Shown here: one piece after another, positions 1-64,000 of the stretch
How positions within the stretch are numbered: position 1 is the first letter of the stretch
Layout: the number at the start of each line of letters is the position of its first letter
DNA from: Trichocoleus desertorum NBK24
GTDB lineage: Bacteria; Cyanobacteriota; Cyanobacteriia; FACHB-46
Assembly (NCBI RefSeq): GCF_030409055.1
Contig: NZ_CP116619.1
Span: 3,635,628-3,699,627, forward strand
DNA: 64,000 nucleotides
Direction of reading: 5' to 3'
Program-made: the position numbers and the translations under genes
Notes under the pieces: generated by a model
Told to the model about the DNA's origin: nothing
The model's input: the letters and a program-made list of their open reading frames with translations, nothing else
The model's database searches: none

Positions 1-876
1 GTAATGCCGATGGGTCTGGTGCAGGGCAACCTTCACCCGATGCAGCACATAGACAGTGTATTGAATCCCATGCTTGCCCTTGAGCCCTTTGTAATAGTTA
101 CAAATGACCCGCATCTGACAGCTGACCGAACCATACTGGGGACTGTTGAGGGTGTAGGGTGTCTGGTAGCTGCGCCGTCCCCTTAGCAGTTGACGGGTTC
201 CTCCAGTTTTGCCCCGAATCACCGCAGGCATCAGGAAGGGAATCTGCAATGCCTTCAGCCAACGGATGACAGGGACACTATAGAACCCTCGGTCCAGGTA
301 AAGCCGTTTGACTCGGACTCGCAGCGGACTCAACCTTGCGAGCAAATAAGTCAGGGTCGCCACTAAGGTTTCTTGACGATGCACTGCATGAATCCCTAGG
401 GTCACACGTTTGTGACGACAGACAACATAGACTGTGGCATAGGCGAAGAATGAGGTAGTTCCAGCTTTAGCTTGAGAGCGGTAGATGTAGGGAGCCTCCA
501 CCTCACTTGGGTTGCCGTAGTAGGGAATTAAGTGTAAATCGATGGCAATGCGATGCTGCCTTCTGCAAATCTTGGGTGGAATTCGGCTTTGCAGAGCCGC
601 ATTGAGTTGGCTCTCCAGTGTTGCCATCTCATCCAATTTGTCCAAGTGATAGCGGATACCATTACCACTGGGTGTACCTTGCAAGCGTTGAGCCGTGTGT
701 TCGATGCTATCGCCTCGGCTGGCAGCCCGCAGCAGGATCTCGAATAGGTCTTGGGGGGTGTATCCGCCTTCCATGTTCAGTGGAACAGACTCGAGTAGAC
801 AATCAAGGGCAGCTTCCAGTGTCCCTTCATCGGTCAGAGCGGGAGCAGGAGATAATGAAGATGGGTAGGTCGTCAT
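1..876 (-). CDS. ISH3-like DDE transposase, 5' part (runs off the left edge)
   Basis: An open frame of 292 codons starts at the ATG at 874-876 and continues past position 1 without a stop, so only the N-terminal part is visible. I translated it by hand. It contains the stretch LYLDRGFYSVP, the conserved segment around the second acidic residue of IS4/ISH3-type DDE transposases. An N-terminal helical region carries AASRGDSIEHTAQRL. These features match what I know of cyanobacterial ISH3-family transposases; no database was searched. Such enzymes cut and paste their own insertion sequence. The last catalytic acid should lie outside the window, so whether the copy is intact cannot be judged. Confidence 0.85.
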   Translation of the reverse strand, partial: MTTYPSSLSPAPALTDEGTLEAALDCLLESVPLNMEGGYTPQDLFEILLRAASRGDSIEHTAQRLQGTPSGNGIRYHLDKLDEMATLESQLNAALQSRIPPKICRRQHRIAIDLHLIPYYGNPSEVEAPYIYRSQAKAGTTSFFAYATVYVVCRHKRVTLGIHAVHRQETLVATLTYLLARLSPLRVRVKRLYLDRGFYSVPVIRWLKALQIPFLMPAVIRGKTGGTRQLLRGRRSYQTPYTLNSPQYGSVSCQMRVICNYYKGLKGKHGIQYTVYVLHRVKVALHQTHRHY

Positions 877-930
877 GGCTTGATCTAATGCTTTTAGCCT
901 GACCCTACCCCTTTCCTAGAGAATTTGCGA
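1..930. mobile_element. Insertion sequence, right-hand portion
   Basis: This is the inferred extent of the element carrying the transposase at 1-876. The right boundary is approximate (about 900-935): between the transposase start and the point where the neighbouring NTF2-like frame stops matching a normal protein end. No terminal inverted repeat could be confirmed because the other end is outside the window. Confidence 0.6.
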
Positions 931-931
931 T

Positions 932-1129
932 CTACTGATACTGCAAGAAAGCCTCCGTCCTCGCTTTGCCAGTATTGAGTCCGTGGTAAGGCCCCATCGG
1001 AAACCAGAAGCTGAAATCTTCGCTGAGCATGTCTAAAAACGCTTGCCATTCACCCGTTGCTAGACCGTGGGTAAAGTACTCAAAAGCTTGATGGGCAGTT
1101 TTTAGGGTGTCAGTCTGAGCTGTATTCAT
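932..1129 (-). pseudogene. NTF2/SnoaL-like protein, C-terminally truncated
   Basis: The 65-residue frame begins like a small NTF2/SnoaL-fold protein (FEYFTHGLATGEW, FLDMLSEDFSFWFPMGPYHG) but stops abruptly at FLQYQ. Family members are usually about 120-150 residues, so roughly the second half is missing. The stop falls where the insertion sequence begins, so insertion of the element most likely removed the end of the gene. NTF2-like proteins include small-molecule isomerases and ligand-binding proteins; no specific substrate can be assigned. It is either a dead gene or, less likely, a short functional protein. Confidence 0.7.
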
Positions 1130-1386
1130 CTTGATTAATTTTGGCTCGATCCCACCTGAGAAGTAGTACTTAGAGGTTACTCCTGCACCCCAGCAAATTT
1201 GCTTCTTCTAGCGAAATCTCAATAATCTAAATCCGAAATTCCACGCAGAGGGTAGTAGGTAATCACAGCAGTCTGGGTAAACCTGCGATCGCACCTTTCA
1301 AGATTCCCAGTTACAACCAAGGAGCTAGAGCGCGATCGCGGCTCAATCCGTTGACGCTGAAATTCAATTCGCTGGAGTAGAGTTGC

Positions 1387-1659
1387 ATGGAATTTACCAC
1401 CACACTAGGACTAATTGCAGGCAGTTTAACCACGATCGCCTACTTGCCCCAACTGATCAAAACTTGGAAATCTAAGTCAGCCGATGACCTTTCTTGGAGC
1501 ATGCTGATCACGCTTTGCGTTGGGATTGTACTGTGGTTGGTTTACGGCAGTTATGTCCACGATATTCCAGTCATTTGCGCCAATGTCGTGACCCTAATTC
1601 TTTCCTCAATCATTTTGGGCCTCAAAATTCGTTACAAGCGGAGTGGGGAGTTGGGGTGA
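1387..1659 (+). CDS. SemiSWEET-type sugar transporter (PQ-loop)
   Basis: The 90-residue protein is almost entirely three hydrophobic helices (about residues 5-22, 37-55 and 62-83). It carries the hallmark Pro21-Gln22 in the first helix (AYLPQ), followed by a short KTWKSKSADDLSW loop. This is the three-helix architecture of bacterial SemiSWEETs, which dimerise in the inner membrane to carry sugars by facilitated diffusion. The ATG follows GGAGTAGAGTTGC. Its last 28 bases overlap the 3' end of the convergent hydrolase gene. The substrate is unknown; glucose or sucrose is typical of the family. Confidence 0.9.
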   Translation: MEFTTTLGLIAGSLTTIAYLPQLIKTWKSKSADDLSWSMLITLCVGIVLWLVYGSYVHDIPVICANVVTLILSSIILGLKIRYKRSGELG

Positions 1660-2459
1660 GGAGCGAGGGAATCTAGCACTCTCACAGCTAGCGCTTGGTT
1701 GTGTTTTTGAGAGGGATGAAAAGCAGGCCGAGCGTAGTGCAACCCACTGACGATCGCCCTGAACAAAAGCTTCTCCTTGAAGAACCAAAATTGCATTAAG
1801 TCTTGCCAAACTTGGCGATCGCCCCATTTTTTGTCTTGCTGCAACAGCAGTGCTATGCCCCAGCTCATCAGGCCCAGCATTAAAAGATTTGAGATGACTA
1901 AACCCAATAGGCGCATTCCATAATTACGAGTGGCAGATTGCAACACCTCAAAGGCTACCGCTTGATGTTCTATTTCTTCGGCAGCGTGCCATTCAAACAA
2001 CGCTCTGAGATTGGGTTCTGCTGGATCGAGGAAGCGTTCGGTCAAGGCAATCTCGGCCATCAGCGAGGTCAGGTGCTCTAACCCAGCCACGATCGCTAAA
2101 TTTAAGGCCAAACTTCCATGTTGCGTCAGCCCTCGCCAAATCCCCTGGGCACAACGGACATATCCCTCAAAGCGATACCCTTGTTGTTGGAGATTTTTCC
2201 AAAAATGGGTGTGCTGGCTAGCGTGTTGAGACTCCTGGGCAACAAAGGCTCGTACCTGTTGCCGAAGTTGGGGGTCAGTAATGTGAGGTAATTGCTGCTT
2301 AATGATGTGATTGATGTAGTGCTCGATGTCAGGGAGCAGCAACGTCAAGCTATTTAGCAGATGAGTATTGTAAGCGCTGTCACCGAGCCAATAGCGCTCA
2401 ATGGTATCGGGAAAGCGGAAATGAATCGGACGTACCTGAATTCTGGGGACTGCCATCAT
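1632..2459 (-). CDS. Metal-dependent hydrolase family protein (PF10118-like)
   Basis: About 275 residues. Conserved histidine- and acid-rich helices are visible: FVAQESQHASQHTHFW near the N-terminal third, and FEWHAAEEIEHQAVAFEVL in the middle. This pattern suggests a di-metal helical-bundle fold and matches the uncharacterised 'predicted metal-dependent hydrolase' family. A hydrophobic stretch (GLVISNLLMLGLMSWGIALLL, in two parts here) follows the second motif, so the protein may be membrane-associated. I prefer the ATG at 2459 (another ATG at 2456) over a GTG at 2471. It converges on and overlaps the SemiSWEET gene. The substrate is unknown. Confidence 0.75.
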   Translation of the reverse strand: MMAVPRIQVRPIHFRFPDTIERYWLGDSAYNTHLLNSLTLLLPDIEHYINHIIKQQLPHITDPQLRQQVRAFVAQESQHASQHTHFWKNLQQQGYRFEGYVRCAQGIWRGLTQHGSLALNLAIVAGLEHLTSLMAEIALTERFLDPAEPNLRALFEWHAAEEIEHQAVAFEVLQSATRNYGMRLLGLVISNLLMLGLMSWGIALLLQQDKKWGDRQVWQDLMQFWFFKEKLLFRAIVSGLHYARPAFHPSQKHNQALAVRVLDSLAPHPNSPLRL

Positions 2460-2600
2460 GGTACGGGGCACCGAGCTGTTTCGAATAGCCTTTCTATTAC
2501 CTTTTACGAGCGATCGCGGTGGAGTAACTCCATCCTTAGGGGTGAAGGTTCCGATAACCGAACGCTAAAGTGCGGCTTTTGCCCTAGTGAAAGCTGAGAG

Positions 2601-2637
2601 AATTGTTTACATTTGTTTACAGTGAAAGTAAACAATT
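2601..2637. promoter_or_regulatory. Three TTGTTTAC boxes, candidate operator or 5' UTR hairpin
   Basis: TTGTTTAC occurs at 2603-2610 and 2613-2620, and its reverse complement GTAAACAA at 2628-2635. The outer copies extend to a perfect 10-bp inverted repeat, AATTGTTTAC / GTAAACAATT. The array lies 17 bases before the M50 protease start, in the gap with the divergent hydrolase gene. It could bind a repressor or fold as a hairpin in the protease leader. Confidence 0.55.
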
Positions 2638-2653
2638 TTTAGAGGTGCCCCGT

Positions 2654-3778
2654 ATGAACGGCACTCTGCGCGTTGGTAACCTGTTTGGTATTCCGTTTTA
2701 TCTCCATCCATCTTGGTTTTTGGTCTTAGGACTTGTCACTTGGAGCTATGGCAGTGGCTTGGCCGCTCAGTTTCCTAGTTTGGTTGGTTTATTCCCTTTA
2801 CTGTTGGGGTTATTTGCAGCACTATTGCTGTTTGCCTCAGTTTTGGCTCACGAACTGGGTCATAGCTTTGTAGCCCTACGTCAGGGCATTGGCGTGAAGT
2901 CAATTTCTCTCTTTCTGTTTGGGGGTCTAGCTAATTTAGAGAAAGAATCCGAAACACCCGCCGAGGCATTTTGGGTGGCGATCGCGGGTCCCGCTGTCAG
3001 TCTCGCTATCTTTGGTGTGCTCAGCCTAGTTCAGATTGTTAGCCCTATTTCGGGTCCAGTATCCGCAGTCTTAGGACTGGTGGCTTCTATTAACTTGGCC
3101 TTAGCCCTATTCAACTTGATTCCTGGCTTGCCCTTGGATGGTGGCAACGTCCTCAAGGCGCTAGTTTGGAAGATTACTGGAAATCCCTATAAAGGGGTTG
3201 CCTTTGCCAGTCGCGTCGGACAAGTGATTGGTTGGGTGGCGATCGCCTCTGGTCTCATTCCTCTCTTAGTGTTCGGCAGCGCTGCAAACCTTTGGAACCT
3301 ACTCATTGGTTGGTTCTTGCTAAAAAATGCAGGTCAATCGGCTCAGTACGCCACGGTGCAATCCAAGCTGTCTGGATTTACGGCATCTGATGCTGTTACA
3401 CCGAATGGCCCAGTCGTGCAAGCTGACTGGACGCTGCGAGAATTTGCCGACTGGTCATTATTCCACCAGATGTCTTGGCAACGCTTTTTGGTCACAGATA
3501 CCACCGGACAGTTGATGGGGGCGATCGCGGTGGCTGACTTACAGCAACTCCCCGTAGAGCGCTGGGCTACCACGCAAGTCTGGGATGTAATGCAACCCAT
3601 TAATCCTGACACAACGATTCAAGCAGACCAGCCCCTGATCGAGGTGGTAAGTCTACTAGAGCAACAACAACTGTCAGCGTTACCCGTGGTTCGGCCTAAT
3701 GGCGTGCTTGTAGGTCTGTTGGAAAAAGCAGCGATTCTACGCCTACTTCAGGGCAACCTCCAAGCTAATCCTGCTTAA
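2654..3778 (+). CDS. M50 site-2-type intramembrane metalloprotease with CBS domains
   Basis: The protein (374 residues) is a multi-pass zinc protease of the site-2 protease/Rip1 type, which cleaves membrane-spanning substrates such as anti-sigma factors. The zinc motif HELGH is at about residues 66-70 and the third ligand motif is NLIPGLPLDGG near 155-165. Hydrophobic helices fill residues 18-230. The C-terminal 130 residues contain a CBS-domain pair (WQRFLVTDTTGQLMG and LSALPVVRPNGVLVG), which usually senses adenosine nucleotides. I chose the ATG at 2654 because AGAGGTG lies 7-13 bases upstream; an ATG at 2603 would add 17 residues encoded by the TTGTTTAC array. The physiological substrate is unknown. 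Confidence 0.9.
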   Translation: MNGTLRVGNLFGIPFYLHPSWFLVLGLVTWSYGSGLAAQFPSLVGLFPLLLGLFAALLLFASVLAHELGHSFVALRQGIGVKSISLFLFGGLANLEKESETPAEAFWVAIAGPAVSLAIFGVLSLVQIVSPISGPVSAVLGLVASINLALALFNLIPGLPLDGGNVLKALVWKITGNPYKGVAFASRVGQVIGWVAIASGLIPLLVFGSAANLWNLLIGWFLLKNAGQSAQYATVQSKLSGFTASDAVTPNGPVVQADWTLREFADWSLFHQMSWQRFLVTDTTGQLMGAIAVADLQQLPVERWATTQVWDVMQPINPDTTIQADQPLIEVVSLLEQQQLSALPVVRPNGVLVGLLEKAAILRLLQGNLQANPA

Positions 3779-3831
3779 TCCGACTCGCTTGACTCGACTC
3801 ATTGCTCTCTCCTTCTCTATTATTCCTACCC

Positions 3832-3869
3832 ATTCCCTAGGCCGCCTCTATGGTTCTAGGGAATTTTTT
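3832..3869 (+). terminator. Rho-independent terminator after the M50 protease
   Basis: ATTCCCTAG (3832-3840) pairs perfectly with CTAGGGAAT (3856-3864) across a 15-base loop, and a run of T follows. It lies 54 bases after the protease stop and is correctly oriented for it. Confidence 0.75.
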
Positions 3870-4316
3870 ATGGCTGAAGAGGGGTGAGGAAACCAGGTCG
3901 AACGGCTGGGAATTGGAGTAGAAATGTACGCACCAGGGAGTCACGGAGTAGGGCTTGGGAGCAAATTGCGGAAGCCACAGAGGAACAGTGGTTAACCAGC
4001 CTAGAATCGTCCCGAAAATAAGAAAAGCGATCGCCACTTCGCAAAAGCCCACAACTTCCTCACAGGTTGCGGTTGGGCTGGCTCCTGACGGGGTAGGAGG
4101 AAGAGTTGAGTGGGCGATCGCAGCAAACTGAGCCGCTGCCAATGGGTCTTCTGCTTTGGGATTGTCAGCGGTCGGTAACTCAGAAGGCGCGATCGGTTCA
4201 CCAACCACACCCCCGCAAAGTGGCAACACGATGTAGGTCAGCGGCGTGCCAAGGGGTGCTGAGGGGTGAGTTACAAAAGGCTGATCCTTTGAAAACTCCC
4301 GCCGTTTATTTGTCAT
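3837..4316 (-). CDS. Hypothetical protein with one membrane segment
   Basis: A 159-codon frame from the ATG at 4316, with AGGAG about 13 bases upstream. A longer frame begins at 4409 but has no evident ribosome site. The predicted protein is Pro/Ala/Thr-rich for about 95 residues, then has a hydrophobic segment (EVAIAFLIFGTILGWLTTV). No family was recognised. The last part overlaps the terminator of the opposite gene and looks non-biological in composition, so the true end or even the gene itself is doubtful. Confidence 0.4.
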   Translation of the reverse strand: MTNKRREFSKDQPFVTHPSAPLGTPLTYIVLPLCGGVVGEPIAPSELPTADNPKAEDPLAAAQFAAIAHSTLPPTPSGASPTATCEEVVGFCEVAIAFLIFGTILGWLTTVPLWLPQFAPKPYSVTPWCVHFYSNSQPFDLVSSPLFSHKKFPRTIEAA

Positions 4317-4423
4317 GATAAAAGGTAACTCCTGAGAATACAGACTTGGGAGAGCAGCCAGGGTTAAGTGTGGTAGCTGGACCCTGGTTGCTACCTGGAA
4401 GAAATGCAATAAATTCTGAAACC

Positions 4424-4468
4424 AAGGCCATCAATCTCAAGGCCAAAGCAATCTCAAGGCCAAAGCCA
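4424..4468. repeat. Short tandem repeat, AAGGCCA units
   Basis: AAGGCCA occurs at 4424, 4439 and 4456; the last two begin near-identical 17-base units (AAGGCCAAAGCAATCTC type). It lies in the gap between two weak minus-strand frames. No function is evident. Confidence 0.6.
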
Positions 4469-4498
4469 ATACCTTAGCTCGTGGGTTGGTCGATCTAT

Positions 4499-4765
4499 TT
4501 AATGGCTACGCTTATTAATGGTTACGCTCGGTTTCAGTGTTTTTACCGTTTTCTCACTTTGGACTATTTTTTCGTACGACTGGGTGATGACGTCTCGATA
4601 AATATGTGACTGTAATCGTGCGGAGCTGTGATAAATATCTGATAAAGATGTGATGCCGCTCAAAGCAGCCATTTGATAAAGTACTTCACCAGATTGTTGG
4701 ACAGGCTCAAAGTGTAGGGTAAATTTTGAATAACAGCGGCATCTGTTTGGATCAACTTGGATCAA
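4499..4765 (-). CDS. Uncharacterised small ORF
   Basis: An 88-codon frame that would start at a TTG (4765); an internal ATG gives 58 residues. The predicted product is soluble, with a possible amphipathic helix (IYRDVITQSYEKIVQSEKTV). No family was recognised and no clear ribosome-binding site was seen. It is divergent from the cupin gene. It may be a spurious frame. Confidence 0.3.
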   Translation of the reverse strand: MIQVDPNRCRCYSKFTLHFEPVQQSGEVLYQMAALSGITSLSDIYHSSARLQSHIYRDVITQSYEKIVQSEKTVKTLKPSVTINKRSH

Positions 4766-4789
4766 CTATTCACCTAGGGAGGGCAGCCG

Positions 4790-5185
4790 ATGATTGGCAA
4801 CCAAAATAACGAGCAAACTCCCACCAACTCCCAGTTGGCAACGACAGCCACCACTCGAATGCGCAACTGGGGCACAGTGACTGCCTTGGAAGAAGGCAAG
4901 TGCTACCGGATCAACCGTATTGAACTGCAACCGGGGCATCACATCAGCACTCAGATGCACTATCACCGCAGCGAGCACTGGATTGTTGTCTCTGGAACCG
5001 CCAAGGTAATTTGCGACGGTCAGGAGAAAATCCTGATTGAAAAGCAATCAACCTATGTGCCGATGTGTATGCCGCACCGGGTCGAGAATCCGGGAGTGAT
5101 TCCACTGGTGATGATTGAAGTGCAGAATGGCGAATATTTGGGAGAAGACGACATCATCCGCTTTGGAGATGCCGAAGAAGGATAA
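4790..5185 (+). CDS. Cupin protein, mannose-6-phosphate isomerase type II-like
   Basis: The 131-residue protein is a single cupin barrel. It shows WGTVTALEEGKCYRINRIEL, then the metal-binding motif HHISTQMHYHRSEHWIVVSG, then a second half with YVPMCMPHRVENPG. This matches the C-terminal cupin of type II phosphomannose isomerase/GDP-mannose pyrophosphorylase, here standing alone. Stand-alone members are common and may isomerise mannose-6-phosphate/fructose-6-phosphate for GDP-mannose and polysaccharide synthesis. GGGAGGGC precedes the ATG. It lies 86 bases upstream of tldD on the same strand; a shared transcript is possible but not shown. Confidence 0.85.
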   Translation: MIGNQNNEQTPTNSQLATTATTRMRNWGTVTALEEGKCYRINRIELQPGHHISTQMHYHRSEHWIVVSGTAKVICDGQEKILIEKQSTYVPMCMPHRVENPGVIPLVMIEVQNGEYLGEDDIIRFGDAEEG

Positions 5186-5271
5186 ACGGTAGCAGTCATC
5201 GGCTTTTTGGCGATTTGTTAGACTGAGCTTACTAGGCTTTGTCAGTCAACTTTCTGTAAGGACGCCAGCAG

Positions 5272-6756
5272 ATGACGTTATCGATGCCTCCAAGGACTTT
5301 GTTGCTCTCTAAAGAATTACCCACTCTCCAATACAACTCCACCCGCGATCGCTTTGATGAAACCTGGCAAGCTCCCCTCTCCACACTGTTAGGGCTAGGA
5401 CGAGCAGCGGGTGCTGATTTTATCGAATTTTTCTTGGAGCGCACCAACTACATCAGCTGTCTAGCAGAAGATGACGGCATCAGCAGCATTGCGCCGCGCT
5501 TATCGACAGGTGCAGGCGTGCGGGTGTTTCGCGGTAAAGCCGACTGCTATGTCAGCACCAATGACCTGACTTTTACGGGCCTGAAAGCAGCGCTTGAAAA
5601 AGGCTTATCGATTTTAGGTTTGCATTTACCTGCGCCTAGCGCATTCGTTCCCGAAATCAACCTGGAACTGCTACGCGACTACGCCACCAAGAAAGGCAAA
5701 GAGGCTTGGCTCGGTGGTTGCAGTTCGATGCGAGAAATGGGAGATATTCTCTTAGCTGCGAATGCTCAACTGCAAACCAAGGCCACTCACGTCCAGTCTC
5801 GACGAGCAGCCTACTTCCGTGATTGGCAAGAAGTTTTAGTGGCAGCCAGTGACGGCACCTTTGCTAGAGATATTCGCCTGACTCAATCTGTCGGTTACAG
5901 CTTGCTCTGTGCGGATGGCGCGAACCGTTCTTCGATTAGTCAGCGGGTGGGCGACACCAGCAACCCTGACTTCCTGCGGGGTTGGGACTACACTGCCACG
6001 GCTGAAGATGTGGCAGAATCCGCTGGCAAGATGCTCTACGCCGACTATGTAGAATCGGGCACCTACCCAATCATCATGGCAAATAAGTTCGGTGGGGTGA
6101 TCTTCCATGAAGCTTGCGGTCACTTGCTGGAAACTACTCAAATCGAGCGCAAGACTACTCCCTTCATTGACAAGAAAGGCGAAAAGATTGCTCATGAAAG
6201 CTTAACCGCTTGGGATGAAGGTCTATCTACCGACGAGTTTGGCACCATCGACATGGACGACGAAGGCATGCCCGCTCAACGGACGCTGTTGATTGAAAAT
6301 GGCATCCTCAAGAACTTCCTGAGCGATCGCACGGGTTCTATCCGCACAGGCCATCCTCGTACAGGCAGTGGTCGTCGCCAAAGCTATACCCATGCAGCGG
6401 CGTCCCGGATGAGAAACACCTACATTGCCCCTGGTGAACACTCCGTTGAAGATTTGTTTGCTTCGATCGACAAAGGCATTTATTGCAAGAAGATGGGTGG
6501 CGGCAGTGTTGGCCCTACCGGACAATTCAACTTCGCCGTGGATGAGGCCTATCTGATCGAAAACGGCAAAGTCACCAAGCCACTCAAAGGCGCAACCTTG
6601 ATCGGGGAAGCCAAGGAAATCATGAACAAGATCTCCATGTGCTCTCAAGATTTGGGTTTAGCAGCAGGCTTCTGCGGCTCGGTCAGTGGCAGCATTTATG
6701 TCACTGTTGGCCAACCTCACATCAAGGTGGATTCGATCACGGTCGGTGGTCGTTAG
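5272..6756 (+). CDS. tldD: TldD metalloprotease subunit
   Basis: At 494 residues the protein is the usual TldD length. The zinc site HEACGH is visible in [14 protein letters not shown] at about residue 281, followed by the C-terminal beta-barrel ([19 protein letters not shown]). With PmbA/TldE it forms a heterodimer in which only TldD carries the HExxxH site. In other bacteria the pair degrades unfolded peptides, processes microcin B17 and helps degrade the antitoxin CcdA. pmbA follows on the same strand after a repeat-filled gap of 185 bases. Which peptides it cleaves here is unknown. Confidence 0.95.
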
Positions 6757-6766
6757 TTTTGAAGCG

Positions 6767-6890
6767 AAACCTAACCCCCAGCCCCTTCCCTAGTAGAGAA
6801 GGGGAGCTAGAACCCACCTTCTCTACTAGGGGAGCTAGATTCAAAGCCCCTCGCCTCACAGGAGAGGGGTTTGGGGAGAGGTCAGCTAGG
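6767..6890. repeat. Dispersed palindromic repeat between tldD and pmbA
   Basis: The gap contains AACCTAACCCCCAGCCCC followed by a palindromic TTCCCTAGTAGAGAAGGGG-type core. A second inverted copy of the core then follows (CCTTCTCTACTAGGGGAGC), and then a GC-rich AGCCCCTCGCC/GGAGAGGGGTTTGGGG hairpin. A close relative of the first part occurs in opposite orientation at 16669-16704. It probably forms RNA hairpins within the tldD-pmbA transcript. Confidence 0.75.
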
Positions 6891-6941
6891 ACTCAATACA
6901 AGATTTTTGCAAAGACATACGTTAGCCAGTAAGACTGCAAT

Positions 6942-8282
6942 ATGCCGAATATTCAAGAACTAGCGACTTACGCCAAAGAAAGCGCCACAAAACTTGGCAT
7001 CCAAAAATTTGATATTTATGGTTCCTCGGTGGATGAAACTAGCGCTCAGGTAGACCAGGGAGAACCGAAGCAGGTTAAGGCGTCGAATCGCTCCAGTGTA
7101 ACGGTGCGGGTGTGGAACGAAGAACACCGCGTTGGGATTACTTCTACCACCGATGTTGATCCGGCGGGTGTGGAGTTGGCGCTGAAAACTGCTTACGAAG
7201 CCAGCTTCTTTGGCGCTAAAGAACATGTGCCTGACTTCAGCCCTGAAGCCACCGCTCCGATTCCCGAAACCTCTCATGAGAAGACTCCCCAAGCTCCAGT
7301 TTCCACGCTGATTGAGACGCTAGCGAAGGCTGAAAAAGAACTGCTAGAAGCGCATCCCGCGATCGCTGGTGTTCCCTACAACGGCATGGCCCAGCGAGAT
7401 TTCGATCGCTTCTACCTCAACAGTGAAGGGGCACAGCGATATGAAGGTGGCTCCTATGCTTCGGTGTATCTCTACAGCAAAACTGAAGAAGAGGGTAGAA
7501 AGCCGCGTAGTGCTGGAGCGTTCAGAGTGGGTTACGGATTTCCAGAGCTAGATGTGTCATCTTGTGTGCAGGAAGCGGCGGAGAAAACTATCAGCCACCT
7601 GAACTACAACAAAATTCAGTCGGGTAAATATCTGGTTGTGTTTTCCCCAGAAGCCTTCTTGAGCTTGCTAGGGGCGTTCTCTAACCTATACAACGCCCAA
7701 AGTATCCTCGACAGACAAAGCCTCTCGACTCCAGAATCCTTGGGGACACAGATCGCTTCACCTCTACTTTCCGTCTGTGATGACCCGCATCATCCTGGTA
7801 ACATTGGCGCGGAGATGTTTGATGGCGAAGGCACCCCAACTCGCAAAGTTCCGTTGATTACCGAAGGTGTTTTGAGTGGTTTCCTCCACAGTGCGGGAAC
7901 TGCCAAGCGGATGAACGCGCAGCCGACAGGCAACGCCAACATGGGCGCAAAAATCACTGTGGGGCCGCACTACTACCATGTTTCACCTGGTCAATCGACA
8001 GATAAAACCTACAGCCTCGACACCGCTGAAAATGTGGTCTTGATTGACGATTTGCAAGCCCTCCATGCAGGAGTACAGTCCTTGCAAGGCTCGTTCTCAC
8101 TACCGTTTGATGGTTGGGTCGTGAACAAAGGCGATCGCGTCAGTGTGGAGTCAGCCACGGTTGCAGGAGATTTCTTGGCGGTGCTCAGGGCGATCGTTTA
8201 TGTGGAGCCAGAAGCCGAGGTAACTCCTGGTGGAGTCTGTCCTCGCATTTGGGTTGATGGTTTAGCGATTACTGGGGAATAA
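6942..8282 (+). CDS. pmbA: PmbA/TldE metalloprotease subunit
   Basis: The 446-residue protein is the partner of TldD. It has the same overall fold (PNIQELATYAKESATKLGIQ at the start; GNIGAEMFDGEGTPT and NANMGAKITVGP near the C-terminus) but lacks a HExxxH zinc motif, as expected for the non-catalytic subunit. Family members form a heterodimer enclosing the TldD active site. Its position directly after tldD on the same strand supports co-expression. No later gene on the same strand resembles a modified-peptide precursor or maturation enzyme. Confidence 0.93.
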   Translation: MPNIQELATYAKESATKLGIQKFDIYGSSVDETSAQVDQGEPKQVKASNRSSVTVRVWNEEHRVGITSTTDVDPAGVELALKTAYEASFFGAKEHVPDFSPEATAPIPETSHEKTPQAPVSTLIETLAKAEKELLEAHPAIAGVPYNGMAQRDFDRFYLNSEGAQRYEGGSYASVYLYSKTEEEGRKPRSAGAFRVGYGFPELDVSSCVQEAAEKTISHLNYNKIQSGKYLVVFSPEAFLSLLGAFSNLYNAQSILDRQSLSTPESLGTQIASPLLSVCDDPHHPGNIGAEMFDGEGTPTRKVPLITEGVLSGFLHSAGTAKRMNAQPTGNANMGAKITVGPHYYHVSPGQSTDKTYSLDTAENVVLIDDLQALHAGVQSLQGSFSLPFDGWVVNKGDRVSVESATVAGDFLAVLRAIVYVEPEAEVTPGGVCPRIWVDGLAITGE

Positions 8283-8408
8283 AGGCAAATAATTTCGTGA
8301 CGTGGGTCGCTGTGTTTAAGACTGGAGTTTAGACTAATCAAGGAAAAGCGCGATCGCTTTAAGTTGTCCATCCGATGAATGGTAGCTTAGCGATCGCGTC
8401 CTTAAAGC

Positions 8409-9650
8409 CTAAGACAGTTCAGATTGATTTCGACGACGGCGGAGGAAAGCTGCAACGGGAATGGCTCCTAGGGCTAAAGCCATACCGGGTTCGGGGACTT
8501 CTGTAGTGTCATTTGGATCACCAGCAACGCGATTCCGCACTGGTACCGCAGTTCCAGGGAAGTCACTGAAAACGCCATCTACCCCTAACGCGAAGAACTG
8601 CTCGTACTCACGTTCGGGATTGCCGTTGTAATCTTGCGCCAAAAAGATGCTTTCGTTGCGGAAGGTGTAAGGGTGCACCAACAGACCAGCCGCATGAGCA
8701 TCAGCCACTAAGGTAGTAGGCGCTCGCAAGAATCGATCGGCATCGGTGATAACTCCATCTCCATCGAGGTCATCTGGTTTGCCGTCTTGGTTTTGGTCAA
8801 CGGTGCTGGCAGGCACAATCAAGCGCTTAGAAGGGCCAATACCATTCGCGTAGGAGGCGATCGCTGACAAAGCACTGGATTGGGTCAAATCGCCATAGGT
8901 GCGAGTATCTCCGCTCAACACAAAGTCGTAGGGTTGGTCAGCCGCACCCCCAAATAGCTGCACCAAAGGCACCTCTGTCAGTTGATTGAGTTGCTGGAGG
9001 TTGCCTACTTCAAACGACTGGATGAACACTGGGGCATTGAGGCCGATATAACCATTCTGGTTGAGAGTTTCGACCAAGGGTTCTTCGAGCGATAAACCGA
9101 TAGAGTCGAAGTAGCTAGGGTGCTTGGTTTCGGGATAAATGCCAATCGTGCGACCTAACTCAGCACTCTTACGCTGGGCTAAATCGATCACTTCTTGCAG
9201 GGTAGGAACTTCAAACTGACCATTAAAAGCTGTATTTCCGGGACGAATATTGGGAATCCGCTCTTTGGCTCGTAGTGTCTTCAGTTCGGCTAAGGTAAAG
9301 TCTTCGGTGAACCATCCGGTAAAAATTGTACCGTCGATAACTTTGGTGGTTCTCCGGGCGGCAAATTCGGGACGCTCCGCTACATCCGTGGTGCCAGAAA
9401 TCTCGTTTTCGTGACGGGCAACCAACACCCCATCTTTGGTCGCAACCAAGTCAGGCTCAATATAGTCGGCTCCTTGCGCGATCGCCAACTCATAAGCCGC
9501 TAAGGTATGCTCTGGCCGCAGACCACTCGCGCCTCGATGTCCAATCACAATCGGAGGTTGACCTGTTAAAGTAGCAGCTTTCACGTCATTGATCGGCAAT
9601 ACAGCTAACACTGCGCTTGCTAGCAATCCTAACTTGAACAGATGAAACAT
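8409..9650 (-). CDS. Secreted glycerophosphodiester phosphodiesterase with PEP-CTERM-like tail
   Basis: Family hallmarks are IGHRGASGLRPEHTLAAYE, then YIEPDLVATKDG and ARHENEI, the metal and catalytic residues of GDPD enzymes that hydrolyse glycerophosphodiesters to glycerol-3-phosphate plus an alcohol. The N-terminus is a signal peptide (LGLLASAVLAVLPINDVKAA). Residues near 295-310 contain an EF-hand-like DLDGDGVITDADRF. The C-terminus is PEP-CTERM-like: VPEPG, a hydrophobic stretch, then RRRR, which suggests exosortase processing or envelope anchoring. I prefer the ATG at 9650 because GAGGAG lies just upstream; an ATG at 9665 adds five residues and contains that ribosome site. Confidence 0.9.
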   Translation of the reverse strand: MFHLFKLGLLASAVLAVLPINDVKAATLTGQPPIVIGHRGASGLRPEHTLAAYELAIAQGADYIEPDLVATKDGVLVARHENEISGTTDVAERPEFAARRTTKVIDGTIFTGWFTEDFTLAELKTLRAKERIPNIRPGNTAFNGQFEVPTLQEVIDLAQRKSAELGRTIGIYPETKHPSYFDSIGLSLEEPLVETLNQNGYIGLNAPVFIQSFEVGNLQQLNQLTEVPLVQLFGGAADQPYDFVLSGDTRTYGDLTQSSALSAIASYANGIGPSKRLIVPASTVDQNQDGKPDDLDGDGVITDADRFLRAPTTLVADAHAAGLLVHPYTFRNESIFLAQDYNGNPEREYEQFFALGVDGVFSDFPGTAVPVRNRVAGDPNDTTEVPEPGMALALGAIPVAAFLRRRRNQSELS

Positions 9651-9758
9651 ATCATCACTCCTCATACAGGCCTATCAACTTCCTCTTCAGTGAAAATACG
9701 TGGTGGAGATTAAGCTTGAGTCCAGCTATGAGTTAATAGCAGTTTAGGAGTTGATTAA

Positions 9759-11924
<2,166 letters not shown>

Positions 11925-11981
11925 GTTTCCCAGATTTTCCAACCCTTGCCTCTTAAATCTGATTCACTTTTGCTTTAGTTC

Positions 11982-12007
11982 GTGCGTTACGGCTACGCCT
12001 AACACAC
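11982..12007. repeat. Palindromic repeat of the GTGCGTTA type
   Basis: GTGCGTTA and TAACACAC flank a short CGGCTACGCC core, giving an imperfect hairpin in the convergent gap between ligA and the signal peptidase gene. Repeats of this GTGCGTTACGGCTACGCC form are widespread between genes of filamentous cyanobacteria (general knowledge). It could also help terminate transcription. Confidence 0.6.
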
Positions 12008-12016
12008 GCTACGTCA

Positions 12017-13471
12017 TTACGGTGTTTGCTTTTGATCCAAAGAGCGAATTCTGGTTGGGGGCCAATAGATTTTGTAAGCTCTACCTACGATATTTTTATC
12101 CGGTAGAAATCCCCAAACGTGAGAATCAAAACTATCGTTGCGATTGTCTCCTAAAACCAAATAGGCATCATTGGGTACGACTTCTGGCCCCCATTCATAG
12201 GCTGGAGGTTCAGCAATATAGTTCTCCCGCAAAGGTTGGTCATTACGATAGACCAGCCCATTTTTAACTTGAATGGTTTCTCCGGGTGTGCCAATTACTC
12301 GTTTAACAAAAAATCTATCTTTAATTGGCCCATCTGACGAATTTCTTTGCAGAGGATTGAACACAATTAGATCGCCATTCCTGGGTACATATCTTAAGGA
12401 TTTTGAAACAAAAATTCGATCCTTAACTTGTAAAGTTGGCTCCATCGAGCTACTAGGAATCACAAACCTCTCAATTTGCTGCTGAAGAAAAGCGGGCACT
12501 CCTCCCATCAGCAACCGAATTGCGACAATACTTGCAAGCATTAAAACAAAAATATATCCTGCTCGAATGGCTGGTTTTCTGGGTGCATACGTGTAGGCGT
12601 GATAACAAGCAAAACCTGTAATCATGGCAGGTAGCCAAACATGAATCTTGAGGCCCACCAAACCACTAGCTGCGATCGCCATCATTGCCATCAAGCCAGC
12701 GCCCAAAAGATTATTTTGCAGGTAGATCTGCCCTAATCCGGGAAGAAGTTGCGATAAAAAAACAGCCAACCAACTCTCTTTTTGACTCGCATCCTGCCTG
12801 TGAATCTCCAGAATGCTGCCACCCGTGACGCCTCGGTACGCCTCAAACAAATCCACAATGTAGAGGAAGACAACAGGCAGGATACAACCTAGCCCAATCA
12901 CTGTATTGCCCACCGGACTCAAAATCGACCAGAAAGTTAGACAAATTAGGGCGATCGCCATCCCAATAAACAGTACCCCCCGAATGAGCTGACCCACATA
13001 AATCTGGCCCAACCCCGGAAACAGCAAAGACAAATTCGCTGCCAACCAAGCATCCTTACCCGCGATCGCCCCTGTCGCACTCGTTGCCCCAACCTTTTGC
13101 CCCTGACTAGAGCGCACCTGAACTCTAGAAGGCGAACTTGCAACAGATGAAGCAGACGAAGCATCAGAAACAGGATCTCGATCCGCGATCGCAAACTCCT
13201 CCCTCCAGCCAGGCATCTCCTGATTAACCTGCTGACCACAAACCTCCACCCACGAGATACCTAACACCCCCAACGCCAACAGTCCCCGGCGCACATAATC
13301 CACCGCCGCTGCTTGATTCGGCAACCGCTCCGACACCAAAATCACCTGCAAGCGATCGCCCAACACTCTCACCGTCGCCGTCATCCCCTGAGTTTGCAAA
13401 GCACGATTCATTAGAGCCGCGATCGCATCAGGATGACCTTGTTTAGCCAGTTCCAGCAAGTTCTCAGTCAC
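12017..13471 (-). CDS. lepB: Signal peptidase I fused to an N-terminal domain and two membrane repeats
   Basis: The last 150 residues are a complete type I signal peptidase: catalytic Ser342 in PSSSMEPTL, Lys390 in FVKRVIG, and the GDNRNDSFDS box. It would cleave signal peptides outside the cytoplasmic or thylakoid membrane. Ahead of this is an unusual extension. Residues 1-100 form a domain with the signature ALMNRALQ and later WVEVCGQQ, which I recall from several cyanobacterial proteins. Residues about 142-220 and 233-310 are two copies of a membrane module beginning LxPGLGQIY. Typical LepB proteins are 190-320 residues; this is 484. The start is a GTG. The role of the extension is unknown. 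Confidence 0.9.
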   Translation of the reverse strand: MTENLLELAKQGHPDAIAALMNRALQTQGMTATVRVLGDRLQVILVSERLPNQAAAVDYVRRGLLALGVLGISWVEVCGQQVNQEMPGWREEFAIADRDPVSDASSASSVASSPSRVQVRSSQGQKVGATSATGAIAGKDAWLAANLSLLFPGLGQIYVGQLIRGVLFIGMAIALICLTFWSILSPVGNTVIGLGCILPVVFLYIVDLFEAYRGVTGGSILEIHRQDASQKESWLAVFLSQLLPGLGQIYLQNNLLGAGLMAMMAIAASGLVGLKIHVWLPAMITGFACYHAYTYAPRKPAIRAGYIFVLMLASIVAIRLLMGGVPAFLQQQIERFVIPSSSMEPTLQVKDRIFVSKSLRYVPRNGDLIVFNPLQRNSSDGPIKDRFFVKRVIGTPGETIQVKNGLVYRNDQPLRENYIAEPPAYEWGPEVVPNDAYLVLGDNRNDSFDSHVWGFLPDKNIVGRAYKIYWPPTRIRSLDQKQTP

Positions 13472-13477
13472 GGCAAG

Positions 13478-13560
13478 AGGGTGAGGGGAGAGGAGTGAGG
13501 GGAAGGATGAAGGATGAAGAAGTGAGGGGTGAGGAGTCAGGAGTCAGGAGCCAGGAATTA
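13478..13560. repeat. Purine-rich GAGGGGTGAGGAG-type repeat
   Basis: The gap upstream of the signal peptidase gene holds a purine-rich tract (GGTGAGGGGAGAGG, GGATGAAGGATGAAG, GTCAGGAGTCAGGAG). It ends in AGGAGCCAGGAATTAGAAG. The same end sequence, with one base changed, and similar GGGGTGAGGAG units occur inside the NurA-domain gene (20412-20482). Confidence 0.75.
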
Positions 13561-13661
13561 GAAGAATCGAAACGCCCACAATCAGATTCGTTTGGAGGGG
13601 GTCTGGGGGACGCAACCGTCCCTCAGCGGGAGTTTGAGGGCAGGTGCCCTCAAGGCTCGAA

Positions 13662-14432
13662 TTAGCGTCGATGTACCAACGTTGGCCCCGACTGATCCGT
13701 TGGCAACAACAACACCTCACTTAGGTTTACATGCGCCGGACGAGTTGCACAAAACAACACCACATCCGCCACATCCTCAGGCGTAAGCGGCATCAATCCC
13801 TGATACACCTTCCCCGCCCGTTCCGTATCCCCGTGAAACCGCACCTGACTAAATTCTGTCTCCACCAAACCCGGATCAACAGAACTTACCCGCACAGGCG
13901 TACCCAACAAATCCTGCTTCAACCCTTCCGAAATTGCTCTGACAGCCGCTTTCGTCCCACAGTAAACATTGCCATTGGGATAAGTTTGGTGTCCTGCGAT
14001 CGAACCAATATTAATCACATGCCCTCGGCCCCTCGCCACCATTCCAGGCACCACAGAGCGAGTCATGTAGAGCAACCCCTTGATATTGGTATCGATCATC
14101 TCCTCCCAATCTTGGACATCACCTTCATACAGCTTGTCCAAGCCACGGCTGAGGCCCGCATTGTTGACCAAAATATCAATATTGCCCCAAGATTCGGGTA
14201 ACGATTGAAGGGCCGCTTCGACTTGGGGGCGATCGCGCACATCCAACTGCAACAGATGAGTTTCGCTGGCAAACTCCTGATTTAGCTCATCGGCCAACTG
14301 TTCCAAGCGATCGCGCCGCCGAGCCGCCAGCACCAGCTTCGTGCGTGCCTCAGCAAAGACTCTGGCACAAGCAGCGCCAATGCCACTACTCGCTCCCGTA
14401 ATCAAAACCACTTGGTCTTTAATCGTAACCAC
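13662..14432 (-). CDS. Short-chain dehydrogenase/reductase (YdfG-like)
   Basis: This 256-residue classical SDR has the NADP(H)-binding TGASSGIGAACARVF near the start, NNAGLSRG, an active-site Ser in INIGSIAGHQTYP and YxxxK as YCGTKAAV. The ARRRDRLEQL segment after the second strand favours NADP. It most resembles the YdfG group, which oxidises 3-hydroxy acids such as serine or allo-threonine; the real substrate is not determinable here. I chose the GTG at 14432, preceded by GGGGTG; a TTG at 14444 is less likely. Confidence 0.88.
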   Translation of the reverse strand: MVTIKDQVVLITGASSGIGAACARVFAEARTKLVLAARRRDRLEQLADELNQEFASETHLLQLDVRDRPQVEAALQSLPESWGNIDILVNNAGLSRGLDKLYEGDVQDWEEMIDTNIKGLLYMTRSVVPGMVARGRGHVINIGSIAGHQTYPNGNVYCGTKAAVRAISEGLKQDLLGTPVRVSSVDPGLVETEFSQVRFHGDTERAGKVYQGLMPLTPEDVADVVLFCATRPAHVNLSEVLLLPTDQSGPTLVHRR

Positions 14433-14475
14433 AGCACACCCCAATTGCAGCTTGCTGATTCACACCAGATTTAGC

Positions 14476-15381
14476 TTAGCGTGAAGGCTTGGGAGGTTGA
14501 GCCGCCACAGGTTGACCCACCACCCGCAACCGTTGCGTCACAATCGTCATGCCATCTTCTCTGACCAAAACTGCTGAGATCCAACGATCTTCCGCTCTAG
14601 CAGGTGCACGACCGACTTTGTAAATTCCTCCCGCCGAGAGCAACTCCAAGTTGAAAGTAGCAGGGTTGAGATAATTATTCGGCTTAATCGGCTCTTCTAC
14701 CGCTGCTCCCAGCAGCAAGCTATCTCCTAGAGGTTCGCGCACGATCGCATCGAAGCTGTATTCCTGATTAGGACGCACTTGTTCTGGCAACGTGATTTCT
14801 ACACGGGGTGGCGCTTCCCCTGTCGTTAGCTGCGTTTCTTCAGCTAGAATTTCTTGCCGCACAATTTTTTGGTTTTCCAAGCGTTGCCGCGATCGCAAGG
14901 TTGTATTCAAAACCAAATTACGCTCACCCAACTGCTGCACACCGCTGATATAAGTCACGGTTTCTGCTGTAAACCCTTTCCCTTCCGCCTTCCAAGATTT
15001 CAACTCAGTGCGGTAGTTGAGTTGAGGATACTGCTTCCACAACGTGGTTAAAGCTTTCTCAACCCCTTGGCGGGTTAAACCATCCGAGTGGGTGAAGTTG
15101 GGGCCATAAAACTTCATGACTTCCTGAAGATTGTGGCTATTCGCTGCCGCATCGATTTGAGCCAGCAAATTCTTCAAGGGTGCAGGTGCTGCTGGGGTTG
15201 TGGTCGCCTGTGCCACGGGCGTAGATTGGGCATTCACCGCTACGGGCCTGACTTCCCCTGTCGCTACAACAGTCAATCCTAGCGCCAGCAACCCCAGGAG
15301 CGACCAAGCCCCTGCTTTTACCCGGATGCCGCGAGAGCTAAGTAGGAGAATGCGGTACAGAGCCGTGAGCGAGTTGTGCAT
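14476..15381 (-). CDS. Exported or membrane-anchored NTF2-like protein
   Basis: This 301-residue protein has an N-terminal membrane segment (AWSLLGLLALGLTVVATGEV, about residues 26-45) that probably acts as a signal or anchor. An NTF2-like domain follows (about 70-170: LLAQIDAAANSHNLQEVMKF, FYGPNFTHSDGLTRQG). The C-terminal half is beta-rich (VEITLPEQVRPNQEYSFDAI) and may be a second extracytoplasmic domain. No catalytic motif is visible. It is divergent from murG, 150 bases away. Function unknown. Confidence 0.8.
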   Translation of the reverse strand: MHNSLTALYRILLLSSRGIRVKAGAWSLLGLLALGLTVVATGEVRPVAVNAQSTPVAQATTTPAAPAPLKNLLAQIDAAANSHNLQEVMKFYGPNFTHSDGLTRQGVEKALTTLWKQYPQLNYRTELKSWKAEGKGFTAETVTYISGVQQLGERNLVLNTTLRSRQRLENQKIVRQEILAEETQLTTGEAPPRVEITLPEQVRPNQEYSFDAIVREPLGDSLLLGAAVEEPIKPNNYLNPATFNLELLSAGGIYKVGRAPARAEDRWISAVLVREDGMTIVTQRLRVVGQPVAAQPPKPSR

Positions 15382-15531
15382 AAGTGATAGCCTGGATAGT
15401 TGAATAGCGACGATCAGTGTTTTGGATGTGAAGTGAGCGATGTGAACGGTTTGATCTACAGTTGCAGCCTCTAACTGCTTTCTGCATTGTAGAGTACCCT
15501 AAGCGATCGCCTAGTAGTTGAACTGTGGCCC

Positions 15532-16626
15532 ATGAATAGTCCTGTGGAAAATCCTCCCCTTCGATTACTGATTGCTGCGAGTGGCACTGGCGGTCACTTG
15601 TTCCCGGCGATCGCGGTAGCTGAGAAACTTCCCGACTACAAAATCGAGTGGTTAGGTGTACCGAATCGGCTCGAAACCCAATTGGTTCCAGCTCAGTATC
15701 CATTGCGAACCATTCCAGTTGAAGGCTTTCAACAACAGCTAGGGCTGGGAACGCTAAAAGTTCTCTTCCGTCTGATTAGCTCCATTGGTCAAGTGCGGCG
15801 CTTACTCAAGCAAGGCAATTTTCAAGGCGTGCTTACGACAGGCGGTTATATTGCGGGACCGAGTATTATTGCCGCGCGATCGCTGGGATTACCCGTAATT
15901 TTGCACGAATCTAACGCCTTGCCGGGAAAAGTCACCCGTTGGTTTAGTCCTTGGTGTACGGCAGTCGCCCTGGGATTTGAAAGCGCAGCGAAATATTTGC
16001 CCAAAGCCCGCAATGTCTATGTCGGAACTCCAGTGCGATCGCAATTCCGAGCCGCAGCAGATCAGCCGCTGGAGAATTTGTCTATCCCAACCGATGTTCC
16101 ATTAATTGTGGTCGTCGGTGGTAGCCAAGGTGCAGTGGCCGTGAATCGGTTGGTACGGCAATGTGCCCCCGCTTGGCTAGAGGCAGGTGCTTGGATTGTC
16201 CATCTCACAGGGGACAGCGATCCGGACGCTCAAAGCTTGCAGCATCCACACTATTTCGCCTTGCCCTTTTACGACAACATGGCTGGGTTATTTCAGCGGG
16301 CTACCCTGGCCATTAGCCGAGCTGGAGCGGGTTCACTGACGGAACTAGCCATTACAGGCACCCCCTCGATTTTGATTCCCTACCCCTTTGCTGCCGAAGA
16401 CCACCAAGCACATAACGCAGCTATCTTTGCAGCATCAGGAGCGGCCCAAGTTTATCGCCAAGCAGACCTGACCCCAGACCTGCTAGAAGCAAAAGTGCTG
16501 GAACTGTTGCGATCGCCCAATCTCTTACAAGATATGGCAACCAAGACAAAATCTCTTGCTATAGCCGACAGCGCCGAGCAATTAGCCACGCTTGTACGGC
16601 AATTAGTCGAGAAAAAACGCCAATAA
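15532..16626 (+). CDS. murG: MurG, lipid II synthesis glycosyltransferase
   Basis: Transfers N-acetylglucosamine from UDP-GlcNAc to lipid I on the cytoplasmic face of the membrane, making lipid II for peptidoglycan. The 364-residue protein has the glycine-rich lipid-contact loop SGTGGHLFPAIAVAE, GGYIAGPSI, HESNALPGKVTR, VVGGSQGAVAVN (second Gly-rich loop) and the nucleotide-binding ISRAGAGSLTELA ... YPFAAEDHQ. It is a full-length member. It is not next to other mur genes; it converges on recA. Confidence 0.96.
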   Translation: MNSPVENPPLRLLIAASGTGGHLFPAIAVAEKLPDYKIEWLGVPNRLETQLVPAQYPLRTIPVEGFQQQLGLGTLKVLFRLISSIGQVRRLLKQGNFQGVLTTGGYIAGPSIIAARSLGLPVILHESNALPGKVTRWFSPWCTAVALGFESAAKYLPKARNVYVGTPVRSQFRAAADQPLENLSIPTDVPLIVVVGGSQGAVAVNRLVRQCAPAWLEAGAWIVHLTGDSDPDAQSLQHPHYFALPFYDNMAGLFQRATLAISRAGAGSLTELAITGTPSILIPYPFAAEDHQAHNAAIFAASGAAQVYRQADLTPDLLEAKVLELLRSPNLLQDMATKTKSLAIADSAEQLATLVRQLVEKKRQ

Positions 16627-16649
16627 AAAACCTCCCTTTTCAAGGAGGC
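16625..16649 (-). terminator. Terminator of recA
   Basis: Read on the minus strand, CCTCCTT pairs with the complementary AGGGAGG across a short A-rich loop, and a TTTTTTATT run follows. It lies about 60 bases after the recA stop, directly at the end of the convergent murG gene. Confidence 0.75.
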
Positions 16650-16668
16650 AAATTATCTAAATCTCGCT

Positions 16669-16704
16669 CTTCTTCCCTACTAGAGAAGGGGCTGGGGGTT
16701 AGGT
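16669..16704. repeat. Dispersed palindromic repeat next to recA
   Basis: TTCCCTACTAGAGAAGGGG followed by CTGGGGGTTAGGTTT is nearly the exact reverse complement of the start of the repeat at 6767-6800 in the tldD-pmbA gap. The core is an imperfect palindrome. Together these show a mobile or amplified repeat family in this genome. Confidence 0.8.
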
Positions 16705-17778
16705 TTATTCTTCTTCAACAAAAGCCTCTTCGTCCTCAACCTCTAAGGGAGCCACGGAGTTAGCAGAAACCACCGCGCCCATTTCGAGCTTCTGGCGAAC
16801 TTGCTGCTCAATGGTTTTAGCGACTTCGGGGTTTTCTTCCATGTACTTGATGCCATTATCACGGCCTTGGCTGATGTTCTCGCCGTTGTAGCTGTACCAA
16901 GCTCCTTTACGGCTGATCACACCCATTTCTTCTGCTAGGTCAATCAAGCAACCCAGCGTTGAAATTCCTTTGCCAAAAATGACATCAAATTCAGCAATGC
17001 GGAAAGGCGGAGCCACTTTGTTTTTGGCGACCTTCACTTTAGCCCGAATTCCAAACTCTTCAGTGCCTTTTTTCAAGGTTTGAATTCGACGAATATCCAG
17101 GCGAACCGAGGCATAGAACTTGAGAGCGTTACCCCCTGTAGTCGTCTCAGGGTTACCGTAGGTGACGCCAATCTTTTGGCGCAGCTGGTTGAGGAAAACG
17201 ACCGTACAGCCGGATCTGCCAATATTGCCAGTGATTTTCCGCAAGGCTTGGCTCATCAAACGAGCTTGAAGACCGACGTGGATGTCACCCATGTCACCTT
17301 CAATTTCCGCCCGTGGAACAAGGGCTGCAACGGAGTCAATTACTACAATATCGACAGCAGCGGAGCGGACAAGTTGATCGACAATTTCTAGACCTGCCTC
17401 ACCCGTGTCTGGTTGAGAAACCAGCAGATTCTCAATATCAACGCCTAAAGCTGCGGAATAGGATGGGTCAAGAGCATGCTCGGCATCTACAAAGGCGGCG
17501 ATCCCACCTGCTTTTTGCACTTCTGCGATCGCATGCAAAGCCAGAGTCGTTTTTCCGGAGCTTTCAGGGCCGTAAATCTCAATTACCCGTCCCTTGGGTA
17601 ACCCGCCACCCAAGGCCAAGTCGAGGGTCAACGCTCCAGTGGGAATAGTCTCTACCCGCATCCGGGTAGCATCTCCCAAACGCATGATCGACCCCTTGCC
17701 GAAGTTGCGCTCAATTTGACTGAGTACTAGGCTCAGGGCTTTTTGCTTATCGGGGTTATCAGTAATTTTGGTAGCCAT
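16705..17778 (-). CDS. recA: RecA recombinase
   Basis: Forms ATP-dependent filaments on single-stranded DNA, performs strand exchange and stimulates LexA-type cleavage. The 357-residue protein carries Walker [10 protein letters not shown], the [12 protein letters not shown] segment, [18 protein letters not shown] (Walker B and L1 region), [11 protein letters not shown] (L2 region) and [15 protein letters not shown]. The acidic C-terminal tail ([12 protein letters not shown]) is typical. The gene is transcribed away from xseA; the shared gap contains AGTAC-type boxes that may bind LexA. Confidence 0.98.
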
Positions 17779-17990
17779 TAACGCCTCAAGACAGGATTTT
17801 TTGCAGGATGTAACAGGCTGGACAAGATGATGGGGTGAGACTCTATTCTAGAAATTTAGAGCTGATATGAGGGTAATAACAGCAGCGAAATTACCGTAAT
17901 ACAGTTAAACTTACTATCCAATTAGCTGAACTCTCGTTACTGTGGAAACAGGCAAACAGTCTAATTGCTCCCTCTAAAATTTTACCTTGT

Positions 17991-18023
17991 TTTTAGTACA
18001 GATTCAGTACAGTCGTACTAAAA
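17991..18023. promoter_or_regulatory. Nested AGTAC boxes, candidate LexA site
   Basis: AGTAC-AGTC-GTACT (18006-18019) is a perfect palindrome. An outer pair, TTTTAGTAC (17991-17999) and GTACTAAAA (18015-18023), is also perfectly inverted. The cyanobacterial LexA consensus as I recall it (RGTACNNNDGTWC) is matched at all but one degenerate position. The site is about 75 bases from xseA and about 230 bases from recA, so xseA control is at least as likely as recA control. Confidence 0.55.
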
Positions 18024-18094
18024 AAGAATTAAGGTTTTCAGGCACTGTCGGTAGACCCCTAGGACAAGGGCTGTAGTCTCTAGATGATGTTACG

Positions 18095-19360
18095 ATGACC
18101 CTCTACCTTCCCGATCTTCTCGTTCCCGATACAGCGCTTTCAGTGGCAGGTCTGACTGCTTACATTCAAGCCCTGCTAGAACAAGACAGTCAGTTGCAGC
18201 AGATTTGGGTCACTGGAGAAGTTTCGAGTGCCAACCGCTATCGGAGCGGCTTGTTTTTTACGCTACAAGACCCGGATGCTAAAGCTGCCATTAGCTGCGT
18301 GGTTTGGAGCAGTCAGCTTGGCAAAATGGTGACCCTGCCTACGCCGGGTGAACAGATCATTATTCTAGGGCGAATTCATCTGCATCCTCAACGGGGGCAC
18401 TATCAATTAATAGTTTGGCAGGCACTCCCGGCAGGTGAAGGGCTGCGAGCTTTACGTTACCGACAGTTACGGCATCGGCTAGAAGCGGAGGGATTGTTTG
18501 ATCCCCAGCGCAAGCGATCGCTCCCTCCCCATCCTAAGGTTGTAGCTGTGGTCACATCCCCACGGGCTGCGGCTTGGGGCGATATTCAGCGAACCCTCAA
18601 GCGGCGCTATCCAGGCTTACAGGTACTATTCTCCCCAGCGTTAGTCCAAGGTGATCAAGCCCCTGTCTCGATTGTGAATGCGATCGAGCGGGTGGAACGG
18701 GACGGTCGCGCAGAAGTGCTGATCTTGTCGCGCGGGGGTGGTGCCACCGAAGATATGGCTTGCTTTAACGATGAGCGAGTGGTGCGGGCGATCGCCAACT
18801 GTACCATTCCGGTCATTGCGGGGATCGGGCATCAACGTGACGAATCATTGGCTGATCTAGCTGCGGATGTGTATGCTCACACTCCCACAGCGGCGGCGGA
18901 GCAAGCAGTACCTCAATTAGATGAGCTTTACAGGCAGCATCAGAAGCGGATGACCGCCTTAGAGTCAGCCATGAGGTATCAGTTTGAGCTGTTGGAGGAA
19001 GAACTCCGTCAGTTGCGCTACCGCTTGCGCCGACTGCCCCTAGAGCGCCAGCTCCAGAGAGAAGTAAGTAACTTGACTCGGCTCCGACAAGAATTGATCA
19101 AGGGCACCCTGCGACAGTCCCAACAAGCCACCCATCACTGCCAAACCCTACGGCAAAAGTTAGCGAATCTTGATCCCCAAGCCGTGCTGAGCCGAGGCTA
19201 TGCCATAGTCAAACAAGCAGATGCAACCATTATTCGTTCTACCAATGGGTTAAGCCTAGGCCAAGAGTTACAGATCAATCTCGGTCAAGGTCAACTCAAA
19301 GTGCAAGTGACCGAAATTTTACCGCCAATCCCTGATGCTAACGGCTTCTCTTCGCTATGA
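18095..19360 (+). CDS. xseA: Exonuclease VII large subunit
   Basis: The catalytic subunit of exonuclease VII, which degrades single-stranded DNA from both ends into short oligonucleotides. The 421-residue protein has the N-terminal OB fold ([19 protein letters not shown]), the catalytic domain with [35 protein letters not shown] and [18 protein letters not shown], and then a long coiled coil. The C-terminal part contains [14 protein letters not shown]. xseB overlaps by four bases (ATGA), implying translational coupling. Confidence 0.96.
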
Positions 19361-19650
19361 ATGACCTCACCAACCTGAGTCAAAACCCTGCCGAATCCCT
19401 TGATGTCACCGTGAATTCTAGTGCATCGTCTAATTTGGAATCAGCCAATTGGAGTTATGAGGCGACGGTCGATCAAATTGAGACGATCATTGGTCGGATT
19501 GAAGCTGGGGAGTTGGAGCTGACTGAAGTCTTTGATCAGTTTGCCACCGCCGTTGACCAACTCAGACAATGTGAAACTTTCTTACACCAACGTCAACAAC
19601 AAATGGATTTGTTGATTGAAAAGTTAGTGGATGATCCTGAATCGTACTAA
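19357..19650 (+). CDS. xseB: Exonuclease VII small subunit
   Basis: The small subunit, several copies of which coat the coiled coil of XseA. This 97-residue protein has an unusually long, low-complexity N-terminus (about 30 residues, [20 protein letters not shown]) before the conserved part: [20 protein letters not shown] and [20 protein letters not shown]. Its ATG overlaps the xseA stop codon. Confidence 0.93.
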
Positions 19651-19706
19651 GCCTGCCATCCTTGTGCTGATGCGAATTGACTGATTGCGGGGAGCGATCG
19701 CAAACT

Positions 19707-20978
19707 TTAGGCAATACTGCCCCGTTTCCGGGCTTCCTTGTAAGAGGTGCCAATATTTCGCAATCCTGCTCGTAGCATTTGCTGCTCTAGTAAGGCAAAG
19801 AAGCGAGAGCGATCGCCACCCCGCACTACTGCTTGGTTATGAGCCTCCGCCAACACGACTGGATACCCATAGCCCTTCTGCACTTGAGCCAGTGTGAGGC
19901 TTAGAGCCATTTCTAATAAAGCGCTATCCTCAGCTACCCACGCGGGAAACTCGACGCGAGCGATTTCGGTGCCGACATGAACATAGCAAAAGTAGATGCT
20001 ATGAGGGCCATATAAATCCAAGATGCGGGCTGAGCTACGCCAAAGAGGGCTGCGTTGTCCTGGCTCCAAAAAGGCAGACCACAGCGCAATGTCTCGTAGT
20101 GGATCAAACACATGGCAAGGTGCGCGATCGCTCTGCCCAGGGCAATGAGTGGCGCAATCCGGGGCAGGGTGAGGACAGGTTTGTAAACGCAAGAAGTTGA
20201 GCGCTTCACCACTTCGAGAAGCGCTGAGATACCCAATGAGAGGAATTTTAGCGAGCCGCAACTGCTCCCAAGCCTGCAAGATATCGGGTAACAGGCGATC
20301 GCGAGCCTCATTTGGCAGCGCTTCCAAAAACCAGTAAATCAGCGAACCATCCACCATCGCTAACAAAGGAACTTGTCCTTCATTCCGCCCTTCTAGAGCG
20401 TCAAGGGCATCCTGTCTTCCTTCTAGTTCCTGGCTCCTTACCCCTCTCTCCTCACCCCTCTCTCCTATCTCACCCTTCACCTGACAAGCCAAATCCGCTA
20501 GTACAGTCGCTTCTGATACCGTACGGCGATAGCCCATCCATTCTTCGGTACGAATGCCCCACTGCCGAGAAACGTAGAGGTCTTCAGGACGGTAGAACAC
20601 TTCTGGCAAGCTATCGAGCAGGGGATGCAAACTTTGCCCGTAGTGCAGCACCACTCGCCCAACATTGATTAAGTAGCAGTAAGCAATCTCGTGGTGACTG
20701 GGAGCGATTTGTGAGCCATCAGTGGCGATCGCGGTATGAATCGCTGGGGCAACCTTCAAATCCACTCGTGTGGTGAGTGGTTCTACAGGCTCCGCCGCTG
20801 CAAAGCCGAGGCGATCGTTCCAGGTTTGACGTTGCAAAACCAGTTCTGCTTGCCGAGATTGGGCTTGGGTAAGCAATCTTTGGGCTAGTTCCAAGCGTTG
20901 CCGTGAAGCCGTTACTTCATCCGCTAAGTGCTGGCTAATCCCCTGCATTTGCTGTGCTAGTTTAGTCAAATCAAGCAT
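19707..20978 (-). CDS. NurA-domain nuclease
   Basis: NurA nucleases act with HerA-type helicases in DNA end processing; cyanobacterial members are poorly studied. The 423-residue protein starts with a coiled-coil region (MLDLTKLAQQMQGISQHLAD). The metal-binding motif is IATDGSQIAPSHH, with Asp87 a likely catalytic ligand. Further acidic segments are MVDGSLIYWFLEALP and FLEPGQRSPLWRSS. LEMALSLTLAQVQKGYGYP and LAEAHNQAVVRGGDR near the C-terminus are typical of the cyanobacterial group. Residues about 166-189 are encoded by an inserted purine-rich repeat. No herA is visible in the window; xseAB is convergent and the HAD gene is upstream. Confidence 0.85.
   Translation of the reverse strand: MLDLTKLAQQMQGISQHLADEVTASRQRLELAQRLLTQAQSRQAELVLQRQTWNDRLGFAAAEPVEPLTTRVDLKVAPAIHTAIATDGSQIAPSHHEIAYCYLINVGRVVLHYGQSLHPLLDSLPEVFYRPEDLYVSRQWGIRTEEWMGYRRTVSEATVLADLACQVKGEIGERGEERGVRSQELEGRQDALDALEGRNEGQVPLLAMVDGSLIYWFLEALPNEARDRLLPDILQAWEQLRLAKIPLIGYLSASRSGEALNFLRLQTCPHPAPDCATHCPGQSDRAPCHVFDPLRDIALWSAFLEPGQRSPLWRSSARILDLYGPHSIYFCYVHVGTEIARVEFPAWVAEDSALLEMALSLTLAQVQKGYGYPVVLAEAHNQAVVRGGDRSRFFALLEQQMLRAGLRNIGTSYKEARKRGSIA
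20412..20482. repeat. Purine-rich repeat inserted in frame in the NurA-domain gene
   Basis: On the coding strand this holds GGGGTGAGGAG and AGGAGCCAGGAACTAGAAG, matching the intergenic repeat at 13478-13560 apart from small changes. It encodes a charged Glu/Gly/Arg-rich loop (GEIGERGEERGVRSQELEGR) and keeps the reading frame. Confidence 0.8.
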
Positions 20979-20987
20979 GAATTCACC

Positions 20988-21803
20988 CTATGCAGCCGCA
21001 GACCAAGCGGCAAACTCTTGGCTAAATTGAGCTAGAGAGAGCAATTGAATCCTGGAGTTTTGCACCGCAAGGCTGCGGTCTACAGCGGTGTTGTAACCCC
21101 AATCTGCTAAGTAAAGTCGTATACCTGTCAAGTCAGGTTGCTTTTCAACGGATTGCAAAGTTTTTAAGCGGTCTTCAATAAACCACAACTCTGAAGCATC
21201 TTGGAGCTGGTATGTAGCCGTTGCTAGCAATTCCCGCAAAATTTGGTGTTTAGGTCGTTGCACTTCCTTACCAAAAATTTGAGCTGGAGCTAAGTCAATG
21301 CCTTGCTCTTGCAATAGTTGCTCGACAAAGCGCCCTTCTTTAGTCGTTACGATGACAGGCTGCACTGCCTCAGCTAGGAATTGTTTTAATCTAGCAATTA
21401 CGCCAGGATAAAAGCGATGCAAAGCTAGCCAACTTTTTAAGTCGGTGGCAATCCATTCGTCCCGTACTTGGTCGAGAGCGGTTGCCACTTGCGCCGCCTG
21501 TAGATTACTTTCCCGCAGAATTTGTGAGGCGATCGCGGGCCAATCATCAAAGATTTTGGCGGCTGAAATTTCTAGCAATATTGCCTGGATTAGAACTGGC
21601 ATTTCCCAGCCTGTTTCAACCACTGGGCGGAGTTGGTAAAACTGTTCAGCCAATGCCTGGGTAGCCTCTTGATCAGCTACAGCATCAGGCCCAGTCCAGA
21701 GGTGGCAATGAGTTCGCCATGCGGTCTGAAAATACTCCAGCAAACCGTCACAAAGAACCCCATCAAAGTCAAGTGCTAAGACTTTAGGCACATTCGCAGA
21801 CAT
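20988..21803 (-). CDS. HAD-superfamily hydrolase
   Basis: The 271-residue protein has the HAD motif I LALDFDGVLCDG (nucleophile Asp, acid-base Asp), motif II in PVIVTTKEGRFVE and motif III/IV in LWFIEDRLKTL. The region between motifs I and II is long and helical (a C1 cap), typical of phosphatases. The family hydrolyses phosphate esters of small molecules; the substrate cannot be told. The gene starts at 21803 and is followed after nine bases by the NurA-domain gene, so the two are probably co-transcribed. Confidence 0.85.
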   Translation of the reverse strand: MSANVPKVLALDFDGVLCDGLLEYFQTAWRTHCHLWTGPDAVADQEATQALAEQFYQLRPVVETGWEMPVLIQAILLEISAAKIFDDWPAIASQILRESNLQAAQVATALDQVRDEWIATDLKSWLALHRFYPGVIARLKQFLAEAVQPVIVTTKEGRFVEQLLQEQGIDLAPAQIFGKEVQRPKHQILRELLATATYQLQDASELWFIEDRLKTLQSVEKQPDLTGIRLYLADWGYNTAVDRSLAVQNSRIQLLSLAQFSQEFAAWSAAA

Positions 21804-22294
21804 AAGGATGATTCCAGGTTGAACCTAAGACAAGTTTTACCTGTCTTTTTCACCTAAGGGCTAAATGCCGAATATAATTGTTATTTCTAGGGCTGGAGTT
21901 AGAACTGGGGCGCTAGGATTCGAACCTAGGAATGGCGAGACCAAAACCCGCTGCCTTACCACTTGGCGACGCCCCATCGGCTTCACATTGCTAATAATAG
22001 CAGCAAAATCCCATAGCTTGTCAAGCATTTTTCGGCGCTTAACTTAACTTTTTTTCAAACTTTTAGATGGCTAACTGAGGTGAAGTATCGCTACGACAGA
22101 GTTTCCAACCCTTTTCTTATGGGGTTTTCTTGTTGGGCTGAGTTAAAAATTGGGCACCCTAAAGGTTAAATCAACTGGCTTGAGGCGAGACATATGCAGC
22201 CGAACCATCGCTCCTAGTTTCAGTTAGCATCCCCCATTGGGTTCTCTCGCTCCATACCGTTCACTTAGACTGCATCAGCAGACTAGATAGGAAT
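21804..22294. other. Gap holding only tRNA-Gln
   Basis: Between the HAD gene and the receiver protein I see only the tRNA-Gln. No other coding frame or strong terminator was recognised. Confidence 0.6.
21905..21976 (-). tRNA. tRNA-Gln(UUG)
   Basis: On the minus strand the acceptor stem TGGGGCG pairs with CGCCCCA. The anticodon stem GCGGG/CTCGC encloses the loop TTTTGGT with anticodon TTG. The T arm is CCTAG-GTTCGAAT-CCTAG, with the invariant GTTCGA. The 72-base gene does not encode CCA. The 5' T is typical of bacterial tRNA-Gln. Confidence 0.95.
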
Positions 22295-22699
22295 ATGTCT
22301 TCAAACTTAGGTTATAAAGCGACGATTCTTGCAGTGGATGACAGCGTTGTCATGCAAGAACTGATTAAGCGAGTATTAGCAGTCGATTATCGAGTTTTGG
22401 TTTCTGATAGCGCTGTAGATGCTTTGTCAGTGCTAGGTCGTGAGAAGGTAGCACTCCTACTGCTAGATGTCTCTATGCCTGGAATTGATGGCCTGGAGTT
22501 CTGCCGAACAGTGCGTAAACTCCCTCAGTTTGCAGCATTACCCATTATTATGCTGACAGCCCGCGATCGCGCCTTCGATAAAGTTCAAGGGCGACTCGCA
22601 GGAGCATCAGAATATTTAACCAAGCCTTTTGATGCGGCCCAATTGCGCCAGTTGATTCAAAAGTTTGTTGGCACTCAAGCTTCTGGTAACACCAACTAG
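22295..22699 (+). CDS. Single-domain response regulator
   Basis: The 134-residue receiver domain has acidic pocket VDD at the first strand, phospho-acceptor Asp58 in LLLLDVSMPGIDGLE, Thr in MLTARD and Lys in YLTKPF. It has no output domain, so it probably acts by protein contact or phosphotransfer. It is strikingly similar to the receiver at 39073 (both have RTVR-LPQF and DKVQGRLAGA-EYLTKPFD), so the two are paralogues. It converges with the last gene of the minus-strand chemosensory cluster 50 bases away. Its cognate kinase is probably one of the two CheAs. Confidence 0.9.
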   Translation: MSSNLGYKATILAVDDSVVMQELIKRVLAVDYRVLVSDSAVDALSVLGREKVALLLLDVSMPGIDGLEFCRTVRKLPQFAALPIIMLTARDRAFDKVQGRLAGASEYLTKPFDAAQLRQLIQKFVGTQASGNTN

Positions 22700-22749
22700 A
22701 GCTGGCTGAGACCAATTGCTATATCGCTATATCTCATGATCAAGCTGTT

Positions 22750-23559
22750 TTAGGCGGCAATAAAGCTGTCAATGTCATTCAAGGCTTGCTCAATTTGCGC
22801 GATGCCTACTGTGATCTCTTCCCAGCTTCTTTGTTGAATTTGCTGTTCCATGCGCTCAGCCAGAGTTTGGACGACTTTAATTCCGACGTTAGCGCTAGCT
22901 CCTTTAATTTGATGAGCTTTGTGCTCGAGCGTCTTAAGGTCTTGAGTCTGTAGGGCTGTCTTGACCAGAGTGATGTTTTTACGAGTATCTTGCAGAAATA
23001 GCTGTAGCACTTGTTGCTGAAATACACTATTGCCGCGAGTAATACGCTGGAATCGGTCTAAGTCCAAGCCAACTCTGGTCGCTAATTCGGGTGTCACGAC
23101 CCCAGTTATTTCTGCCGCTGGCTCGGTTTCTGAAGGAGCCGACTCCCAGGCTTCCTCTGTTCCCACTTCAGATCCCAAAGCAAGACTCCAACGCTTTAAC
23201 TTCTCAATCAGTTCCGGTTCGCTAAAAGGTTTGTTGAGAAAGTCGTTCATGCCCGCATTCAGGCATTTTTCTTGCTCGCCCTCACAATCATTCGCGGTCA
23301 TGGCAATCACAATAGCTTGCCGATTCTGTCCTTCAAGGTTACGAATTGCTTGTGCTGTGGCATAGCCATCTAAGATAGGCATCTGACAGTCGAGCAGCAC
23401 CACCGTATAGTGAGTTTGAGCCAGTAGAGCCAGAGCTTCTTGACCGTTGGCTGCAACATCCGGTTCACAGCCTAAGCTTTTGAGTTGCCGACTCACAAGT
23501 CTTTGGCTGACAGGGCTATCTTCTACTAACAAAATTTTCAGCTTCGATAGATCTGTCAT
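22750..23559 (-). CDS. Receiver plus HPt phosphotransfer protein
   Basis: This 269-residue protein has an N-terminal receiver (Asp57 in VVLLDCQMPILDG, TAND, LNKPF). After a linker, a C-terminal HPt domain follows with phospho-accepting His216 in AHQIKGASANVG. No kinase or DNA-binding domain is present. It could accept phosphate at the receiver and relay it via the HPt, or act as a phosphate sink. It is the last gene of the minus-strand chemosensory cluster, 157 bases after cheB. Confidence 0.88.
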   Translation of the reverse strand: MTDLSKLKILLVEDSPVSQRLVSRQLKSLGCEPDVAANGQEALALLAQTHYTVVLLDCQMPILDGYATAQAIRNLEGQNRQAIVIAMTANDCEGEQEKCLNAGMNDFLNKPFSEPELIEKLKRWSLALGSEVGTEEAWESAPSETEPAAEITGVVTPELATRVGLDLDRFQRITRGNSVFQQQVLQLFLQDTRKNITLVKTALQTQDLKTLEHKAHQIKGASANVGIKVVQTLAERMEQQIQQRSWEEITVGIAQIEQALNDIDSFIAA

Positions 23560-23716
23560 GAGAACGAACGTAGATCCTTTAAGAGTTGCTCGACCAACTT
23601 GCTTCAGTAAACAGCATACCTAAGCATTTCCCCTGGTTATTATCCATTTTGGGTGATTATGCAGTGAGGTTGATCACGGCTGAAGGTGTCTCAAGCCACT
23701 CCTAGCAAAAAGATGA

Positions 23717-24793
23717 TTACTTTTTTAGCCATATCTTATTGACAATAAAATTGGCGATTTCGGTGACAGGGAGTACATGTTGCACCACCCCCAATGCGAT
23801 CGCCTCCTTCGGCATGCCAAAGACGATACTACTCTTTTCATCCTGGGCAATCGTCATGCCTCCCGCTTGGGCGATCGCTCGCATGCCCTCTGCGCCATCT
23901 CGTCCCATTCCAGTTAGGAGGGTAGCGATCGCAGTCTTACCGTAAAACTTAGCCACGGAGTTGAATGTCACTGTCACCGAAGGGCGATGGCCGTCTATCA
24001 ATGCTGAAGCAGCACAGAGAAACTTTCCTTGGCTATCTAGCTCTAAATGAACCCGCTCTGGCGCAAAATAAATGGTTCCAGGGAGAGGCACTTCGCCTGC
24101 CTGAGCAATTTTGACATTTAGGCGGCACTCCGCTTTCAGCCAGTTGACCAATCCTTGCAAAAATCCTTCGCTGATATGTTGCACACAAAGGACTGGAAAC
24201 GGCAAGTTAGCAGGAAGATGGGTCAAGATTGCTTGCAGTGCCTGAGGCCCGCCCGTTGAGGCTCCAATGACGAGTGCCCGCATCCTTCCTGTACTCGTCC
24301 CTAGAGAAACTGGGTGGGTAGGATTGAGCACACTGACTGATGGTGAATTGTAGAGATCAGGCAGGCGACGCTTTGTAAAGACAGTCACACCGGATAAGAC
24401 TTTGATCTTAGTGATTAATTCTTGTTTGACCAGTTCGTAATCAGCAGCCAAACCTGCACCGGGTTTTGGGAAGACATCCACCGCTCCCGCTTCTAGCAAT
24501 TGAAAGATATTATGCGTGTTGTTGGGTTGTACAGAAGCACTAATCACCAGGATGGGTCGAGGATACTCTGCCATGATGTGCTTGGTAAACTCTAGCCCAT
24601 CCATTCCTGGCATATAGAAATCTGTACAAATAACGGTCGGTTCCGCTTGCGGAATTAATTCCAAGGCTTCAATACCATTCCGGGCGGTTCCAACTACTTG
24701 GATGTCTGGGGTAGAAGCTAGCATCCGTTGCAGGATCACCAGAGATACTGGAGAGTCTTCTACTAGAAAAACCCGAATTGGCAGAGATGGCAT
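23717..24793 (-). CDS. cheB: CheB methylesterase/deamidase
   Basis: Removes methyl groups from chemoreceptor glutamates, giving adaptation feedback. The 358-residue protein has an N-terminal receiver (Asp58 in CTDFYMPGMDGLEF) and a C-terminal catalytic domain with the triad visible: Ser in VIGASTGGPQALQ, His in CVQHISEGFLQG and Asp in LLTGMGRDGAEGM. Its ATG directly follows the cheA stop codon with no gap, so translation is coupled. CheB is uncommon next to cyanobacterial phototaxis-type systems and pairs here with the CheR at 31852. Confidence 0.96.
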   Translation of the reverse strand: MPSLPIRVFLVEDSPVSLVILQRMLASTPDIQVVGTARNGIEALELIPQAEPTVICTDFYMPGMDGLEFTKHIMAEYPRPILVISASVQPNNTHNIFQLLEAGAVDVFPKPGAGLAADYELVKQELITKIKVLSGVTVFTKRRLPDLYNSPSVSVLNPTHPVSLGTSTGRMRALVIGASTGGPQALQAILTHLPANLPFPVLCVQHISEGFLQGLVNWLKAECRLNVKIAQAGEVPLPGTIYFAPERVHLELDSQGKFLCAASALIDGHRPSVTVTFNSVAKFYGKTAIATLLTGMGRDGAEGMRAIAQAGGMTIAQDEKSSIVFGMPKEAIALGVVQHVLPVTEIANFIVNKIWLKK

Positions 24794-27376
24794 TTATACA
24801 AGTCTCCTTAAGGTGTCTAATAACACCTTTTGGTCAAAAGTACCTTTGGCAATATAGGCGTTAGCGCCCGCTTCAGCTCCTCGGCGTTTGTCATCATCGG
24901 TCGCTAAAGACGTTACCAAAATAATGGGTAATTCGCTATATTCTTTGTGTTGCCGAATCTTAGCAGTTAGCCCTAAGCCATCTAAATTAGGCATCTGCAC
25001 ATCTGAAACTACGGCATCAAACTCACGAGTTCTGAGTTTATTAAAGCCGTCTAAGCCATCTACGGCGGTCACGACTTCATAACCTGCACTCTCTAAGATC
25101 CGCTTTTCTTGTGTTCGAATGGTGATGGAATCCTCGACTAGTAGTACGGTTTGCTTGGGTGCTTGCACTTCTGCAAAGACTTTTGGAGCCAAAGTGTTAG
25201 CTCGCTGACGCACTGATTTGATCAGGTCGTGGGGGTTAAGCACCATGCAGACTTCCCCAGTACCTAAAATTGTAGCTCCGGAGACATTCCGTACTCGCTT
25301 TAGCAGCTTGCTTTGAGGTTTGAGGACAACATCTTGTTCATCTAGAAGAGAATCTACTAGAAGCCCTAAGCGATCGCTGCCAATTTTGAGAACGATGCAA
25401 GGTAACAACTTGGAATTAAGGCCAGGTGACTGAGAGCGTTTGGGCTGACTCGATTCTAATTCTAGTAGATTTGCCAATTCCACAATGGATACAGGTTGAT
25501 CTGCCAAAATAATAGTTTCCCGCCCCTCGATTGCGAAAACTTCATGAGGCTGGACTAACAGAGTCGTATGTACCGCTTCTACCGGAATGGCATAAGACCT
25601 TCCTTGGACTTCCACAATCAAGACATGGGCGGTGGATAAGGTGGTGCCCATTTGCACGCGGAAGGTGCAGCCTTGGCCTAACTGAGACTCTACGTGAATC
25701 GTTCCCTTGAGACGCTCTACGTTGGTTCGTACAACATCCAGCCCGACTCCCCGACCAGAGATCTCCGTCACGAAGCTCCGAGTAGAGAATCCAGGGGCAA
25801 AGATCAGCGATTGAATTTGGCTGGAAGTCATAGCAACCAAATCGGCTTCTCTCACCACCTCTCGCTTGAGCGCGGTCTGTTTGATGCTTTCGATGTCTAG
25901 ACCACGCCCATCATCACTAACTTCAATGACGATATTTGTGGCTGTTTGGTAGCCTTTTAAGCGAATGGTAGCTTGACGAGGTTTGCCCAAGCTTTCGCGT
26001 TCTGCGGGAGACTCTAGTCCATGATCAATGGCGTTGCGTACCATGTGCATTAAGGGATCTTTCATCTCCTCCAGCACTCGCTTATCTGCCCGCGTTTCTC
26101 CGCCTTCAATCACTAAATTGATTTCTTTGCCTTGTTGCTTGGCTAGGTCGCGCACCATTCGAGGCATTAATTGAAAAATAGTTGATAAGGGCAAGAGGCG
26201 CAGAGTTCGCACCCCTTCTTCGAGTTCACTTGCCACGACATCCAAGCGAGCATTGTCTTCGTAGGCTGTAGTTCGCAAGCGATTAATCAGCAATCCGAGA
26301 CGGTCTAGGCGTTCTTCTGTGCGGTGATAAAAGGTTTGGAGTTGGTTGAGGTCGCTCTGGTTGGTGCGGCGATCGCCACTACTGAAGGCGAAACGATTGA
26401 CAAAGGCATCGCGGCTCCACTCTTCCCACAAACTGGCGATCGCTTCAATCTCGCTTAAGCGATGGGCCACTCGGATTTTAGTGACGGTTAACTCGCCTGT
26501 TTGCGTCATTAACGCATCTAGTTTTTGAGTTTCTACCCGAATCGTTTCAATTCGGTAACTTCCCGAATCGTTAGCGTCTGCGATCGCTGGAGTTTTGGGG
26601 AGATTGGGCGGAGGGGGTGCAGTGTCGAGCTGGGGGAACTCCTGAGCCAAAGTAGCTTGCTCTCTAGTAGGCTCTACAGGCGCATCTGCAATGAGTTCTC
26701 CAAACACTATATCCTCAGCCCTGAGGGGAGGTAGTTCTACTACATTCAGGGAGTTGGAGTTCGTGGCATTGATGTCAGTGTTGACGTTTGGCTCTCTAGA
26801 TTCTCCGGATTCTACCAGATGACCATTCAGCACTTCAGGCATGCTCTCTGTAGAGATATTTGTAGAGATATTTGTAGAAATAGGTTGAGCGCTGCTGTTG
26901 TCTAACGCTCCTATGTTTGACACGGCAAGGGCAGTCTCAGAACTATTCGCTTCAGGATCATCCACCGCTTCAGCGACAACGGTTGGTGATGTTTCTGAGT
27001 CTGCAACTCCCATTAAATGGGCTAGAACATGGAAAGCATTGACATCCGCAGGTTCTCCTGTGACAGATTCATGCACCAGTTTACGAATTGCATCTAAGCC
27101 GTAATAAAGGCGATCGCTTACGGCTGCTAGGGTTAGCTTGCCATGCTTAATGGTGCCTAAGACATCCTCAATCTGGTGTGCCAAGGTGCCTACATCCCGA
27201 ACCCCTAGCATGTTGGCATCACCCTTCAGGCTGTGCGCTTCTCGCAATAAGTCTTCTAGCCTGGTGCGCTCGGAGGGATGTTGTTCTAAATACAGTAAGC
27301 CCGCTTCAAGCTGCTGTAGATGTTCTTCGCTCGCAGTTTTGAAGATACCACGGAGTTCTTCGTCATCAATCATCAT
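24794..27376 (-). CDS. cheA: Hybrid CheA histidine kinase with C-terminal receiver
   Basis: An 860-residue CheA. The HPt domain has His48 in REAHSLKGDANMLG. A poorly conserved Ser/Thr/Asn-rich linker spans about 130-270. The dimerisation and kinase domains follow, with N box MVRNAIDHGLESPAE, G1 SDDGRGLDIES and G2 SGRGVGLDVVRTN. A CheW domain comes next. The C-terminus is a receiver (VVSDVQMPNLDG, TSLATDDD, IAKGTF). Autophosphorylated His48 would pass phosphate to CheB, its own receiver or stand-alone receivers. It sits between the two receptors and cheB. Confidence 0.96.
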   Translation of the reverse strand: MMIDDEELRGIFKTASEEHLQQLEAGLLYLEQHPSERTRLEDLLREAHSLKGDANMLGVRDVGTLAHQIEDVLGTIKHGKLTLAAVSDRLYYGLDAIRKLVHESVTGEPADVNAFHVLAHLMGVADSETSPTVVAEAVDDPEANSSETALAVSNIGALDNSSAQPISTNISTNISTESMPEVLNGHLVESGESREPNVNTDINATNSNSLNVVELPPLRAEDIVFGELIADAPVEPTREQATLAQEFPQLDTAPPPPNLPKTPAIADANDSGSYRIETIRVETQKLDALMTQTGELTVTKIRVAHRLSEIEAIASLWEEWSRDAFVNRFAFSSGDRRTNQSDLNQLQTFYHRTEERLDRLGLLINRLRTTAYEDNARLDVVASELEEGVRTLRLLPLSTIFQLMPRMVRDLAKQQGKEINLVIEGGETRADKRVLEEMKDPLMHMVRNAIDHGLESPAERESLGKPRQATIRLKGYQTATNIVIEVSDDGRGLDIESIKQTALKREVVREADLVAMTSSQIQSLIFAPGFSTRSFVTEISGRGVGLDVVRTNVERLKGTIHVESQLGQGCTFRVQMGTTLSTAHVLIVEVQGRSYAIPVEAVHTTLLVQPHEVFAIEGRETIILADQPVSIVELANLLELESSQPKRSQSPGLNSKLLPCIVLKIGSDRLGLLVDSLLDEQDVVLKPQSKLLKRVRNVSGATILGTGEVCMVLNPHDLIKSVRQRANTLAPKVFAEVQAPKQTVLLVEDSITIRTQEKRILESAGYEVVTAVDGLDGFNKLRTREFDAVVSDVQMPNLDGLGLTAKIRQHKEYSELPIILVTSLATDDDKRRGAEAGANAYIAKGTFDQKVLLDTLRRLV

Positions 27377-27399
27377 AAGATTTAACCTGCTGAGAGTGC

Positions 27400-28857
27400 T
27401 TATACCAAAGCTTTTAAGTTCAACGCTGTTTCATTCAGCTTTTGAGTTTCTACTTTGGTTTGGCTGATGCTACTCGCTGTTTGACTCGCTCCTTGATTGA
27501 GTACAGTCATGGCATCAATCACTTGTTGAATCGCGATCGCTTGCTGTTTAGCGGTGAGCGAAATTTGTTGGCTATTCATCGTGATGCTATTCACAGCAAC
27601 CACAATTGTCTCTACCGTTTTAGTGCCTTCATCCGTCACCATGACAGTCACGTTGGTAGTATTCTGAATGTCTGTGACTAAGGCGTTGATGCGTTCGGTA
27701 GATTGTCGGCTTTGGTCAGCCAGTTTGCGAATCTCGGCAGCTACCACTGCAAAGCCTTTGCCCTGATCTCCCGCTCTGGCTGCTTCTACGGCTGCATTCA
27801 AAGCCAACATATTGGTTTGATTTGCCAAGTCCCGGACTAGATCGGAGATGTTACCAATTTGGTTGGTCTGCTCACTTAAGCGCGAAATCTGCTCAGCCAT
27901 CTGCCCAACTCTGTCTTTCAGGCTGGTGCCCCTAGCGGATGACTCATCGCTACCATTACCGCTCACTAGCATTAGCACCTGTTGCGCTCCGGTGGCGGCA
28001 GCCTCCGCTTGACTAGCCGACTGACGTGCAGAAGTTCCCAACTCATCCATCGTTGCGGTAGTTTGGCTGACTGAAACGGCTTGTTGAGCGGCGGTGCGCT
28101 CTTGCTGCTCAACGGCCACTGCAATTTCTGTGGATGAGGATGCGAGTGTGTTGATGACATTGCTGAGTTTGGTACTCAATGGTTTGGCGATCGCTCTAGT
28201 AAAGTAGAAACCAAAAATAATAGCGATCGCAGGCCCCAACACCATCCCTAAGATTGCTAGGGTTGAAGTCTGTCTAACATCGTTTAGAGCTAGGGTTTCG
28301 GCTTCTTTGGCAACTTTATAGTTAACATCAAGCAGAGCCAGCATGTCATTGGTAGCAGCGTCAAAGGCCGTCCGCTCTTCATTCACTAAAAAGCGATTGA
28401 GTCGATCCATTTCAGTTAAAGAAATGCCATCTGTTTCTAGTTCTTGATAAAGCTGCAAAAACCTAGCCTGTTCTCTTTTCCAGGCTTCCCATTCCGGTAA
28501 GAACTGAGTTTTGTAGAGTTTAGCTTCGGCAGGAGTTTGGGGAGCTGGTTCGTATTCCGCAAATCCTTCGTTAATTTGCTGCCAAGCAGATTGGATTCGG
28601 TTTAATTCAACTTTGCGATCCTCTTGGCTTAAGCGGGGATTAGTTAGCAATCGCATGGAGGACTCTATTTGAGTTTGTCCTTCATTGATCTTCCATAACC
28701 CAGTGATACTAGGAATACTGATTTTGCTAAATGTTTCAATGCGACTACTGAGCCGAGCTGTACTATTCCAACCCAAGGCAGTAGACGCGAAAACAATAAA
28801 CCCCATAAACAGAAATGAACCGATGAGCCTGCCCTGTAGCGTCATGCTCTTGAACAT
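27400..28857 (-). CDS. Methyl-accepting chemotaxis protein, four-helix-bundle type, no HAMP seen
   Basis: A 485-residue membrane chemoreceptor. TM1 is at about 8-28, a helical periplasmic sensor (four-helix-bundle type) at about 29-195, and TM2 at about 198-222 ([20 protein letters not shown]). The cytoplasmic tip is [20 protein letters not shown] followed by [20 protein letters not shown]2 passes into the signalling helices within about 20 residues ([18 protein letters not shown]) and no HAMP domain is evident. No C-terminal pentapeptide for tethering CheR/CheB is seen. It is the neighbour and partial paralogue of the receptor at 28895. The ligand is unknown. Confidence 0.92.
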
Positions 28858-28894
28858 TAGAGAATCCTAATGAAGTTAATAGTGAAGTTGCTTG

Positions 28895-30307
28895 CTATAC
28901 CACTGCCTTTAAATCATGAGCAGCTTCATTCAGCTTCTGCGTACTGATTTTGGTTTGGCTAATGCCGCTTGCTGTTTCTAGCGCTCTTTGGTTCAAGGAC
29001 CCCATTGCATCCACAACTTGTTGAATTGCGATCGCCTGTTGTTTGGCGGTTAGTAAAATCTGCTGATTATTGACAGTGATGTTGTCAATCGCTGTGACAA
29101 TGCCTCCCACCGTTTTGTTGCCTTCATCAGCAACCATGACTGTAGAGTTGGTGGCGTTCTGGACATCAGAAACTAGTGAACTAATTCGTTCGGCTGACTT
29201 ACGGCTTTGATCCGCCAGCCTACGAATTTCGGCGGCAACTACTGCGAAACCTTTGCCATGCTCTCCAGCCCTGGCTGCTTCTACGGCTGCATTTAAAGCC
29301 AACATGTTTGTTTGATTTGCCAAATCACTCACCAAGATGGAAATACTTCCGATTTGGCTAGTTTGCTCGCTCAAACGCAAAATCTGCTCGGCAATTTGCC
29401 CTACTTTGTCCCGTAAGCTGGAGTTATGTGCTCCCCCTTGTTGTCCAATTGAGCCGTTACCATCTACTAAAACTAGGGCTTTTTGGGCGCTAGCTGCCGC
29501 AGCTTCAGCTTGTTGTGCTGACTGCCGAGCAGAAGCCCCTAACTCATCCATCGTTGTGGTCGTTTGGCTGACTGCGGCGGCCTGTTGGCTAGCGGTACGT
29601 TCTTGTTGGTCTACAGCCACCGCAATTTCTGTTGCAGAACTGGCGATCGCGCTTGCTACTTGATTGATAGGTTGCACAATGCGACGAGCAATAAAAAACG
29701 CGACAGAGGAACCCACAACAATCACAATTACAGTTCCACCAAGAGACATAAAGGAAGCAAAGCGTTCAGCTCTGTTTGCCGCAGCCTCTCGATCTGCTAA
29801 AAGCTTGTCTTCCACAGCTTGCATCGCAGTCAGGTTTTTGCGAATATCATCCATTGTTGCCTTGCCCTCACCTGACAGCACTAAAGCTCTCAGTTCCTGC
29901 TCTCGACCTTGCCGCTTGAGCGTGATGGTGCGGGCTAACTCATCTAGTTTTCGTTCGGTCAAAACTTCTACTTGATCAAGCGTTCGTCTTTGTTCTTCAC
30001 TTCTAATTTCGTTTGTTAGTTGGCTTATATGGTCATCAAGCACCTCTGTGGCTTGATTGTAGGGTTCTAGAAAGTCTTCTCGGCCTGTGAAGATAAACCC
30101 ACGCTGACCAGTTTCGGCATTCACCAAAATAGTTTCTAGTTCTTGAAGATCTTGTTTAACTTGATGAGTGTGATTGACCCAGGCAATGGAGTCAACCAAA
30201 ATTTTCATACTCAATTTTGAGGCCAAGCCGACCCCAACCATGAGCGCAAAAATAACTCCAAAGCCAATCGGAACGACTCGACTCAATTTCATGTTTCTTT
30301 GTAACAT
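28895..30307 (-). CDS. Methyl-accepting chemotaxis protein, CHASE3-type sensor, no HAMP seen
   Basis: The 470-residue receptor has TM1, then a CHASE3-like periplasmic domain (VNAETGQRGFIFTGREDFLE is the recognisable CHASE3 signature), then TM2 (GGTVIVIVVGSSVAFFI). The signalling domain is very close to that of the neighbouring receptor (SEIAVAVDQQERTA-type stretch, [20 protein letters not shown]). No HAMP is evident between TM2 and the signalling helices. I chose the ATG at 30307, preceded by GGAGGG; an upstream ATG at 30343 adds 12 residues. Ends NEAAHDLKAVV, similar to the neighbour. The two genes probably arose by duplication with sensor exchange. Confidence 0.92.
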   Translation of the reverse strand: MLQRNMKLSRVVPIGFGVIFALMVGVGLASKLSMKILVDSIAWVNHTHQVKQDLQELETILVNAETGQRGFIFTGREDFLEPYNQATEVLDDHISQLTNEIRSEEQRRTLDQVEVLTERKLDELARTITLKRQGREQELRALVLSGEGKATMDDIRKNLTAMQAVEDKLLADREAAANRAERFASFMSLGGTVIVIVVGSSVAFFIARRIVQPINQVASAIASSATEIAVAVDQQERTASQQAAAVSQTTTTMDELGASARQSAQQAEAAAASAQKALVLVDGNGSIGQQGGAHNSSLRDKVGQIAEQILRLSEQTSQIGSISILVSDLANQTNMLALNAAVEAARAGEHGKGFAVVAAEIRRLADQSRKSAERISSLVSDVQNATNSTVMVADEGNKTVGGIVTAIDNITVNNQQILLTAKQQAIAIQQVVDAMGSLNQRALETASGISQTKISTQKLNEAAHDLKAVV

Positions 30308-30747
30308 TTCAGTCCCTCCACTCCAGTGATCCCATGAGCGCAATCAGCTCCTTTTTACGAGCGATCGTCCTGTTTTAGATAAAATAACTATCCAACTCAG
30401 TCATATTCTGAGTTGGACTCTGAAAAAACTAAAGCGTAATCAGAGGTTGGTACGGGTATTTCATAAAAATAAAAAAACAGTGTAAATGCTGATTTTTGCT
30501 ATTTAGAGTCATGATCAAACAATTGTTCTGCTGAAATTTATTTCAGCACCAATCAAGACCTAGCTACTTTAGCAAGCCCATCTCAGTTTAATAAAGTAGA
30601 GATCTTTAATAAATTTTATGGTTTGAATATAAAGGTTAATATCTGTAAAAATACATAAAAAAGCGATCGCATTAATTGCGATCTTGTCTGCAAATGAGCT
30701 ATTCGGTAGGAGTTCTTAACTAGAACTAGGGATGTGTAGTGAAAACT
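30308..30747. other. Non-coding gap inside the minus-strand chemosensory cluster
   Basis: This 440-base AT-rich gap between the double-CheW gene and the first receptor gene is much longer than the other gaps in the cluster. It contains a perfect 10-bp inverted repeat (30391-30417) and no convincing coding frame. It may hold a promoter for the receptor-cheA-cheB part. Confidence 0.5.
30391..30417. promoter_or_regulatory. Perfect 10-bp inverted repeat in the receptor leader
   Basis: TCCAACTCAG (30391-30400) and CTGAGTTGGA (30408-30417) are separated by seven bases. The repeat lies 84-110 bases upstream of the receptor ATG at 30307. On the minus strand it is followed by an AT-rich TAGTTATTTTATC stretch. 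It could be an operator, a leader hairpin, or the terminator of the upstream genes. Confidence 0.5.
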
Positions 30748-31785
30748 TTATAGCTCTTCCTCAACGAATAAGTTACCTTGCTGTAAAATGTTTGGCATAT
30801 CTAAAATTCCCATCATTTTTTCGCGATAAAGTGCAGTTCCTTTCAAAAAGTCACTTGCTTCAAGGTACATAGCAGCAGGCACAGGCTTTAGCTCATTAGG
30901 ATGTAGGTAGGTTACATCGAAGACCTCATCCACTGTGATGCCAGCAATCACATCAGCAATATCTACTATCATCGACTTCATGGCTGAACTACTAGGACTA
31001 ATCGATAAATTCAGCAAAGTTCGAATATCAATCAGTGTGACAATTTCCCCTCTTAGGTTCATGTTCCCAACAATATGAGCGGGGCAGCAGGGAATCGGTG
31101 TGACCTTTTGGATATCTGTAAACTCTCGGACAAACTTGAGATCTAACCCAAAATACTCTCCATTGAGGCCAATCACCGCTAACGGCATCAAACCCGTAAA
31201 GTCTTGGTTTTGAGGCAATTGCAGTAAATTAGTGGCTCGGACTCGTAGGACTGCTTGTTCTGCTACCGATAAATGGCGAGATAGCTTTGTTGTTTGTCTT
31301 GATTCATCTGCCTGATCGGTTGCAACTTCTAATGCGGCTAATGTTTCATTCAGCGAAGACTGACGAACCAACTTTTCGTGATTGAGAATAGTAATAATCT
31401 CGCCATCAGTTTTAGCGATTCCAGAGGTAAATCTGGATGCGGTTTCTTGCTCTCTACCGTACTGAACTGCCACTTCAATAGTAGCGGAATCGAGGTTTTT
31501 AACGGCATGAACTTGATTTACTAAGATGCCAATCAAGAGTTCCTGCCACTCCACTACAACCACACTATCACTTAACTGATAATCTTTTGGTTGTCGTCCC
31601 AACCGACGAGCGAGATCCATGATTGGCACGATTTTACCCCGCAGATTAATCATGCCGATAATGTCGGGTGGTGCCTCCAAAGCCTCTGTTAGCTCTGGTA
31701 CATAAAAGATTTCATAAACGAGGGCAGCTTTTACACCATACAGTGAACCATGAAGACTAAAGATTAAGTAGGGATCTGACAGCAT
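30748..31785 (-). CDS. cheW: Double CheW-domain coupling protein
   Basis: CheW domains link receptors to CheA. This 345-residue protein has two in tandem, about residues 1-145 (FSLHGSLYGVKAALVYEI, INLRGKIVPIMDLARRL) and about 200-345 (VIGLNGEYFGLDLKFVREF, NLRGEIVTLIDIRTLL). There is no receiver, so it is not CheV. A double CheW could bridge two receptor or kinase rings. It lies 66 bases after cheR and 440 bases before the receptor gene. Confidence 0.92.
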   Translation of the reverse strand: MLSDPYLIFSLHGSLYGVKAALVYEIFYVPELTEALEAPPDIIGMINLRGKIVPIMDLARRLGRQPKDYQLSDSVVVVEWQELLIGILVNQVHAVKNLDSATIEVAVQYGREQETASRFTSGIAKTDGEIITILNHEKLVRQSSLNETLAALEVATDQADESRQTTKLSRHLSVAEQAVLRVRATNLLQLPQNQDFTGLMPLAVIGLNGEYFGLDLKFVREFTDIQKVTPIPCCPAHIVGNMNLRGEIVTLIDIRTLLNLSISPSSSAMKSMIVDIADVIAGITVDEVFDVTYLHPNELKPVPAAMYLEASDFLKGTALYREKMMGILDMPNILQQGNLFVEEEL

Positions 31786-31851
31786 TTTCAGAAATTAATA
31801 TAGTTTTGAGTAATTGGAGATGTATTTAAATTTGGCTTGTTGAGATTGTGC

Positions 31852-33321
31852 CTAATTCAACAGTTTTTTAATGTATAGAATCAGCTCACTTGCCACCAAC
31901 TGTTCCTGATACTCTATAGTTGCATGTGGAGATACTTGCCTCAGCAAATCTAAGGCTGTGTTGCGCATTTTTCTAGCTCTGACAAAATCACCTTCTTGGT
32001 TGTAAATAGATCCTAAATCTAAGTAGGCAGCGATCGCTTTAGGGTCTAAATAAATAATTTTTCTCAGAATAGATTTGGCTAGCTCTATATCCCCTTGTTC
32101 TTCAGCAATCTTAGCTAATAGATAGTAAGGTTTGACCGATGAAGCCTTTAAATTAATGGCTTGCTGACAACAATCTTGAGCTTTTTGGTACTGACCTAGA
32201 TTGGCATAGGCTTGAGCGGCTAAATAATAGGCCTCAAAACTGCTGGGGTCATGCTTAATAGCTTGGTTTGTTGCTTGTAAAGCGAGCACGTAGGCACCCT
32301 CCTTGACTAGCTTCTCAGCTTGTTTCAGTGCTGCTTGATATAAAGCGGCTTGCGTTTTCTCAGGAATTGGGGAGACAGGGGATCGCTGGGGCGTTGGCTC
32401 CGGTGAAGGTAATGACCGAGGCTGCTCTGGTTGTTTAGCCTGAGGCGAGGGGGCGGAAATAGGACGTTGATATATAATTGATTCCGGCAAAATTTGAGCG
32501 TTAAACTGACTTAGCTCTTGATTACAAAGTTCTGCATGACCAGTCATTAAATATCCTCCTGGTCTCAAAGAATCATGAAACTTCGTTAAAACTGTCGCGA
32601 TCGCAGCAGCATCAAAGTAGATAAATACATTGCGACAAAGAATTAGATCTAAATCACAGATGTTAGACAAAGAATTAGGAAATTTGTCTTGGATTAGATT
32701 TCCCGCCGAAAACTTCACCATTTGACGAATTTTAGTGTCAATCTCCCAACCTAATTTGGTCTGAGAAAAATGCTGCTTTTGTAATTCGGCATTTACAACC
32801 CGAAAAGACCAAGAGCTATAAATCCCTTGCTGGGCTTTTTGAATTACTTCTGAATTAATATCAGTTCCTAATATAGTAATGTTCCAATCATCTTGTCTTG
32901 GCAATAATTCATTAATTAAAATGGCTAGCGAGTAAGCTTCTTCCCCTGTAGAGCAGCCTGCGCTCCAGACTTTGAGCGAAGCTTTGGGCTTACCCTGCTG
33001 AATCTTTAGATTTCTTTGATAACTGATAATTTCTGGTAATATTTTATTTCTTAGAAGATTGTTTTGTCCCTGATCTCGGAACAAGTAACTTTCTCCAGTC
33101 GTCAATAAAATGACTAACTCTTGCCATTCGCGATCGCTCTGGGGACTTGAACCTTCTAGAAGACTGTAGTATTGGGAAAGATTTGATAGTTTGAGGGTTT
33201 GCATCCTCGTGATAAATTTTTTAGAAATATTAGTCTGATCTTGCGATCGGATCTGTAATCCTGTTCGTATAGAAATTAATTGAAATAAAGCTGGCAGGAA
33301 TTCATCCTGAGTAGAAAACAT
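31852..33321 (-). CDS. cheR: CheR methyltransferase fused to TPR repeats
   Basis: Methylates receptor glutamates with S-adenosylmethionine. The first 270 residues hold the CheR fold: the N-terminal helical domain, then the SAM-binding motif SAGCSTGEEAYSLAILI, and LILCRNVFIYFDAAA. A Pro/Ser-rich linker (about 285-315) leads to TPR repeats (ALQATNQAIKHDPSSFEAYY and following). TPR-fused CheRs usually reach receptors without a tethering pentapeptide, which fits the tail-less receptors of this cluster. Length 489. It lies 82 bases after the large histidine kinase gene. Confidence 0.95.
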   Translation of the reverse strand: MFSTQDEFLPALFQLISIRTGLQIRSQDQTNISKKFITRMQTLKLSNLSQYYSLLEGSSPQSDREWQELVILLTTGESYLFRDQGQNNLLRNKILPEIISYQRNLKIQQGKPKASLKVWSAGCSTGEEAYSLAILINELLPRQDDWNITILGTDINSEVIQKAQQGIYSSWSFRVVNAELQKQHFSQTKLGWEIDTKIRQMVKFSAGNLIQDKFPNSLSNICDLDLILCRNVFIYFDAAAIATVLTKFHDSLRPGGYLMTGHAELCNQELSQFNAQILPESIIYQRPISAPSPQAKQPEQPRSLPSPEPTPQRSPVSPIPEKTQAALYQAALKQAEKLVKEGAYVLALQATNQAIKHDPSSFEAYYLAAQAYANLGQYQKAQDCCQQAINLKASSVKPYYLLAKIAEEQGDIELAKSILRKIIYLDPKAIAAYLDLGSIYNQEGDFVRARKMRNTALDLLRQVSPHATIEYQEQLVASELILYIKKLLN

Positions 33322-33403
33322 AATTTATGGAGCCTGCATCTTAAAAAATAATTGATTTTAACTTTATGAAATACTAGAAACAGAACAACCTACTTTGCTG
33401 TAA

Positions 33404-36400
33404 TCAAGCTGCGTAATTTGCATTTACTTCAACGGGCCGTAGAGCTGTAGGAGGAGCTATGGGAATTTGAATCAAGAACTCTGACCCCTGCCCTGGCTCC
33501 GAGAGACAATTTAGCATTCCCCCGTGCTTATCTACCACAATCTGGTAGCTGATCGATAATCCTAGACCCGTTCCTCTGCCTACAGGTTTAGTTGTAAAGA
33601 AGGGATCAAACAACCGTCCTCTCACAGATTCATTCATCCCAGGGCCATTATCTTTGACTCGAATGAGGATTTGAGGAACTGTGCTAATTTGCCCTAAACC
33701 TAATAACTCTAGAGAAGCTGCTAACTCAGCCGTTAATAGTTCTGTTTGAATGGTGATTTTTCCAGATTGTGGCTGTTCTTCTAAAGCATCAACTGCGTTA
33801 CTCAGAATATTCATAAAGACTTGATTGAGCTGTCCTGCGTAACATTCAACTAAGGGCAATTCTCCATACTCTTTAATGATTTCAATCCCTTGATTGCTGC
33901 CAGCAGGCTTGAGACGGTTTTGTAAAATTAGTAAAGTGTTATCAATCCCTTCATGGATGTCTACTGGCTTCATTTCCGCTTCGTCTAAGCGAGAGAAGTT
34001 GCGGAGTGATAGCACAATTTGGCGGATGCGATCGGCTCCCATCTTCATAGAAGAAAGCAACTTCAATAGATCTTCAGTCATAAACTCAACATCTAATTCT
34101 TGAATCTGCTGCTGAATACTCTCCTCCGGTTCGGGATAACACTTTTGATACAAGTGCAGCAACTCTAATAAATCTTGAATGTAGTTGTCAGCGTAGATGA
34201 GATTGCCGCTGATGAAATTCACAGGATTATTGATTTCATGAGCAACACCCGCCACCAATTGGCCTAAGCTCGACATTTTTTCGGTTTGGATAAGTTGCGA
34301 TTGTGTCTGCTTCAGATGTTGTAGCGCTTCGGTCAACTGTTTTGCCTGAGTCTGAGCGGCAAAGGCAGCAGCCCGTGTCTGAGCATACAGTTCGGCCTGG
34401 TCAATCGCGATCGCCAGTTGGTCTGTCACAGCTCGCAACAACTCCACTTCTGCCTCAGTCCATTGCCGAGGGCCACTCGCATGGCTACAAACAATGGCTC
34501 CAAATTGCCCTGACCGAGTTTCTAAGGGAAGCAATAATTGCGAAGTCATCCCTAAATGGGACAACAAAGCTTGCACATCCACATCGATGTTCTGATCATT
34601 GCTAGCATCATCGATCTGAATGACATCGGCGCTCAGAACTTGCCTCACTACCAAATCGGTATACTGGGGCGGAAAATCTCCTAACAAACTGGGGAGAGTG
34701 GCATGCCGAGCCTCATGAGTGACGGCTAGAGTGGGTTGCTCTGGATGCGGCCAGCACCAAACAAAATGGCATCGATCAATTTTCAACAAACTACGGATTT
34801 CGGTGACAGCCGTTTCTAAAATGGTGTCTAAATCGAGAGAGTTACGAATTTGGTTGGCTAAGCGCAACATTAAAGCTTCGCGCTGACTCAGCAACTCTTC
34901 TCTTGCCCAAGCTCGGTCGATCGCAACTGCAATGCTGTTGGCTACCCAGCCCAAAAAGTTCTGGACTGTGTCCGTAATTAGCTTGCGACTAAAGAGCGCC
35001 ATCACTCCGACAAGTCGATCTTCCACAATTAGCGGATAACCTACAAAGGTCTGCATCCCTTCTTGCTGCACCCACTCGGTCGCTCCAACGCACAAATCCT
35101 TGGACACATCATGACTTAAATATGGCGTCCGATTTTGGGCAATGAAGCCAACAATAGAGATGCCCAGAGAGATCAAACTAGGGAAGTCTTCTGTGTGGCT
35201 GTGTTGTCCCGCGATCGCCTGGAGTTCTAATAAATTGGTGTCAGCGTTGAAGGTCCAGATGCGTACAAAGGCGGCTTCTAGCTGCTGAGCCACGGCGTTA
35301 ACAAAGCGATCCAGCACCTCTGGTAAATCTCCGCCTTGAGCTAAGGCAATCCCAATTTCAGCGCTTAAGGTTGAAAGGCGCGATCGCTCAATCAGAGCTA
35401 CTTCCGCTTGCTTTCTGGCCGTTACATCTCGGAAATAAACCGATAGGCCATCTTGGTACGGATACGCCTGCACTTCAAACCAAGTTTCTAGGGGGGCGTA
35501 AAATTCCTCAAAATGCACCGTTACCTGCTCACTCACGGCTCTGTGATACTCACGGTGAAATGTAGATCCTACAGTCTCCGGTAGCTGGTCCCAAATCCGC
35601 TGACCAATCAACTCTGCTCGGTCCCTAAATAGGATCTGCTCAGCTTGTGAGTTGACGTAAGTAAAGCGCCAATCGCGATCGAGAGCAAAAAACGCATCGG
35701 TGACACTTTCCAAAATGTTGATGATGCGCTTGTTTGACTTTTGCAGTTCTTCCTCGGCCCATTTGCGATCGCTGAAGTCAATTAAAATGCCATTCCACAG
35801 GAGATCTCCATTGGCTTGCCGAGACGGACACGACGCTCCTTGTATCCACTTCACTTGGCCTGAGGGTAAAACAAATCTCCCCTGCCATGCCCAAGACTCT
35901 AGGGTTTCGGCTGAAACTGCAATGGACTGATCTAGACCTGGGCGATCGTCTAGGTGGATGAGACTAAAAATGGCATCAGCATCCTGTTGAATAGCTTCTG
36001 GCTCCAACTCCAGCAATTCCCGTGAACCAGGGCTGATAAAGGGAAAAGCCAGTGAACCATCGGAGCGCAAGAGAAATTGGTAGACCATGCCAGGAATCGT
36101 GGTCGCCATCTTCTGGAAGTTGGCCTCACTCTCTTTTAAGGCAGCTTGAGCTTGCACCCATTCAGTCACATCGTTCAGCGTGCCAGACGCACCCATCACG
36201 GTGCCATTCGCCGCACACATCTGTTGTATATAGATTTCTAGCCAACAGAGATCCCCCGCTTCTGTGAAGAAACGGAGTTGCTGCCGAAAACTATCTATCT
36301 TTCCTTGCACGATCGCTTGCAGTTGGGCCTGGGTAGACTCATGCTCGTCTGGATGCAAGTAGTCAGTAATGGAGCTACCAATGGATTCTCCCAACGAGAA

Positions 36401-38212
36401 GCCCGTAATTTCTGTCCAAGCAGGATTAAGGAAAGTCCAGCGACCCTCCACGCTTAGTTGAAAGATGACTTCTTTGATGCTCTCGACCACAGAGCGGTAC
36501 TGCCTTTCACTTTCCTGTAGGGCGGCTTCGGCTCGCTTGCGCTCCGTAATGTCTTCTGAGATCCCTAATAGATATTGAGGATTTCCAGTGGCATCCAGTA
36601 AAGGAATTTTTTTGGTATGTAAAACCCTAGAGCCTCTGTGCTTGGTATGAATTTTTTCTTCTGAACTATGAATTAATTGTTTAACCTGGATTACTTCTTG
36701 ATCTTTGGCTCTAAAAAAGTCAGCTTCTGATTCAGGAAAGAAATCATAATCATCTTTACCAATCATTTCGGCTCTAGAGAGACCCGTTAGTTCTTCACCA
36801 AATTTGTTGAATTTAACAAACTTGAAATCGCGGGCATCTTTCACAAAAACCATGTGCGGAATGTTTTCGACGATCGAGTCTAAAAACATCTGGGTCTGCC
36901 GGATTTCTGCTTCGGAAGCTTTACGCTCTGTGATGTCGTGAGCAACTGCATAAATCAAGCCTTGCTCTACTAAAGACGTGGCCTTCCAAGAAAGCCATTT
37001 GTAAGAGCCATCTCTACAGCGATAGCGGTTTTCGAAGCAAAGCGTTTCTAAACCTGACTTCAATCTCTCTAGTTCGGCTGCGGTGGCTGCTTGATCCTCT
37101 GGATGTACCCATTGGCTGAGGGGATGGGCCGAGAGTTCTTGCTGCGTAAAACCTAAGTTCTTTTCCCAAGCTGGACTGAGATATCTAAAATAGTGGTCAA
37201 AATCAGTAATAGAAAGCATGTCGAGGGAGAGGGTAAAGAAGCGATCGCGTTCTTCCTCAGCTTTCCGGCGTTCTGTAATATCAATCCCTGTACAAATAAT
37301 ATGCTTAGTCGATTCATCGGCATTCAATAAAACCGTATGTGACCAAGCAATAATGCGGCGATCGCCAAGCTTGGTTAAACATTGGCTTTCGTATTGGTTG
37401 ATAGGCTGCCCCAACTGCAACTTCTGTAGCATTGTTGCTACTTGCTCTATATCTTGAGGCGAGACAAACAAGTCCCAAAAATAACGCTCTTTGACTTCCG
37501 AAAAGGTGTACTGGGTTGTGTCAGCACAAACTTCATTGATCCGCAACACTTGTCCTTGAGGATTTAACACAACCACTAGGGCGTTGGCTGTCTCTAGTAC
37601 GGTAGAAACAAAGTTACGAACTAGCTCATCGGTTGAATCCAAAACAGTTGCCAAGAGGTTGCGTTCTTCTTGGAGCGCTAGTTCAACCTGCTGGCGATCG
37701 CTAACCGCTTGAGTCAAAGCTCGGAGATTGAGACGTAACTCCAGTTGAGTCACAACCTGACGGCTCAACGCTAACAGCGCTTCTTGTTGCTCTTGGCTTA
37801 GCGTTCGAGGCTCATAATCGATTACACAGAGGGTTCCTAAGGAAAATCCTGCCTGCGTGATTAAAGGCGCTCCCGCATAAAACCGAATATAGGGGGCATC
37901 AACTACCAGAGGATTAGTCGCAAACCGTTCATCCAACAACGCATCCTCAACCAAAAACAACTTTGGCTGCAAAATCGCGTGAGCACAGAACGCTACCTCC
38001 CGTGAGGTTTCACAGGCCGTCAACCCAACCTTGGACTTAAACCACTGGCGGCTCTTATCCACCAAGCTCACCAAAGCAATCGGGGTTTGACAAATCTGAG
38101 CGGCCAAACGAGTGATGTCATCAAAACTAGCTTCAGAGCCAGTGTCTAGAATCTGATACTGGTGCAAAGCAGCTAGTCTGGCTGATTCGTTGCTAGGAAT
38201 GGGTGCTTGCAT
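33404..38212 (-). CDS. Giant multi-PAS/GAF sensor histidine kinase
   Basis: A 1602-residue soluble sensor kinase with no membrane segments. Order: GAF (about 15-165), six PAS-type domains (about 200-935, several ending in DITERK), two more GAF domains (about 960-1100 and 1130-1285), then the kinase. The H box is [17 protein letters not shown] (His near 1325), the N box [13 protein letters not shown], and the G boxes VKDNGPGMN and [14 protein letters not shown]. No C-terminal receiver is present. I see no conserved Cys in a GAF that would prove bilin binding, but cannot exclude it. It is first in the minus-strand cluster, so it may feed signals to the receivers there. The partner is unknown. 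Confidence 0.93.
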
Positions 38213-39072
38213 AATCGGGTTTACTACCTACTAGCTGGGTTCTGCGATAGTTGAGCTACTGCTGTACAGTGCGCTCCGATGGCTGATCACAGAACATCGA
38301 TACTCAAATCCCTAACTGACCAACTGTAATGATTTGGCTGGATGTGCCTAAGGGAAGTTCAAGACAGTCTTAACGCAACTATTCATAGGCGATCGCGGCT
38401 GGTTCTGGGCAAATGACTGCAACATCAGCAGTAGATCCGGTGGTTGGTCAACAACGCAACGCTCAGCCTTTGCTAGTCAATAAGACACGGCCTTTTGCGT
38501 TCTGATTTATCGTGCCCAAGAAACCACTAATGAGAATCAAAAGGTCGAAGGTTATACATTTATATTTATGTGGATATATTTATGTGGACTTATGTGAGCG
38601 ACTGCTAGAACGGGTAGGAGCCTGATCCATTTACCCAACCAATGCTTCTAGAGTTTCAATCTAAAGGCTTTGAAACTACTAAATTATGGAATATTAATTC
38701 TTTGTTAATAAGACCTATATTTTTTTGAGACAGCTATAACTAAGTCTGACTAAAAGTAAGTCTGGCTAACTGAAATCTCTGAATATTAAGATATTTTAAC
38801 TAAAAGATATTTAGATTTTTGAATTGGGAATTTATAGCTTTAGTTGAAGTGAAGCTCAAGACAGGATAGAAACAGAGATTGGCTTATTTTCAGCCTTGTA
38901 GTAAAGCGAAAGCCTTACAACTCAAAGATTAAGTTTTTCTTAAGTTTTTATCCTGTTTTTTTTATTTAGCTTCAGATAGAACCATAGTTTTTCTGACCAA
39001 ACCTTCTTTATCCCAATACTTTAATGCTCTAGTTTTAGCTAGTAAGTCAACTGTGATGTTTACTCTAAGCTT
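38213..39072. other. Divergent regulatory region between the two chemosensory clusters
   Basis: This 860-base, mostly AT-rich gap separates two outward-transcribed clusters and should hold promoters for both. I see a tandem repeat at 38563-38588 and a direct repeat of TAAGTCTG-CTAA units near 38750-38775. No coding frame looks convincing. Confidence 0.6.
38563..38588. repeat. 14-bp tandem repeat, TATTTATGTGGA
   Basis: TATTTATGTGGA occurs at 38563-38574 and 38577-38588, a 14-base period, and is followed by a partial third copy (CTTATGTG). The spacing is not far from one helical turn plus a little, so it may be a tandem binding site. Confidence 0.6.
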
Positions 39073-39504
39073 ATGTCATCTTCTTCAAGTTCTATACCTA
39101 CTGCCCTAGTAGTTGATGATAGTGCGGTGATGCGAGATTTGATTCAGGCAGCATTATCCCCTAAATATCAAGTCTTGCCAGTCAGTAATGCAGTTGATGC
39201 CTTGGCGGCTATCTATCATGAAAATATTTCTATTTTGTTACTAGATGTCTCTATGCCAGAAATTGATGGCCTAGAGTTATGCCGAACTGTTCGTAATCTG
39301 CCTCAATTTCACCAACTGCCTATCATTATGGTGACAGCAAAAGATAGCTTCTTTGACAAAGTTCAAGGAAGGTTAGCAGGGGCGACAGAATATTTGACAA
39401 AGCCTTTTGATACGGATCAACTTCTTCAAGTAGTTGGAAGATTTGTTGATGTCACCTTCATGAATGAGTTACCTTCCGGGAGCGAACTTGAGGAGAAAAG
39501 CTAG
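39073..39504 (+). CDS. Single-domain response regulator, first gene of the plus-strand cluster
   Basis: A 143-residue receiver (DD pocket in VVDDSAVM; Asp58 in LLLLDVSMPEIDGLEL; VTAKD; LTKPF). The N-terminus is Ser-rich and a short acidic tail follows the domain. It is a close paralogue of the receiver at 22295. In Pil-Chp-like cyanobacterial clusters a receiver protein usually heads the operon; PatA/PixG-type versions carry an extra PATAN domain, which this one lacks. 113 bases separate it from the next receiver. Confidence 0.9.
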   Translation: MSSSSSSIPTALVVDDSAVMRDLIQAALSPKYQVLPVSNAVDALAAIYHENISILLLDVSMPEIDGLELCRTVRNLPQFHQLPIIMVTAKDSFFDKVQGRLAGATEYLTKPFDTDQLLQVVGRFVDVTFMNELPSGSELEEKS

Positions 39505-39617
39505 CCTTCTTGAAAGCTGCCACTGCTGGTTAAAAAATTTGACTTGGCAGGATCACGGCACGTTGTTAACTTCTACCAAAGAACTAGCTTGATACGAGAG
39601 GAAGTGCAGGTGGGGAT

Positions 39618-39977
39618 ATGAGAAGAGTATTAGTTGTTGATGACCTTCAGAGTGAGCTAGAGAGAATTTCCCTCATCTTGCAAAAAGCAGGAATTGATGT
39701 AGTGAAAGCTCAGGATGGAGAAGAAGCTATTCAGAAGATTAAAAAAGAGATTCCTGACCTGGTCATTTTAGATGTGATCATGCCTCGAACCAATGGTTTT
39801 GAAGTCATTCGTGAGCTGCGCGATGATGACAAAACCAAGAAGCTTCCTATTATTATTTGCACTCAAAAGAATACTGATATTGACAAGATTTGGGGCATGG
39901 AAATTGGTGCAGATGCCTATATTACTAAACCTTTTGATCCGCAACAATTACTCAACATCGTACAGCGTTTCTTATAG
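39618..39977 (+). CDS. CheY/PilH-like response regulator
   Basis: A 119-residue stand-alone receiver (VVDD pocket, Asp52 in LVILDVIMPRTNGFEV, ICTQKN, YITKPFDPQ). Length and motifs match PilH/PixH-type CheY proteins, which take phosphate from CheA-type kinases to steer type IV pilus motors. AGGTGGGG precedes the ATG. It lies 58 bases upstream of the CheW gene. Confidence 0.9.
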   Translation: MRRVLVVDDLQSELERISLILQKAGIDVVKAQDGEEAIQKIKKEIPDLVILDVIMPRTNGFEVIRELRDDDKTKKLPIIICTQKNTDIDKIWGMEIGADAYITKPFDPQQLLNIVQRFL

Positions 39978-40035
39978 GAATTTATTACTGCCTGCCACTG
40001 ACAGAGATTTGTACAGTTGATCAGCTTAGGCTCTG

Positions 40036-40569
40036 ATGACAAATATTGCAAAACTACTGAGAGTTGTTGTCATGACTGTTCTTCCCGCTCTTGCTTCCGA
40101 CATCTCGACTACAATGCAGCAGTTTCTCCTATTTCGGCAACAATCAAGCTATTTTGCGATCGGGCTGACTAGGATCTGTGAAGTTTTGGCGCTTAAAGAA
40201 CAATCGATTTCCTCAGTTCCTAATACTGCTCCTTTTATCTTGGGCTTAACGAATCTGCGGGGGGAAATCTTAGTGGTGGCAGACTTCGGACGTTTTATTA
40301 ATGCGGGGGCAGTGGAATTGCAGCAAGCTCAGAGCCGCATTTTGGTCTTAGAAATTGCCGACCCTCAAAACTTGCAATTATTACCGCTACATATTGGGAT
40401 TGCTGTCTCTCAAGTGGAAGGGGTGGTCTCTCTTTATCCCGATCAAATTGCTTCTGCTGTAGATGTGAGCCAGGAATTAGCTCCAGTTTTGCAAGGGTTA
40501 TATGACTATGAGGGGCGGTTTCTCATGATTTTAGATGCAGAAGCGATCGCTCAATCGGAACATTGGTAA
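40036..40569 (+). CDS. CheW-like coupling protein (PilI-type)
   Basis: A single CheW domain (QSSYFAIGLTRICEVLALKE; ILGLTNLRGEILVVADFGRF; YDYEGRFLMILDAEAI) of 177 residues. It should join the receptor at 40620 to the CheA at 43513. An internal ATG at 40072 may be the true start since the first 12 residues (TNIAKLLRVVV) are not part of the domain. The gene order receiver-receiver-CheW-receptor-CheA matches the pixGHIJL/hmp arrangement. Confidence 0.9.
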   Translation: MTNIAKLLRVVVMTVLPALASDISTTMQQFLLFRQQSSYFAIGLTRICEVLALKEQSISSVPNTAPFILGLTNLRGEILVVADFGRFINAGAVELQQAQSRILVLEIADPQNLQLLPLHIGIAVSQVEGVVSLYPDQIASAVDVSQELAPVLQGLYDYEGRFLMILDAEAIAQSEHW

Positions 40570-40619
40570 TTGTCAGTTCACTGTCTACTTGCTGCTCACT
40601 TTCCTAGAAGGCTGCCCTT

Positions 40620-43448
40620 ATGTCTGTTCATTCAAGCTTAGAAGCTGGCGTCCGTGCTCTTCAGTCAGGCCACTATCAAGAAGCGATTGCATTGCTGGAG
40701 TCTGCCCAAGCAGAAAATCCCCAAGACTCTAACCTGCACTACTGGCTAGCTCGCGCTTACCAAAGAGCAATTTATGAGTCTGAGAATGCTAAAGTTCACA
40801 GCGTTGCTCCGATTCCCCAATCTCAGCCTCTCGATCAGAACATTGTCAATGGGCCACTCGACTCCGCTATCGAGCCAAAAGCCAACTCCCAAGCAGCGGG
40901 TGATCAGTGGATGGTGGCTGAAGTGCCTTGGGTCGGGGCACAGGACTTGGGATTACCCCAGGTAGACCCGTTTACATCCTTTGCCACTGCAAGACCGTCA
41001 ACTTTTAGCCAGTTGCAAAGTCAGCCTCAAATCCATACTCAAGGTCAGCCTCAAACTCATCCTCAAAGCTATCCTGTGCTGAGCCGAAAAGTCATTGTCG
41101 CAATTCTGGGCCTCAGCATTGTGCCCCCCTTACTGATGGGAGGACTGGCGATCGCTGCTAGCATCTATTTCACGACTCAGCCAGAAACAACGGGGGTGCA
41201 GTCGTCTTTCTTCATGACCCTAGCAGCAGGGACAGGCTTGATTGCAGTAGTCGCAGGAGCGATCGCCATAGCTCTCACCCGTCGCACTCTCCATCCTTTA
41301 ATGACGGCTGCGGCTGTAGCGACAAAGGTTAGCCAGGGAGATCTGAGTGCTCGTGTACCAGCGCAGAACTCAGGGCCAGCCAATGATATCGCGGTCATGT
41401 TAGGTGCAGGCGTGAATCACCTAGCAGAGCGAATCCAAGGGCTATTGCAGCAGAATCAGGCGCAAGTGCAGCAGCACCAAAGACACCAAAGCCAGTGGCA
41501 AGAGCAGGCACAAGCGATCGCTCAGACGGTACAAGACTTGAGTACAGGCAAATTGGATGCTCGAACCTCTCTTCCAGAACCGAGTTTTCTGCAAGAGTTA
41601 GGCAACCAAGTTAACTCGATGGGGTCTCAGCTAGAAACTCTAATTACAGAATTACGCAATCAGCAAAAAGCTTTGGATGCATCCGCGATCGTATCAGTGA
41701 CCGATCGTAAAGGACTCATCACTTACACCAACCAAAAATTCTCCGAGATTTCTGGTTACAACCGCGAAGAACTCCTAGGCCAAAATCATCGGATTGTTAA
41801 CTCTGGAATTCATCCTAAAGACTTCTTCACGACTCTGTGGGCAACGATCGCAAGCGGCAAGATATGGCGTGGTGAAATCAAGAACCAACGTAAGGATGGT
41901 TCCTTCTACTGGGTGGATTCCACCCTCATGCCCCTTTTTGATAGCAAAGGTATTATTTCTGGCTACATTGGGGTGCGCTTTGACGTCACGGAACGCAAAC
42001 AAGCTGAAGAACGCTTCCAAGCCCTAGCTTTAGCGCAAGTTAGCTTAGTTCAAGAAATCAAAAATCGACAAAGCGTACTGGATGAAGCCGCCATTGTAAG
42101 CGAAACCGATCGCAAGGGGAACATCACCTTTATCAATGACAAGTTTTGTGAAATCTCTGGCTACAGTCGCGAAGAGTTACTAGGCCAGAACCATCGAGTA
42201 GTTAACTCTAGCCATCATCCCAGAACCTTTTTCGCCGAAATGTGGGGCACGATTTCCACGGGTCGAGTCTGGAAAGGTGAGATTAAAAATCAGCGCAAAA
42301 ATGGAGATTTCTACTGGGTGGATTCCACCATTGCTCCCATCTTTGACCCCGACGGCAAAATTATGAAATACATTGGCATCCGCTTCGATGTCACTGAGCG
42401 GAAGCAAGCTGAGGAGCGCTTGGAGAAGCAGGCTCAAGAGCGCAAAGCTGAAGCAGATGCCATTACCCAACAAGTTGTTAAACTGCTCAACGAGATTAAG
42501 GGTGCAGCCAAGGGAGATTTAACCGTCAAGGCCGCAGTCACCAACGACTCTTTAGGCGCTTTGGCCGATTCCTTTAACTACCTAATTAGCTCGTTGCGAA
42601 AGGTGGTTCTCAATATTCAATCTGCTGCAATCCAGGTAAATCAGTCCACCACAGACTCCATTAGCAACACGAATGAGCTAGCCCAGCAAGCCCGGATGCA
42701 GGCTTCTCAAATCGAGAGTACCTTGCGACAAATTGAGCGGATGCTGAACTCAATTCAAGATGTTGCAGAAGCGGCAAATCGAGCTGAGCATGTAGCGAAA
42801 CAAGCCGCGCAAACCGCAGAAATTGGGGGTGAAGCAGTCGATCGCACTGTAGATGGCATCAACGACCTCCGTCAAACGATTTCTGAGACCTCCAAAATGA
42901 TGAAGCGCTTAGGAGAAGGCTCGCAGCAAATTGGCAAAATTGTTACTTCTATTTCTCAGATTGCTTCCCAAACTAACCTCCTGGCCCTCAATGCCACCAT
43001 TGAGGCAGCCCGCGCTGGAGAGCAAGGCAAAGGCTTTGCGGTAGTAGCTGAAGAAGTTCGCAAGCTAGCAGAGCGTTCTGCCTCTGCAACTGAAGAGATT
43101 TCTGACATTGTTAGTACCATCCAAGATGAAATTAGCCGAGTCATGGTGGCGATGGAAGCGGGAACCCAACAGGTAGTAGGCGGTACCCAACTAGCTTCTG
43201 AAGCTAAAACCAATCTGAATGCCATCATCGAAGTGAGCCGAGAGATTAATGGTTTGGTGCAGAACATTACCAAGGCGGCTCAGCGACAAATTACTTCTGC
43301 TGAAGACATCTCTGGCAGCATCCAAGAGGTGAGTGAGATTTCTACCAACACCGCCGAAAAAGCAGAGAACGTCACTGTCGCTTTAGATGGGTTAGCGGTA
43401 GTGGTCAACAAACTGCAAAGCTCGGTCACTAATTTCCGCTCCTCGTAA
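40620..43448 (+). CDS. Chemoreceptor with TPR-like N-terminus and two PAS domains (PilJ-type)
   Basis: The 942-residue protein has a cytoplasmic TPR-like helix pair (AGVRALQSGHYQEAIALLES), a long linker, and two membrane segments (about 158-185 and 198-225). HAMP follows (TRRTLHPLMTAAAVATKVSQ), then two PAS domains (about 350-465 and 476-590) that are clearly duplicates. A second HAMP-like segment (GDLTVKAAVTNDSLGAL) leads to the MCP signalling domain, whose tip is QTNLLALNATIEAARAGEQG. Both PAS domains end in DVTERKQAEER. No phytochrome-type GAF is present, unlike PixJ. It is the receptor of the plus-strand cluster and is 64 bases from its CheA. Confidence 0.94.
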   Translation: MSVHSSLEAGVRALQSGHYQEAIALLESAQAENPQDSNLHYWLARAYQRAIYESENAKVHSVAPIPQSQPLDQNIVNGPLDSAIEPKANSQAAGDQWMVAEVPWVGAQDLGLPQVDPFTSFATARPSTFSQLQSQPQIHTQGQPQTHPQSYPVLSRKVIVAILGLSIVPPLLMGGLAIAASIYFTTQPETTGVQSSFFMTLAAGTGLIAVVAGAIAIALTRRTLHPLMTAAAVATKVSQGDLSARVPAQNSGPANDIAVMLGAGVNHLAERIQGLLQQNQAQVQQHQRHQSQWQEQAQAIAQTVQDLSTGKLDARTSLPEPSFLQELGNQVNSMGSQLETLITELRNQQKALDASAIVSVTDRKGLITYTNQKFSEISGYNREELLGQNHRIVNSGIHPKDFFTTLWATIASGKIWRGEIKNQRKDGSFYWVDSTLMPLFDSKGIISGYIGVRFDVTERKQAEERFQALALAQVSLVQEIKNRQSVLDEAAIVSETDRKGNITFINDKFCEISGYSREELLGQNHRVVNSSHHPRTFFAEMWGTISTGRVWKGEIKNQRKNGDFYWVDSTIAPIFDPDGKIMKYIGIRFDVTERKQAEERLEKQAQERKAEADAITQQVVKLLNEIKGAAKGDLTVKAAVTNDSLGALADSFNYLISSLRKVVLNIQSAAIQVNQSTTDSISNTNELAQQARMQASQIESTLRQIERMLNSIQDVAEAANRAEHVAKQAAQTAEIGGEAVDRTVDGINDLRQTISETSKMMKRLGEGSQQIGKIVTSISQIASQTNLLALNATIEAARAGEQGKGFAVVAEEVRKLAERSASATEEISDIVSTIQDEISRVMVAMEAGTQQVVGGTQLASEAKTNLNAIIEVSREINGLVQNITKAAQRQITSAEDISGSIQEVSEISTNTAEKAENVTVALDGLAVVVNKLQSSVTNFRSS

Positions 43449-43512
43449 TGGCCCAGGTCTTAACCAATTTTGCTTGCGTTGTTCCTCGTTTAAAAGTCCT
43501 TGAGATCAGGCT

Positions 43513-46410
43513 ATGAATGCAAAGGATTTAGACAGGTTGATCGGCGCTTTCATAGCCGAAACCGAGGAATTTCTCCAGATTCTAGAAACTAATTTGCTAG
43601 CGATCGAGAGTAATTCTCAAATTAATCATCGTGCAGAAGCAGTTAAGGAACTGTTTCGGGCGGCCCATTCTATTAAGGGTTCAGCTTTGATGTTTGGGTT
43701 TGAGAGCCTTTCAGCGGCAGCTCATGACCTGGAAGATTGTTTTGCCATTCTGCGCGATCGCGTTGACTTGGTTCAATTAGACGCTCCGACGATCACGGCT
43801 CTATTGCAGGGGGTGGATTGTCTCAAAACTATTGCTAACAGCCATTCTCACGGTAAGGATGAGTTCCTCGCCGAATTGCAAGCGATCGCCCAGATCAAAG
43901 TGCAGCTAGAGGCACGCTATAAACGAGAGCCAGCTCCAGCCATCTCAGTGATGAATGCGCCCGCTAACTATGAAGTGCTCAAGGCTATTTTTGAGCATGA
44001 GTTGCCGATGGTGTTGAATCTGTTGGAAGCAGAGTTATCCCAAGCAAAACCAGAAACGCTCACCACAACCGTAACGGTGCTCTCCAAGGTTTATTACCAA
44101 CTCTCTGGCGTGGCAGGGATGCTACAACTGCCTGAGTTTGGTCGCATTGCTGACCCTTTGGAAGCTTTACTCACTTCCCCAGACCTCACTTTTGAGCAGC
44201 TACAGCAACAAGGCTGGGCGATCGCGCAAAACTTACAAATGGCTCGTCAGCAAGTTCTGAAAGGACAACCGATCGCTACGCCTTCCGTTCCTGATCAGCT
44301 TACTAACTTGCTAAGTGAACTGTTGATGGAGCCGCAAAGTTCACCGCAGCTAACGACTCCCCCTAATCTCCAAGCCGTGAGTGATGCCGCTGAATCAACA
44401 GCAATGCAACTAGAGGCAGGAGCCACGGCCGCGACAGGCGTAACCGAAACATCTACTCCAGCCTTTGATACTAGAGCGGAAACTGCTTCCTTAAACAACT
44501 GGCAGCGTCCTACGATTCGCATCGAAGTGGATCGGTTGACTGAGTTGGTCAACTTAGTAGGAGAACTGGTGATCAACCGCACCAATCTAGAAGCGCAAGG
44601 AACCCAATTACGCTCAGAAATTAAGCGAATTCGTCGCGGCATGTCCAATTTGCACCAGTTTGGGGGGCAGCTTCGGGAAGAATATGACCGCTTAAGTGTG
44701 GCTGATCGGAAACCTGCGATCGCTAAATCCTGCTTAAGTCACAGCTCGACTCAACCACCCCTCAGCCCTCAGCTAACTAAGTTTGATGCCTTAGAGCTAG
44801 ACCAGTACACAGATTTTCATTCTAGGGCGCAGTCTGTGATTGAGACGACTCATACAGTCTTCCAATCCACTGACAAAATCGATGATCTAGTCGTGACCTT
44901 TGAGCAGAGCACCGACCAACTCCGTCGCATCACTGACCAACTGCGAGCGCGCGTCATGCAGTTACGAGTGGTGCCTTTCAGCCGAGCCGTCGATCACCTA
45001 CCCCGTGCCTTACGAGGGTTGTGTCTGACCTATAACAAAGAGGTGAATTTACTTTTGTTGGGTCGAGATACCAAAATTGACGAGAGTTTACTAGATGCTT
45101 TGCGGGAGCCTTTAGTTCATCTATTACGCAATGCTTTTGATCACGGCATTGAGCCACCTGAAACTCGGATCAGCCTTGGTAAGCCACCAAGCGGTCAAAT
45201 TGAAATTGCGGCATTTCAACAGGGTGGACAAACCATTGTCACAGTCACCGATGATGGCAGAGGGATTGATCCAGGGGTCATTCGCCAGCAAGTTGTGGAG
45301 AAAGGTTTTGTCTCTGCCGAACAAGCCCAAGAGCTGTCATTAGCAGAGCTTTATGACTTTCTATTCTGGCCCGGATTTAGCACCACTAAAGATGTCACCA
45401 ACCTGTCTGGGCGAGGCGTGGGGCTAGATATTGTCCGTTCTAATTTGCGGCAGGTTCGAGGCACCGTTAAAGTCGATTCGCGCCCAGGCAAAGGCACCAG
45501 CTTCATTTTGAAGTTGCCACTCATGCTTTCGATCGCCGAAGCCTTGATGGTGCGGATTGATCACAACATAGTGGCCGTTCCCTTGGATGCCATTGAGGAG
45601 ATTTTGCACATTCAAGGCGATCAGATCCAAATGGCGGGTAATCAGCCAATGATTCGTTGGCGCAATGAATTTATCCGGTTGGCTCGGTTACAGGATCTCT
45701 TACATTACCATGTGGTTGATTCTGAGCTACCCTCTCCTGATCCGCTAGCTCAAGACTCAATCCCCATTTTGGTTCTGACCGCAGGGGATGGGGTGGTAGC
45801 GATCGCCGTAGAAAGGCTCATGGGGCAACAAGAACTGGTGGTTAAACCGATTCCTGCACCTCTTTCTAAACCAAAGGGAATCGTAGGTAGCACCATCTTA
45901 GGCAATGGTCAGGTCGCAGTGATTCTAGATACGGATGATTTGGTGGAACAGTTCACGAGTCCAACCCATCAAGCGATCGCCATCAGTGATAGAAGTCCTC
46001 AAAATTTAGCTGCGGTGCCAGCCACACAACCCCAGATTTTGGTGGTAGATGATTCTTATACGATCCGACAACTCCTGTCTTTGGCCCTCACCCGCGCCCG
46101 TTACCGAGTCGCACAAGCCAGAGATGGACAGGATGCGATCGAGCAACTCCAACAAGGGCTGCAATGTGATGGCATTATTGCGGATATTGAGATGCCCCGC
46201 ATGGATGGGTTTGAGTTATTGCGATCGCTCAAAACCAAGCCTCAATTTGCTCACATTCCTGTTGCCATGTTGACTTCTCGCAGCGGTGCCAAACATAGAC
46301 AGTTGGCGCAGGATTTAGGAGCCGCTCACTACTTCACTAAACCCTACAGCGAAGCCCATGTTTTAGAAGTCCTCGCCAGCCTTTTAGCCAGTAAGCAGGT
46401 ATCTGTTTAA
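43513..46410 (+). CDS. Hybrid CheA-like kinase (PilL/HmpE-type)
   Basis: This 965-residue kinase has an HPt domain (His52 in RAAHSIKGSALMFGFESLS) and a second region of helices at about 150-250 that lacks a clear HxxKG. A linker and the dimerisation domain follow, then the kinase domain with LLRNAFDHGIEPPE, VTDDGRGIDPGV and GRGVGLDIVRSN. After a CheW domain comes a receiver with IIADIEMPRMDGFELL, LTSRSG and FTKPY. It resembles the CheA-like kinases of cyanobacterial pilus-based motility systems. It is a distinct lineage from the CheA at 24794 (different linker, no CheB/CheR partners). A CheW-like gene follows after about 45 bases. Confidence 0.94.
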   Translation: MNAKDLDRLIGAFIAETEEFLQILETNLLAIESNSQINHRAEAVKELFRAAHSIKGSALMFGFESLSAAAHDLEDCFAILRDRVDLVQLDAPTITALLQGVDCLKTIANSHSHGKDEFLAELQAIAQIKVQLEARYKREPAPAISVMNAPANYEVLKAIFEHELPMVLNLLEAELSQAKPETLTTTVTVLSKVYYQLSGVAGMLQLPEFGRIADPLEALLTSPDLTFEQLQQQGWAIAQNLQMARQQVLKGQPIATPSVPDQLTNLLSELLMEPQSSPQLTTPPNLQAVSDAAESTAMQLEAGATAATGVTETSTPAFDTRAETASLNNWQRPTIRIEVDRLTELVNLVGELVINRTNLEAQGTQLRSEIKRIRRGMSNLHQFGGQLREEYDRLSVADRKPAIAKSCLSHSSTQPPLSPQLTKFDALELDQYTDFHSRAQSVIETTHTVFQSTDKIDDLVVTFEQSTDQLRRITDQLRARVMQLRVVPFSRAVDHLPRALRGLCLTYNKEVNLLLLGRDTKIDESLLDALREPLVHLLRNAFDHGIEPPETRISLGKPPSGQIEIAAFQQGGQTIVTVTDDGRGIDPGVIRQQVVEKGFVSAEQAQELSLAELYDFLFWPGFSTTKDVTNLSGRGVGLDIVRSNLRQVRGTVKVDSRPGKGTSFILKLPLMLSIAEALMVRIDHNIVAVPLDAIEEILHIQGDQIQMAGNQPMIRWRNEFIRLARLQDLLHYHVVDSELPSPDPLAQDSIPILVLTAGDGVVAIAVERLMGQQELVVKPIPAPLSKPKGIVGSTILGNGQVAVILDTDDLVEQFTSPTHQAIAISDRSPQNLAAVPATQPQILVVDDSYTIRQLLSLALTRARYRVAQARDGQDAIEQLQQGLQCDGIIADIEMPRMDGFELLRSLKTKPQFAHIPVAMLTSRSGAKHRQLAQDLGAAHYFTKPYSEAHVLEVLASLLASKQVSV

Positions 46411-46454
46411 GCGCTACGGCTTCAATTGATTGCTTTATTGTCGTGGATACTGCT

Positions 46455-46946
46455 ATGTCACCCGCTCCCTACAGCCGCAGATTTCAGAAGCAGACTCGAA
46501 CCCCATCTGCTACGGAAAAACTAATTGCCTTTCAACTGGGTGGTGAGCAGTATGCGATTCCAGTCGATCGCGTGCACTCTGTCATCAATCACTTTACAGC
46601 TCATGCGTCGCTAGAAACGGGCCAAAGTATAGTCATCCACAACCAAGAGATGATTACTTTGGTGGATGTTGCCACTCTATTTCCAGGCAATCTGGCGATC
46701 GCTCACCCCCAATTTTTGGTCGTCTGCTTGTTAGATAACAGCCAGCTTTTGGGCATTCCTGTCTCTGAAATGCCCACGATTTTGGAAGCTGACCTCAGCA
46801 AACTAGAAACGCTACCCCCTGTCTATTGTCAAGGCGATTTATCCCCAGCTATCGAAAAACTTGTTCCCGTTGCAGATAGCCGCATTGTGTTTTATGTCAA
46901 CGTAGACAAGTTGTTGCTCCCTACTGCATCTAGCAGTTTCAGGTAG
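46455..46946 (+). CDS. CheW-like protein, last gene of the plus-strand cluster
   Basis: A 163-residue CheW domain (LIAFQLGGEQYAIPVDRVHS; NQEMITLVDVATLFPG; VCLLDNSQLLGIPVSEMPTI). It follows the CheA gene by about 45 bases on the same strand. A GTG at 46443 is an alternative start, adding four residues. With the CheW at 40036 the cluster has two coupling proteins, which may compete for or position receptor and kinase. Its end lies seven bases from the convergent ATPase gene. Confidence 0.85.
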   Translation: MSPAPYSRRFQKQTRTPSATEKLIAFQLGGEQYAIPVDRVHSVINHFTAHASLETGQSIVIHNQEMITLVDVATLFPGNLAIAHPQFLVVCLLDNSQLLGIPVSEMPTILEADLSKLETLPPVYCQGDLSPAIEKLVPVADSRIVFYVNVDKLLLPTASSSFR

Positions 46947-46953
46947 GCCCGCT

Positions 46954-48927
46954 TTACGCTGGATAGATCCGTAAGCGGCGATTGGGTTCTTCTCCGAAGC
47001 TAGAAGACTTGAGATGATAGTGTTCTACCAACTCATGTTGCATTTTTCGCACCTTGGACGATCGCGGCAACAACTCTACGGGTTGACCTTTGGGAATCAC
47101 GATTTGCTCCACCGCAAGTCTAGCCTCTTCTAGCGCTTCGATTTCGTCTTCATCGCTATCGCGGTAAAACAGGCTCAAGTCCGATGCTTCTGGAATCGCT
47201 GGGTCGTCCATGTTTAACAACCGCCGCAGTGAACGGACAATTTGTGGGACTGTATTGGCCTTAATTGTATGGATCGGCACATGGCGATTTTTAGCCATAC
47301 TTCTCAGCTTGGCATGGTTTTTGACATGCGATCGCAGGGCTAACACAGCATCAGAACTGTCAATATCTTTTGTCAATACCACAGGCAAATTGAGGGTTTG
47401 AATCACTTGGTCAAGCTGATGCCGACTAATGCCATAGGGATAGACATGCAAAGGCAGATCTTCTCCGTTCGGCCCTGCGGTGCGAGCCGAGAGATCAGTG
47501 ACGAAGTCTGGGCTGCTGCTACCAAAGTTAGCCTGTTGCCAAGAGGCATCCAACAGTTGCTCAAATTCTTGAGCCGCCGGAGAGCTATCTAAGCGGCTAT
47601 TAAGAGCTGACGATCGCCTCGACAAACGCTTTTCCCCAAAACTAGGGTTTGGAAGTGGCATCATCTGACCCGAAGAACGCCAACTGACAGTTCCCTTCGC
47701 CGCCGCAAAGCGATTTGGAGGAGTTGGGGCTTCGGCGATCGCATTCGGTACTTCGTGGGTAATCACCACTGCACCCGCTTCGTTCACCGTTCTGGTCTGC
47801 GGATTGGGTTGACGACCTCTCAGTAAGCTATCCACAGTGTCAGCCACATGCTCATGCACGACCCACTTTTGCCGCTCCAGCATCTCGACCGCAATATCGA
47901 AGGTAGGTGGAGCTTTGCGCTCTAGTACACTCTTTTGGCTTCCGCGTCGTCTCGCTTCTTCATCACCCAAGGTCACGGATTGAATGCCGCCCACTAGATC
48001 CGATAACGTGGGATTTTTGATCAAGTTTTCAATGCGGTTACCGTGAGCAGTACCAACCAGTTGTACTCCGCGTTCTGCGATCGTCCGAGCTGCTAGAGCT
48101 TCTAGTTCTGTGCCAATTTCATCAATCACAATCACTTCGGGCATGTGGTTTTCCACAGCCTCAATCATGACTTGGTGTTGCAATTCGGGTCGCGCAACTT
48201 GCATCCGACGGGCACGTCCGATCGCGGGATGGGGCACATCTCCATCGCCTGCAATCTCGTTGGAGGTGTCGATGATGACCACACGCTTTTCTAGCTCATC
48301 TGCCAAAACACGAGCAATCTCGCGCAGCGCTGTAGTTTTACCCACACCGGGTCGCCCCAGCATCAAAATCGAACGGCCACTCTCGACCAAGTCCCGAATC
48401 ATGCCAATGGTGCCAAAAATGGCGCGCCCCACTCGGCAGGTGAGACCGATCACTTCGCCCCGTCGATTGCGAATCGCACTAATGCGGTGCAACGTCCGCT
48501 CAATGCCAGCACGATTGTCTCCACCAAAATCTCCCACTCGCTCAATGCAGTATTGGAGGTCTGCTTGGGAAACTGCCGTTTCGGACAGGTACTCTGCTTT
48601 ACCTGGAAAACGGGCTTCTGGACGACGGCCTATATCCATGACCACCTCAACCAAGCTGTCTTGATCAGGATGCTGCTCTAAGCGTTGGCGGATCTCGCTG
48701 GGCAAAATATCTAGCAATTTACTGAGATCGTCTGTAATTTGCATATTTTTCATCGTGACGTTTTGAGGCTCGATCGCTACCGTTTCTGCTGTCTTTTCTA
48801 GAGGCGCTGTTGCGGGCTGCGGTTTTTGGCTCTGGCTTGGTGAAGCTGGCAGCGAGTCGGGAGCACCCGGCAGATTTTCCTGATTGTCAAAGTTTCCAAA
48901 AGAATTTATACCGTTAAGGCTCACCAT
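46954..48927 (-). CDS. Ycf45/SpoIIIAA-like ATPase with C-terminal R3H domain
   Basis: A 657-residue protein. An N-terminal Pro/Ser-rich region is followed by a SpoIIIAA/Ycf45-like domain (LDILPSEIRQRLEQHPDQ). The AAA ATPase core has Walker A LGRPGVGKTTALREI, Walker B VIVIDEIGTELEALAAR and TAHGNRIENLIKN. A basic/low-complexity linker leads to a C-terminal R3H-like domain (LEEARLAVEQIVIPKGQPVE, EPNRRLRIYP). R3H domains bind single-stranded nucleic acid. The ATG at 48927 sits five bases after the ldpA stop; a TTG at 48936 would overlap it. Homologues are widespread in cyanobacteria and some algal plastids; function largely unknown. Confidence 0.88.
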   Translation of the reverse strand: MVSLNGINSFGNFDNQENLPGAPDSLPASPSQSQKPQPATAPLEKTAETVAIEPQNVTMKNMQITDDLSKLLDILPSEIRQRLEQHPDQDSLVEVVMDIGRRPEARFPGKAEYLSETAVSQADLQYCIERVGDFGGDNRAGIERTLHRISAIRNRRGEVIGLTCRVGRAIFGTIGMIRDLVESGRSILMLGRPGVGKTTALREIARVLADELEKRVVIIDTSNEIAGDGDVPHPAIGRARRMQVARPELQHQVMIEAVENHMPEVIVIDEIGTELEALAARTIAERGVQLVGTAHGNRIENLIKNPTLSDLVGGIQSVTLGDEEARRRGSQKSVLERKAPPTFDIAVEMLERQKWVVHEHVADTVDSLLRGRQPNPQTRTVNEAGAVVITHEVPNAIAEAPTPPNRFAAAKGTVSWRSSGQMMPLPNPSFGEKRLSRRSSALNSRLDSSPAAQEFEQLLDASWQQANFGSSSPDFVTDLSARTAGPNGEDLPLHVYPYGISRHQLDQVIQTLNLPVVLTKDIDSSDAVLALRSHVKNHAKLRSMAKNRHVPIHTIKANTVPQIVRSLRRLLNMDDPAIPEASDLSLFYRDSDEDEIEALEEARLAVEQIVIPKGQPVELLPRSSKVRKMQHELVEHYHLKSSSFGEEPNRRLRIYPA

Positions 48928-48932
48928 AGTGA

Positions 48933-50171
48933 TCAAAAAATTGAGTTAACAGCAGGTGCTTCGGAAGGTAAAGGTTGGTTGAGAGCAGGGGGTGACTTGA
49001 TTTGGCCCACTAAGGAGCGAGCTAACTCAACGGCTTGCCACAGGAGGTCTGGTTGAGCTTCTAATGGCAAAAATTGGGGTTGAGCCTCTGCTAAGGCGAT
49101 CGCGCCTAGAGGGCTTTCAACCGCAGGTAAGGCCAAAGTTTCTAATGGGTCTAACACAGGGGATAGCGAGACTCTGGCATAGCTGCCATAAGCCACTCCA
49201 GCAATATGTTTTTGGCCCGAATTGTTTGGGTCTAGAGTTTGAGCCGCTAGAAGCCCTAGACTGGCTAGCTTCTCGACAGTATGACGGTTCGTTCCTCCTG
49301 CTAATTGCACAAATCCTGGCAAGTTTGCTGCCAACACTTTTTGGCCCAGCTTGACCGCAGCTCTAGTCGCTCCATCTCCAATATCTCCACTCATAGGCCG
49401 ACCATCGGTTTGCCAAACCAAGGCGCAGGTAAGCGGCGAAATGGTTTCGTAGATTGACCAGAGATAGTCGATCAAGCCCTCGCCATCTGGGCAGCTAATC
49501 GCCAACAATTTGAGTTGTCCCGCCCAAGGGGCGATCGCTCGCCACAACCGCTGAAAGTCAGCCAGCCGACCCACTTGTGTATGAATTTCTAGCGCATCTA
49601 CCCCTGCTTGCAGCACTAAGGGCGCGATCGCTTCTGGGGTAAACACATGAGCGCGGGTAGTGATTTGCTGAATTGGGCAGATAGGCAAACACCGTCCACA
49701 ACCATAGCAACGGGCATCTATAACTCCAGAAAATTGCTCCGCTTGGTTTTGCTGTGGTTGTTCAAAGACTGGTTGCTCAAAAGCTGATTGCTTAAAGACA
49801 ATTGCTTGGGCAGGACAGATGGTCTCGCAAGGGCGAGGGCAGTCAGGTGGACATAAAGCTGGGTTAAATTCTGCTTTGCGAAAGTGGGGATCTTCGCCAT
49901 CATTCAAACTCACCATCAGCCAGGGACGGCCTCTCCAAGCAAGGGCGGGATGCTGAGCGGCGATCGCAATTTGGTCCGCTGTGTCTAGAGCGGCTTGGGC
50001 GATCGCAATTACTGCTGGGTCTGCGGCAACATCAATACAATCAGCACCAGCCAAAGCATAGGCTAGGGTCAAGTTTCGGACGGCAGGGAGATGTTGGAAA
50101 CTGGCTCCGCAAATCAACTTGAACCAGCGTCCCTCCCTTAGAGAACGTAAGGGATGGTCGAAATTAGTCAC
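48933..50171 (-). CDS. ldpA: LdpA, iron-sulfur circadian input protein
   Basis: A 412-residue cyanobacterial protein; in Synechococcus elongatus LdpA senses redox state and modulates circadian period in response to light. It carries two cysteine clusters typical of [4Fe-4S] binding: CPPDCPRPCETICPA, and CYGCGRCLPICPIQ. Conserved features are WFKLICGASFQHLPAVRNL at the start and AGVDALEIHTQVG. The start is a GTG just after GAAGGT. It lies directly before the Ycf45-like ATPase gene, so they are probably co-transcribed. The cysteine-rich segment contains an inserted Gln/Pro-rich loop (FEQPVFEQPQQNQAEQF). Confidence 0.93.
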   Translation of the reverse strand: MTNFDHPLRSLREGRWFKLICGASFQHLPAVRNLTLAYALAGADCIDVAADPAVIAIAQAALDTADQIAIAAQHPALAWRGRPWLMVSLNDGEDPHFRKAEFNPALCPPDCPRPCETICPAQAIVFKQSAFEQPVFEQPQQNQAEQFSGVIDARCYGCGRCLPICPIQQITTRAHVFTPEAIAPLVLQAGVDALEIHTQVGRLADFQRLWRAIAPWAGQLKLLAISCPDGEGLIDYLWSIYETISPLTCALVWQTDGRPMSGDIGDGATRAAVKLGQKVLAANLPGFVQLAGGTNRHTVEKLASLGLLAAQTLDPNNSGQKHIAGVAYGSYARVSLSPVLDPLETLALPAVESPLGAIALAEAQPQFLPLEAQPDLLWQAVELARSLVGQIKSPPALNQPLPSEAPAVNSIF

Positions 50172-50425
50172 ACCTTCATGCTAATGCCCTCGTAGTAAAA
50201 TGACGAGGCTCTAAATAAAATTTGATCCCGCAACCTCAGTGCAAGGGCTGTTTCCAACTGGGTAGCGTTGGAATTGCTGAGTGATCTTTCGCTACATCTG
50301 TTGTCTTAAGGAACACTTCGCCACCAACCCACTCCAAATCTGGTAGTAGTTTCAGTGGCGATCGCAAATCAGCCCATTCCAAGCCCGATTAACCGCAATT
50401 AGCGTTTGTTAACATTGGCCTACCC

Positions 50426-52351
50426 TTATGCCAAAACCTCGGCTTCACTGGCTGCAAGCTGACGAGCACGGACTTCTAAGTGAACTAAAAGGGCGTTGAT
50501 GTCGGCTGGGTTGACTCCGCCAATGCGGGTGGCTTGGCCTAGGGTGAGCGGCTTGATCTTAGCTAGTTTTTCGCGGGACTCTTTCGAGAGGGTTTCGATC
50601 GCGGCATAGTCGAGGTCAGCGGGCAGCTTTCGGTGTTCTTGACGGGCGATTTGCTCGATTTGGTGTTGTTGGCGGTGTAGGTAGCCTGCATATTTGAGGT
50701 CAATTTCAGCCCCTTCTTTCTCGACACGTTCCAGTTCTGGGTTGCCTAGGCCGTAGTGGTCAAGGTTGACGTAATGGAATCCGGGACGACGAAGCAAATC
50801 GGCTAGAGTGGCAGAGCCTTTGATGGCTTGTTGGGTGTCAGTGGCGATCGCTTTGCCGACGGGATCGTTTTCTTTGATCCGGGTTCCGTGGAGACGTGCT
50901 TTTTCGGCGGTGATGTTGGCTTGCTTACGGCTAAAGAGTTCCCAACGGCGATCGTCAATCAGGCCAATTTCGCGACCGAGGGGGGTGAGGCGTTGGTCGG
51001 CATTGTCGGAGCGCAGCAATAAGCGGTACTCGGAGCGGCTAGTGAGCATGCGGTAAGGTTCGCGTAGGTCTTTGGTGCAGAGGTCGTCGATCAAAGTGCC
51101 GATGTAGCTTTGCTCGCGCGGAAGAATCACCATTTCCTGGTTGTAGGCGTAACGGGCGGCGTTTAGACCTGCGACTAGTCCTTGAGCGGCGGCTTCTTCG
51201 TAACCCGTGGTGCCGTTGATTTGTCCTGCACAAAATAGACCCGCTACTTTCTTGGTCATCAGGGTGGGGTAGCACTGGGTAGCAGGTAGGTAGTCGTATT
51301 CCACGGCGTAGGCGGGCCGCAGCATGGTGCAGTTTTCTAGCCCCGGAAGCGATCGCAGCATTTGCAGTTGCAAGCCTTCTGGCAGTCCGGTAGAGAAGCC
51401 TTGAATGTAGAGTTCTGGAATGTCTCGGCCTTCTGGCTCAATAAAAATTTGGTGGCTCTCTTTGTCGGCAAAGCGCACAATTTTGTCTTCGATACTGGGG
51501 CAGTAGCGTGGCCCTTTGGCATCGACCCAACCACCATAAACCGGAGATAAGTGCAAGTTCTCGCGAATCAGACGGTGAGTTTCAGCCGTAGTGCGAGTCA
51601 GGTGGCAATTCATCTGCTCTCGCTCTACCCACACTTCGGGGTCGAAGCTGAACCAGCGCACATCTTCGTCGGGGGGCTGGGGTTCCATTTTGCTGTAGTC
51701 TACCGATCGCCGATCGACCCGGGCTGGGGTGCCAGTTTTGAGTCGTCCAGTTTCAAAGCCAAGTCGGTTGAGGGTTTCGGTGAGTCCTACGGCAGCAAAT
51801 TCTCCCGCTCGTCCCGCATCCATTGACTTGTTACCGACCCAAATTTTGCCACCCAGAAATGTGCCTGTAGTCAAAACCACAGCTTTGCACTGGAAGGCCA
51901 CGCCAAAGTAAGTTTGCACACCGATCACTTCATCGTTCTCGCCCAAGATCAGGTCGGTGGCCATGCTCTCTCGCAGCACCAAGTTCTCTTGGTTTTCCAC
52001 GATGACTTTCATGATGTTGGCGTATTCGCGCTTGTCGGTCTGTGCGCGTAAGGCCCAAACGGCTGGCCCTCTGGAGTTGTTGAGGATGCGTTTTTGCAGG
52101 TAGGTGCGATCGGCCATTTTACCAATCTCGCCACCCAGAGCATCGGCTTCATGCACGAGTTGAGATTTTGCGGGTCCACCAACGGCTGGGTTACAGGGCT
52201 GCCAAGCAACTTTGTCGAGGTTGAGGGTGAGCAGCATGGTACGGCAACCTAAACGCGCGGAAGCTAGGGCTGCCTCACAACCAGCGTGACCCGCTCCAAC
52301 CACAATTACATCAAAAGCATCTAAAAATTCTACGGAACTTGGCGATCGCAT
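50426..52351 (-). CDS. mnmG: MnmG (GidA), tRNA uridine modification enzyme
   Basis: With MnmE it adds a carboxymethylaminomethyl group to the wobble uridine of several tRNAs, using FAD, NADH, folate and glycine. The 641-residue protein has the FAD-binding [54 protein letters not shown], the Cys-containing [19 protein letters not shown] and the C-terminal [14 protein letters not shown]. Length and motifs are those of the normal protein. It is monocistronic here, divergent from the coiled-coil gene. It is not adjacent to mnmE or rsmG. Confidence 0.97.
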
Positions 52352-52511
52352 ACCTACGCTTTAACCCATGCAAAGAACCCATGTTTAATCTTAGCGAGTC
52401 CATGTGGGCTTCTATCTCAATCAGCTCTATAACTTCAACACTCTTTTAGGAACTGGGAATATTGGGGTTGCGTGCTGTAGCCGATTCTCTAGCCCAGCCC
52501 AACTTAAAAAC

Positions 52512-53711
52512 ATGCCTCAGTCTGCTCCTTCCAAAAATTCAGCTTGGTGCAATAGGGCCGAAACTGTACTCATTGCAGGTTCTATTGGTAGCTCAGTCGC
52601 AGCGGTTGTGTTGCAGCAAGTCACCTTTGCAGCGATTACATCAATTCAGCTTTCTTTTGTAGTGGGTCTAAATTCTTGGAGCCGCAAACGCTTTGATGAA
52701 GTAAATCAGCAAAACCAAGCTGCTATTACTCAATTGCAGCAACAACTTTCACAAGGGCAAAATTCTTTCGCTCAAATTGAGCAGGCAACACGGCAGCTAC
52801 CCACTCACGAGGAACTTGGAGATCTACAGCACAATCTGGAGCAATTGGAAGCTGACCATCAAAAACGAATTGAGCAATTGCATGAGGAGCTAAGAAATCA
52901 GGAGTGGCAGCTTAGCCAGTCAAGAAATGAATTAACCTCTCTTCATCAAACTCTAAAATCCACTCTACCTGTGGATATGGATTCTTTTCAGAACAGAATT
53001 CATGACTTAAAAGCTCACTTTGAATCAAAAGCTAGAGATTTAGAAAAACAATTTAACCATCAGCCTTTACTTATTCAATTAGAAGGCCAAGTATCCAAGG
53101 CTGAACAAAATATTATTTATCTCCTGAAACTAACCGCAGACCAAAAGAACTTTAAAGGCTTCTTCTCAGACGAATATCAAAATTGGCAAAAGCAGTTTCA
53201 AGAACTAAGTGAGAAGGTGTCGAGGCTGTCTTTACTGGAAAAATTCAACCCAGAAGATGTACGCAGTGATATTCAAATACTTTTGGAAGAAATTCAAGAA
53301 CTAGAGGCTCTGATAAAGAAACCGCTAGAAGTTGATGGAGAACTCGCCCTCAATGATTTGAGGGAACAAATTACCCAACTACAAAAAATGATAAGTTCTG
53401 TAGAGCAGAAAGTAGAGAAAATGAATAAGGATTGTCAGAAAAGCATTAGTTTTTCCAATAAAGGTGAAAATGAGTTAAAGAAGTATTCGAAAGCTTTAGA
53501 AGAAAATGGTTTGAAGCTAGCTGAGAAAATATGTATGCTTGAAAATCGCATTATTAAAATAGAGAAAACAATAATTTCACCACCTCCACCATCCCCACTA
53601 TATACATGCGATCGATGCGGCAAAGCATCTCATTCAATGCTTATAGGAGGACCATTTAATAATTCTCGATATTGCTCCCTAGGATGTATGCGGTCTGACA
53701 GAACAGATTAA
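52512..53711 (+). CDS. Coiled-coil membrane protein with C-terminal zinc-ribbon-like motif
   Basis: The protein (399 residues) starts at MPQSAPSKNSAWCNRAE; an ATG at 52404 would add 36 residues with no ribosome site. A hydrophobic segment follows (LIAGSIGSSVAAVVLQQVTF, about 19-50). A long coiled coil then runs to about residue 350 with repeated QL/EQLE heptads. The C-terminus has CDRCGKASHS then CSLGCMRSD, resembling a four-cysteine zinc site. A TM-plus-coiled-coil N-terminus of this kind is known from many unnamed cyanobacterial proteins. The cysteine tail is unusual. Function unknown; it could tether DNA, RNA or protein to a membrane. Confidence 0.8.
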   Translation: MPQSAPSKNSAWCNRAETVLIAGSIGSSVAAVVLQQVTFAAITSIQLSFVVGLNSWSRKRFDEVNQQNQAAITQLQQQLSQGQNSFAQIEQATRQLPTHEELGDLQHNLEQLEADHQKRIEQLHEELRNQEWQLSQSRNELTSLHQTLKSTLPVDMDSFQNRIHDLKAHFESKARDLEKQFNHQPLLIQLEGQVSKAEQNIIYLLKLTADQKNFKGFFSDEYQNWQKQFQELSEKVSRLSLLEKFNPEDVRSDIQILLEEIQELEALIKKPLEVDGELALNDLREQITQLQKMISSVEQKVEKMNKDCQKSISFSNKGENELKKYSKALEENGLKLAEKICMLENRIIKIEKTIISPPPPSPLYTCDRCGKASHSMLIGGPFNNSRYCSLGCMRSDRTD

Positions 53712-53907
53712 AAACAATTTTGGGAGGTGCTGTGCTCTGGTTATTGAGCTAGCGATCGCACTCCTCTATTGAAGCTTTCTCCATCTAACTGTGACTTTGC
53801 TGATTATCCTGGCGAGTTGCAACAAATACTGAATGATATTGAAGAATTACGAAATACTGAATTTAGAACACCATAATCTCAGAGCCATTCTTCATTTTTA
53901 ATCGCTT

Positions 53908-54228
53908 GTGAAGTACTTCTTTTTGTCAGACGGTTGGACGGTAGGACGAGTGTGGGAGTCAGCAGGGTTATGGAGCGAAGTAGCTTGGCGACGAAAACCA
54001 GACATTGAGAAGATGAACGTCTCAATCTTAGAGCAAGGGGAAAAGCTGTGGCTTTACCGAGTAGAAGATGCAGTGCTGATGGTAGAAGTGAGGCCCACTG
54101 AGTCAGCAGACCTGAATCTCAGCACTCAAGCCATTGGGCAAGTTGTACTCAAGCGCTTAATTACAGCAGAGCAAGTCCTAGAGTGGCTGTCTAGCTCTAG
54201 CTTAGTTTGCACCCAGAAAGACGGCTGA
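53908..54228 (+). CDS. Small conserved cyanobacterial protein
   Basis: A 106-residue protein starting at a GTG (53908). The sequence KYFFLSDGWTVGRVWESAGL is followed by AWRRKPDIEKMNVSI and GEKLWLYRVEDAVLMVEV. It resembles short hypothetical proteins I recall from filamentous cyanobacteria. No motif or membrane segment is seen. Nearby genes give no functional clue. Confidence 0.65.
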   Translation: MKYFFLSDGWTVGRVWESAGLWSEVAWRRKPDIEKMNVSILEQGEKLWLYRVEDAVLMVEVRPTESADLNLSTQAIGQVVLKRLITAEQVLEWLSSSSLVCTQKDG

Positions 54229-54368
54229 GCTTGACATCTAGCGAGCTTTGCGCAAGCGTTCACTCATTCGGGGGAAGAAGATTTTCACCACATCATCCAC
54301 ACTAATCTAATAGGTATTTAAGCCACCTCACGTTCTAGTGCATCACTGTATAACTAGCGGGTTTTGTA

Positions 54369-54572
54369 GTGGGAACTAACTTGGTCGAACAAGCGTATCA
54401 GCGTCTTGCCATCGCTACAGACCTGGTCAGAAGTAGTGTGGATTCCCTAGGGAATATAAAAGAAGTTGGCGATCGCTCAGAAACTAGCTTTGAAGTCTTG
54501 CAAGACCTAACCGTTGCCCTTTACGAACTGGAAAAGCTGGCCCAAGATTTCAACACCTTGCTGAAAAACTGA
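54369..54572 (+). CDS. Small alpha-helical hypothetical protein
   Basis: A 67-codon frame from a GTG at 54369; predicted to be entirely helical (NLVEQAYQRLAIATDLVRSS and ALYELEKLAQDFNTLLKN). It has good codon usage compared with local shadows, but no ribosome site as strong as the neighbours' and no family was recognised. Confidence 0.5.
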   Translation: MGTNLVEQAYQRLAIATDLVRSSVDSLGNIKEVGDRSETSFEVLQDLTVALYELEKLAQDFNTLLKN

Positions 54573-54612
54573 GCCAGTCGGTCTTCTAAATAAGAGCCAA
54601 GCTGCCCGATGG

Positions 54613-56820
54613 CTATGGAGCGGTAGCAGCAGGAGTCGTACCGACAGGGGAGATGGGAGCCGCTCCCAGGTTAGTAATCGATCGCTGAAGAGTAGCGAGA
54701 GCCCGGTTATAGTTCAAAATCGCATTTAGGCGATTGCCTTCCGCTCTAGTCAACTCGTTTTGAGCACTGATTACGTCTGTTTGAGTACCAACCCCTGCCT
54801 GGAAACGCAGCCGTGCCAAACGTAAACTCTCCCGTGCTTGCTCCAAGGCGACCGAAGCTGTCTGAATATTCTCGAAGTTGGATTGTAGGTTAAAGAAAGA
54901 CCGTTCTACATCCAGGCGAACTTGATTTCTCGTATCTGCGAACTGGGTTTCAGAAATTTCCGCATCGATTTCTTCTTGTCTAGCTCTCGCCCTAGCGGCT
55001 CCACCATCAAACAAGTTCCAGTTGACTCTAGCCCCTAGAGAGTAGCTTCTCAAGGCATCTCGGTCATCATCAAATTGATCTTGCAAGCTGGTGTTCAGGA
55101 AAGCGCTTACTTGTGGTCTGTTCTCTGAAAGCGCAATTCGGCGCTGCTGCTCGTTGACTTCCCGTTGTAGCAGTTGTTGCTCTAGCTCGGCCCGATTCTT
55201 AAAAGCTTGGACAATGCTCTGTTCTAGCGAGAGATTCCACAAGCCTGCTATTTCTACAGGGTCTGCCGATGATAAATCAATGGATTGAATAACGTTTAAG
55301 CGCTGCGCCAGTTGCCGTCGAGCCGTCCGCTGATCGCTAAGAGCCTGAGTCAAATCCTGCTGAGAGTTAGCTAGGTCTACTTGAAATCGCAGCACATCAA
55401 AGCGGGTACCAACCCCTGCTCGTTCTAGAGCCAGAGCGTCTCGTAAACTAGCCTGAGCCGTTTCGACCGCAGCTCGCGAAATGCGAACTTGTTCATCGCT
55501 TTGCTGCAAGTCGTAGTAATTGTTCGTGACATCTAACCGTAGTTGCTCTCGCTGCGCTTCAACTTCTAATTCGTTAGAACGCACCTGTTTCTCTGCCGCT
55601 CTAATGGTGGCAGAGCGTCGGCCTGAGGTGAAAATGTCGTAGCTAACGCCAACTGTGCCACTCAAGGACGTGCTGGCAGTATCGCCATCATCAAACTGGG
55701 GTTGTTGTGAGATATTGGCTTGGTTAGAGTCCTGATGCGTGATGTTGGCTTGAGCGGTCACATCGGGGTAATAAGCTGCTTGGGCTTCTCTGAGCGCGGC
55801 ACGGCTTCTTTCTAGAGTTAATCTGGCAACTTGCAGGCTAGGTGTATTGCGTTCGGCTAGGGCGACCGCCTCTTGTAAGGTAATCGGTTGAGTCCCTTGA
55901 ATTTCGACTTCGCTGGGTCTAGTCGGAAACCTCAACGGATTAGGGTCGGGATTGAGATAACCACGGGGAACAGGTCTGATCGATGGGGTGGGATTGCCAG
56001 CAGGAGTTGTGGGAGTTGCGGTTGGTGTGACGGGCAGCGTCGGACTCGAACTATTTGGCTGCACTGGTTGGGGCGATCGCGGTGCTTCAGAACCACTAGG
56101 GTTAGCAGGTTCTAGCGTTGGTAAAGGAGCGCTGGTTTGAGCCGTTTTTTTAGCAGGGGCCGTGGTTTTATCTATGCGCTTTTCTGCTGGCTTCTCGGCT
56201 CGCTTAGGAGTAGCACTAGGCTGCACCTCACTCTCTGCCTGAGTTTTATCTTTAGAGCGGCTAGAGTTTGGCTGAGGGGTTGCTTTCTGAGCTGCTTCTT
56301 CCTGAGCTATCTCCTTCAGTGCTGCCTTCACACCGGAAACGGTAATTTTTTCAGAGCTGGGGGTGGAGCGAATCTTACGACTACTCTTGGTTTTGGGACG
56401 AGTCGTGTTTTTAAGTACCGGATCTTTGGGTGCCGAATCTTTTTGTACTGAGTCGTTCTGAGCCTTGTCCTGGCTAGTTAGGCCAGTCTGTCCTGCGCTC
56501 TTGGAAGTAGCGCTCGTATTAGCAGCACTCTGATTAGCAGAATGCGAGGAGCGAGTAGAGCGGCTAGAGCTAGCCTTAGTCACACGCTTAGAACCAGAGG
56601 TAGTAGCGTCAGAACTATCAGAACTAGTTTTAGTCGTCTGCTCGAAGGTAGAGTCGGAAACGGTAGCGTCAGTCTTAGCAGCACTCTTTGGCGTTGCATC
56701 AGTGGAAGGCTGAGCCGAAGGTTTAGACTGGGCTGCACTGGGTTCGGGGGTACCCAACGTACTGCCCAAGGCGATCGCCGCACTCACACCTACAGCCATC
56801 AAATAGCGAATGGTTTGCAT
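54613..56820 (-). CDS. TolC-family outer membrane protein with long low-complexity N-terminus
   Basis: The C-terminal 410 residues form a TolC-type outer membrane channel, the exit duct of efflux pumps and type I secretion. It has repeats with ITLQEAVALAERNTPSLQVA, VRLDVERSFFNLQSNFENIQ and FQAGVGTQTDVISAQNELTR. The first 25 residues are a signal peptide (MQTIRYLMAVGVSAAIALG). Between these lie about 290 residues rich in Ser, Thr, Lys, Ala and Pro, probably disordered. Typical TolCs lack this region. I chose the ATG at 56820; a longer frame at 56868 would bury the signal peptide. The inner-membrane partner is not in the window. Confidence 0.9.
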   Translation of the reverse strand: MQTIRYLMAVGVSAAIALGSTLGTPEPSAAQSKPSAQPSTDATPKSAAKTDATVSDSTFEQTTKTSSDSSDATTSGSKRVTKASSSRSTRSSHSANQSAANTSATSKSAGQTGLTSQDKAQNDSVQKDSAPKDPVLKNTTRPKTKSSRKIRSTPSSEKITVSGVKAALKEIAQEEAAQKATPQPNSSRSKDKTQAESEVQPSATPKRAEKPAEKRIDKTTAPAKKTAQTSAPLPTLEPANPSGSEAPRSPQPVQPNSSSPTLPVTPTATPTTPAGNPTPSIRPVPRGYLNPDPNPLRFPTRPSEVEIQGTQPITLQEAVALAERNTPSLQVARLTLERSRAALREAQAAYYPDVTAQANITHQDSNQANISQQPQFDDGDTASTSLSGTVGVSYDIFTSGRRSATIRAAEKQVRSNELEVEAQREQLRLDVTNNYYDLQQSDEQVRISRAAVETAQASLRDALALERAGVGTRFDVLRFQVDLANSQQDLTQALSDQRTARRQLAQRLNVIQSIDLSSADPVEIAGLWNLSLEQSIVQAFKNRAELEQQLLQREVNEQQRRIALSENRPQVSAFLNTSLQDQFDDDRDALRSYSLGARVNWNLFDGGAARARARQEEIDAEISETQFADTRNQVRLDVERSFFNLQSNFENIQTASVALEQARESLRLARLRFQAGVGTQTDVISAQNELTRAEGNRLNAILNYNRALATLQRSITNLGAAPISPVGTTPAATAP

Positions 56821-57185
56821 AAGTTTTATTCGGTCTGCAATCCAGAGAAACGTCCAGAAGTCGGGCAACTAACCTTAAGCAGGATACTGGCTGGCAAAGG
56901 CACTTGGCAAATAGTTCAGCTTGGCAACTCCTACACCGCTCTAATTTACTAAGTATGTGAACCAAAAGCACCCTAAAGATATCTTCAAGATTTACCCACT
57001 AAAACTTAGCTAATATTTCTGTAACAACTAGTTAAAATCTCAATCCTTCTGGCTGGAATCATCACGGCCCTTGCTAAATTTTGTAGATCCAGCGATCGCA
57101 GTTTCAGCTTCAGATCACAAAATTCATTGTATTCTTCCTGTAAATTACTCATAACTTTTCGCCTCGCCAGCAGAACCTGCGGCAA
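56821..57185. other. Non-coding gap between the TolC gene and the next gene
   Basis: The divergent gap of 365 bases is AT-rich. I see no repeat, RNA gene or terminator; it presumably holds promoters for both neighbours. Confidence 0.5.
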
Positions 57186-58295
57186 ATGAGGCCGCGATCG
57201 CCTTCTCCAGCAACGATTGAACTGTCACTGAGCGAGCAGTCTATGTCCCAGGATGTCGTAACAAATCAGATGGCCTCAGACTCACTAGAGGGCTCAATGC
57301 CGAGTCCGGTTTGGTCAGTCGAAGACTATGCTGACAAATTGATGGATGAGCTATTTGAGGATGTGGATCGTGTCGTGGAAGGTGGCACCTCACTACCAAC
57401 CGAAACCACGCCGATCGAGACCCCTCCCCTACAAACCCTCGCCATCCCTCAAATGATCTTGGCTTCGGCTTTAATGCCCCGCCAAGGTCTCACCTCTCAG
57501 CCTGTTCGCCATGAAGCATCTGATACGGCGTTAGTAGAAACCGATGGCGCGATTACCAAGCATCGCCCTTTTAGCCAGTCGTTTGATAAGTTGCTGTTGG
57601 GTGCTGCTTGCGCTTCTATCATCGTTACGATTCTCATTTGGTTGGGCAGTCAGGGGAGGCTGGGGAGTTTTTTCTCCGCTAGTAACTCCACCCCAACCGT
57701 TACTACACCCGCCCCCACGGCTAAAGAGCTAGCAGACGCTCAATTTGGGGAGTATGTGCTGCAATCGCTAGAGGTAATCGCTCAACTCGACACCCCAAAC
57801 AAACAAGTTGCAGCAGTTCCTACCACCGCTCCTCAGCCTGTGGGCACTCTACCCACTGTGCCAGTGACGGGTAACTTAGCTCAGCCCCCAACTCGGATTC
57901 CTAGCGCCCTAGAGAGAATCTATACTCTACCCAAGGTACCCCAACGTCCCTACAAGCTTCCTGCGCCTGTAGCACCTGTGGCACCGCGTCCTGTGGTGGT
58001 GCGCCCCGTAGTGCCCATGCCGAACGTGGCTCCTGCGCCTGTTGCTTCTGTGCCTGTAGCACCCGTTGCGCCTGCTGCACCTGCCGCACCCGCGCCTAAA
58101 GTGACTTTGCAAGGGGTTGTAGAGTGGGGCGATCGCTCTGCCGCTTTATTTGAAATTGGTGGCAGCACTCAGCGGATTAACCTAGGCGAAAACATTGGCT
58201 CCAGCGGCTGGACGTTGGTAAAAGTCAACAATCAAGAAGCAGTAATTCGTCGCAATGGTGAGGTGCGATCGGTCTATGTAGGACAGCAGTTTTAA
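57186..58295 (+). CDS. Membrane-anchored Pro/Ala/Val-rich protein with possible GspC/PilP-like end
   Basis: The 369-residue protein has an acidic cytoplasmic part (about 1-135), one membrane segment (LLLGAACASIIVTILIWLG, about 137-156), and an extracytoplasmic part. A Pro-Val/Pro-Ala-rich linker runs from about 255 to 305. The last 60 residues (LQGVVEWGDRSAALFEIGGS; INLGENIGSSGWTLVKVNNQ; AVIRRNGEVRSVYVG) resemble the small beta domain of GspC/PilP, which links secretin to inner membrane parts. That would suggest type IV pilus or secretion assembly, but the similarity is judged by eye only. The ATG at 57186 may not be the true start; the next is 57243. Confidence 0.6.
   Translation: MRPRSPSPATIELSLSEQSMSQDVVTNQMASDSLEGSMPSPVWSVEDYADKLMDELFEDVDRVVEGGTSLPTETTPIETPPLQTLAIPQMILASALMPRQGLTSQPVRHEASDTALVETDGAITKHRPFSQSFDKLLLGAACASIIVTILIWLGSQGRLGSFFSASNSTPTVTTPAPTAKELADAQFGEYVLQSLEVIAQLDTPNKQVAAVPTTAPQPVGTLPTVPVTGNLAQPPTRIPSALERIYTLPKVPQRPYKLPAPVAPVAPRPVVVRPVVPMPNVAPAPVASVPVAPVAPAAPAAPAPKVTLQGVVEWGDRSAALFEIGGSTQRINLGENIGSSGWTLVKVNNQEAVIRRNGEVRSVYVGQQF
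57955..58100. repeat. Pro-Ala/Pro-Val codon repeat
   Basis: GC-rich repeated CCTGTAGCACC/CCTGCGCCT-like units inside the preceding protein's linker encode PVAPVAP/PAAPAP runs. It is a typical coding low-complexity spacer. Confidence 0.7.
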
Positions 58296-58407
58296 GCTGA
58301 CATCAGAAGCCAGTTCTTCGTAAGTTCTTCCTTAAGCTTGTAGCGGACTTTGGGTTACCCCTTGCTACCATCAGACAAAGCTCTATCCGACCGCAGGAGT
58401 TCTGGCC

Positions 58408-59001
58408 GTGGGTTTATTTGAAGATTTCAGCCGTTTTCTGGAAACTCGACTAGAGGAGTTTCTGCGGAACAACCCTCATCTGGAGTTGCAAGCCCTAGAA
58501 GAACAACTGCGGGAACAGGAAGAAGAATCGCTGCGGCTCATGGCAGATTTGCGCCTGAAAGAGAAGCAAGCCCAAGACAATATTTTGGCAACCGCTCAAG
58601 AGATTCAACGCTGGCATGAGCGGATTGAAAAGGCTAAAAAGGCGGGAAGATGGGACTTGGTGAAGCCAGCGGAGGAACGAGAAGCCGCTCTGTTGCGCGA
58701 AGGCAATCAGCGTTGGGGCCAGATGCAAGCCCTGAAGGAACGCATGAAGCAAGCAGAAGAGTTGCAGCGTAAAATTCAGGCCCGTCGCCAAGAAGTGAGG
58801 GCTAAAGCGGTGGAAGCGGAAGCGGCTCGTGCTACAGCTAGTGCCAATGCTAGTGCCAAAACCGAACCCAGTTGGCAAACGATTGGCTGGAATCAAAGCA
58901 ACACCTATCTGCATAACAGCGCCGACCCCTTGGAAGCCCAATTTAAGCGCTGGGAAATGGACGAAGAACTAGATCAACTAAAGCGCAACATGGGGCGATA
59001 G
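58408..59001 (+). CDS. TIGR04376-like coiled-coil protein
   Basis: A 197-residue protein starting at a GTG (58408). The sequence GLFEDFSRFLETRLEEFLRN and NPHLELQALEEQLREQEEE match a cyanobacterial family I recall as TIGR04376. The middle is a charged coiled coil (KLEK-type heptads), and the end has DPLEAQFKRWEMDEELDQLK. It has no membrane segment. Function unknown; it might be structural. Confidence 0.75.
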   Translation: MGLFEDFSRFLETRLEEFLRNNPHLELQALEEQLREQEEESLRLMADLRLKEKQAQDNILATAQEIQRWHERIEKAKKAGRWDLVKPAEEREAALLREGNQRWGQMQALKERMKQAEELQRKIQARRQEVRAKAVEAEAARATASANASAKTEPSWQTIGWNQSNTYLHNSADPLEAQFKRWEMDEELDQLKRNMGR

Positions 59002-59225
59002 TTCAAACTGCTTGGGAAAGGCAAACCCACAAAAGTAATTGCCGAGCTTTTCATGGCTTAGTCCCAAGCGATTCACTCATATATCAGTGCTGTATCAAAG
59101 CCGTACTATATCGTAAGGCTTCATAATTTTGCTGTCTCTTCATAAAAGCAAATTTCTCCCATCAATGCTAGTCATCGAGTTGTACAGGGAACTCTACCTC
59201 TGTCGCTCTATTGAACTAACACTTC

Positions 59226-61754
59226 ATGCAGACAACTGAGCCCGTTGTAGTAGCTGATGAGCAATTAAGCTATCCATTTCTACTGATCACTCACATGGTT
59301 TGTGCGGATCAGCAAATCCATAATCAAGAGGCAAAAAGCCTGCGAGAGTTAGCCTCTCAAGCTAAAGTAGGCCAGCAAACGCTAGATGAGATGGAGAAGA
59401 TTTTAGCGCAAGATGAACAGCAGCTTCCTATAGATTCTGTAGCTCAGGCAGTACCCCGAAAACAAAGAGTAGAGGCAATACAACAACTTCTTGCGATCGC
59501 TTATGTTGATGGATTTTGCTCACCGTTAGAGCGAGCGATGATTGAACGTATCTCTCAGCTTTGGAGCATTCCACCAGATACTATACAGCGGTTGCTGATC
59601 AAAGCAGAGAGTGCTGCCGCCAAGGTGGAGAGTAACCCTGGAGAAGCCCAAGCTCTATCGTTTGGTGCCCGTCTGTTAAAGGGAGCTGACTCTCTACTGT
59701 CTCGCTCTCTTGTAAACAAGCTATCAGAAATTGCTCCGCAGGATGTTAGCCGTAAAGTTGAGCAACTACGACAAGAAATTCTTTTGGCTGGCCCTGAATA
59801 TGATGATGCAATTCATCAGTGCTCTGAAGTCGCCCGTGAGGATTATAAATTTGCAGAAGTGGCTTTAAAGTCAACCTATGCAGCTCTGCAAGAGTTGGGA
59901 AACAATATCCAGCAAGTTGTTGGGGAGATCAGAAATAAAACGACTAGCAAAGGACAGGCTGGTACTGCGAAAGAGGTTGCTAAGCAGCTTGAGAATACAA
60001 GACGAAGTTTAACTGCTGAAATTATTCAAGATTTGGGTAAGGTTCGTGAATCTCTCCAAGCGAAACAACGTGCTCTTAATCACTTCAGTATCGCTTTCAT
60101 GGGTAGAACCAAAGCTGGTAAAAGTACCCTTCATGCCATTGTGACAAATGAGGGCTGGGATGCAATTGGCGTTGGTAAGCAGCGTACTACTCGCTACAAC
60201 CGCGTGTACGAATGGAAGAACGTTCGCATTATTGACACTCCTGGTATCGGTGCCCCAGGCGGAAAGACCGATGAGGAAATTGCTCAGAGCATTATTGAAG
60301 AAGCGGATGTCGTTTGCTATGTAGTGACCAATGACAACATTCTTCAAACAGAGTTCGATTTCTTAAAAGTCCTGAAAGAGAAAGCAAAGCCGCTAATTAT
60401 TTTACTCAATGTTAAACATAATTTGCGGGATTCGCGACGATTAGAGCATTTTCTACAAAATCCTGAAAAGCTGTTTGCAATGGATGGCAAGAGCGGTTTG
60501 GGCGGGCATATAGAACGTATTCGCAGATATGCTAAGCAGAATTATGCTAACGATTACTTCAGCATTGTCCCAGCAATGTTGATTGCAGCACAAATATCTC
60601 GCGAAACAGAGGATCAGAAGCGTAAGCAGCAGCTTTTTCAAGCCAGTAAACTACAAAACTTCCTAGATTCAATTCGAGTGTCTCTCATTAAGCATGGAGT
60701 GATTCGGCGATCGCAAACACTACTTGGTTCTACTGTCGGCTCAATTGAAGAACCTGAAAGGTGGATAAAAGGAGAAGCTCAAGAGTATGAGCAGTTAATA
60801 GAAAAGCTCAAGGATAAGCGTAAAACTGTTCAACAAAAGCTTGAGAGAGCTAAAAAAGATACAGTAGAGGCTCTAAAGCAATTACTTGAATCTAATTTCC
60901 AAGTTGTTTTGAATTTAGTACCTTCTTTCGCTGAAGACCATTGGAGCTCTAATGAGAGCAGCATGAAATCAGGATGGGAAGAAAGGCTCAAAGCTATTAA
61001 ATTTGAGGATTCTTTGAAACTTGCCAATCAAGAGGCAAGCCAAAAATTTACAAAAGAAGTCCAAGAGATTCTGGAGGAAGTTGGAAACGAATTAAAACTT
61101 GTTGCGGAATTAAAAGGCGATGGATTTAAATTTTCCAAACAGAAGTCTGGAGGCTTGGATAGAGACTTACTAAGAATCACTAGAAATATCTTAGGAATTG
61201 CTGGAGCCATCTTAGTTTTCTTTCCACCATTAGCTCCTATTGGAGCTGCCTTTGGCTTCTCAGCATTTGTTGCTGGTTTTTTAGATAAGTTCTTTAAGAG
61301 TAAAGGCCAAAGACGGCATGAAGCTGTAGAGAAGATCACAAGCTCATTAAGAAGTCAGATTCAGGAGCAGAGAGTTCTTGTTATTCAGAAAGCACAAACT
61401 CAATTCGATCAAAACTGTCAAGCCATAGAAAAAAGTATTTTAGATTATTTTGATGAATTGATTGAAGGCTTAACCAGAATCAGAGCTCATCTTGAAGAAG
61501 CTCAAACTAAGCTATCGGCCTCATCCAATTATCTGAATCGTGCTTATGCAAAGCGTATCATTGATTACTGCCTGGAACAGCGAGAGCCTTTAACTGAGGC
61601 AAACATCAGCAAGAGCGTACTCAGAGTTAAACGAGACTTTGGACGAAACATCGTTATTTCTACCAAGTTGCCTTTACAGTCAAAAAAATCTTTGAACGAG
61701 CTGAAAGAAGTTCTTCAAGAAAACATCTCTATTCCCAACGTCAAATTCCAATAG
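59226..61754 (+). CDS. Dynamin-like GTPase with TerB-like N-terminus
   Basis: Dynamin-like proteins use GTP to bend, fuse or repair membranes. In this 842-residue protein, residues about 15-125 look like a TerB domain (THMVCADQQIHNQEAKSLRE; AYVDGFCSPLERAMIERIS). Helices precede the GTPase. P loop (G1) is GRTKAGKST at 293-301, G3 is DTPGIG at about 337-342, and a G4-like NVKHN follows LIILL. Helical stalk-like regions come next. A hydrophobic hairpin (NILGIAGAILVFFPPLAPIG, then AFGFSAFVAGFLDKFF; about 655-690) may insert into a membrane. The next gene, another GTPase, begins 12 bases later. Confidence 0.85.
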   Translation: MQTTEPVVVADEQLSYPFLLITHMVCADQQIHNQEAKSLRELASQAKVGQQTLDEMEKILAQDEQQLPIDSVAQAVPRKQRVEAIQQLLAIAYVDGFCSPLERAMIERISQLWSIPPDTIQRLLIKAESAAAKVESNPGEAQALSFGARLLKGADSLLSRSLVNKLSEIAPQDVSRKVEQLRQEILLAGPEYDDAIHQCSEVAREDYKFAEVALKSTYAALQELGNNIQQVVGEIRNKTTSKGQAGTAKEVAKQLENTRRSLTAEIIQDLGKVRESLQAKQRALNHFSIAFMGRTKAGKSTLHAIVTNEGWDAIGVGKQRTTRYNRVYEWKNVRIIDTPGIGAPGGKTDEEIAQSIIEEADVVCYVVTNDNILQTEFDFLKVLKEKAKPLIILLNVKHNLRDSRRLEHFLQNPEKLFAMDGKSGLGGHIERIRRYAKQNYANDYFSIVPAMLIAAQISRETEDQKRKQQLFQASKLQNFLDSIRVSLIKHGVIRRSQTLLGSTVGSIEEPERWIKGEAQEYEQLIEKLKDKRKTVQQKLERAKKDTVEALKQLLESNFQVVLNLVPSFAEDHWSSNESSMKSGWEERLKAIKFEDSLKLANQEASQKFTKEVQEILEEVGNELKLVAELKGDGFKFSKQKSGGLDRDLLRITRNILGIAGAILVFFPPLAPIGAAFGFSAFVAGFLDKFFKSKGQRRHEAVEKITSSLRSQIQEQRVLVIQKAQTQFDQNCQAIEKSILDYFDELIEGLTRIRAHLEEAQTKLSASSNYLNRAYAKRIIDYCLEQREPLTEANISKSVLRVKRDFGRNIVISTKLPLQSKKSLNELKEVLQENISIPNVKFQ

Positions 61755-61766
61755 AGGAATTAAGCC

Positions 61767-63524
61767 ATGACTCAAAGTAATAATGGTTTTAAGGCTGCCA
61801 CCATTGGTAGTAAGTTCAAGAATGCTTGTGTCAAGTTCGATAACTTATTAGCTAAAGGAAGTACTGAAGAACTCACAGCGATTCGAAAGAAACTACGCGA
61901 AGGATTGAAAGACTACCAGCAACAGGGAGTACTCAGCGTTGCCTTTGTAGGACAGTATAGTGCAGGTAAATCCACCATTATTTCTGCCCTTACAGGCCAA
62001 CGAGATATTCGCATTGATGCTGATATTGCAACTGATAAGACCTCCAGCTATGGCTGGAACGGTATTAAAGTCATAGATACACCAGGGCTTTTTACAGAAA
62101 GGAAGGATCACGATGACATTACTTACAATGCCATTGAGAAATCAGACCTGTTAGTTTTTTGCCTGACTTATATGCTATTTGACTCAATCACGGTTGAGAA
62201 CTTCAAAAAGTTAGCATTTGATAAAGGCTATCGCTGGAAGATTATGCTGCTCGTCAACAAAATGTCTGACGAAGCTGGAACTGAGGACCAAAAGATCGCT
62301 AGTTATCGTAAGAGCCTCACTGACGCCCTAAAGCCTTACAACTTAGATGAATTTCCTGTTTGCTTTATTGACGCAAAAGACTATTGCGATGGCGTAGACG
62401 ACCAAGAAGATTTCCTGATGGAGATTAGCCGCTTCAATACATTTATTGATGAGCTGAATCAGTTTGCAGAGCGCCGTGCTTCTCTTGCTCGTCTAGATAC
62501 TCCCGTTCGGATTGCTCTAGGCTGCATTGATGAAGCTCAGGTTAGTTTTACTCGTAACTCGAAACAAGATTCAGCTTTCCTTGAAGTTCTCACACGCCTC
62601 TCTCGCACAGTTCGTAAAGAGCGTGATCGCTTACGGACAAAAGTTCAAGGAATTATTCTTAAGATGTCAGGTGCAGTTGTTCAAGAAGGTTCAATCTTGG
62701 CTACAGCGTTGGGAACTACAGCCGAACTCAAGACCTTAGATCAACAAGCTGAAATTAATCTTCGACAACACTATGAACAAGCTGAAGATGCTTTGCAAGA
62801 TGCTATTAATTCGGCCATTGAATCAATACAAGTAGAGGTAGAAAAAGTCCTCCAAAACGATTTAACTCAAGCATTCATTGCCCGTCTAGAAAAAGATCAG
62901 AAAATATCAACGCAAAATCCAGAGCTTAACACTGATCTGGATTCCCTGAAATGTCAAGTGAAGTTGCTTGAGAAGATCGGAGGAAAGGCTGGTGTTAAAT
63001 TAGCAAGTTCTGCCAGTAGAGGGCTATTGCCAACGGCTAGATCAGGCCCAGTATTTCTTCGATCTATGGATGTGGCGGGAAGTGGTCTCCATCAAGGTGT
63101 TCTAAAGATTGGGGGATTTATAGGATTTAAGTTCAAACCCTGGCAGGCTGTTGGTATTGCTAAAAATATTGGTAACGCAGCCAAATTTCTTGGACCTGCT
63201 ATGGCACTTGTCTCAGTTGGAGCTGACATCTACGCAAGCCGTGAAGAACAGGAAAATGAGAAGAAAATGGCTGATGCTCGCAACGATATTAGAAGTCAAT
63301 TTCAATCGATCGCAAAGAATTTAGAAACTCAGATTGAAAGCCAACTTCGAGAGTTTGAATCTCAAGTTTATGGAGAGATTGATCAGAAGATTGCTGAGGC
63401 TCGTCACACTGAAGAGAGCGTGATCGCTGGCTCAAATGAATGGGTCAAGCAACTGATTGCAATTCGGCAAGAGTTTGAAAGGATTATCCTTGATATTCAT
63501 CAATCCATGCCTCCTATTGTTTAG
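61767..63524 (+). CDS. LeoA/HP0731-like dynamin-family GTPase
   Basis: The 585-residue protein has a full GTPase domain: G1 GQYSAGKST at 62-70, G3 DTPGLF at about 104, G4 NKMSDEAG at about 164. Much of the rest is coiled-coil or helical. A weakly hydrophobic segment (FLGPAMALVSVGADIYAS, about 474) may contact membrane. Motifs resemble LeoA, a bacterial dynamin of enterotoxigenic E. coli. GAGG precedes the ATG. It lies 12 bases after the other GTPase, so they are co-transcribed and could form a hetero-oligomer. The pair is followed by a strong hairpin. The function is inferred from related proteins only. Confidence 0.85.
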   Translation: MTQSNNGFKAATIGSKFKNACVKFDNLLAKGSTEELTAIRKKLREGLKDYQQQGVLSVAFVGQYSAGKSTIISALTGQRDIRIDADIATDKTSSYGWNGIKVIDTPGLFTERKDHDDITYNAIEKSDLLVFCLTYMLFDSITVENFKKLAFDKGYRWKIMLLVNKMSDEAGTEDQKIASYRKSLTDALKPYNLDEFPVCFIDAKDYCDGVDDQEDFLMEISRFNTFIDELNQFAERRASLARLDTPVRIALGCIDEAQVSFTRNSKQDSAFLEVLTRLSRTVRKERDRLRTKVQGIILKMSGAVVQEGSILATALGTTAELKTLDQQAEINLRQHYEQAEDALQDAINSAIESIQVEVEKVLQNDLTQAFIARLEKDQKISTQNPELNTDLDSLKCQVKLLEKIGGKAGVKLASSASRGLLPTARSGPVFLRSMDVAGSGLHQGVLKIGGFIGFKFKPWQAVGIAKNIGNAAKFLGPAMALVSVGADIYASREEQENEKKMADARNDIRSQFQSIAKNLETQIESQLREFESQVYGEIDQKIAEARHTEESVIAGSNEWVKQLIAIRQEFERIILDIHQSMPPIV

Positions 63525-63525
63525 A

Positions 63526-63561
63526 TTCTAAGGGGGCTTTTCTAATAAAGTCCCCTTAGAA
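63526..63561 (+). terminator. Strong hairpin after the GTPase pair
   Basis: TTCTAAGGGG (63526-63535) pairs with CCCCTTAGAA (63552-63561), with inner CTTT/AAAG pairs. It begins two bases after the stop codon. No clear T run follows, so it may end transcription imperfectly or protect the transcript end. Confidence 0.6.
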
Positions 63562-63680
63562 AAATGAGAATAGTGTCCTTGCAGAACTAGAATACTGATT
63601 ACTTGAAATCCTGATACAGATTTGATAGCAAGGATAATTGTTGGCTGCTCAAGCTACAGAAATTTAGTATTTAATACAAC

Positions 63681-64000
63681 CTATTTTGGCTCTGATTGCT
63701 TCGAGCGTTGAATAGTGAAAGAGATAGGCTGCTGGGATTGAGTAGCAGGGGTTGAAGTGTCGAATCTGGGAAGCTCAGGTTTTTGAGCTGATTGGGGATT
63801 ACTGAAGTTTGCTGGGGTGGAGGCTGAAGACTGTAACGAATGAGCGGATTGATTTGCGATCGCCCTTGAGTCCTCGAACTTCAAGGCGAAGGGTAAGCCA
63901 GTCCGTTTGTCATAGTTAGAGGCGATCGCTAAAGCCGCTCCACCCAAAATAAACACAGGCAACGGTAAGGTAATTGTCCAATTGAAATGCTGCACCCATT
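63681..64000 (-). CDS. Small membrane protein (start uncertain, at window edge)
   Basis: A frame of at least 104 residues whose start may be a GTG at 63995 or lie beyond the window. The sequence has a membrane segment (NWTITLPLPVFILGGAALAI), followed by ASNYDKRTGLPFALK, then a Ser/Gln/Pro-rich tail. It resembles small single-pass cyanobacterial proteins of unknown role. Confidence 0.55.
   Translation of the reverse strand, partial: WVQHFNWTITLPLPVFILGGAALAIASNYDKRTGLPFALKFEDSRAIANQSAHSLQSSASTPANFSNPQSAQKPELPRFDTSTPATQSQQPISFTIQRSKQSEPK

Follow-up and report, generated by a model that had tools for sequence, protein, structure and literature searches.

How a chemoreceptor might pass a stimulus from its second transmembrane helix (TM2) to its signalling helices without a HAMP domain, and how two such receptors might come to lie side by side with unlike sensors, are the questions raised by a pair of genes in a 64,000-nucleotide stretch of the Trichocoleus desertorum NBK24 genome (the window). 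The genes, correctly delimited in the initial annotation and both on the minus strand, as are all features located within them, encode P0001 (485 aa, 27400..28857) and P0002 (470 aa, 28895..30307). A TTG at 30343 offers an alternative start for P0002; its relative in another genome of the genus (G001) begins at the position equivalent to 30307. P0001 carries a four-helix-bundle sensor (4HB; Pfam 4HB_MCP_1, residues 5-187, 28297..28845, E 2.2e-12) and P0002 a CHASE3 sensor (residues 42-175, 29783..30184, E 2.5e-37) related to the solved sensor 3va9, so that the difference in periplasmic domains described from the letters alone is upheld, the sensor halves being 20% identical. By hydropathy, TM2 occupies residues 200-219 of P0001 (28201..28260) and residues 188-207 of P0002 (29687..29746). 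An MCPsignal domain (PF00015) follows the sensor in each protein (E 3.2e-32 and 4.4e-30), with the conserved and largely invariant hairpin tip (alignment A2), and the description of the signalling halves as nearly alike also stands, at 74% identity. The proteins stop at LKALV and LKAVV respectively, with no tail past the hairpin, confirming that neither bears the pentapeptide tail.

The Pfam HAMP profile (PF00672) gave zero matches to P0001 up to an E value of 10. In P0002 only positions 1-19 of the 53 in the profile were aligned, at residues 205-223 (E 0.64; 10.8 bits, where the cut-off is 25), leaving a sub-cut-off trace of a HAMP start, RRIVQPINQVA (29654..29686). A 16-residue remnant of the first HAMP helix is seen in P0001 (28153..28200) by alignment to HAMP-bearing relatives, where Pfam makes no call. 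TM2 and the conserved N-arm motif TEIA are separated by 24 residues in P0001 and by 19 in P0002. The initial proposal that both receptors are HAMP-less, with about 20 residues between TM2 and the signalling helices, is therefore borne out by the scan, which found no significant match in either protein. A complete but divergent HAMP was considered and rejected as the profile scans were negative; for P0001, furthermore, alignment with a HAMP-bearing paralogue retains the first helix of that domain only. Judged from the sequences, no complete HAMP lies between TM2 and the N-arm.

The genome holds 34 HAMP matches and nine MCPsignal frames. HAMP is matched in three receptors at 4.97 Mb and in a 1005-aa frame, and the PAS receptor at 40620-43448 of the window scores above the whole-protein cut-off, although its match covers just a portion of the profile. 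No match was obtained in P0001, P0002, the third member of their family (2103919-2105310) or a 281-aa frame, giving none in the three family frames of this genome. A profile built from the signalling halves (A1) places members of the family in 94 of the 388 class genomes, and in 49 of 160 genera (E 1e-60). Named cyanobacterial records with members include Oscillatoria princeps, Spirulina, Nostoc, Microcoleus and Crocosphaera, and further members occur in Gallionellales, Desulfobulbaceae, Nitrospirae and Ignavibacteriaceae bins; searches of the G223 and G144 families added zero new members. After 16 of 234 frames lacking the tip motif had been left out, 167 members were kept, 127 of which were scanned for HAMP (Pfam, E 0.01), with 17 further members among 24 sequences scanned separately. 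HAMP is lacking in 125 of the 127. None of the 90 members of 440-512 aa matches it (CHASE3 is found in 57 and 4HB in 36), while among the longer members there are two HAMP matches in 37, and dCache_1 in 24 of the 37. The two matching members are L078 (Leptolyngbya FACHB-321) and L097 (a Nitrospirae bin). That some chemoreceptors contain no HAMP is stated in Stalla 2019 (PMC6628036), and such receptors are already known in general; no description of HAMP-less cyanobacterial receptors of this kind was recognised in the open-licence PMC literature searched.

Sensor swaps among receptors are a known kind of event. In P0001 the sensor, TM2 and first HAMP helix are together 47% identical to those of L003, a 4HB receptor of the same genome (G000:C1:4971-4973 kb) which has a complete HAMP, whereas the signalling halves of the two share just 30% identity. 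The search for a breakpoint near TM2 located the switch in similarity at about residue 240 of P0001. In 20-residue windows the breakpoint zone falls at residues 236-243 (28129..28152): identity to L003 drops from 10/20 (221-240) to 8/20 (241-260) and 2/20 (261-280), and that to P0002 rises over successive windows from 221-240 from 6/16 to 17/20 and 16/20. Read from these alignments, P0001 is a mosaic that joins the 4HB sensor, TM2 and first HAMP helix of a HAMP-bearing receptor to a signalling half of the HAMP-less type. Since the 16 residues before the switch line up with the opening helix of the L003 HAMP, derivation of the sensor from a HAMP-bearing receptor is suggested.

The initial annotation had proposed duplication plus sensor swap; the swap holds for the 4HB receptor P0001, but a recent local duplication is not sustained. 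A recent tandem duplication of one receptor within this genus, followed by a sensor swap, would account for the 74% identity of signalling halves attached to unrelated sensors and for the sharp breakpoint past TM2, and yet we consider it improbable. The two signalling halves are scarcely closer to each other than to the third family member (70% and 68% for P0001 and P0002), a result close to one that the annotation had said would count against it. Furthermore, P0002 is about as near (75%) to G223_a, a receptor from a different family, as it is to P0001, and G223 carries both sensor types in the operon order of the window. On the tree each of the three signalling halves of this genome clusters with relatives from its own genus. 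The halves within the G223 pair are 81% identical, compared with 75% and 73% to their sensor-matched partners in the window, which suggests conversion in place; the pattern fits homogenisation of the signalling halves, or repeated swaps, and does not fit recent duplication. The tandem pair is probably old and, because G223 has the same sensors in the same order, it either predates the genus or travelled as an operon. Within the genus the pair is present in tandem in G002, and in G001 relatives of P0001 and P0002 lie on separate contigs.

A sensor of the P0001 type is found in 21 of 242 genomes. A tree of 25 such rows (one distant row and four duplicates being omitted), with HAMP content judged from the alignment rather than by Pfam, comprises 11 rows with one HAMP, three with two, six with none and five hybrids like P0001. 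Five of the six wholly HAMP-less rows form one group; the five hybrids do not, and require three changes.

The receptors lie among a set of che genes, also on the minus strand and identified by Pfam and synteny: a CheR with tetratricopeptide repeats (CheR-TPR, 31852..33321), a protein with two CheW domains (30748..31785), a CheA with a C-terminal receiver (Hpt, H-kinase_dim, HATPase, CheW and REC, 24794..27376) and a CheB (REC and methylesterase, 23717..24793). The TPRs found in CheR, which belongs to the same operon, substantiate the earlier identification of a TPR-fused enzyme, and a link between it and the absence of the pentapeptide tail is plausible. As regards methylation by CheR, Gln pairs of the receptors are conserved. 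Beside CheB a REC-Hpt protein, identified by Pfam on the same strand (22750..23559), may from its domains be the output partner; no GGDEF domain or diguanylate cyclase was found in the seven window proteins scanned. Among 86 receptor loci of at least 5 kb, a relative of the double CheW or the CheA of the window adjoins the receptor in 57, and both do so in 32, while 29 contain none of the che genes sought. Loci with such a neighbour include those of the Gallionellales, Desulfobulbaceae and Ignavibacteriaceae bins. Wherever the set is complete its order (CheR-TPR, double CheW, receptor or receptors, CheA, CheB) is that of the window, examples being L045, L170 and, reversed, L171.

Wsp proper has a diguanylate cyclase as its response regulator. 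The operon has features by which alternative cellular function (ACF) or Wsp-like systems are recognised, namely CheR-TPR, the CheA-receiver fusion and CheB. It resembles the Wsp-type/ACF pathways with CheR-TPR described in Munoz-Martinez 2012 (PMC3447774) in that a single operon unites these three with membrane receptors and two CheW domains; WspC is itself a CheR-TPR according to PMC5907407. It differs in the fusion of its CheW domains, in the lack of a diguanylate cyclase among the seven proteins scanned and in its HAMP-less receptors. The family of P0001 and P0002 would serve its own CheR-TPR/CheW-CheW/CheA-REC/CheB pathway.

Stalk length in chemoreceptors is taken to change by paired gains or losses of heptads in both arms of the signalling hairpin. 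Symmetry of the arms is given as a general rule in PMC5907407, and symmetric heptad arms, a usual feature of MCPs if no requirement, are absent from P0001 and P0002. Counted from the tip, taken as the E of AARAGE, the C-terminal stretch before the stop codon is 135 residues long in 136 of the 167 members and 121 in 20; one of the latter is a cut copy of P0002, which was omitted with other frames of less than 232 aa before arm segments were counted. Between fixed anchors, all 136 full-arm members have an N-arm segment of 42 aa and a C-arm segment of 33 aa. All 19 deletion members have a C-arm segment of 19 aa, 14 fewer, and all 19 depart from the normal N-arm: 18, with N-arm segments of 39-62 aa, by a loop, and one (16 aa) by a larger deletion. 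As some of the loci were chosen on account of short matches, the ratio of 19 to 136 is not a frequency. The C-arm segments of both window receptors are of 19 rather than 33 residues, with N-arm segments of 40 (P0001) and 42 (P0002) against 42, an arrangement which the initial annotation did not mention. Chance variation of a linker was rejected as an explanation, the full-arm members being invariant (136/136).

In P0001 the N-arm loop, placed by comparison of arm segments and by alignment, has 15 residues (298-312, 27922..27966), and the junction of the 14-residue deletion, placed by alignment, lies within 12 residues of the C-arm (27592..27627). In P0002 the loop is VDGNGSIGQQGGAHNSS (residues 281-297, 29417..29467; alignment and AlphaFold2, AF2) and the junction is GNKTVG/GIVTAI (29087..29122; alignment, with an AF2 break at residues 395-399). 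Counted from the tip, the deletion begins at 52-53 residues on the C-terminal side and the loop ends at 52 on the N-terminal side; because these distances match, the two lie opposite one another in the antiparallel hairpin.

Position -65, where the loop begins, is occupied by glycine in 99% of the full-arm members examined (132). At the heptad-core positions -62, -61, -57 and -54 the residue is hydrophobic in 0.76, 0.99, 0.94 and 0.98 of these 132 and in 0.26, 0.05, 0.26 and 0.05 of the 19 rows with a short C-arm segment. Just ahead of the point where the helix restarts, 16 of the short rows have S, two have N and one has H, making S or N present there in 18 of 19 compared with 18 of 132. The N-arm stretch opposite the deletion is a hydrophilic loop with ends of helix-cap type.

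This coupling of deletion and loop was sought in 386 further genomes with a short-arm query, from which 20 regions were picked by hand, several of them for short matches. Among the 22 new countable members, five are short, 15 have an uncut C-arm segment and two are lengthened; the loop is present in 5/5 short members and an N-arm segment of 42 in 15/15 uncut ones. Seven frames were not counted, two already known and five without the tip motif; the latter include two short C-arms with loops and two full arms. In all, about two dozen sequences have one arm cut and a loop in the other instead, and deletion and loop are coupled. A one-armed loss of two heptads with an opposite loop was not found in the open-licence PMC literature searched.

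A tree built without the indel columns (166 rows, reduced to 116 by removal of near-copies above 88% identity) unites 13 of the 20 short members (SH-aLRT 94), and the deletion needs six changes on it, or four on a smaller set. A single origin of the 19 deletion members was nevertheless not rejected (p-AU 0.74, in a set from which six long or truncated rows and half of the full-arm rows had been dropped); therefore the 19 are not to be taken as independent events, and many independent origins, one clade being compatible, were rejected as proven.

Several individual receptors extend this picture. L084_26_949 (Phormidium pseudopriestleyi) is the deletion member without a loop, and its arms are unmatched because 28 N-arm residues are gone. 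L078, which is not counted with the 19 on account of its truncated C-terminus (96), likewise has a loop and a 19-residue C-arm segment, but it bears a dCache sensor and a HAMP (60.5 bits) as well; given this, and full-arm HAMP-less relatives without a loop, loop and HAMP loss are not tied to each other. L071 (Laspinema) and L311 (G519) have nearly matched additions of 14/15 residues in both arms at the same spot, visible in L071 as tandem repeats. Short- and long-arm receptors occur within one operon in L171 and side by side in L073 and L306, and such mixtures speak against a simple rule of one height per operon.

E. coli Tsr has a HAMP and unbroken arms. Compared with Tsr (1qu7, 3zx6, 8c5v), P0002 has the same signalling tip and, if the loop is excluded, equal arm lengths; its span is 14 residues above that of 1qu7 (240-466 against 3-215), and in alignment with 8c5v the surplus gaps are all within the N-arm. 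The full-arm receptor L016 spans 28 residues more than 1qu7 and aligns without a gap over 238 residues to Thermotoga maritima Tm1143 (2ch7), from which the window receptors differ by the C-arm deletion and the N-arm loop; for the heptad class (36H/40H) these lengths were compared against 1qu7 and 2ch7 only. In an AF2 model of P0002 (pLDDT 78.3) helices run over 147-282, 294-346, 348-394 and 400-469, the helix from TM2 into the N-arm being predicted as continuous. The loop is at 283-293 (pLDDT below 50 at 284-296) and the C-arm is broken at 395-399, also with pLDDT below 50. The full-arm control L070 (pLDDT 84.8) has unbroken helices at 149-347 and 349-484. Since both models are monomers from the same 24 sequences as the alignment, with a pTM of 0.41, only the helix limits are used here and not the geometry of the joint.

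We favour, with a probability of roughly 0.78, the reading that P0001 and P0002 are members of a largely HAMP-less family, that P0001 is a mosaic, that the loss of 14 C-arm residues is accompanied by a facing loop, and that the signal is relayed from TM2 to the bundle in a stalk with a flexible joint. A stimulus would go from TM2 directly into the membrane-side (methylation) bundle as a movement of the helix, and the HAMP switch would be bypassed. Beyond this bundle the rod would run on for about the length of the E. coli Tsr hairpin, with the joint some 78 Å from the tip, where only the C-arm could bridge it as a helix. The joint may add to the bending provided by hinges in other receptors within packed arrays. 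A comparable position is occupied by the glycine hinge described in Stalla 2019 (PMC6628036), 75 Å from the tip, against about 52 residues at 1.5 Å each for the loop; the hinges described there are a glycine cluster or a flexible bundle in the coiled coil, whereas the window receptors have a loop and a loss from the facing strand. By the lengths given in that paper, one HAMP measures 35 Å and two heptad pairs about 21 Å.

That exactly 14 residues were lost points to a C-arm still in heptad phase, and the breaks placed by AF2 in the two arms point to a joint; a stalk two heptads shorter with a flexible joint is likely. Alternatively, the bundle may simply be two heptads shorter and unbroken, with a continuous C-arm, a passive N-arm bulge and no hinge. 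The preserved phase, C-arm core positions that remain hydrophobic across the junction, the freely varying length of the N-arm loop and the match of P0002 without its loop to both arms of Tsr are all consistent with this, but the model breaks the C-arm too where the control is intact, and the loop begins at the -65 glycine, near the known hinge as placed in PMC6628036. We regard it as credible, though somewhat on the doubtful side. It is unlikely that the loop was gained in exchange for coil length as a docking site for a regulator such as CheR-TPR or a kinase: its ends are often alike (VDG...SSL), and relatives of P0002 keep a GNG...GG.HNSS pattern, but across paralogues the middle has no shared motif and lengths range from 14 to 37 residues. 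Very improbable is decay, in which deletion and loop would be damage to a hairpin that no longer works. The loop does diverge rapidly between P0001 and L054 (2/15 identical, against 133/173 in the flanks) and more mildly between P0002 and its G002 relative (14/17 against 170/173); however, reading frames are intact, across 24 sequences Q242, Q423 and Q424 of P0002 do not vary and Q415 and Q416 hardly do, the residues of helix-cap type are retained and the arrangement recurs in several families.

To return to the jointed stalk, a further step, on which we are evenly divided, is that it represents an intermediate in length change, in which two heptads were cut in one step and the facing arm was rescued by melting to a capped loop where the glycine hinge lies, giving a HAMP-free articulated stalk which the signal crosses by the C-arm only. 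The two-arm additions of L071 and L311 can be set beside this reading as the reverse case. The mechanism by which two distant segments of one gene change in coordination is not obvious, and with the uncut relatives as controls such intermediates of stalk length can be tested. The family supplies natural receptors that signal without a HAMP, and a single sensor type found with none, part of one, one or two HAMPs lets the role of that domain be asked. The HAMP-less pair with its broken stalk is thus a natural test of how receptors change length and relay their signal.

Adjoining the operon that holds the two HAMP-less receptors of the window is a 1602-aa multi-PAS/GAF histidine kinase (window 33404-38212, minus strand), and several loci of the receptor family are flanked by kinase stretches similar to it. 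A PAS-containing receptor with a TPR match at its N-terminus (window 40620-43448, plus strand) belongs to a second cluster, which also has frames resembling CheW and CheA. This receptor is of the chemoreceptor-TPR kind, which is reported in PMC3447774 to be exclusive to Cyanobacteria.

Elsewhere in the same genome, a frame of 2237 aa (G000:C1:2890-2895 kb) has 13 consecutive HAMP matches, and a 281-aa frame (L009, G000:C1:3237297-3237524) matches the MCP signalling domain in part (39.1 bits) and has a degenerate tip; the latter is possibly a decayed or soluble receptor.

Among relatives of the four-helix-bundle sensor, five loci of family f16 (L235, L238, L242, L246 and L247), together with L239, show what is judged from the alignment to be a separate and complete loss of HAMP, TM2 running directly into the post-HAMP helix. 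In the four measured (L235, L238, L242 and L246) there are 54 residues fewer than in L003, the HAMP-bearing four-helix-bundle receptor of this genome, and the helix after TM2 resembles that of L003.

Short-arm receptors, in which the C-arm lacks 14 residues, usually carry a loop opposite in the N-arm. The receptor at 26-949 of L084 (Phormidium pseudopriestleyi) has a short C-arm and an N-arm reduced by 28 residues without the loop, and so breaks the length-matching rule. In L078 (Leptolyngbya sp. FACHB-321; 2726-4693) a dCache sensor and full HAMP precede a short-arm signalling half with loop, and the protein stops 25 residues earlier at its C-terminus than the other short members do. Short-arm receptors adjoin longer-arm ones at L171 (G162), L073 (Oscillatoria princeps) and L306 (G497).

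Lengthened receptors of the same family occur in L071 (Laspinema sp. D2d; 1589-3130 and 3365-4996), L311 (G519) and L306. The gains, +14 or +28 residues in the N-arm and +15 or +30 in the C-arm for L071 and L311, and +28 and +15 respectively for L306, all lie at the spot of the short-arm change; in L071 the added residues are discernible as tandem repeats in both arms. It is possible that these receptors are a snapshot of matched arm lengthening.

Follow-up and report, generated by a model that had tools for sequence, protein, structure and literature searches.

Eleos was reportedly first described by Millman et al. in 2022. An anti-phage system has been named 'dynamins' (PMC10999152), and one survey merged dynamins with Eleos, as both detections usually coincide (PMC11811056). 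A tandem dynamin pair is likewise found in the LeoABC system of enterotoxigenic E. coli, in which separate proteins, LeoC and LeoB, take the place of LeoBC, LeoC ends in a membrane anchor, no TerB domain is described, and vesicle release is the proposed role (PMC4159319). The operon-encoded heterotypic dynamins DLP1 and DLP2 of C. jejuni (5owv) form a tetramer that tethers membranes, and their GTPase activity requires both partners (PMC6104087). DynA of B. subtilis, which carries two dynamin units in one chain, clusters on the membrane, delays lysis after phage infection and protects against phages (PMC8844932). In cyanobacteria, tandem A/B dynamins and chaperone clades, some of them linked to DnaK, have been proposed to act in membrane dynamics; these clades, including an 'HSR1 clade', were defined by other neighbours than those treated here, with TerB unmentioned (PMC5827413). 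A TerB-containing system, Shango, combines TerB with a helicase and an ATPase and blocks phages (PMC10250203).

Here, we analysed a 64,000-nucleotide stretch (the window) of the single-contig 5.46-Mb genome of Trichocoleus desertorum NBK24, in which two genes on the plus strand with ATG starts encode proteins of 842 aa (59226–61754; LeoBC) and 585 aa (61767–63524; LeoA), separated by 12 bases. A strong hairpin follows on the same strand (63526–63561; −23.3 kcal/mol, z = −4.2). Since the bases right after this hairpin are AAAAAUG, with no U-tract found, and the terminator scan did not list it, we rejected an intrinsic terminator at this position, the hairpin itself being real. A preliminary description had recognised two adjacent dynamin-type GTPases, the first with a TerB-like domain ahead of the GTPase and a hydrophobic hairpin behind it, the second resembling LeoA, and a strong hairpin downstream of the pair. 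Each of these elements was borne out by the profile, fold and conservation analyses given here.

The first protein matched the PADLOC LeoBC profile (E 7.5e-109) over aa 192–832, corresponding to profile positions 7–593 of 601, and the second matched PADLOC LeoA over its full length (E 1.2e-128; positions 1–557 of 559). By profile, the pair is composed of predicted components of the catalogued anti-phage Dynamins/Eleos system (PDLC03841 and PDLC03839), with which it shares the same adjacency and nearly full profile lengths, differing in an approximately 190-aa TerB-containing N-terminal extension of LeoBC. The GTPase domain of LeoBC was recognised by Pfam MMR_HSR1 (aa 289–395, 1.3e-13), while its Dynamin_N match, at 21.1 bits, was weak and fell short of the 27-bit cut-off. 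LeoA matched DLP_helical (2.3e-12), MMR_HSR1 (4.9e-12) and Dynamin_N (2.1e-8), and its best PDB match by sequence was E. coli LeoA (4aur, 2.5e-11), the best solved relative. It scored 94.7 bits against the NCBIfam LeoA/HP0731 family NF041922, under the 325-bit cut-off, and is on this score related to that subfamily, though no member of it.

Structural models pointed in the same direction. The AlphaFold model of LeoBC (mean pLDDT 75.9, moderate confidence) matched BDLP (3.8e-9), IniA, LeoA and the C. jejuni DLP1/2 pair, and that of LeoA (mean pLDDT 71.6) matched LeoA 4aur (1.7e-9) as well as BDLP, IniA and the DLP1/2 pair, so that the fold of both proteins is of dynamin type and not an unrelated one. 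Overall TM-scores against bacterial dynamins were low, as would follow from the hinges of multi-domain proteins and the moderate confidence of the models. These fold matches of moderate-confidence models, together with the paddle given by hydropathy, account for the GTPase, helical stalk and membrane-binding paddle by which the dynamin superfamily is recognised. The C. jejuni pair differs from the NBK24 pair in its low identity (about 12%) and in having no TerB, and DynA in belonging to a different subfamily, again with no TerB.

The catalytic motifs are strictly conserved: G1, the G2 threonine and DTPG (G3) were invariant across 42 LeoBC and 33 LeoA sequences. In LeoBC, the P-loop reads GRTKAGKS (aa 293–300; 60102–60125, plus strand; G293, G298, K299 and S300 in 42/42) and G3 lies at aa 337–340 (60234–60245, plus strand; 42/42); in LeoA, the P-loop is GQYSAGKS (aa 62–69; 61950–61973, plus strand; G62, G67, K68 and S69 in 33/33). 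At G4, the asparagine after the fifth strand is kept and the aspartate at +3 is missing family-wide (LeoBC 395–398, LeoA 164–167), which may give both proteins an unusual nucleotide specificity and may be relevant to the finding that E. coli LeoA on its own binds no nucleotide (PMC4159319). A hydrophobic hairpin, the probable membrane paddle, forms the hydropathy maximum of LeoBC (aa 648–690; 61167–61295, plus strand) and occupies the matching place in all 42 homologues. Because the hydropathy profile of LeoA held no comparable hairpin, the pair is asymmetric towards the membrane.

The N-terminal TerB domain of LeoBC (aa 20–122; 59283–59591, plus strand) matched Pfam PF05099 at 8e-10, its 39.5 bits exceeding the 24.4-bit cut-off. 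Pfam TerB was recognised in each of the 34 LeoBC N-termini scanned (24 from cyanobacteria and 10 from Bacteroidota), some of them being only 16–23% identical to that of NBK24. Its acidic residues form two D-x6-E pairs, D28/E35 and D95/E102, as they do in the solved TerB-type chains 2ou3 and 2jxu; D28, E35 and D95 were kept in 40 of 40 domain-bearing rows and E102 in 39 of 40, indicating that the acidic site is under selection. TerB domains in general bind metal, and by analogy the TerB domain of LeoBC would bind a divalent metal through these two pairs.

The PADLOC LeoBC profile region (601 positions) does not include TerB, and its match in NBK24 starts only at aa 192. The TerB extension is nevertheless no local oddity: as judged from homologous sequences, it is broadly conserved among cyanobacteria and Bacteroidota. 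Our wide survey of loci started from TerB-bearing seed sequences, which biases the TerB fraction within it; in the unbiased, cyanobacteria-only sample of 24 loci from an even genome sample, 18 LeoBC loci carried TerB. The domain was missing from plasmid copies in Klebsiella (L100) and Rhodovastum (L112), from one Bacteroidota copy (L109) and from a few cyanobacterial copies. On a tree of the LeoBC core, three changes of the TerB label were needed, one of them a nested loss in Calothrix (L074), the placement of long-branched rows being unsure. Within the open-access literature searched, we found no description of TerB together with LeoA, or of a 'TerB domain' with dynamin. The novelty originally claimed for the locus therefore holds in part: the TerB fusion looks undescribed, whereas LeoBC adjoining LeoA is a known arrangement (PMC4159319; Dynamins/Eleos, PMC11811056, PMC10999152), so that only the fusion, not the gene pair itself, looks new. 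Shango differs from the NBK24 pair in having no dynamin and in encoding TerB as a separate protein next to DNA-processing ATPases.

Nearly every intact LeoBC has LeoA directly downstream. The two were adjacent or fused in 22 of the 24 sampled cyanobacterial loci, the two others being L116, cut at a contig end, and L129, without LeoA. Fusion occurs in one genome (G149, with the matches on a 3.3-Mb contig), which encodes two single-chain LeoBC-LeoA proteins: a TerB-LeoBC-LeoA chain of 1398 aa (L122:2560-6756) and a TPR-LeoBC-LeoA chain of 1711 aa (L126:1520-6655), in which about nine TPR repeats replace TerB and a remnant of the TerB end is kept at aa 412–446. Two dynamin units per chain are thus common to these fusions and DynA. 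The pair recurs, and its single-chain forms support the hetero-oligomerisation raised in the preliminary description. Other ends vary as well. TerB-bearing LeoBC proteins carry a C-terminal YbjN domain at two loci (L066:7923-10931, 1.4e-7; L067:7235-10168, 6.9e-7), and a Calothrix LeoBC without TerB carries a C-terminal Hsp70/DnaK domain (L089:7983-13355, 7.2e-194); the related, TerB-less Calothrix protein L074:7983-10187 ends just past the Hsp70 start. Ends that determine input or location would be expected to vary around a constant core of two dynamins, as seen here, and these sequence comparisons support LeoBC and LeoA as an obligate pair with exchangeable end domains that are probably sensory or targeting.

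Two further observations concern the layout of relatives. In the PCC 7716 copy of the Calothrix LeoBC-Hsp70 gene, two short transposase-like ORFs on the opposite strand break up the gene. In two Nostocales copies, a gene for a small membrane protein lies between LeoBC and LeoA (L045:10608-10925, 105 aa; L049:10568-11017, 149 aa), the two products being similar to each other, with no Pfam match.

LeoBC/LeoA was detected in 23 of 291 cyanobacterial genomes of an even sample (LeoBC E ≤ 1e-40), at 24 loci. Sampling outside cyanobacteria was thin and covered Bacteroidota, with four matches in 297: the TerB-bearing seed genome (L108), the TerB-less L109 and two other dynamin-like GTPases (L110 and L111). 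In blastn comparisons, both congeneric genomes (G001 and G002) had an empty site at the locus, the segment missing at the same site in both corresponding to approximately 59023–63680, which we take as the approximate limits of the cassette. The left flank was colinear up to about 59022, and the right flank resumed inside the downstream minus-strand gene. Comparison of the flanks revealed a direct repeat of about 90 bp, with its left copy at 59027–59116 and its right copy at 64028–64115, just beyond the window, in the 5' end and promoter region of that downstream gene. The resident right copy is 97% identical to that of the congener and the left copy 86% identical to the resident one, indicating that the left copy probably came in with the foreign DNA. 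This pattern suggests that the cassette was gained by recombination through a related locus. The LeoBC-LeoA cassette is, as judged from these comparisons, patchily distributed and horizontally acquired; one copy in Pseudanabaena is carried by a mobilizable plasmid, with genes for a helicase, a methyltransferase and a Tn3 transposase close by. We rejected a prophage or viral origin, as a search of viral contigs and phage records turned up no relative.

The gene neighbourhoods did not uphold the connection with defence or tellurite genes that had been considered initially. All-against-all BLAST of 139 neighbours of about 30 relatives gave no recurrent neighbour family, with only sets of three, and PADLOC matches among these neighbours were scattered, a count made without a matched control; we claim no enrichment and rejected the defence-island reading. 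A tellurite operon was rejected likewise, no ter genes being present among the window ORFs examined or among the families listed for the 139 neighbours. Elsewhere in the window, 52404–53711 encodes a 435-aa coiled-coil protein with a possibly zinc-finger-like C-terminal end and weak matches of SMC type only.

That the two proteins match profiles of a catalogued anti-phage system, LeoBC and LeoA respectively, strengthened the idea of defence, and an anti-phage function of the NBK24 pair would rest on this homology. We consider it probable, with some reservation, that the locus is a horizontally acquired anti-phage module built on an obligate LeoBC-LeoA hetero-oligomer that remodels membranes, with TerB serving for input or targeting. 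What we infer about membrane action, metal binding, the trigger and the outcome for defence is as follows. LeoBC and LeoA would join as an obligate hetero-oligomer seated on the inner membrane by the hydrophobic paddle of LeoBC, with LeoA as the less hydrophobic partner, and both GTPase domains would be required for activity. The metal-bound N-terminal TerB would hold the complex inactive or bring it to an infected or damaged membrane; on a trigger, the pair would assemble at the membrane and remodel it, most likely through tethering or stabilisation, which would delay lysis and the release of phages, with a benefit at the level of the population. This membrane-acting, release-limiting reading takes the C. 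jejuni DLP pair and DynA as its models. Against a defence module stand the association of E. coli LeoABC with vesicle release (PMC4159319) and the neighbours, which were not enriched in recognisable defence genes, albeit without a matched control.

The same paddle and oligomerising GTPase pair would also fit an abortive mode, in which LeoBC-LeoA, once activated, would disrupt the membrane of its host and so kill the infected cell before phages are released. Broken copies at 8 of the 24 sampled loci (about a third, an upper bound given the many draft assemblies) are compatible with such a costly system, but they may be draft-assembly errors or simple loss, and DynA, a dynamin that has been characterised, acts to stabilise membranes (PMC8844932); we regard this mode as unlikely. 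A housekeeping or stress-repair role that is not phage-specific, such as vesicle release or envelope or thylakoid maintenance, would agree with the lowered vesicle release of an E. coli leoAB deletion (PMC4159319) and with the role in membrane dynamics proposed for cyanobacterial dynamins. However, the presence of the pair in so few of the sampled cyanobacterial genomes and its absence from both congeners are unlike a core membrane function, making such a role quite improbable in our estimate. TerB homology would speak for a tellurite or metal-stress resistance gene, but ter families were missing from those listed for the 139 neighbours, TerB also occurs in the anti-phage system Shango (PMC10250203) and TPR replaces TerB in the paralogue L126, so that we give this explanation very little credence.

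We know of no mechanism by which bacterial dynamin defence systems detect infection. Its conservation ahead of LeoBC, its replacement by TPR in a paralogue and its absence where Hsp70 is present make TerB probably the detecting part of the putative anti-phage module, and D28, E35, D95 and E102 are point-mutant targets for probing its role. For the complex, whose E. coli members LeoB and LeoC were not recovered in adequate amounts (PMC4159319), the natural LeoBC-LeoA single chains offer a 1:1 construct ready for structural studies. More tentatively, and with less than an even chance in our view, LeoBC may be a modular receptor-effector, in which a constant LeoBC-LeoA membrane-remodelling machine is combined with exchangeable ends (TerB, TPR, Hsp70, YbjN or none) as sensors of infection or of membrane damage, the TerB-bound divalent metal acting as the switch. 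If so, domain swapping would alter what the system detects.
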